A stretch of 32,558 nt of DNA from Nitrospirota bacterium (GTDB taxonomy: Bacteria > Nitrospirota > Thermodesulfovibrionia > Thermodesulfovibrionales > UBA6898), in the NCBI GenBank assembly GCA_016217695.1, contig JACRHE010000099.1, forward strand, positions 1-32,558, given 5' to 3'. Shown here piece by piece: positions 1 through 32,558 of this stretch. Numbering within the stretch: position 1 is the first letter of the stretch; each line of letters begins with the position of its first letter. The notes under the pieces are model-generated. The model was not told the DNA's origin and searched no databases. It was given only the letters and a program-made list of their open reading frames with translations. The translations under genes and the position numbers were made by a program.

Positions 1-2
1 CC

Positions 3-386
3 CTGATTACGAATGTCACGATCTCTGCATTTGGGTGGGATGAAGTTAGGAGCATTAATAATCTTGCCCTTTCAGCCTCTATAATAAGAAACTCGACAAT
101 TGAGGCACGGTCATCTTCGGGCACAGCCATAGGGGTGTATGTAGAAGGTCAATCATCCACAGTTATATCAGCCAGCAATATAACAACGCCGTCTGGGGTA
201 TATCGATTCGGAATCAATAATTTCGGATCCGCCCACATTGACCATTCCTCGATTAGTGGTGGTCCCGCGATCATAAATTTAGGACAGACTTTTATCAGCA
301 ATTCAAAACTCGAAGGCCTGACACAGGGAGCTCCTAGATGCATCGGTGCGTATGATGAGAATTATCTTCCCATTTCATGCAATTAG
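3..386 (+). CDS. C-terminal part of a beta-helix-like surface or secreted protein (5' end outside window)
   Basis: The frame is open from the first bases of the window to a TAG at 384-386, so this is the C-terminal ~127 residues of a longer protein and not a gene starting at the GTG at 135. The visible part is rich in Ser, Asn, Ile and Gly, with short repeating strands such as ISASNIT, AHIDHSSI and TFISNSKLEG. That pattern is typical of right-handed parallel beta-helix (pectin-lyase-like) folds. It ends with a Cys-containing tail (RCIGAYDENYLPISC); I recall similar tails in other beta-helix proteins but cannot verify this here. The DNA looks more AT-rich than the rest of the window. Substrate and localisation cannot be deduced. 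It is followed by a strong terminator, so it ends its own transcription unit. Confidence 0.6.
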   Translation: MITNVTISAFGWDEVRSINNLALSASIIRNSTIEARSSSGTAIGVYVEGQSSTVISASNITTPSGVYRFGINNFGSAHIDHSSISGGPAIINLGQTFISNSKLEGLTQGAPRCIGAYDENYLPISCN

Positions 387-433
387 GGGCATTGAGCGCT
401 CTAGTATGCAATGAAGTGAGCTGAAACGGTGAT

Positions 434-482
434 AAAAAGGGAGGCACGAATCGCCCATCGTCGCTACGGCCTCCCTTTTTTT
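434..482 (+). terminator. Rho-independent terminator after the beta-helix gene
   Basis: A perfect 12-bp inverted repeat (AAAAAGGGAGGC at 434-445 and its complement at 469-480) encloses a 23-nt loop. The 3' arm runs into a tract of seven T. Because both arms contain A/T runs it could work in both directions, but only the plus-strand gene ends into it. Confidence 0.85.
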
Positions 483-509
483 GAATATTGTCTTGCTCTG
501 TAGTATTAT
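481..509 (+). promoter_or_regulatory. Candidate sigma70 promoter for the membrane protein gene
   Basis: TTGAAT (481-486), a 17-nt spacer and TATTAT (504-509) match the sigma70 consensus at 4/6 and 5/6 positions. The -35 overlaps the T-tract of the preceding terminator. The expected transcription start would fall at or within a base or two of the GTG at 516, so the mRNA would have little or no leader. No experimental support is available. Confidence 0.45.
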
Positions 510-515
510 TCCCCA

Positions 516-2066
516 GTGACCGAAAACCGTATTCATAGATTCCTCTCACTTTTTCTTCTGTTTGCTGTTGTGATGGTCATCGCTTTCCATATCCTTAATC
601 CAATTATGGATTACGACTTCTTCTGGCACCTTAAGACCGGCGAATGGATATGGGAGCATAAGGCGCTTCCGGAAAAGGACCCCTTTGCATATACGACTCC
701 ACCTGAGACGACCGGCAGAGAGAGGCTCATCCTTACTTCCTATTGGATGAGCGAGGTCTTGTATCATAAGCTTCATCTGTTGGCTGGCTTTCGGGGGATT
801 GTGGCACTGAGGGTTATAATTCTCGGTCTGTTTCTTTGTTTTATGTCGAGATTAAGTTACGGTGACCGTGTCGTCCGGTCCGGCCTTATCCTGATCTTCT
901 TTGTGGTCATGCTTGAGATGTTTCCTCTTGAGCGGCCTCAGGTTTTTTCCTTTCTTTTCTTCTTATTGCTCCTGCGCACAATTGAGTCCATCCGCTTTGG
1001 CTCTGCGCAAGGCAGAGTATTTTCCCCTTTGACTATGCTTCCTCTAATGATGCTCGGCTGGGCGAACATGCACGGCGGCTATCTTGTCGGACAGGCAGTC
1101 ATTATTCTATTTATTCTCGTGGATGGACTCAAATTCCTGCATCCCTCTCTGCGGCCGCCGGCAAAAAATACTTATAGACGACTGGTTATTGCCGGCGTGC
1201 TGGGACTAATCTTTTCCCTTGTCAACCCGAATACTTATCATGGCTGGGCGGGTCTGCTCAAAACGACGGCCATGGACAATACCGAGTATTATTCCGCAGT
1301 CAGATGGCTTCAATATTCAGGTAATTTCAGCATCCTGCTGTACTGGTTCATTCTGATACTGACCATAACGGCGGGCCTTGTCAGGGGAAAAGATAATGAT
1401 CCCTCGGAGATCGGCCTCCTTGCCGCAACCGGTTTGTTTTCATTCATTTCCATCCGATATATACCCTTTTTCATGATTGCGGCATTTTTTTTTACTGTGA
1501 AATTATTTGCCGGCGGCATGCTTCTCAAATTTGGGCGACTTCTGATACTGACGGTATCACTTGCATCAGCCTTTTTTTCCACGGCCGACGAACGCTTCGA
1601 CCTAGACATGCCGGCGATTGACATGCGGGCAGACTATAGAATGCTTCCGGTGGCAGCCACCGAGTTTGTTGCCGCCAGTGACCTCAAGGGGAATATGTAT
1701 AACCTATGGGACTGGGGCGGCTATCTGATATGGCGCCTTGGTCCTCAGAGAAAGGTTTTTCATGACGGTAGGCAGCTTGACGCGCGGATATACGAACAGA
1801 CGGATCTGATCGACAATGCGGCGCCGCAGGAACTTCTCGGCAAGCCGATGTGGAAAGCATATCTGGAAGCGTATGGAATAAAGTATATGATCATACCTTA
1901 TTTTCTCCCCAGGGGGGAGATACTTCCATTGGCCGAGGCAGCTTTACATGACGTTGACTGGGCTCTCGTATATTCGGACCTTACCGCAATGGTTTTTGTA
2001 AGGAATGATATGGAAAACCTGGAAGTTATAGAAAAGTATTCCCAATCAAAAGATTTTGTCAGGTGA
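516..2066 (+). CDS. Multi-pass membrane protein, GT-C glycosyltransferase-like
   Basis: A 516-residue polytopic protein. A first membrane segment lies near residues 9-27, followed by an extracytoplasmic loop with an Asp-rich DYDFFWHLKTGEW motif. About eight or nine further hydrophobic segments follow up to roughly residue 355. The C-terminal ~140 residues are soluble, with a GNMYNLWDWGGYLIW stretch and a KVFHDGR motif. An acidic motif in the first loop of a polytopic protein resembles GT-C fold lipid-linked sugar transferases, but the family assignment is by general resemblance only; donor and acceptor are unknown. The start is a GTG without a convincing ribosome binding site. The next Met (residue 20) lies inside the first membrane helix and is less likely. 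The 118-bp gap before the next gene suggests loose linkage. Confidence 0.65.
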   Translation: MTENRIHRFLSLFLLFAVVMVIAFHILNPIMDYDFFWHLKTGEWIWEHKALPEKDPFAYTTPPETTGRERLILTSYWMSEVLYHKLHLLAGFRGIVALRVIILGLFLCFMSRLSYGDRVVRSGLILIFFVVMLEMFPLERPQVFSFLFFLLLLRTIESIRFGSAQGRVFSPLTMLPLMMLGWANMHGGYLVGQAVIILFILVDGLKFLHPSLRPPAKNTYRRLVIAGVLGLIFSLVNPNTYHGWAGLLKTTAMDNTEYYSAVRWLQYSGNFSILLYWFILILTITAGLVRGKDNDPSEIGLLAATGLFSFISIRYIPFFMIAAFFFTVKLFAGGMLLKFGRLLILTVSLASAFFSTADERFDLDMPAIDMRADYRMLPVAATEFVAASDLKGNMYNLWDWGGYLIWRLGPQRKVFHDGRQLDARIYEQTDLIDNAAPQELLGKPMWKAYLEAYGIKYMIIPYFLPRGEILPLAEAALHDVDWALVYSDLTAMVFVRNDMENLEVIEKYSQSKDFVR

Positions 2067-2184
2067 CAAATTATGGGTATTCATTTGCCGCTTTAATAGT
2101 CTTGCAGCTGACCGGTCTTCTTATGGTAAAATTCCTGAAATGAATGTCAGGAATAGACTGAAGAGAAATATCGAGAGGGTCTCT

Positions 2185-2847
2185 GTGAAGATCTCTTTTG
2201 CGGTCATTGCCGTCTTTTTTCTTACAGGATGTGCCGGCAAGAAGGCCGGAATCGAAGGCCAGGTTGTTGACGGAAAAGGCGGACCGATGGCCAATGTGAA
2301 GATCACCGCGCGCCAGACAGAGCCGGTCAGGGGATACGAGCATTTCGAGACTGTGACGGACCAGGAAGGCAGGTTCAGCTTCAAGGCTGTGCATCCTTCT
2401 TCGGAATACAGCATAATCATCAACCCGGAGGGAGCAGGGGTGCGGATCGAAAAGATCATGAGCGGCGCTGAAAACCTGACGAGCAGACTTTCTCTGCCGG
2501 TTATGATACGGTTTCTTGCCACCTCAGAAGGGATTATCACTGACTCAAAGACCGGTCTGCAGTGGGTCCCTGACCCTGGCAGGGGCATGACCTGGCATGA
2601 CGCAAAAAAATATGTCAGGGGTCTCAAGACAGCCGAATTAACGGACTGGAGGCTGCCGACCCGCTCCGAACTCCGCAGTCTTAGCCCACTTGATCCGACA
2701 TTCCCGCTCGATAACTGCTGTGTCTGGACAGCCGAGACAAAGGACGCGGAAAAGGCATGGTATCTGAACGTCTTTCGCACGTTTGAAGAGACCGCTTTCA
2801 TGCATAATAATTCTTACTCTGTCCTTGCGGTCCGTTCCCCTAAATAA
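2185..2847 (+). CDS. Lipoprotein with carboxypeptidase-regulatory-like and DUF1566 (Lcl C-terminal) domains
   Basis: A 220-residue predicted lipoprotein. I chose the GTG at 2185 because GAGAGGG lies 5 nt upstream, and because this start gives a short signal peptide with a clean lipobox, LTGC (Cys16). Longer starts at TTG 2056 and ATG 2140 would put a charged extension before the signal. Residues ~20-80 look like a carboxypeptidase regulatory-like beta-sandwich (IEGQVVDGKGGPMANVKI, then TDQEGRFSF). Residues ~110-218 match DUF1566: TGLQWVPDP, a Trp-rich core, TDWRLPTRSELRSL, WTAE and a terminal LAVRS. The protein should sit on the outer or inner membrane facing the periplasm. Its function is unknown. 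It is the last gene before an intergenic region holding a dispersed repeat. Confidence 0.8.
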   Translation: MKISFAVIAVFFLTGCAGKKAGIEGQVVDGKGGPMANVKITARQTEPVRGYEHFETVTDQEGRFSFKAVHPSSEYSIIINPEGAGVRIEKIMSGAENLTSRLSLPVMIRFLATSEGIITDSKTGLQWVPDPGRGMTWHDAKKYVRGLKTAELTDWRLPTRSELRSLSPLDPTFPLDNCCVWTAETKDAEKAWYLNVFRTFEETAFMHNNSYSVLAVRSPK

Positions 2848-2871
2848 GCCTCTGCTATCCACTAGCAATAG

Positions 2872-3027
2872 AACCGACATCTGCGCGGAGACGTCATTGT
2901 CGCTCATTCTCGCCCTGATCAGATCGGGACTCCAAGGCACCAGGCCGCCTCACCTCGACGGTGAGGCAATACGGCCCGCTGAAACCGCTTTAATGCATCT
3001 CCACGCAGAGTTGATGGTGGATTCTGG
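2872..3027 (+). repeat. Dispersed 156-bp intergenic repeat, copy A
   Basis: This copy aligns without gaps over 156 bp to positions 22234-22389, with about 123 of 156 bases identical (counted by eye). The most conserved blocks are GCTCATTCTC near the left end and a CCACGCAGAGTTGATGGTGG block near the right end. The middle diverges but keeps a hairpin with 7-8 bp stems at 2947-2967. It begins 24 bp after the stop of the lipoprotein gene and ends 14 bp before the -35 of the glgC promoter. It carries no transposase. Together with the promoter it accounts for the 311 bp between the two genes. Confidence 0.85.
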
Positions 3028-3040
3028 CCCTCATAACTCA

Positions 3041-3070
3041 TTGACACTCTTAGATTTTTCCTGATATACT
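3041..3070 (+). promoter_or_regulatory. sigma70 promoter of glgC
   Basis: TTGACA (3041-3046, perfect -35), an 18-nt spacer and TATACT (3065-3070, 5/6 match to the -10) predict transcription starting near 3077. That gives a leader of about 80 nt before the chosen glgC start. The promoter starts 13 bp after copy A of the dispersed repeat. Confidence 0.7.
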
Positions 3071-3158
3071 CCACTATAAATATGCATTCGCTATGGAGTT
3101 TGGCGGCGTTAGCCTGAGAGGGGTTTTGTTTCCGATTTTTTGTGAGGAGTCTGAGGCG

Positions 3159-4406
3159 ATGGAGAGGGCAACTAGGGAAAAAGAGATAAGGAATGTCCTG
3201 GCTCTGATACTCGCCGGAGGAAAAGGAGAGAGGCTTCATCCCCTTACGATTCACAGGGCAAAACCGGCTGTGCCATTCGGCGGTAAATATCGGATCATCG
3301 ACTTTACCCTTAGCAACTGCATCAACTCCAGTATCCGGAGGATCGTTGTGATTACGCAGTATAAGTCCCTTTCCCTGGACAGGCATCTCGCCCTTGGCTG
3401 GGAGCACCTGCTGAACCCTGAACTCGGAGAATATATCTTTACCATACCGCCGCAGCAGAGGATCGACGAACGCTGGTACGAAGGGACGGCTGACGCGGTT
3501 TTTCAGAACATCTATCTCATAGAGAAGGAGAATCCTCCTTATATCCTCATCCTGTCCGGCGATCATATTTATAAGATGAACTATGCCGGGATGTTCGATT
3601 CCCATATAGGCAACCACGCCATGGGGACCATAGCAACCATAAGGATACCCAGGAAGGATGCCCCGGCCTTCGGCATTGTAGAGGTGGACAGCGGCTCAAG
3701 GATCATAGGATTCCAGGAAAAGCCCGACCAGCCGAAGACCATACCCGGGGATACCGAGTACTGTTATGCCTCTATGGGTGTCTATTTGTTCAACACAGAA
3801 GAGATTATCCATCAACTGAAGGCCGATGCCGGCCGGTCATCCGCGCATGACTTCGGCAGGAATATCCTGCCCGAGATGCTGAAGACAGGGAGGCTCTATG
3901 CCTACGAGTTCAAGGATGAAAATAAAAAAGAGGCAAAGTACTGGCGTGATGTCGGTACAATCGACTCATACTGGGAGGCGAACATGGACCTCGTTTCTGT
4001 TGACCCTCTTTTTAACCTTTATGACAGGGATTGGCCGCTTCGGACGAGCCAGGGGCAGTATCCTCCTGCAAAATTCGTCTTTGCCCAGGAGTACAGGGGC
4101 GGGAGGCTCGGTCTGGCCCTTGATTCGATCGTATGCGGAGGCTGCATCATAAGCGGCGGACGTGTGCAGAACTCAGTCCTTTCCCCTAACGTGAGGATCA
4201 ACAGCTACGCGGATGTCAGGGAATCCATCCTGATGGAAAACGTTGAGATAGGCAGGAACTGCAAGGTACGAAGGGCGATCATCGACAAGGATATCTATAT
4301 TCCTGCCGGTACCATTATAGGATATGACGCCAAGGCCGACCAGGAGAGATTCCTTGTCAGCGAAGGCGGCATTGTTGTAATACCGAAAGGGGCCGAGGTG
4401 CAATGA
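3159..4406 (+). CDS. glgC: Glucose-1-phosphate adenylyltransferase (ADP-glucose pyrophosphorylase)
   Basis: Makes ADP-glucose from glucose-1-phosphate and ATP, the committed step of bacterial glycogen synthesis, in the cytoplasm. The 415-residue product has the nucleotidyltransferase signature LAGGKGERLHPLT, then KPAVPFGGKYRIIDF, SGDHIYKMNY, FQEKP and YWRDVGT. The C-terminal third is a left-handed beta-helix of hexapeptide type (SVLSPNVRINSYADVRESI onward). ATG 3159 is preferred over ATG 3093: it has GAGGAG 9 nt upstream and aligns with the usual N-terminus, while the earlier start adds 22 unrelated residues and has no ribosome binding site. Length is normal for the family. The stop overlaps the next gene's ATG by 4 bp, so the two are probably translationally coupled. 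No other glycogen gene is in the window. Confidence 0.95.
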   Translation: MERATREKEIRNVLALILAGGKGERLHPLTIHRAKPAVPFGGKYRIIDFTLSNCINSSIRRIVVITQYKSLSLDRHLALGWEHLLNPELGEYIFTIPPQQRIDERWYEGTADAVFQNIYLIEKENPPYILILSGDHIYKMNYAGMFDSHIGNHAMGTIATIRIPRKDAPAFGIVEVDSGSRIIGFQEKPDQPKTIPGDTEYCYASMGVYLFNTEEIIHQLKADAGRSSAHDFGRNILPEMLKTGRLYAYEFKDENKKEAKYWRDVGTIDSYWEANMDLVSVDPLFNLYDRDWPLRTSQGQYPPAKFVFAQEYRGGRLGLALDSIVCGGCIISGGRVQNSVLSPNVRINSYADVRESILMENVEIGRNCKVRRAIIDKDIYIPAGTIIGYDAKADQERFLVSEGGIVVIPKGAEVQ

Positions 4407-5533
4407 GTCTTGCGGGAAGGCTTGAAGACCTTGCACTTGCGGATATCTTCCAGATACTCAGTGTCGGTAGAAAGACCGGGACTTTCATCGTCAACGGCAG
4501 CAAGGGTACTGCGATCATCGTCTTTAAAAACGGGATGGTCGTCAGGGCCGAAACTGATGATCTGAAGGGAACCCTTGCCGACAACCTTTTAGACGCCGGA
4601 CTGATAAAGGTTACGGTTCTGAACATGGCGGTCGAAATAAAAAAAAAGCTGCCCTCGAAATCGCTTGCAGAGATTCTCTCCGATTTCGGCTCTGTCAGTC
4701 CGGAGATGCTGGAGAAGGTCACGCGCAAGAGGATCGAGCGGGTCATATACAGGCTGCTGCTCTGGGAGGACGGCGACTTTCAGTTTGAGCTCGATGACAT
4801 GACGCTGGAGGGCAAGACGAATCTGTACGACCTCGGATGGGAACTCTTAAAGGGGCTGAGTACGGAATATCTCCTCATGGAAGGCGCGCGCGTTGCTGAT
4901 GAGTCTACTCAGTCATCTTACATATCTACCTACGAATTCCAGGAAGAAGCACCCTCGGAAGAGGGGGAAGGATGGGATGAAGACTGGGAGACCCCTGCTG
5001 TTGAGCGAAAGGATATAACCGCGCTCAAGTCGCTTACCCAGGAGCTGAGGTTTCCAACTTCCACCTCCGAGATAACTCTTCTTGTCCTGAGATTCGCGAG
5101 CGATATCTTTCACCGAGGCGTACTTTTTATGGTCGGCAGGAATGAGATGATCGGTCTCGGACAGTTCGGGCTTGAGATCGAGCAGGCTGACGAGAGAGTC
5201 AGGGCCACTGTCCTGCATACTGATAAGAGCCCTTTTTTGAAAAAGATAATCACAGAACAGATGCCGTATAAGGGGCCGATGGAGAAGGACGATGTGACGA
5301 AGAAGCTGATGGATGATTTCGGCGGTGTCTGGCCTACTGATGTTGCCATCTTCCCTGTGATCGCGGAGGGGAAGGTCGTTGCCCTGCTCTATTGCGATAA
5401 CTTTTCGACCGGGGAGCAGATCAGGGAGACAGAGGGGCTCGATATTTTCATAAGCCATGCAGGTCTTGCACTTGAGAAATCACTGCTCCAGAGGCGGCTG
5501 CATGAGATGGAGACACGAAAGGGTTCTGCGTGA
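4403..5533 (+). CDS. DUF4388 (PATAN-like) and GAF-like domain protein
   Basis: A 376-residue cytoplasmic protein. Residues 1-150 match DUF4388: MSLAGRLEDLALADIFQIL, GTFIVNGSKGTAIIVFKNG, and a winged-helix-like segment ending in LLWEDGDFQFEL. An acidic linker (~170-200) joins it to a GAF-like sensor or partner domain at ~210-370, which ends in the coiled GLALEKSLLQRRLHEME helix. DUF4388 proteins often sit next to two-component or chemosensory genes and are thought to be signalling adaptors (family knowledge). Here the gene overlaps glgC by ATGA and lies 162 bp before the chemosensory operon, so it could connect reserve carbon metabolism and signalling (inference). No catalytic motif is visible. 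Confidence 0.8.
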   Translation: MSLAGRLEDLALADIFQILSVGRKTGTFIVNGSKGTAIIVFKNGMVVRAETDDLKGTLADNLLDAGLIKVTVLNMAVEIKKKLPSKSLAEILSDFGSVSPEMLEKVTRKRIERVIYRLLLWEDGDFQFELDDMTLEGKTNLYDLGWELLKGLSTEYLLMEGARVADESTQSSYISTYEFQEEAPSEEGEGWDEDWETPAVERKDITALKSLTQELRFPTSTSEITLLVLRFASDIFHRGVLFMVGRNEMIGLGQFGLEIEQADERVRATVLHTDKSPFLKKIITEQMPYKGPMEKDDVTKKLMDDFGGVWPTDVAIFPVIAEGKVVALLYCDNFSTGEQIRETEGLDIFISHAGLALEKSLLQRRLHEMETRKGSA

Positions 5534-5606
5534 GGCCGCGATGAGATTTTTTTTGCATTATCTGATAAAATCGTACTGTTTTAGGACCGCAGGAGAGCAA
5601 AACAGA

Positions 5607-5629
5607 CCGGGAGTCTCGGCAGCTTTTTT
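5607..5629 (+). terminator. Weak candidate terminator after the DUF4388-GAF gene
   Basis: A short imperfect stem (CCGGGA against TCTCGG, with one G-U pair and a very tight loop) is followed within 5 nt by six T. It is too short to be sure, but its position between the DUF4388 gene and cheY1 fits partial termination. Confidence 0.25.
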
Positions 5630-5695
5630 ATTGTGATTATTCACCTGCTCATGTGAGAGAAAAGATAAAATCGTCCGGAAAGAGGGAGAGGTTTT

Positions 5696-6064
5696 GTGAA
5701 GACCATTCTCATTGTTGAAGATTCAGCCACAACGAGGGCTCTCATCCGTGCTGTCATCGACGAACTGGGTGAAGTTGAGACAGTCGAGGCATCGTCTGGG
5801 TTCGAGGCTCTCAAGATGCTCCCGCAGCAGGAATATGATCTCATCATAACAGACATCAATATGCCTGATATCAACGGGCTTGAACTGATCAGTTTTATAA
5901 GAAACAATCCCCGGTATAATCATCTCCCCATTATCATCGTCAGCACGGAAAGGAGCGAGGAGGACAAGAAAAGGGGCATGGCCCTCGGCGCAACGGCGTA
6001 TGTCACCAAGCCGTTTAAGTCTCTCGAACTCCAGGAGATCATTAAGAAGACTATCGGCTTATGA
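5696..6064 (+). CDS. cheY: Single-domain CheY-like response regulator (first copy)
   Basis: A 122-residue receiver domain with nothing attached. The acidic pocket is E8/D9, the phospho-acceptor is D53 (TDINMP), the switch residue is S83 (IIIVST) and the conserved lysine is K105 (TKPF). It is the expected phosphorylation target of the CheA encoded directly after it, with which it shares an ATGA overlap. The start is GTG, with GGGAGAG a few bases upstream. It is close in length and motifs to the regulator at 20608, so the operon is bracketed by two CheY paralogues. Whether it drives a motor, a pilus or another output cannot be read from the sequence. Confidence 0.93.
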   Translation: MKTILIVEDSATTRALIRAVIDELGEVETVEASSGFEALKMLPQQEYDLIITDINMPDINGLELISFIRNNPRYNHLPIIIVSTERSEEDKKRGMALGATAYVTKPFKSLELQEIIKKTIGL

Positions 6065-8037
6065 AATCTTCAAAAAAGGAATTCATCGCTGAAGCAGAGG
6101 AGCTTCTGGAGGAATCTCAGAGGTTGGTGCTGGAAATCCAGGATACCCTGGCTACCGGTCTCAACCCTGACACGATAAACGCCCTCTTCAGGTCCATGCA
6201 TACCCTCAAGGGGGTCTCCGGCCTTTTTGGCCTGCAGGGCATAACAAACCTCAGTCACGCGCTCGAAACCCTCATGGACGACGTGAGGCTCGGGAAGATC
6301 GAGATCAACAGGTCTGTCATAAGCTTCCTGTTTAAGAACATCGACATACTCAAGAACCTCGTCGATGAGATCGGCGGCGGCAGTGAGACTGATTCCGGGC
6401 CATACATAAAGGATATACAGGCGTTCAGGGAATCCCTCAAATCAGCAGGAGGCGACGCAACTGCGGGCGGCATGATCGACGAAGCCATCATGAAGGTCCT
6501 TTCCGAATACGAGGAGCACAGGCTGAAGGCGAACATGAAGGAGGGCAAGGGAATATATCTTGCCAAGGCTGTCTTTTCCCTTGATGTCTTTGACAAGGCC
6601 CTTGAAGAGCTGACTAAGAAGATAAAGACAAAGGGAGAGGTCATCTCAACCCTGCCCACCTCCTCAAATGTCCCTGACGGTTCCATAGGATTCAACCTGA
6701 TGTTCGGGAGCAGGACGCCGCCTGAAGAGTTGAAGGCTGACATCCCGTATGAGATAGAGGCACTGGTAAAGTCAAAGACAGAGGTCCAGGCAGCACCCCC
6801 TCTTCCTCCTGCCCAGAAGCAGGATACCCACCTTAAGAGCACCACGACCACGGTGAGGGTGGATATAGAGAAGCTTGACAGGATACTCAATACGGTCGGA
6901 GAACTGGCCCTTGCCAAGGGCGCAGTCAAGAGGATCGGCACCGAGCTGGTCGATCAGTACGGCCATACCTCCCTTGTCTATGACGTGCATAAAATAACCC
7001 AGACCCTCGAAAGAAGGCTTGCCGAGCTCCAGGACCAGGTGCTTGAGATAAGGATGGTCCCCATAGGCCAGATATTTTCCCGGCTGGCTCAGGTTATAAG
7101 GCGCTATTCCAGGGATGTGGACAAGCATATCGACCTTGTCATATACGGGGAGGAGACCGAACTCGACAAATACATAGCCGAGGAGATCATCGACCCTCTC
7201 ATGCATCTCGTCAGAAACTCGATAGATCACGGCATAGAGCCGGCTGAAGAGAGAAAGAGAAAGGGCAAGAAGGAAGAGGGTACTGTAATCATCAAGGCAT
7301 ATCAGAAGGGAAACCACGTTGTGGTTGAGCTCCGGGATGACGGGGCTGGCATCAACGTGGAAAAGGTGAGGAAGAAGGCCCTTGAAAAAGGTCTTATAGA
7401 CAAGGATACGGAACTCGACGCAGGCAAGATCATGGACATTATTTTCACTCCCGGCTTCAGTACAAAAGACGTTGTGAGCGAGGTCTCAGGCAGGGGGGTA
7501 GGCATGGACGTGGTCAGGGAGAAGCTGTCTGCCTTCGGAGGGTTCGTCGAGGTGGAAACAGCCAAGGACGTCGGGACCACCTTCATGCTCACCCTGCCGA
7601 TTACGCTTGCCATTATAAAGGCCCTTATAGTGCGTGTCGGGCATGAGCGGTTTTCCGTGCCGCTGACATCGATGTCCGAGACTCTGATCATAGATCACAG
7701 GGACATCCAGACGATCGAGTGGAAAGAGGTCTATTACCTCCGGGGCGAAATGCTTCCCCTTGTGAGGATAAGCAGTTTTCTCGGCATTGACAGCGACACC
7801 GCAGGCAGGTCGTTTGCGGTCGTGGTAGGTTACGGAGAGAGACGGGTGGGGCTTCTTGTCGACGAGCTCTTCGGGCAGCACGAGATAGTCATCAAGTCGC
7901 TCGGAGAATATTTTAAAAGGCTGAGGGGGTTTGCAGGGGCTGCTGAGATCGGCAAGCACGAGGTGATCCTTGTCCTCGACATCGAGGCCCTTATTGATGA
8001 ATCGATGGTACGGCAAAAAGGAGGTACCCATGTTTGA
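6061..8037 (+). CDS. cheA: Chemotaxis-type histidine kinase CheA
   Basis: Autophosphorylates on histidine using ATP under receptor and CheW control and passes phosphate to CheY and CheB. Domains of the 658-residue protein: Hpt at 1-110 with phospho-acceptor His47 (MHTLKG); a non-standard middle region at ~135-245 (VLSEYEEHRLKANM, GEVISTLPTS) in place of a typical P2; dimerisation helices from ~265 (KLDRILNTVGELALAKG); an HATPase with N box (HLVRNSIDHGIEP), DDGAGI and GRGVGMDVV; and a C-terminal CheW-like domain from ~510. No receiver domain is fused. The middle region resembles that of alternative-function CheA proteins of the Myxococcus type (recalled, not searched). The gene overlaps cheY1 by 4 bp and its end contains the AAGGAGG used by the next gene, which it overlaps by 8 bp. 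Confidence 0.96.
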   Translation: MKSSKKEFIAEAEELLEESQRLVLEIQDTLATGLNPDTINALFRSMHTLKGVSGLFGLQGITNLSHALETLMDDVRLGKIEINRSVISFLFKNIDILKNLVDEIGGGSETDSGPYIKDIQAFRESLKSAGGDATAGGMIDEAIMKVLSEYEEHRLKANMKEGKGIYLAKAVFSLDVFDKALEELTKKIKTKGEVISTLPTSSNVPDGSIGFNLMFGSRTPPEELKADIPYEIEALVKSKTEVQAAPPLPPAQKQDTHLKSTTTTVRVDIEKLDRILNTVGELALAKGAVKRIGTELVDQYGHTSLVYDVHKITQTLERRLAELQDQVLEIRMVPIGQIFSRLAQVIRRYSRDVDKHIDLVIYGEETELDKYIAEEIIDPLMHLVRNSIDHGIEPAEERKRKGKKEEGTVIIKAYQKGNHVVVELRDDGAGINVEKVRKKALEKGLIDKDTELDAGKIMDIIFTPGFSTKDVVSEVSGRGVGMDVVREKLSAFGGFVEVETAKDVGTTFMLTLPITLAIIKALIVRVGHERFSVPLTSMSETLIIDHRDIQTIEWKEVYYLRGEMLPLVRISSFLGIDSDTAGRSFAVVVGYGERRVGLLVDELFGQHEIVIKSLGEYFKRLRGFAGAAEIGKHEVILVLDIEALIDESMVRQKGGTHV

Positions 8038-8848
8038 GGAATTTTACGGATTGAAGGTCAAGCCGTTCAGCAAGACACCTGATCCCAAATTCCTGTTCCT
8101 CAGCAGGAACCATGAGGAGGCCCTGGCACGTCTTATGTACGCTGTTGAGGAAAAGGATCTGATCCTTCTCACCGGTGAGGTGGGGTGCGGGAAGACGACC
8201 CTGACAAGGGCCCTGATGGATATGCTCGGTGAAAATTACCGCGTTATCACAATCATCAATCCGGTTCTGAGCCCTGCGCAGTTTCTGCGGACTATCGCAA
8301 AGAGGATGGATATCGATATCCCCTCCATCTACAAGGTGGATCTTCTCGACGCGATCTATGAGAAGGTATTCAGCGACTACGAGGCCGGGATCTCCTATGT
8401 GATCATTATCGACGAGGCCCAGCTGATTCCGAGCAAGGACACCTTTGAGGAGATACGGCTGCTTACGAATTTCCAGCTTGACTATACTAACCTCCTGAGC
8501 CTCATCCTCGTTGGACAGACAGATCTGAGGAAGAGGCTGAGCCACAAAACCTATCTGCCGCTGAAACAGAGGATAGGTCTTTTTTACCATCTCGGCCCGA
8601 TATCCGGGGATGAGATAAAGGACTATATCATGTACAGGCTGAAGATGTCGGGCAGGGAAGATATGCTCTTTACGGAGGAGGCGCTGAAGGCCCTGCACAG
8701 ACTTTCGGGAGGTATTCCCAGGGTGATTAACAGCATCGCGACATCGGCACTGCTCGACGGGTTCAGCCGCGAAGTCAATATCATCGACGGCTCTCTCATA
8801 GAAGACGCCTCCCGTGAACTGGGGTTACATGGACATTTCGAAAATTAG
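8030..8848 (+). CDS. AAA ATPase of the ExeA/GspA (MshM-like) type
   Basis: A 272-residue ATPase. It opens with the typical FYGLKVKPFSKTPDPKFLF segment. A Walker A follows at 49-57 (GEVGCGKTT), a Walker B with D128/E129 (IIIDEAQ), a sensor-like VGQTDLRKRL and a C-terminal lid (GGIPRVINSIA). Relatives load secretins through peptidoglycan (ExeA with ExeB), serve MSHA pilus assembly, or occur in exopolysaccharide clusters (family knowledge). No membrane or peptidoglycan-binding domain is present here, so it is the bare cytoplasmic ATPase. ATG 8030 is fixed by AAGGAGG five bases upstream, and the gene overlaps the cheA 3' end. Being embedded between cheA and cheW is unusual and suggests a link to a pilus or envelope output (inference). 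Confidence 0.88.
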   Translation: MFEEFYGLKVKPFSKTPDPKFLFLSRNHEEALARLMYAVEEKDLILLTGEVGCGKTTLTRALMDMLGENYRVITIINPVLSPAQFLRTIAKRMDIDIPSIYKVDLLDAIYEKVFSDYEAGISYVIIIDEAQLIPSKDTFEEIRLLTNFQLDYTNLLSLILVGQTDLRKRLSHKTYLPLKQRIGLFYHLGPISGDEIKDYIMYRLKMSGREDMLFTEEALKALHRLSGGIPRVINSIATSALLDGFSREVNIIDGSLIEDASRELGLHGHFEN

Positions 8849-9545
8849 GAAAAAGGCAAAGGCCAAAGAGGCGGAAAGGAAGGCTGAGGAAAAGGCCGGA
8901 GAGACTCCTGTCGGGAGTTCGGACGATTCTGAGGCAGCTGCCGCTGAAGCACCGCAGGAACCGGAGGAATACAGGGAGGCGGAAGAAGACCAACCGGCCG
9001 GCGCCGGTTCAGCGGATGCAAAAGACGAAAAAGAACCTGAAAAGGCCGGAGATGAAGAGGGTTCGGGAGGGGAGAAGATAATTGAACTCCTTACCTTCAC
9101 CCTTTCGAATGAGGAATATGCCTTCAGGGTCTCAGAGGTCGAGGAGATCGTAAGGTATCAGAGAATAACAAGGGTGCCCACGACCCCGGCGTTTGTTAAG
9201 GGCATAACATCCCTCAGGGGGAAGATTATCCCTGTCATGGACCTCAAGACGCGTCTTTCCCTTGAACAGACTGAGAAGGAAAACTCTTCGGAGTCCTATG
9301 AAGAGGTTGAGGACAAGAGGAGCAAAAACGAGAAGATTCTCATACTTGGCGGACCGCAGGGCCTTATAGGAGCAACGATAGATAAGGTAATGGGTGTTGT
9401 TAGGATGCCTGAGACAGGACTGCTCAATCCGCCGGCACATCTGTCGGAAGAGGAACTGAAATATATCGAAGGCGTTGTGATACTCGATAAGCGTTTCATA
9501 TCAGTTATAAGGGCTGGAGACGCTCTCAACATAGAAGGCAGCTAA
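8829..9545 (+). CDS. cheW: CheW adaptor with a charged N-terminal extension
   Basis: A 238-residue CheW couples receptors to CheA. Residues ~1-78 are a low-complexity extension: first Lys/Ala/Glu-rich ([18 protein letters not shown]), then strongly acidic and probably disordered. The CheW domain follows from ~80 ([54 protein letters not shown]). It has an extra acidic loop ([19 protein letters not shown]) between strands. ATG 8829 has GGGG a few bases upstream and overlaps the ATPase gene by 20 bp; the in-frame GTG at 8814 would add five residues. It is the longer of two CheW genes in the operon and stands before the first receptor, so it may serve that receptor specifically (inference). Confidence 0.9.
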
Positions 9546-9555
9546 AGGAGGCCGT

Positions 9556-12408
9556 ATGCGCGAAAAACTTGAATTAAAGATACTCATTCTGGTGGTAAGC
9601 CTCCTCCTTATCGGGATCCTCGTGGCAGGCTTCATGGTGCTTACAATAGAAAAGTCCAGTCTGTACAGTATAACCGAGTCGAGTTCCGAATCAACGGCGA
9701 ATATCATCGCAAAGGACGTTGAACGGACGATGATAGAGGGCAGGGCTGATCTCACCAGGGCCCTGGTGGAAGACCTCAAAGGGGTGAGCGGGGTGGAAGG
9801 CATCTCTCTGCTGAATTTTGAGGGACGGCCGGCGTTCGACAAGACAGCGGCTGCTCAGGAGAGCGAGGCCATGAAAAAGATAGCCCAGACAAAGGCCCCT
9901 CTGCATTACAGGGATGTAAAAAAGCTCATCTTTTATAAGCCCCTTGAAAATACCGACAAGTGCAAGGCCTGCCACGCGACCGATCCCGCCATACTCGGCG
10001 CGGTCAAGATATCCTTTTCGATAGAAAAGGAGTACCAGGATGCCACGAGACTCATTGTTATAGTTATGCTCGCCACGGTCCTTGCCTGCTTCTGCTTCAG
10101 CATCATACTATGGGCCATGATCAGGAAGCTGGTGATTACTCCAATCAAGGCGCTTGAAGAGGCGGCTCTGAAGCTTTCCGAGGGTGATCTTTCTTTTGAT
10201 GTCAGGTTGAAGGGCAGGGATGAGATCAGCAGGTTCAGCAATGCGATTCAGGACTCGCTCCTTTCGATATCCGGGATCCTAAAGAGGATCAAGGATGTCT
10301 CGCGGAGGGTGACGAGTGTTGCCGAGGATGTCAATACCGAGTCGAAGAAGGTGGTTGAAGGGACTATTCTCGAGACCGAGGCGATCCATAATATCTCTTC
10401 TTCCATTGAGGAGATGAACGCCGTCATATCCGAGATTGCAGACGGGACTGACGGGCTTGCTGCCTCTGCAGAAGAGACGGCTGCCTCGATGGAAGAGATG
10501 GTGACGAGCATAACCCAGATCACCAGCAGCACTCAGGACTTCTCTATGGCGGTGGAATCCACGTCAGCCTCGATCGAGGAGCTCTCTGCAACGATAAAGG
10601 AAGTGGCGGCAAACGCCAATGAACTGGCTGCTGCGGCAGAGGATACCCAGTCTGCAATCATTCAGATATCGTCGTCCATAAAGGAGGTCGAAAAGAGGGC
10701 AAAAGAATCAGCGGTGCTCTCCGACAAGGTCAAAAACGATGCTGTCACCTTCGGCATGACTTCTATTGAAAAGACGATAGCAGGCATGCAGAACATCAAG
10801 TCTTCTGTTGAGAAGACCGCTGACTATATCACAAAACTCGGCGGCAGGTCGGAGGAGATCGGAAAGATCCTCAACGTCATCGACGAGATAACCGACCAGA
10901 CCACTATGCTTGCCCTGAATGCTGCTATCCTTGCTGCTCAGGCAGGTGAGCACGGCAAGGGCTTTTCCGTTGTTGCTGACGAGATCAAGGAGCTTGCAGA
11001 GAGGACCTCGATGTCGACACAGGAGATAGCATCCCTTATCCAGTCTGTTCAGCAGGAGGTAAGCGATGCGGTTGCTGCGATGGACGAGGGTCTTAAATCC
11101 GTAGAACTCGGGTTCAAGGTTACCCAGGAGGCTGCCGACGCCCTCAGAAAGATCGTTGAAAGCTCGAAAAAATCCTCTGAAATGGCAGCTGCTATAGAAC
11201 ATTCCACCACAGAGCAGTCCAACGCTGCACAACTTGTCTCCTCGGCGATGGAAAAAGTTCTGACCATGGTAGGACAGATTGCAAAGGCGACGACCGAGCA
11301 GAACAGGGGCATACAGCTGATCATGAAGGCGACCGAGAGGATAAGCGATGTGTCGACCCATATCAAGACCGCTACCAACGAGCAGTCCCTCAACAGCAGG
11401 CAGATCTCCCAGGCTGTAGAGCTCGTCTCCGACAAGAGCCAGCAGATTTCCCGGGCGATAAACGAGCAGAAGGTCGGCTCGGCCCAGATACTGGGCTCCA
11501 TAGAAAAGATTCAGGACCTGCCTAAGGAGAACAAGGAGAGGGCCTTCAGACTCAATCAACTGGTGAAAGAGCTTCTGAAGGATGCCGAGTTGTCCGTCAT
11601 CGAGATGGAGAAATTCAGGTTTGCTGAGGAGACCTCCTCAAATCTGCTGAGGATGGGCATTGTGCCTCTTGAATCACCTGCAGAGATGTTCAAGAAGTTC
11701 AGCCCTCTTGCAGAGTACGTCGCAAAGAGACTCAACAGGCGCGTTGACCTTAAGGTCGCAACCGATTTCCAGGGAGCCGTAAATGATCTGGGACAGGGGA
11801 TAACGCAGTTCTGCTTCATGACCCCTTCGACATATATAGAGGCTCATAAGAAATACGGCGTCAAGGCTTTAGTGAAGGCTCTGCGGGACGGCAAGCCTTA
11901 TCAGCATGCGGTCATTGTCGCCAAGAACGACAGCAACATCAATTCCGCTGAGGATATCAGGGGACGGTCCTTTGCCTTCGGAGATCCGCACTCAACATCA
12001 AGCCATATAGTGCCGAGGGGCATGTTGCTCGCTGCCGGCGTTGATATCAAGGACCTCCATTACTACAACTATCTCGGACACCATGATGACGTGGCCAAGG
12101 CCGTCCTCAACGGCGACTTCGATGCCGGAGGGATCATGGAATCTACGGCGAACAAGTTCCGGGATATGGGGCTGAAGCTGGTCAAGATATCTGAGGACAT
12201 CCCGGAGTTCAACATATGCGTCTCAGGCGATCTTGACGGCAAGATCGTGGCTGAGCTCAGGAACGCATTGCTCTCAATAAACGATTCCACATCCGAGGGG
12301 ATCCTGATCCTGAAATCCATTAACCCGAACTATACCGGCTTTATCGAGTCTTTGGATGAAGACTACAACGGAGTAAGGCTCATGATGACGAAAATAGGAT
12401 TGATATAA
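9556..12408 (+). CDS. Chemoreceptor with periplasmic CxxCH motif and C-terminal PhnD-like binding domain
   Basis: A 950-residue receptor. TM1 is ~8-30, the periplasmic domain ~31-163, TM2 ~166-188, HAMP ~189-241 and the receptor signalling coiled coil ~260-660. The periplasmic part ends with CKACH at 136-140, a c-type heme attachment motif, followed by [14 protein letters not shown]. The signalling tip reads [19 protein letters not shown]. From ~690 there is a phosphate/phosphonate-binding (PhnD-type) domain: [29 protein letters not shown] and the hallmark [12 protein letters not shown] at 809. With two membrane segments this C-terminal domain should be cytoplasmic, unlike normal PhnD proteins. 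AAAGGAGG precedes the ATG by 4 nt. Likely senses redox or a heme ligand outside and possibly an anion inside (inference). No CheR-binding pentapeptide is present at the end. Confidence 0.9.
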
Positions 12409-12432
12409 AAAGAAGGCTAAAGGAGGACTGTG

Positions 12433-13251
12433 ATGAAAAAGACGGGCTTTTTTATTTTTTCGGCAGTTGTATTTTTCTCTTTTGTCCAGACAGCTCACGC
12501 TGAAGAAAAAATACGTGTAGCCGGATCAGGCTCGATGATCTCACTTGTCTCGGAGCTGGCTAAGGCGTTCATGACAGACAACAGGAACCTTGTAATAGAA
12601 GTGAACCAAAAGTCGATAGAATCCACAGGCGGAATCATGGGCGCTGCCCAGGGGCAGCTGGAGATCGGCATGGCCTCAAGGCCCCTTAAGGATGACGAGA
12701 AGGCGATGGGCGTGGTGGCCTCCGAGATATCACGCGTTGCAACGGTTATAGGCGTAAACAGGAGTGTTGCTGTAAAGGAGATAACGAGCGATAACCTCTG
12801 CAAGATTTACAGCGGCAAGGCTACCAACTGGAAACAACTGGGCGGCGGCAACGAAAATATCATGCCGCTTACACGCCCTGACAGGGATGCTACAAAGGAG
12901 ACGGTCAGAAAGAGCGTGGCCTGCTTTAAAGACCTGAAGGAGCCCGAGACCGTGGCTATTGTGGCGACCGCTCCTGAGATGACGAAGATTCTTGCCAACA
13001 GGCCAGGGACAATCGGTTTTACCGATTCAGTCGCGGTTGACGATTCAGGGGGTGCTATAGTGGCGCTGAAGCTCGACGGACTGTTGCCCTCTCCCGAGCA
13101 TGTTAGAGACGGGAGATACAGGATCATCAAGTCCAACTTCCTTATTACCAAAGGTCAACCGGCAGGAGCTGCCGCTGATTTTCTGAAATTCATAAAGGGG
13201 CCTAAAGGGACTAAGATCATCGAGGCGAACAAGGCTGTTGCGGTTAAATAA
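12433..13251 (+). CDS. Secreted PstS-like phosphate-type substrate-binding protein
   Basis: A 272-residue periplasmic binding protein. A Sec signal (MKKTGFFIFSAVVFFSFVQ) ends near AHA before Glu23. The mature part has the phosphate-binding family features: VAGSGSM at the start of the fold, a TGGIMGAAQGQLEIGMASR loop, YSGKATNWKQLGG, PLTRPDRDATKETV and GTIGFTDS. The family binds phosphate or related oxyanions and normally feeds a PstCAB transporter, but no transporter gene is nearby. Its place between two receptor genes suggests it presents ligand to a receptor (inference). ATG 12433 is preferred to the GTG at 12430 because AAAGGAGG is then spaced 6 nt away. It lies 24 bp after the first receptor and shares that gene's ribosome binding site sequence. 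Confidence 0.88.
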   Translation: MKKTGFFIFSAVVFFSFVQTAHAEEKIRVAGSGSMISLVSELAKAFMTDNRNLVIEVNQKSIESTGGIMGAAQGQLEIGMASRPLKDDEKAMGVVASEISRVATVIGVNRSVAVKEITSDNLCKIYSGKATNWKQLGGGNENIMPLTRPDRDATKETVRKSVACFKDLKEPETVAIVATAPEMTKILANRPGTIGFTDSVAVDDSGGAIVALKLDGLLPSPEHVRDGRYRIIKSNFLITKGQPAGAAADFLKFIKGPKGTKIIEANKAVAVK

Positions 13252-13315
13252 TAAAGTGTTTCCAATTCAGGGCATATAGATATAAAAAACAGTGACAGAT
13301 CATGAAGGAGGATAT

Positions 13316-13363
13316 ATGAAAGTGTTTGCGGCGTTATCCAAGACAGGGGTGATGGTCAGATGA
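13316..13363 (+). CDS. Possible 15-residue leader peptide coupled to the second receptor gene
   Basis: An ATG at 13316 has a near-ideal AAGGAGG about 5 nt upstream and reads 15 codons (MKVFAALSKTGVMVR) to a TGA whose first two bases belong to the ATG of the next gene (ATGA). The receptor gene itself has only a poor ribosome binding site. The simplest reading is that ribosomes load here and reinitiate on the receptor. The peptide has no obvious runs of a regulatory amino acid. It is too short to be sure that it is a gene. Confidence 0.45.
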   Translation: MKVFAALSKTGVMVR

Positions 13364-15384
13364 TATTCAGGAAGTCCATTACCGCAAAGTTTCTGGCTGC
13401 CCTGTTCGTTATCCTCCTGATAGGGCAGTCGATCGGCGCTGTCATCCTGGTGCTGTATACAAAATCCGCGCTTTTCGATTCGCTCGAAAAGAGGATAAAG
13501 AAGGCTGCCACGATCATAGCCGGAGTTAGCTCCGGCCCCCTGCTCAGTTACGACTATGCCATGATAGATACGTATCTGGCGGAGGTGATGCGCGACGATG
13601 ATATCACATCCGTCCATATACTTGACGCAGGCGAAAAGATCATCCGGGAGAACGTCAAGTCTAAGGACAACGGCATAAAGACGCTTAATCCTTTTCTTTA
13701 TTCCCAGGCCCTGACCCTGAAGGTTCCGGTTAACGTTGCAGGGACAAAGATAGGTGAGGTGGTAATAGACTATTCGGCCAGGTCGGTCAACAAGAACATC
13801 TCGGAAAGCATACTCACCATCTCGCTTTATCAGCTTATCATGCTCCTTGCTGTCGGTGTAATCATGGTATATTTCTTCAATCGAAATATTAAGCATCCCG
13901 TATCGGAGATCAACAGGGCGATAGAGAAGCTGACCATGGGCGATCTTTCCGCCGACATCCCTGCCCTTGAGGATAATGAGATCGGCAGCATAGCAAAGGG
14001 AATAGCCTTCCTTGCCGAAAGGCTCTCGGAGACAGTGGCAAAGCTGAATTCCACGGCTGTGAATGTCTCGATGGCGATAAAGCAGGTGGATGTTACCTAC
14101 AACAATGTGATAAACGGGACAACCAAACAGCTCAACGCTGTGAAGGAGATCATAAAGTCGATCCAGATCGCCAACAGGTCCCAGGTAAATATCAACGACA
14201 ATTCCGAGAAACTGGCCAGTTTCTCGACCGAAAATGTCTCGTCTCTAATAGAGCTTAAGGCAACCGCTGAGGAGATAGCATCAAATACCCAGAGGCTGTT
14301 TAAGGCGACTGAGGACGCCTATTCCGTTGTCTCCCAGATGACCCAGGCCGCCAAGATGATATCCGGGACGTCAGGGGATGCCCTGACCGCAATTGAGGAT
14401 ACCTCTGCGTCGGTCGAAGAGATTGGCGCATCGGTTAAAGAGGTGGAGGAGCATGCGAAGGAGTCATCCAAGATAGCTGAAAAGGTCAAGGAGGTCACCT
14501 CCGGAGTCGGCATGATGTCTGTTGTTAATGCCGTTGAAGGGATGGACAACATATCCACTGAGGTCAAGAGGTCGTCTGATATCATCCAGAGGCTCGAGAC
14601 AAGGTCTGTTGATATCGAGAAGGTGCTTTCGGTGATAAAGGATGTTACAGAGCAGACTAACTTGCTGAGCCTCAATGCTGCTATTTTGGCTGCCCAGGCC
14701 GGCGAATACGGGAAGAGCTTTTCAGTTGTAGCTGATGAGATAAGCGCCTTGTCGGAGAGGACGGCGAGCTCAACTCGGGAGATAGGGGGAATCGTCAAGA
14801 CCATACAGAAGGATATAAAGGATGCGGTGAATTCCATCGACTCTGCGATGTCGAAGGTCGACGAAGGCAACGGCCTTGTGCTCAAGGTGGGAGAGGCGCT
14901 CAGGGATACGCTTAACGAGTCTATACATTCCTTTGAAATGACCAAGGCCATAGAGCGCGCGACCGAGGAACAATCCCTCGGACTGGGACAGATCTCGGCC
15001 GCTGTAGAGGAGATCCGCAAGATGATGAACAGCATCGCCAAATCAACCAATGAACAGGACAGCGGCCTCAGCTATCTTCTTGAGAGTGTCGGAGAGGTGA
15101 AAGAGGTTGCAGACCTCAGCAAGAAGGGAACTGAAGAACAGGCGGTCGGCACGCGCGTCATATCCAAGAACCTTGAGCTTGCCAATGACAAGATATCCGG
15201 CATAAGCCTTGCCGTTCAGCACCAGAAGAGGCTGAATGACGACATCATAGTCGCCATGGAGCAGATAAACAGCATCGGCGTCTCAACAGTAAAGGACATG
15301 GAGGAGGTCTCTGCCTCCCTGAATACCCTCTTTGACGAGATCGACATACTGAAAAAGGAGATGGAGGTCTTTAAAACCAGATAG
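13360..15384 (+). CDS. Methyl-accepting chemoreceptor with a small periplasmic domain
   Basis: A 674-residue receptor. TM1 is ~9-31, the periplasmic Cache-like domain ~32-148 (HILDAGEKIIREN, VPVNVAGTKIGEVVIDYS), TM2 ~151-173, HAMP ~174-226, and a long signalling coiled coil runs to the end. The tip is [19 protein letters not shown] at ~431-450. Canonical receptors have AAVEAARAGE, so the Glu and Arg of the trimer contact are Leu and Gln here, as in the first receptor. It ends EMEVFKTR, without a CheR-tethering motif. The ATG overlaps the TGA of a 15-codon leader, and the stop directly abuts the next CheW. Ligand unknown; the preceding PstS-like protein is a candidate partner (inference). Confidence 0.92.
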   Translation: MIFRKSITAKFLAALFVILLIGQSIGAVILVLYTKSALFDSLEKRIKKAATIIAGVSSGPLLSYDYAMIDTYLAEVMRDDDITSVHILDAGEKIIRENVKSKDNGIKTLNPFLYSQALTLKVPVNVAGTKIGEVVIDYSARSVNKNISESILTISLYQLIMLLAVGVIMVYFFNRNIKHPVSEINRAIEKLTMGDLSADIPALEDNEIGSIAKGIAFLAERLSETVAKLNSTAVNVSMAIKQVDVTYNNVINGTTKQLNAVKEIIKSIQIANRSQVNINDNSEKLASFSTENVSSLIELKATAEEIASNTQRLFKATEDAYSVVSQMTQAAKMISGTSGDALTAIEDTSASVEEIGASVKEVEEHAKESSKIAEKVKEVTSGVGMMSVVNAVEGMDNISTEVKRSSDIIQRLETRSVDIEKVLSVIKDVTEQTNLLSLNAAILAAQAGEYGKSFSVVADEISALSERTASSTREIGGIVKTIQKDIKDAVNSIDSAMSKVDEGNGLVLKVGEALRDTLNESIHSFEMTKAIERATEEQSLGLGQISAAVEEIRKMMNSIAKSTNEQDSGLSYLLESVGEVKEVADLSKKGTEEQAVGTRVISKNLELANDKISGISLAVQHQKRLNDDIIVAMEQINSIGVSTVKDMEEVSASLNTLFDEIDILKKEMEVFKTR

Positions 15385-15873
15385 ATGCAGAAATATGCCG
15401 TTTTCCGCATAGCCGACGAGATGTTCGGCATCACTATAGACCGGGTGGTGGAGATCATCAAGCCGCAGAAGGTCTTCTCGATACCCGGCCTGCCGGACTT
15501 TCTCTGCGGGGTCATGAGTGTCAGGGGCGCTGTCATCCCCCTCATTGATTTGCGGAGACGCTTCGGTCTGGAGCCGACCGGGAAAAAGGAGAGGATTATA
15601 ATAGTCCGCTTCGAAAGGGAGAAGATAGGTTTTCTCGTGGACGATATCAAGGAGATAATGTCGCTTGCAGATGAAGAGATCACCAGGCCCCCCGGCATCT
15701 TCAGGGGCTTTAAGACAGAGTATATTACGGGCCTCGGAAAGAAAAATGATGATATCTTCATTCTTCTTCATATCGACAACCTTCTCACATCCGAGGAGAA
15801 GATACTGCTTAAGGAATCCATGGAAGTATTGGAGGAGCGGGATGCAGGAGCCAAGCCGGCAGACAAACGATAG
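15385..15873 (+). CDS. cheW: CheW adaptor, second copy
   Basis: A compact 162-residue CheW domain without the extension of the first copy: YAVFRIADEMFGITIDRVVEI, GVMSVRGAVIPLIDLRRRFGL, RIIIVRFEREKIGFLVDDI and ITGLGKKNDDIFILLHID. Its ATG follows the receptor stop with no spacing and no clear ribosome binding site, so translation is probably coupled to the receptor, which suggests the two are partners. The last 32 bp overlap the HEAT-repeat gene. It links receptor to CheA in the cytoplasmic array. Confidence 0.93.
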   Translation: MQKYAVFRIADEMFGITIDRVVEIIKPQKVFSIPGLPDFLCGVMSVRGAVIPLIDLRRRFGLEPTGKKERIIIVRFEREKIGFLVDDIKEIMSLADEEITRPPGIFRGFKTEYITGLGKKNDDIFILLHIDNLLTSEEKILLKESMEVLEERDAGAKPADKR

Positions 15874-17815
15874 CAGCGTCGAGACAAGGCGGGAGGATGT
15901 TGAACGGCTGAAGGGACTGAAAGATGAATCTGCCATCCCTCTTCTGCTCAGGGCGATGGAAGATCCCAGCTGGCGCGTAAGAAAGACAGCGGTGGATATC
16001 CTTTTTGATAATTATGAGATCGAAAAATACATCGACGGGCTGATCCGGCTCCTCTATATTGAAGACAACGCGGGAGCGAGGAATTCGGCGATCGAATCGC
16101 TTATTCGTCTGGGCAGGAAGGCTACGGTATTTCTCGTCGATGCATTCAAGACCCCTAACAAGGATGTCAGGAAGTTCATTATCGATGTGCTCGGAGAGCA
16201 GAACGACAGCCGCTCCCTGCCTCTGATGCTCGATGCCATTAAGGATGAGGATGAGAATGTCAGGGCTACCGCCGTGGAGCACCTCGGCAAGATGGGAGAG
16301 GTATCTGTCGTCGACGCACTGATCGAGATACTCGACAGCGGAGACCTCTGGACCGCCTATCCCGCTGCAGACGCGCTCGGCAGAATCGGCAACAGTAAGG
16401 CGGTGCCCCATCTTGTGGAAGCTCTCAGGCGAAAGCCTTTGAGGGAACCTGTGCTGAAGGCCCTTGGCCGGCTTGCCGATTCTTCCACCCTCGATGCGAT
16501 CATACCCCTTCTGGAGGATCCATCAAAGAATATTCAGGAACAGACGCTCAAGACGATAGAAAAATATTACCATAACGGTGCGGACGCCGCATTCATAACC
16601 GGCGAGATGAGAAGGATACTCGGCAGCAGGGCGATGGAGCTTCTGATCAGCCATGCGTGGTCTAATAAACATGAGGTGAGGATATCGGCAATCCTTCTCC
16701 TGGGCCTGATGAAGGATGAAGCTGCATATGGGCCGCTCCTGGACATGTCTCATGAAGAGGAGTTTGCGGATGATGTGAGAAATGCCCTTGTCTTCATCGG
16801 CAGGGACAAGCCGGAATCGCTCCTGAAGCTTTTCGATACCGACAATCCCCATCAGCTGCGGTTCATCTGCGAGGTGACCGGGAGGATAGGTTCCCCGGTT
16901 TACTACGACGTCCTGGAAAAACTCCTCTCTAACGAAGACGGGCATGTGCGTTCAACGGCAGCTCTGAGCATATCCGGCCTCGACAACCCTCATGCGGTTG
17001 ACAGACTGAAGACGCTGCTGACCGATCCCTACGAAGATGTGCAGGAAGCCGCTGTGGATGCTCTTTCGAACCTGAAGTGGGCCCTTAAGACAGAGGAGTT
17101 CATCTGCTTCCTCAAAGGCGACAATGTTGTCCAGAGGAGGAATGCGGCCCGGGTTCTCGGCAAGATACAGGCGGCTGATGCGGTTACCGAGCTGGGGTTT
17201 GCTCTGAAGGATGAAAATGTGCGCGTACGTAAGGCGGTCGTGGAGGCTCTGTCGTCGATAGGCACTGACGAGGCGGTGCGTTATCTCAGATATGCCATGA
17301 CCGACGAGGATGCCAATATACGTATCTCTGCTGCGCTGAGTCTTGGGGCCATCGGGGGTAAAGGTGTGCCGGATTCGCTCATCATCCTGACCGCTGATCC
17401 TGATAATTCGGTGAGGGTCGCTACGGCAAAAGCGCTGGGCATGCTGAAGGACAGGGATGCTGTGGGCACTCTCATAGGACTGCTTAAGGACAGAAGCGGA
17501 TTTGTCGTGACCACCTCTCTGGAGGCCCTCGGTATCCTGGGGGGGGACGATGCAAAACATGCCATCATCGGGATGCTCTCTTCTGCGGATGAAGAGATCA
17601 AGAGGACTGCTATCGCCGCCCTTTCGTCTTTTGAAGACATTGATAGCTGTCTTATTCCGTTTCTCAGGGATCCCGATTGGGCTACCAGGCTTGCTGCGGT
17701 CAGGACTCTCGGCAGGAGTGCTGGCGGGGGTGTAAGAAAAGAACTCGAGAGGCTCCTTGACACGGAAGAGGATCCTACCGTAATGAAGGCTGTCGATGAG
17801 ATGCTGCTTGTTTGA
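15842..17815 (+). CDS. HEAT-repeat scaffold protein
   Basis: A 657-residue protein built almost entirely of ~31-residue HEAT (PBS-lyase type) repeats. The recurring pattern is VR..A..ALG......AV..L...L.D, for example DENVRVRKAVVEALSSIG, DEDANIRISAALSLGAIG and DPDNSVRVATAKALGMLK; I estimate about twenty repeats. No catalytic motif, signal or membrane segment is seen. ATG 15842 has GGAGGAG 4 nt upstream and overlaps cheW2 by 32 bp. The frame is open further upstream but runs through cheW2 in another frame, so that extension is not coding. It overlaps cheR by 20 bp. HEAT proteins are binding scaffolds (family knowledge); here it probably holds chemosensory proteins or an output partner together (inference). 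Confidence 0.88.
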   Translation: MQEPSRQTNDSSVETRREDVERLKGLKDESAIPLLLRAMEDPSWRVRKTAVDILFDNYEIEKYIDGLIRLLYIEDNAGARNSAIESLIRLGRKATVFLVDAFKTPNKDVRKFIIDVLGEQNDSRSLPLMLDAIKDEDENVRATAVEHLGKMGEVSVVDALIEILDSGDLWTAYPAADALGRIGNSKAVPHLVEALRRKPLREPVLKALGRLADSSTLDAIIPLLEDPSKNIQEQTLKTIEKYYHNGADAAFITGEMRRILGSRAMELLISHAWSNKHEVRISAILLLGLMKDEAAYGPLLDMSHEEEFADDVRNALVFIGRDKPESLLKLFDTDNPHQLRFICEVTGRIGSPVYYDVLEKLLSNEDGHVRSTAALSISGLDNPHAVDRLKTLLTDPYEDVQEAAVDALSNLKWALKTEEFICFLKGDNVVQRRNAARVLGKIQAADAVTELGFALKDENVRVRKAVVEALSSIGTDEAVRYLRYAMTDEDANIRISAALSLGAIGGKGVPDSLIILTADPDNSVRVATAKALGMLKDRDAVGTLIGLLKDRSGFVVTTSLEALGILGGDDAKHAIIGMLSSADEEIKRTAIAALSSFEDIDSCLIPFLRDPDWATRLAAVRTLGRSAGGGVRKELERLLDTEEDPTVMKAVDEMLLV

Positions 17816-18677
17816 AACAGAAGATATAATCCCTCTCTCTGACGATGTATTCAGACTGATCCGGGACATTATCAAGGATTACTGCGGACTCTATTTCGAC
17901 GACTCTTCGAGGTACCTTCTCGAGAAGCGCCTTACGAGACGGATCAGGAGCCATCATCTCGACGACTTCCGGGACTATTACCGATTTATCCGGTATGACA
18001 GGAATTCCTCGGAGGAACTGGCTGCCATCATCGATGTGCTGACAGTGAACGAGACATATTTTTTCAGAGAACAGAACCAGCTCAGGGCCTTCAGCGAGGA
18101 GATACTGGAAGAGATGAAGGAGACCAACAGGGACAGAAAGACCCTCAGGATATGGTCTGCCGGCTGTTCCTCAGGCGAAGAGCCTTATACCATTGCGATG
18201 CTGATAAACGAGAGGGGCAATTTTAACGGCTGGGATATAGAGATACATGGCAGCGATATCAACCAGAGAGTCCTGCAGACCGCGAGGAAGGGCATTTACA
18301 GGAAAAACTCCTTTCGCACGACCGAGCCTTATCTGTTGAGAAAGTACTTTGTCGAGGAAGACGGCTCCCACAAGATCCTTGACAGCGTAAAAAAGAATGT
18401 CAATTTCAGCTATCTGAATCTCCTCGACCCGGTTAAAACAAGGTTTCTCGGAAAAATGGATGTCATCTTCTGCAGAAATGTATTAATATATTTCGACAGT
18501 GTATCGAGGAGAAAGGTCATAGAGAATTTTTATGACAGGCTTGTTGACGGCGGGTATCTGCTTTTGGGCCACGCCGAGTCCCTGATTAATATATCTACCG
18601 CTTTTACCCTTAGGCATTTTAAGAATGACATGGTATACCAGAAGCCCGAGAAAAAGGGTATGAACATACGTATCTAG
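17796..18677 (+). CDS. cheR: Chemoreceptor glutamate methyltransferase CheR
   Basis: Transfers methyl from S-adenosylmethionine to glutamates of the receptors during adaptation. The 293-residue product has the N-terminal CheR helical domain (FRLIRDIIKDYCGLYF, YLLEKRLTRRI, LTVNETYFFRE) and the SAM-binding domain with IWSAGCSSGEEPYTIAM, GSDINQRVLQTA and VIFCRNVLIYFD. There are no C-terminal TPRs. The ATG at 17796, with AAGG 6 nt upstream, lies inside the end of the HEAT gene. A TTG at 17808 would remove four residues and cannot be excluded. Confidence 0.95.
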   Translation: MRCCLFETEDIIPLSDDVFRLIRDIIKDYCGLYFDDSSRYLLEKRLTRRIRSHHLDDFRDYYRFIRYDRNSSEELAAIIDVLTVNETYFFREQNQLRAFSEEILEEMKETNRDRKTLRIWSAGCSSGEEPYTIAMLINERGNFNGWDIEIHGSDINQRVLQTARKGIYRKNSFRTTEPYLLRKYFVEEDGSHKILDSVKKNVNFSYLNLLDPVKTRFLGKMDVIFCRNVLIYFDSVSRRKVIENFYDRLVDGGYLLLGHAESLINISTAFTLRHFKNDMVYQKPEKKGMNIRI

Positions 18678-18713
18678 CCCGAACCGCGGGGGAGAAAACA
18701 GGAGTTTGAAACG

Positions 18714-19778
18714 TTGAAGACAAAGATACTCATAGTTGACGATTCTGCCTATACCCGGCAGCTGATCAAGAAGATAATCGAGCAGGATTCGAATCTTGAA
18801 GTGATCGGTATTGCTGTGGATGGCATCGATGCGATGGCAAAGACCCTTCGCCTGAAACCGGACATCATTACCCTCGACTTCGAGATGCCGGAGATGGACG
18901 GGTTCAGCTTTCTGAGGTGGCTTATGCGGGAGCGGCCCACTCCGGTCATCATGGTAAGTTCGCACAATGATTCCAAAACGGTCTTTAAGGCCCTGGAACT
19001 GGGGGCTGTGGATTTTATTGCAAAGCCGACAAAAAGGGCCTCCATGGAGCTGCAGACCATAGAAAAAGACCTTATCAGGAAGGTTCGGGGCATAAAGAGC
19101 ATCCGTATGGATATCCTCAGCAAGAACCTCGAGCTCCTTGGAAAAGAGGAGGCGGTCAGGGCAGCGGGCGAGTCGGGTGACCGCAACGTCAGGGTCGTGG
19201 CGATAGGCTCCTCGACAGGAGGACCTGCCGCACTTCAGATAATTCTGACCCGCCTTCCCGCTGATTTCCAGGCGGCGATCGTCGTGAGCCAGCATATGCC
19301 GAAAGGGTTTACCGGTCCGCTGTCGGAGCGGCTGAACAAACTCTCACAGCTGACGATTAAAGAGGCTAAGGACTTCGATCCAGTCGAGCCCGGCACCGTG
19401 CTGATATGCCCCGGCGGATACCATCTCGGCCTGAAGAAGAAAGGACCGCAGAGCGTTGTTATCCTGAAGGAGGGGAAGCTTGCAGACAAGTATATACCGT
19501 CTGTGGACTATATGATGAAGGCTGCTGCCGACAATTTCGGGGGGAACACGATGGGGGTCATCCTCACGGGCATGGGAAATGACGGCAGGAGCGGCATGCT
19601 GGAAATTAAAGAAAAAGGCGGTTATACTATAGCAGAGTCTGAAGAAAGTGCAGTGGTCTTCGGGATGCCTGCAGAGGCGATACGGGCAGGCGCTGCGGAG
19701 ACGGTGCTGCCGCTCTCCGAAATACCTGCTGAAATTATTAAGGTAGTGAATTTTTCTTCAAACAGCAAGAGGGGCTAG
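18714..19778 (+). CDS. cheB: Chemoreceptor methylesterase/deamidase CheB
   Basis: Removes methyl groups from receptors once phosphorylated by CheA, closing the adaptation loop with CheR. The receiver domain at 1-120 has D9/D10, phospho-acceptor D55 (TLDFEMPEMDG) and KPT. The esterase domain has the catalytic triad S167 (GSSTGG), H194 (SQHMP) and D290 (GMGNDG). The 354-residue length is typical. The start is TTG, with GGAG 9 nt upstream and no better start. The TAG stop shares one base with the GTG of the next gene. Confidence 0.95.
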   Translation: MKTKILIVDDSAYTRQLIKKIIEQDSNLEVIGIAVDGIDAMAKTLRLKPDIITLDFEMPEMDGFSFLRWLMRERPTPVIMVSSHNDSKTVFKALELGAVDFIAKPTKRASMELQTIEKDLIRKVRGIKSIRMDILSKNLELLGKEEAVRAAGESGDRNVRVVAIGSSTGGPAALQIILTRLPADFQAAIVVSQHMPKGFTGPLSERLNKLSQLTIKEAKDFDPVEPGTVLICPGGYHLGLKKKGPQSVVILKEGKLADKYIPSVDYMMKAAADNFGGNTMGVILTGMGNDGRSGMLEIKEKGGYTIAESEESAVVFGMPAEAIRAGAAETVLPLSEIPAEIIKVVNFSSNSKRG

Positions 19779-20596
19779 TGGAAAAAGAGACTGGATTTAC
19801 CAATAAGGCGGACGAGTTTCTCCAGATGTTCAAAAAAGGTGAGGAGTTCACCAAGGAACTTCTGAAGGAAAACGAGAAACTGCGCTACCGGATAGCGCAG
19901 CTCGAGGATACGGTCGCGCGCGCCGGTGATGAGGCAAGGGTCAGATTGTACGAAGAAAGGATAGCCCTGTTTGAGGAGGAGTTGCGATCCATCAGGGAAA
20001 GGTTTCGTAAGGTTGAGGAAGAGAACAAGGACTTTGTCTCGAAATATATAGAGGTTGAGGAGGAAAACAACAACCTGGCCAATCTCTACGTGGCGAGCTA
20101 CCAGCTTCATTCGACCCTTGATTTTTCCGAGGTCCTCAGGATCGTCCTAGAGATCGTTATAAATCTTATCGGAGCCGAAAAGTTTGCTGTGCTGCTTATA
20201 GACGACAAAACCCACGAGCTCGTGCCTGTCGGTACAGAGGGCATGGCCGTTTCCGATGCGCCGAGGGTCAAGATAGGAGATGGCATTATCGGCGCTGTTG
20301 CAAAGGAGGGCGAAAGTTATTTTTCCGCTGACCTGGACTTCAGCGTCCTGGACCCCTACAGCCCCATTGTCTGCATCCCTCTTAAGATAAAGGAGCACGT
20401 CATAGGGGTCATTTCGATTTACAAGCTCCTGACTCAGAAGTCCGGCTTCACGAACGTTGATTACGAACTCTTCAATCTGCTTGCCGGACATGCTGCTACA
20501 GCGATCTTTTCTTCAAAACTCTATTCTCAGTCAGAGAGAAAACTTACTACGATACAGAGTTTCCTCGACTTGCTTAAAGATAAGCCGAGGAAATAG
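19778..20596 (+). CDS. Coiled-coil and GAF domain protein
   Basis: A 272-residue cytoplasmic protein. Residues ~12-110 form a long charged coiled coil (ELLKENEKLRYRIAQLEDTV, EERIALFEEELRSIRERF). A GAF domain follows at ~115-250 (TLDFSEVLRIVLEIVINLIG, FAVLLIDD, IGDGIIGAVAKEGE, CIPLKIKEHVIGVISIY). GAF domains bind small ligands or mediate dimerisation; no ligand can be named. The GTG start overlaps the cheB stop by one base (TAGTG). The fold resembles the C-terminal half of the DUF4388-GAF protein at the other end of the cluster. I recall similar coiled-coil GAF genes beside alternative chemosensory genes in deltaproteobacteria, but could not search. Confidence 0.85.
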   Translation: MEKETGFTNKADEFLQMFKKGEEFTKELLKENEKLRYRIAQLEDTVARAGDEARVRLYEERIALFEEELRSIRERFRKVEEENKDFVSKYIEVEEENNNLANLYVASYQLHSTLDFSEVLRIVLEIVINLIGAEKFAVLLIDDKTHELVPVGTEGMAVSDAPRVKIGDGIIGAVAKEGESYFSADLDFSVLDPYSPIVCIPLKIKEHVIGVISIYKLLTQKSGFTNVDYELFNLLAGHAATAIFSSKLYSQSERKLTTIQSFLDLLKDKPRK

Positions 20597-20607
20597 GGGG
20601 AGTGAGC

Positions 20608-20976
20608 ATGCCGAATATTCTTGTGGTTGAAGATTCGCCCACCATGAGGCAACTGATCAGCTTTGCGATAAAGAGGATACCGAATTCGCACGTTATCGAG
20701 GCGACTGACGGTGTGGATGCACTGAAGAAACTTTCGTCGGAGAAGATAGACCTTATCCTTGCTGATATCAATATGCCGGTGATGGACGGTCTGAAGCTTG
20801 TCAGCCTTGTGCGCGGCAACCCCACGTATAAGGATATTCCGATCATAATCGTGACTACTGAGGGGGCTGAAGAGGACAGGAAGAGGGCCCTTTCGATAGG
20901 CGCCAATGCCTACCTGCCGAAGCCGATCCAGACGCAGGAACTCATAAAGCTGGTCAATAATTTTCTGTCTAACTAA
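20608..20976 (+). CDS. cheY: Single-domain CheY-like response regulator (second copy)
   Basis: A 122-residue receiver with E8/D9, phospho-acceptor D53 (LADINMP), switch residue T83 (IIIVTTE) and a KP motif. It has the same length and motif spacing as the regulator at 5696, but the switch residue is Thr where the first copy has Ser. ATG 20608 is chosen because GGGGAG ends 5 nt upstream; the in-frame GTG at 20602 lies inside that ribosome binding site. It is the last gene of the chemosensory operon. Its stop codon overlaps the stop of the convergent dsrE-like gene, so no terminator lies between. Confidence 0.93.
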   Translation: MPNILVVEDSPTMRQLISFAIKRIPNSHVIEATDGVDALKKLSSEKIDLILADINMPVMDGLKLVSLVRGNPTYKDIPIIIVTTEGAEEDRKRALSIGANAYLPKPIQTQELIKLVNNFLSN

Positions 20977-21338
20977 TAAGTAAAAACCGCCGTGGCGTTC
21001 TTTGAGCTTTCCAGAAGCTGTACGGCGTTTACATAATCATCTACCGCATCTATGAAATCCTCTTTTTTCAGATGCCTGGCATCAGCTGACGGAAAACAGG
21101 CGTAAAGCCTTCCGCCGAGTTCCTGGTAATTTCGAACAAGTTCCATGAGCGGTTCAAAGGTCGGGGCCTTCAGCCCGTCGGCATATCCTGTCTGCACGAG
21201 CCTGACCGCATTGTCCATGACAAAGATCTCGGCTTCATAGTTGAAACTCAGGGCTGTCAACGCCTGAGCAAGGATACTCGATACCAGCTCCAGTCGCTCC
21301 TTCGGATCATTCGTGATGATGTAAACCACTTTGTTCAT
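20973..21338 (-). CDS. DsrE-family protein
   Basis: A 121-residue protein of the DsrE/DsrF-like fold (VVYIITNDPKERLELVSSIL, AEIFVMDNAVRLV, LGGRLYACFPSADARH). Its only cysteine, C81, lies where these proteins often carry a persulfide-accepting residue. DsrE-type proteins relay sulfur in the cytoplasm. It is the last gene of the tusA-dsrE2-dsrE operon, 24 bp after dsrE2, with GAGGGGG upstream of its ATG. The exact subfamily and substrate are uncertain. Confidence 0.8.
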   Translation of the reverse strand: MNKVVYIITNDPKERLELVSSILAQALTALSFNYEAEIFVMDNAVRLVQTGYADGLKAPTFEPLMELVRNYQELGGRLYACFPSADARHLKKEDFIDAVDDYVNAVQLLESSKNATAVFTY

Positions 21339-21362
21339 GTGTTTTCCCCCTCTGCAGTCATC

Positions 21363-21902
21363 TCAGATGAATAGTGTAGTGTTTGACTCGTAACTGGCGC
21401 CGAGGAATGCCGCAACGCCGCCAATCTCCACATCATCGATAAGGTCTTCCTTCTTTATCCCCATGACATCCATCGACATCTGGCAGGCGATGATCCTGAG
21501 CCCCAGCTCCAGAGACATTGCGATGAGGGAGGGCAGGGATTCAATATTTTTTTTCCCCATCATGTAGCGAAAGAGTTTCGGTCCGATGCCGGCAAAATTC
21601 ATCTTGGATGTGGGAAGCTCACCTGGCCCTTTTGGTCTCATCCAGAGGACCATTTTTTCGAGAAAAGTCTTTCCTGATGTGCTGATCGTACTTTTCTTTA
21701 TTGCATCCAGTCCCCAGAACGTTACAAACATAGTGACCTCTTTATTCATGGCCAGGGCGCCATTTGCCATGATGAACGCTGCCATTACGCGGTCGAAATC
21801 GCCGCTCAAAAGTACCATGGTGAGGTTTGACTTCTTTTTTTCGAGCACCGCGAGACGTTCTCCCAGTTCTTCGACTTTTCTGACTAGTTCAGACTGTTCC
21901 AT
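21363..21902 (-). CDS. DsrE2-like sulfur carrier protein
   Basis: A 179-residue member of the DsrE/DsrF/DrsH-like family. An N-terminal coiled segment (LVRKVEELGERLAVLEKKK) leads into NLTMVLLSGDFDRVMAAFIM, VTMFVTFWGLDAIKK, and the conserved IIACQMSMDVMGIKKEDL with C140, the likely persulfide site. In sulfur-metabolising prokaryotes tusA and dsrE2 are commonly paired and pass sulfur among carriers (family knowledge). ATG 21902 has AGAGGGG 5 nt upstream; the TTG one codon earlier is less likely. The gap to tusA is 25 bp. Confidence 0.88.
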   Translation of the reverse strand: MEQSELVRKVEELGERLAVLEKKKSNLTMVLLSGDFDRVMAAFIMANGALAMNKEVTMFVTFWGLDAIKKSTISTSGKTFLEKMVLWMRPKGPGELPTSKMNFAGIGPKLFRYMMGKKNIESLPSLIAMSLELGLRIIACQMSMDVMGIKKEDLIDDVEIGGVAAFLGASYESNTTLFI

Positions 21903-21927
21903 CAATCCCCTCTCTTATGTTTTAGGA

Positions 21928-22152
21928 TTATTTTCTGACAATTGTTACGGCGATATCCTTGCCTGATTTCGTGATGCCCCGGAGTTCGTTCCCGGTCTCT
22001 TTGCACCAGGCCTTCACGTCCGCTTCGAAGCCTGCATCATCACAGACAGCCTCAAAGACGTCGCCAGGCGCGCCTTTTTTGACTGCGATCGAGATTTTCA
22101 TTATCGGCATCGGGCAGGTCATGCCCCGGAAGTTAAGTTCAATCTTAGCCAT
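21928..22152 (-). CDS. tusA: TusA-family sulfurtransferase
   Basis: A 74-residue TusA/SirA-like protein with the CPxP motif: RGMTCPMPIMK, where C13 carries the persulfide. It transfers sulfur between cytoplasmic carriers. Beside DsrE2 and DsrE its role is more likely in dissimilatory or assimilatory sulfur trafficking than in tRNA thiolation (inference from context). It is the first gene of the minus-strand operon, with GGGAGGA upstream of the ATG and a strong extended -10 promoter. No rhodanese gene, often the third partner, is next to it. Confidence 0.9.
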   Translation of the reverse strand: MAKIELNFRGMTCPMPIMKISIAVKKGAPGDVFEAVCDDAGFEADVKAWCKETGNELRGITKSGKDIAVTIVRK

Positions 22153-22180
22153 GCGTCCTCCCTGAGATTTTAATGAAGCT

Positions 22181-22189
22181 ATTATAGCA
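22181..22189 (-). promoter_or_regulatory. Extended -10 promoter of the tusA-dsrE2-dsrE operon, inside an imperfect palindrome
   Basis: Read on the minus strand, ATGCTATAATAGC holds a perfect TATAAT preceded by TGN (an extended -10); the -35 region is poor. Transcription should start near 22174, about 20 nt before the tusA ATG. The -10 lies in an inverted repeat (TTTAATG-AA-GCTAT on one side, ATAGCATTAAA on the other), a possible operator. Confidence 0.6.
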
Positions 22190-22233
22190 TTAAAGAGCCC
22201 GTAGAATAAAAAAGGACCTCAAGCCTCAAAGGA

Positions 22234-22389
22234 AACCGGTATTTGCGAGGAGATAGCATTGTCGCTCATTCTCGTCCCGATCTGACCGGGCCTCCAAGGC
22301 ATCGGCGTCCATCACCGTCCCGGTGATGCGATACACGCCGCTGAAGCCGCTCGAATGCATCCCCACGCAGAGTTGATGGTGGATTTTGG
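22234..22389 (+). repeat. Dispersed 156-bp intergenic repeat, copy B
   Basis: This is a gapless match to copy A at 2872-3027 (about 79% identity counted by eye), in the same orientation on the plus strand. It ends 10 bp from the stop codon of the minus-strand response regulator. Most of the 247-bp gap between tusA and that regulator is this repeat; the rest holds the tusA promoter. A 7-bp hairpin (22310-22316 with 22322-22328) corresponds to the hairpin in copy A. Confidence 0.85.
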
Positions 22390-22399
22390 CAGTGTCCCC

Positions 22400-22987
22400 C
22401 TACCTGCTGCAACGGGGACAAAAAAACTTACCTGTAAACCAGGGCGTGTCATGGGAGAAGTCAGGTATGAGGTCAAGGAGCATCGGTTGGCTGCAGGCGG
22501 GGCAGATAAAGTTATTGAGGTGGAAATCCCCCGACAGCCTGGCTGCATCATAACTGTCAGGCCTGATCTCGACGCAGTATTGAGTAAGCTCCTGTTGCGC
22601 CCCTGCAGGCTTTTCACTAAGTGTGGCCCTGATCTTGTCGACGACCTCGTTGGGTTTTGTAGTTGCCTTGACGATAAATCCGGCGGCTCCGAGATTCAAT
22701 GCCTTCTCGACCTCCTCGGGCTGGCCTTTTGCGGAAAAGACGAGGACCGGGATGCCTTGCAGCTTAGGATCGGTCTTCATGACCTGGAGGACTTTGTAGC
22801 CGTCCATGATCGGCATCATAAGGTCAAGCAGGAGGATATCGGGCTTGTCCAGCGAAAGCACCTTGATTGCCTCCATCCCGTTGTCTGCGGTCAGGACCTG
22901 GAAGTTCTCAAGCATGAGCTTGTTTTTGTATATCTGCTGCACTGCCTTGGAGTCTTCCACCAGCAGCACCTTCTGTCGAGTCGTCAT
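22400..22987 (-). CDS. Response regulator with C-terminal zinc-ribbon extension
   Basis: A 195-residue protein. The receiver domain covers ~1-125 (KVLLVEDSKAVQQIY, phospho-acceptor in DILLLDLMMPIMDGY, then VLVFSAKG and a terminal-helix Lys in IVKATTKP). A ~60-residue tail has two CxxC pairs (CPAC and CPRC, about 22 residues apart), which look like a zinc ribbon. No output enzyme or DNA-binding helix-turn-helix is visible. ATG 22987 is preferred over the in-frame TTG at 23023 because the TTG falls inside a promoter -35. No sensor kinase is adjacent, so the cheA product or an unlinked kinase may phosphorylate it (inference). An inverted repeat, TGTCCCC/GGGGACA, spans the stop codon. Confidence 0.85.
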   Translation of the reverse strand: MTTRQKVLLVEDSKAVQQIYKNKLMLENFQVLTADNGMEAIKVLSLDKPDILLLDLMMPIMDGYKVLQVMKTDPKLQGIPVLVFSAKGQPEEVEKALNLGAAGFIVKATTKPNEVVDKIRATLSEKPAGAQQELTQYCVEIRPDSYDAARLSGDFHLNNFICPACSQPMLLDLIPDFSHDTPWFTGKFFCPRCSR

Positions 22988-22994
22988 ATCTTGA

Positions 22995-23023
22995 ATGTAA
23001 AAGACCGGGTAGTCCCGTGTCAA
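22995..23023 (-). promoter_or_regulatory. Candidate promoter of the zinc-ribbon response regulator
   Basis: On the minus strand, TTGACA (23023-23018, perfect), a 17-nt spacer and TTACAT (23000-22995, 3/6) lie so close to the ATG at 22987 that the transcript would begin about at the start codon. The spacer contains the small palindrome CGGG-ACTA-CCCG. The perfect -35 makes chance less likely, but the -10 is weak. Confidence 0.4.
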
Positions 23024-23072
23024 GAAGAAGTTAATATGCAGGCGCGATGACCCTGCTATAACGCCCCCGGGA

Positions 23073-23363
23073 TCAGGGTTTCTGATCTGTGTTGATAGCC
23101 TCTCTCAGGGCCTTGCCGACCTTGAAATAGAGTACCTTCTTGCCCGGAACCTCGACACTTTCTCCTGTCTTAGGATTGCGCGCCATCCTCGGTTTTCTGG
23201 CCTTCAGCCTGAAGTTGCCGAAACCCCGTATCTCGATCTTCTCGCCGCTCATAAGCGCTTTTTTGATGCTGTCGAATACGGTATCGACGACGATCTCGGT
23301 CTGGTTCCTCGTGAGCCCCTCGACTTTTTCAGCAACTTTCTCAATCAGAATTGACTTTGTCAT
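23073..23363 (-). CDS. ihfB: HU/IHF-family DNA-binding protein, IhfB-like by position
   Basis: A 96-residue nucleoid protein that bends DNA as a dimer. It starts MTKSILIEKVAEKVEG and contains the family signature GEKIEIRGFGNFRLKARKPR followed by RNPKTGESVEVPGKKV, including the intercalating-proline arm. By sequence alone HU and IHF are hard to separate. The conserved order cmk-rpsA-(sppA)-ihfB supports the beta subunit of IHF, so the symbol is by synteny. TAAGGAGG precedes the ATG, 9 bp after the sppA stop. It is the last gene of the long housekeeping operon. Confidence 0.85.
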   Translation of the reverse strand: MTKSILIEKVAEKVEGLTRNQTEIVVDTVFDSIKKALMSGEKIEIRGFGNFRLKARKPRMARNPKTGESVEVPGKKVLYFKVGKALREAINTDQKP

Positions 23364-23372
23364 AGACCCTCC

Positions 23373-24221
23373 TTAAGGTGCAAAGAGATATTTTATCTTT
23401 ACCGCCGGGAATAACTCGGAAATCTCCTTCGGGAATCTGTCCCTAAGGAGGTCAAAGACCGAGAGGCCGTCCTTTTTGGATACGACCTCCGGTTCTCCTT
23501 TTATGCCTGCAAGCCCGGCAGTGACCTTTGTTGCGTCTTCAATATTTCCCAACTCATCCACAAGTCCGTTGGCAAGGGCCTGCTCCCCGGAGAATATCCT
23601 GCCGTCGGCTATCCTCCTCACATCCTCGATCTTCATCTTCCTGCCCTCAGCTACGGCCCTGATGAACTGCTCGTGGACATTGTCCATTACCCCCTGCAAT
23701 ATATCCTTTTCTTCCTGCTGCATGCCCCGGAACGCAGAACCCATATCCTTGTGCCTCCCGCTCTTGATCACCTCGGCCTTTACGCCGATCTTGCTCATAA
23801 GGCCTTCCAGGTTGGGTTTTTCGAGGATGACGCCGATTGAGCCGGTAAGCGTGCCGGGGTTTGCGACGATTCTCGTGGCAGCAGAGGCGATGTAGTAACC
23901 GCCCGATGCGGCAACCGAGCCCATCGAGACGACAACCTTCTTTTTTGCAGCGGCCTTCTTCACTTCCGTGTAGATCTCCTGTGACGGCGCCACAGCTCCG
24001 CCGGGACTGTCTATTCTCAGGAGCACCGCCTTAATCGAATTGTCCTTGACATGTTCTTTCAGCTCCTCGATCGTATTTGCCGAATCGAGTATGGGGCCTT
24101 CGATCCTGATCAGGGCTATCCTGCTCTTAAGAGGGATCTTCTTCTGAAAAAGCGTCACTGCCATGCTGATCGCAAGAAGGATCAGTATGAGAGAGGTCAT
24201 GATGATGCAGAGCTTTTTCAT
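23373..24221 (-). CDS. sppA: Signal peptide peptidase SppA, short 36-kDa-type form
   Basis: A membrane-anchored serine protease that degrades cleaved signal peptides. The 282-residue length fits the single-domain form (half of E. coli SppA). The N-terminal anchor is ~5-25. The catalytic dyad is S106 (GSVAASGGYY) and K158 (KSGRHKDMGS), and their 52-residue spacing agrees with the Bacillus enzyme. Other motifs are LLRIDSPGGAVAPSQEI, GTLTGSIGVI and DGRIFSGEQALANGLVDELG. The ATG overlaps the rpsA stop by 4 bp. Confidence 0.94.
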   Translation of the reverse strand: MKKLCIIMTSLILILLAISMAVTLFQKKIPLKSRIALIRIEGPILDSANTIEELKEHVKDNSIKAVLLRIDSPGGAVAPSQEIYTEVKKAAAKKKVVVSMGSVAASGGYYIASAATRIVANPGTLTGSIGVILEKPNLEGLMSKIGVKAEVIKSGRHKDMGSAFRGMQQEEKDILQGVMDNVHEQFIRAVAEGRKMKIEDVRRIADGRIFSGEQALANGLVDELGNIEDATKVTAGLAGIKGEPEVVSKKDGLSVFDLLRDRFPKEISELFPAVKIKYLFAP

Positions 24222-25795
24222 CCTTCTTCCCCTGGTATGTTTTTCATGCTCAGGCCTATCTTTCTCTCGTCAAGATCTATCTTGATGATCCTTGCCAGAA
24301 CCGTATCGCCCTCTTTGATCTTCTCTTGTTCCGAGGGATGGACTATCTCTGAGGAATAGATCAGTCCCTCCACTCCACCTTCCAGCTCTACGAATATCCC
24401 GAAGTCAGTGAGCTTGAGAACTGTTCCGGAAACATCGGCGCCGAGTTTGAACTTCAGGGGTATTGCCTCGATCCACGGATCCTGTTCCAGCTGCTTTAGC
24501 CCCAGCGCCATCTTTTCGTGTTCAGCGTCTATGGAAAGTATCATCGCGTCGATCTTCTGTCCCTTCTTGAGGATCTCAGCAGGATGCTTTATATGTTTGG
24601 TCCAGGAAAGGTCGGATATGTGGATAAGGCCGTCCACGCCCTCGGGCAGGCCTATGAACGCGCCGAAATCGGTGAGGCTTTTCACTCTGCCGGAGATCCT
24701 CTGACCCACACTATAGGTCTGGCTGATGACCTCCCACGGGCTCGGTTTGGTCTGCCTGATGCTCAGTGATAGTTTCCTCTCATCCTTGTCCACCTTGAGG
24801 ACTACCGCTTCCACTGTCTCCCCTATAGAGAGATATTTCGACGGGTGCTTCAGCCTGGAGGCCCAGTCGATCTCGGATATATGGACCAGCCCTTCAAGTC
24901 CTTCTTCCAGCTCGATGAACGCTCCGTAATCAGTGATGCTAACTACCTTGCCTTTTATCTTTTGCCCGACAGGATATTTCTCGTTCACATTCGCCCAGGG
25001 ATCGGGATGCTTTTGCTTGTAACCGAGGGTAATCCGCTCATTAGTCTCGTCGTATTTGAGAACGACGACCTCTATCCTGTCTCCTATGGCGAAGAATTCC
25101 GAGGGGTGATTTATCCTGCCCCAAGAGATATCAGAGATATGGAGAAGTCCGTCAATGCCGCCAAGATGCACAAACACACCATAGTCGGTTATGTTCTTGA
25201 CCGTACCGTCGAGGAGCGCGCCCTCCCTGATCTTGCCCTTTATCTCCTCTTTTTGCCTGAGGTGCTCCTCTTCAAGGATGACCCTTCTGGATATGATGAC
25301 GTTCGAGCGCTTATTGTTGATCTTAAGCACCCTGAAGGCCATCTTCTGCCCGATCAGGCTGTCGAGGTCCCTCGTGATCCTTATATCGATTTGGGAGCCG
25401 GGGAGGAATGCGTTGACCCCGTTGATGTCGACTGTCAGGCCGCCTTTGGTCTTTTCGATGATCGTCCCTTCAACCACGCTGCCGTCCTGCGCAGCCTTTT
25501 CCAGTACGTCCCATACCTTTATCTTGGAAGCCCGCTCTTTTGAAAGTCTCACAACGCCCTCAGCATCACGGATATTCTCGACGTAGACCTCGATCCGGTC
25601 GCCCGGCTTCAGGGCGCGGAGCTCATCCTCCCTGAACTCATCGATCCGGATAAAGCCCTCTGACTTGTAACCGATATCGACGATTACTCCGTCAGGCTTT
25701 ATGGCTACGATCTTCCCCGGCAGTATTGCGCCTTCCTCGATGCTGCGGAAAGTCTCTGCATAGAGCTTTTCCATTTCGTTGTTTTTAATGTCCAT
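24218..25795 (-). CDS. rpsA: 30S ribosomal protein S1
   Basis: Binds mRNA and helps load it on the 30S subunit. The 525-residue product contains six S1 (OB-fold) domains at roughly 20-86, 104-170, 190-258, 275-343, 360-428 and 445-515. Repeats such as VKNITDYGVFVHLGGIDGLL, VVSITDYGAFIELEEGLEGL and VKSLTDFGAFIGLPEGVDGL make the last four especially clear. ATG 25795 (MDIKNNEMEKLYAETF) is chosen for homology and for GAGGAGGGG upstream; the open frame continues 33 codons further, but only inside ispH. The first 11 bp overlap the end of ispH, an ispH-rpsA pairing seen in several phyla. Confidence 0.96.
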   Translation of the reverse strand: MDIKNNEMEKLYAETFRSIEEGAILPGKIVAIKPDGVIVDIGYKSEGFIRIDEFREDELRALKPGDRIEVYVENIRDAEGVVRLSKERASKIKVWDVLEKAAQDGSVVEGTIIEKTKGGLTVDINGVNAFLPGSQIDIRITRDLDSLIGQKMAFRVLKINNKRSNVIISRRVILEEEHLRQKEEIKGKIREGALLDGTVKNITDYGVFVHLGGIDGLLHISDISWGRINHPSEFFAIGDRIEVVVLKYDETNERITLGYKQKHPDPWANVNEKYPVGQKIKGKVVSITDYGAFIELEEGLEGLVHISEIDWASRLKHPSKYLSIGETVEAVVLKVDKDERKLSLSIRQTKPSPWEVISQTYSVGQRISGRVKSLTDFGAFIGLPEGVDGLIHISDLSWTKHIKHPAEILKKGQKIDAMILSIDAEHEKMALGLKQLEQDPWIEAIPLKFKLGADVSGTVLKLTDFGIFVELEGGVEGLIYSSEIVHPSEQEKIKEGDTVLARIIKIDLDERKIGLSMKNIPGEEG

Positions 25796-26687
25796 TACGG
25801 GATTCCCCTCCTCTATCTCTGATTCTTTTTTCAACCTCCCTAATGATCCAGTCAGGCGTGGATGCGCCCGCGGTAATGCCGACCCTGCCTGCATTGTCGA
25901 ACCATTCTGCCTCTATCTCGGCAGCGGTTTCTATATGATATGTTCTGACAGACAGCGATCTGCAGAGGTTGGCCAGCTGAGTCGTATTGGCGCTGTTTTT
26001 GCCGCCCACAACGATCATGACATCCGCCTTGTGTGCCATGGCTTCGGTTTCCTTCAGTCTCAGCGCAGTGGAACTGCAGATGGTATTATAAACCTTAACC
26101 TCCCTGGCATGTTCGATGACCTTTGACAGGACCTTTTTCAGAGCCTCAACAGGCTGGGTGGTCTGGACTATGATCCCAACCTTGGACTTCAGGCCTTTCA
26201 GGGGAGTGTCCTGGCCGACGACCATAACATCGTCTCCTGCAAAGCTCATGAGCCCCATAACTTCGGGATGATTCTTATCCCCTAGGATCACCACCTGATA
26301 GCCTTTTTCCTTAAGAAGTTTAGCATAAAGCTGAGCCTTTTTCACGAAGGGACAGGTGGCATCTATAATCCTGAAGCCCTGCGCCGATATCTTATCATAG
26401 AGCTGACAGGGTATTCCATGGGTGCGTATGATGAGGGTCTTGCACTTGCCGCGCTTAACGTTCTCTATCTCTATCGGCGAAATACCTTCCTCCCTGAGCT
26501 TCCGGATCACCTGCGGGTTATGTATTATCGGGCCGAGAGTGTAGACTCCCTTCCGGTCTTCTTTCGCTATATCAAAGGTGATATCTATCGCCCGCTTGAC
26601 GCCGAAGCAGAAGCCCGCCCTTTTTGCGGTGATGATCTCCAGAGGCCGGTCACCTCTCTGCGGTTTTTTTGGTGCGCGTTTTTTCAT
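25785..26687 (-). CDS. ispH: 4-hydroxy-3-methylbut-2-enyl diphosphate reductase
   Basis: The last step of the MEP isoprenoid pathway: reduces HMBPP to IPP and DMAPP with a [4Fe-4S] cluster. The three cluster cysteines are visible as C27 (RAGFCFGVKRA), C112 (DATCP) and C204 (NTICSST), with conserved histidines H56, H90 and H140. The 300-residue length is normal, with a short basic N-terminal extension (KKRAPKKPQRGDR). It overlaps cmk by 4 bp and rpsA by 11 bp. Confidence 0.97.
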   Translation of the reverse strand: MKKRAPKKPQRGDRPLEIITAKRAGFCFGVKRAIDITFDIAKEDRKGVYTLGPIIHNPQVIRKLREEGISPIEIENVKRGKCKTLIIRTHGIPCQLYDKISAQGFRIIDATCPFVKKAQLYAKLLKEKGYQVVILGDKNHPEVMGLMSFAGDDVMVVGQDTPLKGLKSKVGIIVQTTQPVEALKKVLSKVIEHAREVKVYNTICSSTALRLKETEAMAHKADVMIVVGGKNSANTTQLANLCRSLSVRTYHIETAAEIEAEWFDNAGRVGITAGASTPDWIIREVEKRIRDRGGESRNGH

Positions 26688-27355
26688 TCAGGCCGGTCCT
26701 TTGCGTCTTCCCTGATAATCCCGATGATTTTTTCGAATACCTCTTCTACTGCGAGGCCGGTGGAGTCGATGAAATGCGCATCGTCGGCCTTTCTAAGCGG
26801 AGCAAGCGCCCTCCTGGAATCCCTGATATCCCTCTCGGTAATGTCAAGACGGATCCTGTCTTCATCGGCCTCAAAACCCCTTGAGCTCAACTCAAGAGTG
26901 CGTCTCCTTGTACGCTCCCCAACAGAAGCGTCAAGATAGAACTTCGCGCATGCCTCCGGAAACACGACAGTTGTCATGTCGCGTCCCTCGGCAACCAGGT
27001 CTGCGTGCATGGCCGCGTCCCGCTGGATCCCGAGCAGATAGGCCCGTACAGGCCTCCTGGCTGAAAAGACAGATGCGAAATGACTCGCCTCAGGAGACCG
27101 GATGTCATGGGAGACGTCCGTGCCGTTGAGCAGGACCCGATTATCCCTGAACTCCACCCTTATATCTTCAAGCGCGGCAGCTATGCCGTCGTCAGAGGCA
27201 TTCTCATCGATGCCCCCCTTTGTCAGGCCGAGGGCGACTGCCCGGTAGAGAGCTCCTGTGTCGAGGTAGTCAAACCCCAGCTCTTTTGACAAGAGTTTCG
27301 CGACAGTGCTTTTCCCGGCTCCTGAAGGGCCGTCTATGGCAATCACATTTTTCAT
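26684..27355 (-). CDS. cmk: Cytidylate kinase
   Basis: Phosphorylates CMP and dCMP with ATP. The 223-residue protein has the P-loop GPSGAGKST at 9-17, DTGALYRAVAL, the nucleoside-binding region with AEGRDMTTVVFP, and the RRR lid (RTRRRTLELSSRG). The position between aroA and ispH/rpsA is conserved in many bacteria. It overlaps aroA by ATGA and ispH by ATGA. Confidence 0.96.
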   Translation of the reverse strand: MKNVIAIDGPSGAGKSTVAKLLSKELGFDYLDTGALYRAVALGLTKGGIDENASDDGIAAALEDIRVEFRDNRVLLNGTDVSHDIRSPEASHFASVFSARRPVRAYLLGIQRDAAMHADLVAEGRDMTTVVFPEACAKFYLDASVGERTRRRTLELSSRGFEADEDRIRLDITERDIRDSRRALAPLRKADDAHFIDSTGLAVEEVFEKIIGIIREDAKDRPE

Positions 27356-28641
27356 GAGGACATCCTCTTTATAATGTCGAAGAAGCCGGGGAATGATATG
27401 TCGACTGCCGATGCGCCTGTTATGGTTGTTTTACCCTCCGCAGTCAGGGCAGCTATCGCCATTGCCATGGCAATCCTGTGGTCTCCGTGGCTGTATACCT
27501 CTGCACCTTTAATAGATTCAGTGCCCCTGATATCAAGGCCGTCCGGATGCTCTCTCACCTCTACCCCCATTTTACCCAGTTCGGTTGCCATCGCCTTTAT
27601 GCGGTCAGATTCTTTCACCCGCAGTTCCTCCGCCCCCCGTATCATTGTCGTTCCTTCTGAGGCGGCAGCAGCGATGCAGAGTATCGGGAATTCATCTATG
27701 AGCCTGGGTATCATCTCTCCGCCTATCTGAACAGCCTTGAGCCCCCCGCCGCTCCTCAGGCAGATGTCGGCCACAGGCTCGCCGGAGACCTCATGCTCAT
27801 TGGATATCTCAACGGCAGCTCCCATCTTCCTAAGGACATCCAGAAGACCTGTCCGGGTAGGGTTGATGCCCACGTTTTTTGCCGTAACCTCCGCCCCCGG
27901 AATAATGAGGGATGCTACCAAAAAGAAAGCGGCTGATGAGAAGTCACCCGGCACCTCTATCTCCATGGCGGAGAGTTCGTGACCTCCCCTGACAGTCACG
28001 GTGGTGCCGTCGACCCTGAGGTCTGCGCCGAAGGCCGGGAGCATCCTCTCCGTATGGTCTCTTGAGCCGGCCGGCTCGGCCACTGACGTCTTGCCCTCTG
28101 AATAGAGACCTGCGAGGAGGATTGCCGATTTCACCTGGGCGCTCGCAACAGGCATGGTATAAGAAACAGGCTTCAGTCTTCCTCCCCTGATCGCAAGAGG
28201 CGGGTAACGGTTATCAGCGCGCGCCCATATCTCCGCACCCATAAGACTGAGGGGTTTTATTACGCGTGCCATAGGTCTGGTCCTCAGGGAACTGTCTCCT
28301 GTGAGGACGGAGAAAAAAGGGTTGCCCGATAGTACGCCGGAGATAAGCCTGATCGTTGTCCCTGAATTCCCGCAATCGATGACATCGGCCGGCTCTGACA
28401 GGCCGTGCAGGCCTTTGCCGTGTATTATCAGCGTATCACCTCTGTCCTCGATATCTATTCCCAGGGATCTGAATGCGTTCATGGTGCTTTCGGTATCTTT
28501 TGCCCTGAGAAAATTTCTCACAATACCTGTGCCTTTTGAAAGGGATGAGAGCATCACCGCCCTGTGGGATATCGATTTATCAGGAGGCGGTACAAATTCG
28601 CCCCTGAGCGTCTTTGTGCGGAACAGCTCAATCCTGTCCAA
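27352..28641 (-). CDS. aroA: 3-phosphoshikimate 1-carboxyvinyltransferase (EPSP synthase)
   Basis: Joins PEP and shikimate-3-phosphate to give EPSP in the shikimate pathway. The 429-residue protein has PPDKSISHRAVMLSSLSKG, the PEP loop CGNSGTTIRLISGVL, TGDSSLRTRPM, ASAQVKSAILLAGL, RDHTERML and a C-terminal ESDRIKAMATELGKMG and GDHRIAMAMAIAAL. The loop resembles Bacillus-type enzymes (GNSGTT) more than the E. coli type (GNAGTA). It starts with TTG, 14 bp inside the end of tyrA; no ATG lies nearby. Confidence 0.96.
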   Translation of the reverse strand: MDRIELFRTKTLRGEFVPPPDKSISHRAVMLSSLSKGTGIVRNFLRAKDTESTMNAFRSLGIDIEDRGDTLIIHGKGLHGLSEPADVIDCGNSGTTIRLISGVLSGNPFFSVLTGDSSLRTRPMARVIKPLSLMGAEIWARADNRYPPLAIRGGRLKPVSYTMPVASAQVKSAILLAGLYSEGKTSVAEPAGSRDHTERMLPAFGADLRVDGTTVTVRGGHELSAMEIEVPGDFSSAAFFLVASLIIPGAEVTAKNVGINPTRTGLLDVLRKMGAAVEISNEHEVSGEPVADICLRSGGGLKAVQIGGEMIPRLIDEFPILCIAAAASEGTTMIRGAEELRVKESDRIKAMATELGKMGVEVREHPDGLDIRGTESIKGAEVYSHGDHRIAMAMAIAALTAEGKTTITGASAVDISFPGFFDIIKRMSS

Positions 28642-29491
28642 TGCCCTGCCTCACTGTCCTGGCCTTCAGGAACTCCCTTTCAAGCGAAACGGAATCAGAG
28701 GCCTTGAGATGCGAATCAAGGATATTGATGTTTTTTTGGAAAAGGGCGATCATCTCGATGAGGTTTTCCCTGTTCATCAGGCAGATATCACGCCAGAGTT
28801 CATGAGAGCTCGATGCGATTCTGGTAGTATCCATGAACCCCTGTCCTGAGAACCCGAGAGCTTCGCCGTCAATCTCGGCGACCGTATTGACAAGGGCATA
28901 GGCGATCAGATGGGGCAGGTGGCTGACAGCGGCATAGATGCGGTCATGTTTGTCAGGATCCATTTCGATCACCTTTGAGCCGATCGCCTGCCAAAGGGAC
29001 GCAACCTTTTTGAGGGCATCTGCGCCGGAGTGAGAAGTGGGCGTTACAATACAGCGCGCATTCAGGAAAAGATCTGCATGTGAGGCATCTATCCCTGACC
29101 GGTCGCTCCCTGCAATCGGATGCGCGCCCACATAATAGACGCCCTCAGGCATCATTTTTTCCATCTCGTAAACAAGTTTTCCCTTAACGCTTCCGGCATC
29201 CGTTACGATGGCCCCTTTTTTTAGATATGGAGAGATCTCCCCGATGAGTCCTGAAAAGCTACCCACAGGGGTCGCAAGCATGACCAGATCAGCGTCCCTG
29301 CATACCTCACCGGGATTCGCGGCAAAGGAATCGATTATGCCTAACTCCTTCGCCCTCCCGAGATTATCCCTTTTCCTGCCGTATCCGGCTATATGGGGGC
29401 AGAGAAGGTTCTTCTTGAGGGCAAGGGCGAAGGAAGCCCCGATGAGCCCTATCCCCAGTATGCTTATCTTGTTGAAGTGCGGTTTTGTCAT
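28628..29491 (-). CDS. tyrA: Prephenate dehydrogenase (or cyclohexadienyl/arogenate dehydrogenase)
   Basis: NAD(P)-dependent oxidative decarboxylation of prephenate (possibly arogenate) toward tyrosine. The 287-residue protein has a Rossmann motif ([17 protein letters not shown]), [15 protein letters not shown], the substrate-binding [12 protein letters not shown] and the C-terminal helical domain ([23 protein letters not shown]). No chorismate mutase or ACT domain is fused. Prephenate versus arogenate specificity cannot be decided by reading. It begins 6 bp after the aroF stop without a strong ribosome binding site. Confidence 0.94.
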
Positions 29492-29497
29492 TAAGGC

Positions 29498-30523
29498 TTA
29501 CATTTCCCTGCCTACGGCTTCGGCCACCGGCTTGAGCTCTTTCATGAGTCTCTCGAACTGCTCAGGTTTAAGCGACTGCTCTCCGTCGGACATCGCCTCT
29601 TCAGGGTTTGTATGGACCTCTATGAGGAGGGCATCGGCCCCGGCTGCCACAGCCGCCTTTGCCATAGGCGCTACCAGGTCTCTCTTGCCGACGCCGTGGC
29701 TGGGATCAACCACTACCGGAAGATGGGTGAGCTGCTTCAGTACAGGTACGGCGCTGAGGTCCAGCGTATTTCGCGTGGCTGTCTCGAATGTCCGTATACC
29801 CCTTTCGCAGAGCATCACCTGGTGGTTTCCGCGGGACATGATATATTCAGCAGACATGAGCCATTCCTTTATCGTTGAAGAGAGACCCCGCTTCAGAAGT
29901 ACCGGCTTCTGGGTCGAGCCGACCTCAAGCAGGAGCCTGAAGTTCTGCATGTTCCTCGCCCCGATCTGAATGATGTCGGAATATTTGACGATCACCTCAA
30001 GGTCTCTGGGGTCCATGATCTCCGTGACAACAGGAAGTCCTGTCCTGGCGCTCGCCTCGGCAAGGTATTTCAGACCCTCCTCGCCCAGGCCCTGGAAGGC
30101 ATAGGGGGAAGTCCTTGGTTTGAACGCGCCGCCCCTGAGGAATGAGGCGCCGCCTGCCTTCACCTTCTCCGCTATGCTCGTCAGGACGGTTTTATTTTCC
30201 ACGGCGCAGGGGCCTGCCATTACCGGTATTTTTTTGCCGCCTACCATGACGCCCCTTACGCTGATCTCCGTATTTTCCTTCCGGAACTCGCGGCTGGCAA
30301 GCTTATACGGCTTCAGTATCCTTACAACGTTTTCAACGCCGGAGACGGCACGGATGGCATCCTCTTCTTCCTCAGTGACCTTTGAGGTGTCGCCGATCAC
30401 GCCTATGATCGTCCTCTCGGTTCCATGGGATACGTTAGCCCTGAGTCCACGGCTCTCAAGTTTTTTTACGACATGCTTTATGTCTTCATCAGTTGCATCT
30501 GTTCGTAAAACGATTATGTCCAT
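29498..30523 (-). CDS. aroF: 3-deoxy-7-phosphoheptulonate synthase, type I-beta with N-terminal regulatory domain
   Basis: The first step of the shikimate pathway, condensing PEP and erythrose-4-phosphate. The 341-residue protein has a ferredoxin-like/ACT-like N-terminal domain (1-70, [15 protein letters not shown], then TIIGVIGDT). Its catalytic barrel carries [54 protein letters not shown] and [12 protein letters not shown]. This is the Thermotoga-like arrangement, in which the N-terminal domain gives feedback control by aromatic amino acids (family knowledge). GAGGAGAGG lies upstream of the ATG; the gap to hisC is 22 bp. Confidence 0.95.
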
Positions 30524-30545
30524 CTGTTCCTCTCCTCTTTGCTGC

Positions 30546-31622
30546 CTAGCCGACGCGCAGCACTTCCTTCAATGCTTCTATAAAACGCCTGTTTTCTTCC
30601 GGCAGACCGATCGTGACCCTGATCGCATCCGGTCCCGCAGGTCTTATAATGACCCCAAGCTTTAACAGTTTCTCATAGACCTTACCCGACTCTGCGATCG
30701 GGATGTAGATGAAGTTTGCCTCTGTCGGAACGTATGTCACTCCCATCTCTGAAAGCCCGAGATAGAGATATTCCCTGCCTTCTCCGTTAACCTTCATGGA
30801 CCGGGCTACATGCCCTGCATCCTTCAGGGCAGCCCCTGCCGCCTTCTGGGCTGCCGAGTTCGTATTAAACGGTTCTCTCAGCCTGTTCATGTCAGTGAGG
30901 ATCTCCTTTTTCCCTATCCCGTATCCTATGCGGAGTCCTGCGAGGCCGTATATCTTCGAAAATGTCCTGAGTATAAGGATGTTCTTTCCGGACCTCAGGT
31001 ATTTCATGCTGTCCGCATAAGCAGGGTCAGAGACATATTCATAATACGCCTCGTCGACCACAACGAGGATATCCTCATTAACCTGTTCCATGAACCGGTC
31101 GAAATCGTCTTTTTTGCTGATGGTGCCGGTAGGATTGTTAGGGTTGGCTATAAAGACCATTTTTGTGCGCGGGGTGATGGCATCTGCCATTGCGGACAGA
31201 TCATGGGTGTAATCCTTCAGCGGTACCTGGACCGCTCTGCCCCCGACCGACTGCACTGCCATTGCATAGACGACAAAGGAAGGCGTTGCCATCACAGCCT
31301 CGTCCCCGTCTTTCATGAACGTCTTTGCTGCAATGTCCAGGAGCTCGTTGGAGCCATTGCCCAGGATCAGCTCGTGCTCTGCCACAGAGAGCATTGAGGA
31401 GAGCCCTTCCTTAAGGTAATAACCTGCGCCGTCAGGATATCTGTTGATCCCGGCAAGAGACTCTCTGAGCGCCTCAAGTGCGGCAGGAGACGGCCCGACA
31501 GGGTTTTCATTGGAGGCGAGTTTGACGGAGTTTGTGATGCCGAGTTCCCTTTCGAGTTCCTCAATAGGTTTGCCAGGCACATAGGGCTGTATGGAAAGCA
31601 CGTAATCCGGCGGTCTTATCAT
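30546..31622 (-). CDS. hisC: Histidinol-phosphate aminotransferase family (possible aromatic aminotransferase role)
   Basis: A PLP-dependent class I/II aminotransferase of 358 residues: [42 protein letters not shown] and the PLP-lysine motif [16 protein letters not shown], ending with [13 protein letters not shown]. By family it converts imidazole-acetol phosphate to histidinol phosphate. Its place between pheA and aroF suggests that it also, or mainly, transaminates aromatic keto acids (inference). It overlaps pheA by ATGA. Confidence 0.93.
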
Positions 31623-32558
31623 TGAATCCTGCCCTGAGGGTATGAGCCGAGAATCTTAAGATAGAGGCAGTTCTCCTTCAGAGAATCGATCGCCTTGCGA
31701 ATCTTCCTGTCCTCGATATGTCCTTCCATATCAACGAAGAAGATATATTCCCAGGCCTTTCTCTTGGAAGGACGCGACTCTATCTTGGTGAGATTGACCT
31801 TGGCCCTCTTAAAAGGCAGAAGTATCGAGTAAAGGGAGCCCGGCCTGTCTTTGATCGAGAACATGATCGAGGTCTTGTCATTGCCTGTCTTCGGCGGGAA
31901 ATCCCCTGAGATCACAAGGAACCTTGTTATGTTGTTTCTGCTGTCTTCGATATTTTTTTCCAGTATCGGCAGGTCGTACATCCTGGCAGCAATCTCGCTT
32001 GCAATCGCAGCGGTATCCTTTTCCTTTGAGGCCAGCTCTGCCGCCCTCGCAGTGCTCGTGGCCTCCTTTGTGGGCACGCCGGGCATATTCGATTCGAGCC
32101 ATCCCCTGCACTGGGCCAGGGCCTGCGGATGGGAATAAATCTTTCTGATCTTTGACCTGTCCGCCTGCCTGGAGATGAGATTGTGCGAGACCTGAAGGAT
32201 GATCTCTGCCACGACCTTAAGATCCGAGTCCATGAACATGTCAAGGGTGTAGCTCACGACCCCTTCGTTGGAGTTCTCGATCGGCACAACACCGTATTCG
32301 GCTTTCCCTGTCTCGACATTCTCGAAGACCTTTTTAATGCTGTCTACGGGAACAAAGGCAGATGAAGAACCGAAGTGGCGCATGGCGGCAAGGTGCGTAA
32401 ACGTGCCGAGCGGGCCGAGGCAGGAGACCTTCAGGGGTTCTTCAAGCGAAACCGAGGCCGATAGTATCTCGCGGTATATAGCCTTGAGCGCATCATTGGG
32501 AAACGGGCCTTTGTTCAGCGCCGAGAGTCTTTCCAGGATCTGTCGCTCCCGGTCGGGC
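31619..32558 (-). CDS. pheA: Bifunctional chorismate mutase/prephenate dehydratase (P-protein), N-terminus outside window
   Basis: Converts chorismate to prephenate and then to phenylpyruvate. The frame stays open to the window end. The visible upstream part (DRERQILERLSALNKGPFP, then ALKAIYREILSASVSLEE) is the end of an AroQ-type chorismate mutase helix bundle. The prephenate dehydratase domain follows (LGPLGTFTHLAAMRHFG, VVPIENSNEGVVSYTLDMF, and NITRFLVIS near its end). A C-terminal ACT domain (TSIMFSIKDRPGSLYSIL, KIESRPSKRKAWEYIFFVD) gives phenylalanine feedback. The ATG at 32383 is internal and is not the start. About 313 residues are visible; typical P-proteins are ~360. Confidence 0.95.
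   Translation of the reverse strand, partial: PDRERQILERLSALNKGPFPNDALKAIYREILSASVSLEEPLKVSCLGPLGTFTHLAAMRHFGSSSAFVPVDSIKKVFENVETGKAEYGVVPIENSNEGVVSYTLDMFMDSDLKVVAEIILQVSHNLISRQADRSKIRKIYSHPQALAQCRGWLESNMPGVPTKEATSTARAAELASKEKDTAAIASEIAARMYDLPILEKNIEDSRNNITRFLVISGDFPPKTGNDKTSIMFSIKDRPGSLYSILLPFKRAKVNLTKIESRPSKRKAWEYIFFVDMEGHIEDRKIRKAIDSLKENCLYLKILGSYPQGRIQ

Follow-up and report, generated by a model that had tools for sequence, protein, structure and literature searches.

Can the cytoplasmic tail of a chemoreceptor act as an input and drive the receptor? The question is raised by one gene in the window, by which we mean the whole 32,558-nucleotide stretch of Nitrospirota DNA analyzed here, a complete contig (C45) of a 3.04-Mb genome that is 87% complete. 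Chemoreceptors with a C-terminal ligand domain form a poorly characterized subfamily, for which at least 17 domain types in Pfam are reported (Ortega and Krell 2020, PMC7390727). Such domains are recognized but barely studied, and the family to which our gene belongs is a clean and conserved case. Its putative input lies at the end of the signaling bundle opposite the kinase, next to HAMP. The receptor is laid out as follows.

9545..9551, + strand: strong ribosome-binding site AAGGAGG (read from the sequence)
9556..12408, + strand: chemoreceptor ORF, TM1-heme-type sensor-TM2-HAMP-long MCP hairpin-PhnD-type binding domain (ORF, Pfam, 16 aligned orthologues)
9580..9636, + strand: TM1, residues 9-27 (Kyte-Doolittle 3.07)
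9703..10026, + strand: Mcp40H-20 (c-heme PAS-like) sensor, residues 50-157 (PF21563, E 5e-9; phmmer 3b47, 3b42)
9730..9732, + strand: Met59, candidate distal heme ligand (invariant in aligned orthologues)
9961..9975, + strand: CKACH, residues 136-140, motif for c-type heme attachment (C136, C139 and H140 conserved in all 16 aligned orthologues)
10054..10110, + strand: TM2, residues 167-185 (Kyte-Doolittle 2.98)
10120..10275, + strand: HAMP, residues 189-240 (PF00672, E 3e-8, match 189-225, extrapolated to 240)
10276..11625, + strand: signaling hairpin, residues 241-690 (PF00015, tip, model helices)
11653..12366, + strand: PhnD/PtxB-type substrate-binding domain, residues 700-937 (PF12974, TIGR01098, 5o2j)

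The gene is one uninterrupted ORF of 950 amino acids with an ATG start. Pfam and hydropathy agree with the domain order given in a preliminary description of this DNA (TM1, periplasmic domain, TM2, HAMP, coiled coil, PhnD-type domain) and with its two membrane helices: we find no third segment before residue 690, and the next best 19-mer in the receptor scores 1.01 (Kyte-Doolittle), so that two TM segments are counted. Basic residues stand beside both on the expected inside ([12 protein letters not shown]). The MCPsignal profile (PF00015) matches residues 403-568 (E 7e-47), and the hairpin tip AGEHG lies at residues 463-467 (10942-10956) within the tip sequence [19 protein letters not shown], between arms of about 223 and 227 residues. 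The conserved tip and the neighboring cheA, cheW, cheR and cheB genes mark the protein as an MCP. Because the topology has two TM segments, with the N-terminus and the signaling domain inside, the C-terminal domain is predicted to be inside too; by this topology the receptor fits the class whose ligand domain follows the hairpin and faces the cytoplasm.

AlphaFold models built from a 16-row alignment are weak (pLDDT 61-63; pTM 0.63 for the domain and 0.28 at full length); they tell little that the sequence does not, and we did not use them for pocket geometry. In the hairpin they predict helices at residues 274-462 and 464-650. Both arms break about equidistant from the tip in the weak model, at residues 263-273 (10342-10374) and 650-657 (11503-11526), and G269 and P656 are invariant at these breaks, a hint that the bundle has a conserved hinge.

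What might the receptor sense on the outside? The periplasmic domain had been proposed to be of heme type, and it is indeed homologous to the solved sensor domains of GSU0935 and GSU0582, matching them along its length (phmmer; 3b47, E 1e-7; 3b42, E 2.5e-4) and scoring 36.9 bits against PF21563 (cut-off 27). The CKACH motif is present at residues 136-140, as described earlier, with C136, C139 and H140 invariant in 16 orthologues; sensor homology and a CxxCH between two TM segments together place the domain among the c-heme MCP sensors. In the GSU0935/GSU0582 pair, Met60 is described as the distal heme ligand, bound when the heme is reduced and released on oxidation (PMC8396549). Met59 of our receptor is one residue off the aligned Met of GSU0582, counted as Met60, which makes it a candidate for the redox-linked Met/water switch that goes with covalent heme in c-heme MCP sensors. 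Because of the c-heme sensor matches and the invariant CxxCH and Met59, our best guess for the outside input is redox or gas sensing. The likeness to GSU0935/GSU0582 (PF21563; PDB 3B47, 3B42) covers the periplasmic PAS-like CxxCH sensor between two TM segments, HAMP and the MCP hairpin, whereas the hairpin in the window is longer (an estimated 32 heptads or so per arm) and is followed by a PhnD-type domain; the comparison extends as far as the description of that family, which was made from its periplasmic sensor.

We now turn to the tail. A full phosphonate-binding domain had been placed from about residue 690 onward, and the domain search bears this out: PF12974 (Phosphonate-bd) is matched over its full profile (1-242) at residues 700-937 (210 bits, E 4e-62), and TIGR01098, the phosphate/phosphite/phosphonate SBP subfamily of NCBIfam, scores 148.5 bits (cut-off 112). 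The nearest solved proteins by sequence are PtxB (5o2j, E 5e-31), then ArrX, HtxB, AioX and PhnD; a fold search with the weak domain model also puts PtxB first. The phosphite pocket of Te_PtxB includes S130-T131-S132, H160, Y55, Y100 and the capping pair Y208/D22 (PMC5700983). Three of the aligned positions lie as follows.

11992..12006, + strand: STSSH, residues 813-817, anion-site motif (aligned to S130-T131-S132 of Te_PtxB)
12082..12084, + strand: His843, equivalent of the phosphite ligand H160 of Te_PtxB (alignment)
12208..12210, + strand: Phe885, replacing the capping Tyr208 of Te_PtxB (alignment; cap role, PMC5700983)

The first of these belongs to the motif GDPHSTSSH, which starts at residue 809. 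The anion site typical of a PF12974 domain is present as S813, T814, S815 and H843, and it is kept in most of the 42 heme-type rows of the alignment (S813 in 42/42, H843 in 39/42). E862, E884, F885 and N886 around the pocket are nearly invariant in the same rows. The phosphite-specific signature of PtxB is absent: besides Phe885 in place of Tyr208, the cap partner D22 corresponds to Leu705, Y55 to F738 (mostly Phe in these rows) and Y100 to Q783 (His or Gln). We therefore rejected phosphite specificity on the cap residues. Phosphonate/phosphate specificity, which the domain name used in the preliminary description would suggest, is likewise not supported, with the PtxB cap and two Tyr ligands changed although the STS-H site is kept. 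Because the cap is replaced, the ligand assignment is left to candidate anions, and with two Tyr oxygen ligands changed as well, a phosphorus compound is a candidate only. We read the domain as one whose anion site is probably under selection and whose cap is unlike that of the phosphite proteins.

Compared with PtxB (PDB 5O2J, 5JVB; TIGR01098/PF12974), the domain is alike in full-length homology and in the STS-H site; it differs in being fused to an MCP tail, with neither a signal peptide nor an ABC partner. It does not fit the profile of an ABC-transporter binding protein, given this fusion and a cluster without transporter genes. Domain-based annotation labels such folds as ABC-transporter components, and here the SBP fold is a probable cytoplasmic sensor.

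It is tempting to put these pieces together. Our main reading, to which we give a probability of about 0.5, is that of a two-input chemoreceptor in a non-flagellar chemosensory system, responding to an external redox or gas signal and to an internal metabolite signal. The C-terminal domain would be cytoplasmic, lying next to HAMP where the bundle is closest to the membrane, and would close on a small anionic cytoplasmic ligand at the STS-H site; candidates are a phosphate-ester, a phosphonate or a similar oxyanion metabolite. Closure would alter how the coiled coil packs at its HAMP/adaptation end and thereby bias CheA, while the redox state of the heme would shift TM2 and HAMP from the outside and bias CheA as well. 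We found no precedent for an SBP domain that signals from such a site. A receptor family of this kind would allow the merging of two inputs to be studied.

Does the domain bind a small ligand at all? It could instead be a module that docks onto a partner (say, a transporter subunit, an adaptor or neighboring receptors) or sets spacing, at the end of the array nearest the membrane. The cap and part of the pocket are unlike PtxB, glycine, proline and residues of the hydrophobic core make up most of the domain's most constrained columns, and the cluster has no dedicated transporter genes, all of which would suit such a module. Yet S813 and H843 are kept as given above, as are the near-invariant residues around them, and the published pocket columns are slightly less variable than random columns (p ~0.03; p 0.001 for a wider column set that was picked after looking). 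On balance we regard a pure docking role as unlikely, at something like one chance in a few, and retain the two-input reading.

What is known of such arrangements? That the site is an unusual one for a ligand-binding fold, as had been remarked, is borne out in that this domain is rarely met there, and is qualified by the C-terminal MCP ligand domains already reported (CZB and at least 16 other types; PMC7390727). Our receptor resembles these in having a cytoplasmic ligand domain after the hairpin, and differs in combining an SBP-type fold with a transmembrane heme sensor; PhnD is perhaps among the 17 types. No description of an SBP-type domain fused to an MCP C-terminus was found in the literature covered, which lies mostly outside subscription journals. 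What we judge to be new is the apparent pairing of a cytoplasmic SBP-fold input with a periplasmic redox input in one receptor.

The receptor gene lies within a conserved chemosensory cluster that includes response regulators, one of them listed here.

4403..5533, + strand: DUF4388 (PATAN) protein, upstream of the cluster (PF14332)
5696..6064, + strand: response regulator, CheY-like (PF00072)
6061..8037, + strand: CheA (Pfam)
8030..8848, + strand: AAA_22 ATPase between CheA and CheW, kept in nearly all orthologous che clusters (PF13401, synteny)
8814..9545, + strand: CheW1 (PF01584)
12433..13251, + strand: PstS-like phosphate-binding protein with a signal-peptide-like N-terminus, optional partner (PF12849, E 4e-31)
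13360..15384, + strand: second chemoreceptor MCP2, same arm length, without a C-terminal domain (Pfam; tip 447, end 674)
15385..15873, + strand: CheW2 (PF01584)
17796..18677, + strand: CheR (PF01739)
18714..19778, + strand: CheB (PF01339)

Nearly every orthologous locus keeps the order REC-CheA-AAA ATPase-CheW-receptor-(PstS)-MCP2-CheW-CheR-CheB. The AAA_22 ATPase resembles the XrtA-associated ATPase TIGR03015, under the cut-off of that model, and a HEAT-repeat protein is encoded between CheW2 and CheR (15665-17815).

The PstS-like gene, between the two receptors, suggests another possibility, namely that phosphate status is sensed jointly, by the PstS-like protein outside and by the PhnD-type domain inside. 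The gene follows the receptor directly and has its own ribosome-binding site; its product scores under the cut-off of TIGR02136, and its solved relatives are phosphate-binding proteins. However, only about 7 of some 40 orthologous loci contain the gene (L058 has two copies); it is therefore dispensable, and we rejected it as an obligatory partner; moreover, PtxB and Pm_PhnD, the nearest solved relatives of the tail domain, bind phosphate weakly (PMC5700983). Joint phosphate sensing thus seems improbable to us.

The two-input reading also says something about output. FliM was not found in the genome of the window (87% complete) or in 29 of 43 carriers of the fused receptor, 21 of those 29 being at least 95% complete; it is present in 10 of 18 non-carriers. 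Because FliM is missing in this way, the output is probably not a flagellum and the che cluster is probably non-flagellar. PilT-family ATPases occur in all 61 relatives, a presence that by itself does not tie the cluster to pili. The output would be type IV pili or another non-flagellar function.

Among the roughly nine MCPs of this genome, the window receptor alone carries a PhnD-type domain. On another contig (C157, locus L118), a PhnD-type SBP encoded as a free protein whose N-terminal segment is signal-like (907-1839) is directly followed by an ordinary two-TM MCP (1850-3898). This neighbor pair is like the known pairs of periplasmic SBP and MCP, in which an SBP fold feeds an MCP (PMC9602780); theirs are free and outside, whereas the SBP in the window is covalently attached and predicted to be inside.

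How widespread is the fusion? The closest named relatives of the genome are Nitrospirota MAGs, several of them labeled Thermodesulfovibrio or Thermodesulfovibrionales. Among 61 relatives, 43 have a match to the C-terminal domain at E <1e-60 in frames of at least 640 amino acids. Every such locus that was fetched has the fused MCP architecture, mostly with 945-962 amino acids and a CxxCH near residue 136. In a sample of 296 Nitrospirota genomes, 67 match the C-terminal domain at E <1e-75, and fused receptors were also read in other families, orders and classes of the phylum; the plasmid matches listed for the SBP domain are free SBPs. That the domain is exported, or that the ORF is an assembly chimera, is very improbable: PhnD-type proteins are normally extracytoplasmic and free copies with N-terminal signal segments occur in the same genome, but there is no third TM segment, two TM regions and the same lengths recur in dozens of independent assemblies, and a chance join is ruled out by 16 of 16 aligned orthologues keeping the cysteines and histidine of CxxCH, the tip of the hairpin and the binding domain, and rejected likewise on the conservation of the architecture across relatives and the phylum sample. 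A hydrophobic stretch in L108 (residues 850-868, KD>1.6) was rejected as a third TM segment; it falls within the SBP fold and was interpreted as part of its core.

The periplasmic part is exchanged among the relatives. It may be the heme sensor, a 4HB_MCP domain (L076) or an unrecognized domain (L083), and it is almost nil in L081, L084, L085 and L116; the C-terminal binding domain and the hairpin are kept whatever stands in front. As read from these receptors, the constant part of the family is the C-terminal binding domain and not the heme sensor. We extend the two-input reading, more tentatively, to a Nitrospirota-wide receptor family. In it an SBP fold, normally an outside scavenger domain, would be held at HAMP level as the unchanging sensor inside the cell, reading a phosphorylated or phosphonate-like metabolite, while periplasmic sensors are exchanged around it; a single coiled coil would merge the outside and inside signals toward a non-flagellar output. 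Nitrospirota carriers may in this manner combine a redox signal from outside and a chemical signal from inside in one protein.

Arm lengths bear on where the domain sits. If each HAMP end is extrapolated from its Pfam match, HAMP end and tip are 223 residues apart in the window receptor, L054, L076, L077, L081 and L083, and 138 apart in the short receptors L084 and L085. From the tip it is 236-243 residues to where the SBP profile begins in the long receptors and 145 in the short ones, so that the SBP starts some 1-3 heptads beyond the level of HAMP in either class. Because receptors of both lengths start the domain at the level of the HAMP end, the binding domain should hang in the cytoplasm under the membrane, in line with the cytoplasmic, membrane-proximal site proposed at the outset. 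By our own count, made outside the published class models, the long class would have about 32 heptads per arm and the short class about 20.

In MCP2, HAMP ends at residue 224 and the tip is at 447 (again 223 residues), and the protein ends at 674, 227 past the tip, with no extra domain. The end of this arm coincides with the start of the SBP region in the window receptor; judged by these lengths, the SBP domain has simply been appended to an ascending arm that is itself complete. Since their arms are equal, the window receptor and MCP2 have the length to share one array.

In a tree, the SBP domains from long-hairpin receptors fall into a single clade (support 99/97). Because those of the short-hairpin L084 and L085 group, weakly (85/71), with tandem SBP proteins, there may have been two separate fusions of SBP to MCP. 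Proteins of 550-750 amino acids with two tandem PhnD-type domains are common in the order (L086, L087, L088, L089, L090, L091, L095), and in L090 the tandem is joined to a DsbD-type membrane domain.
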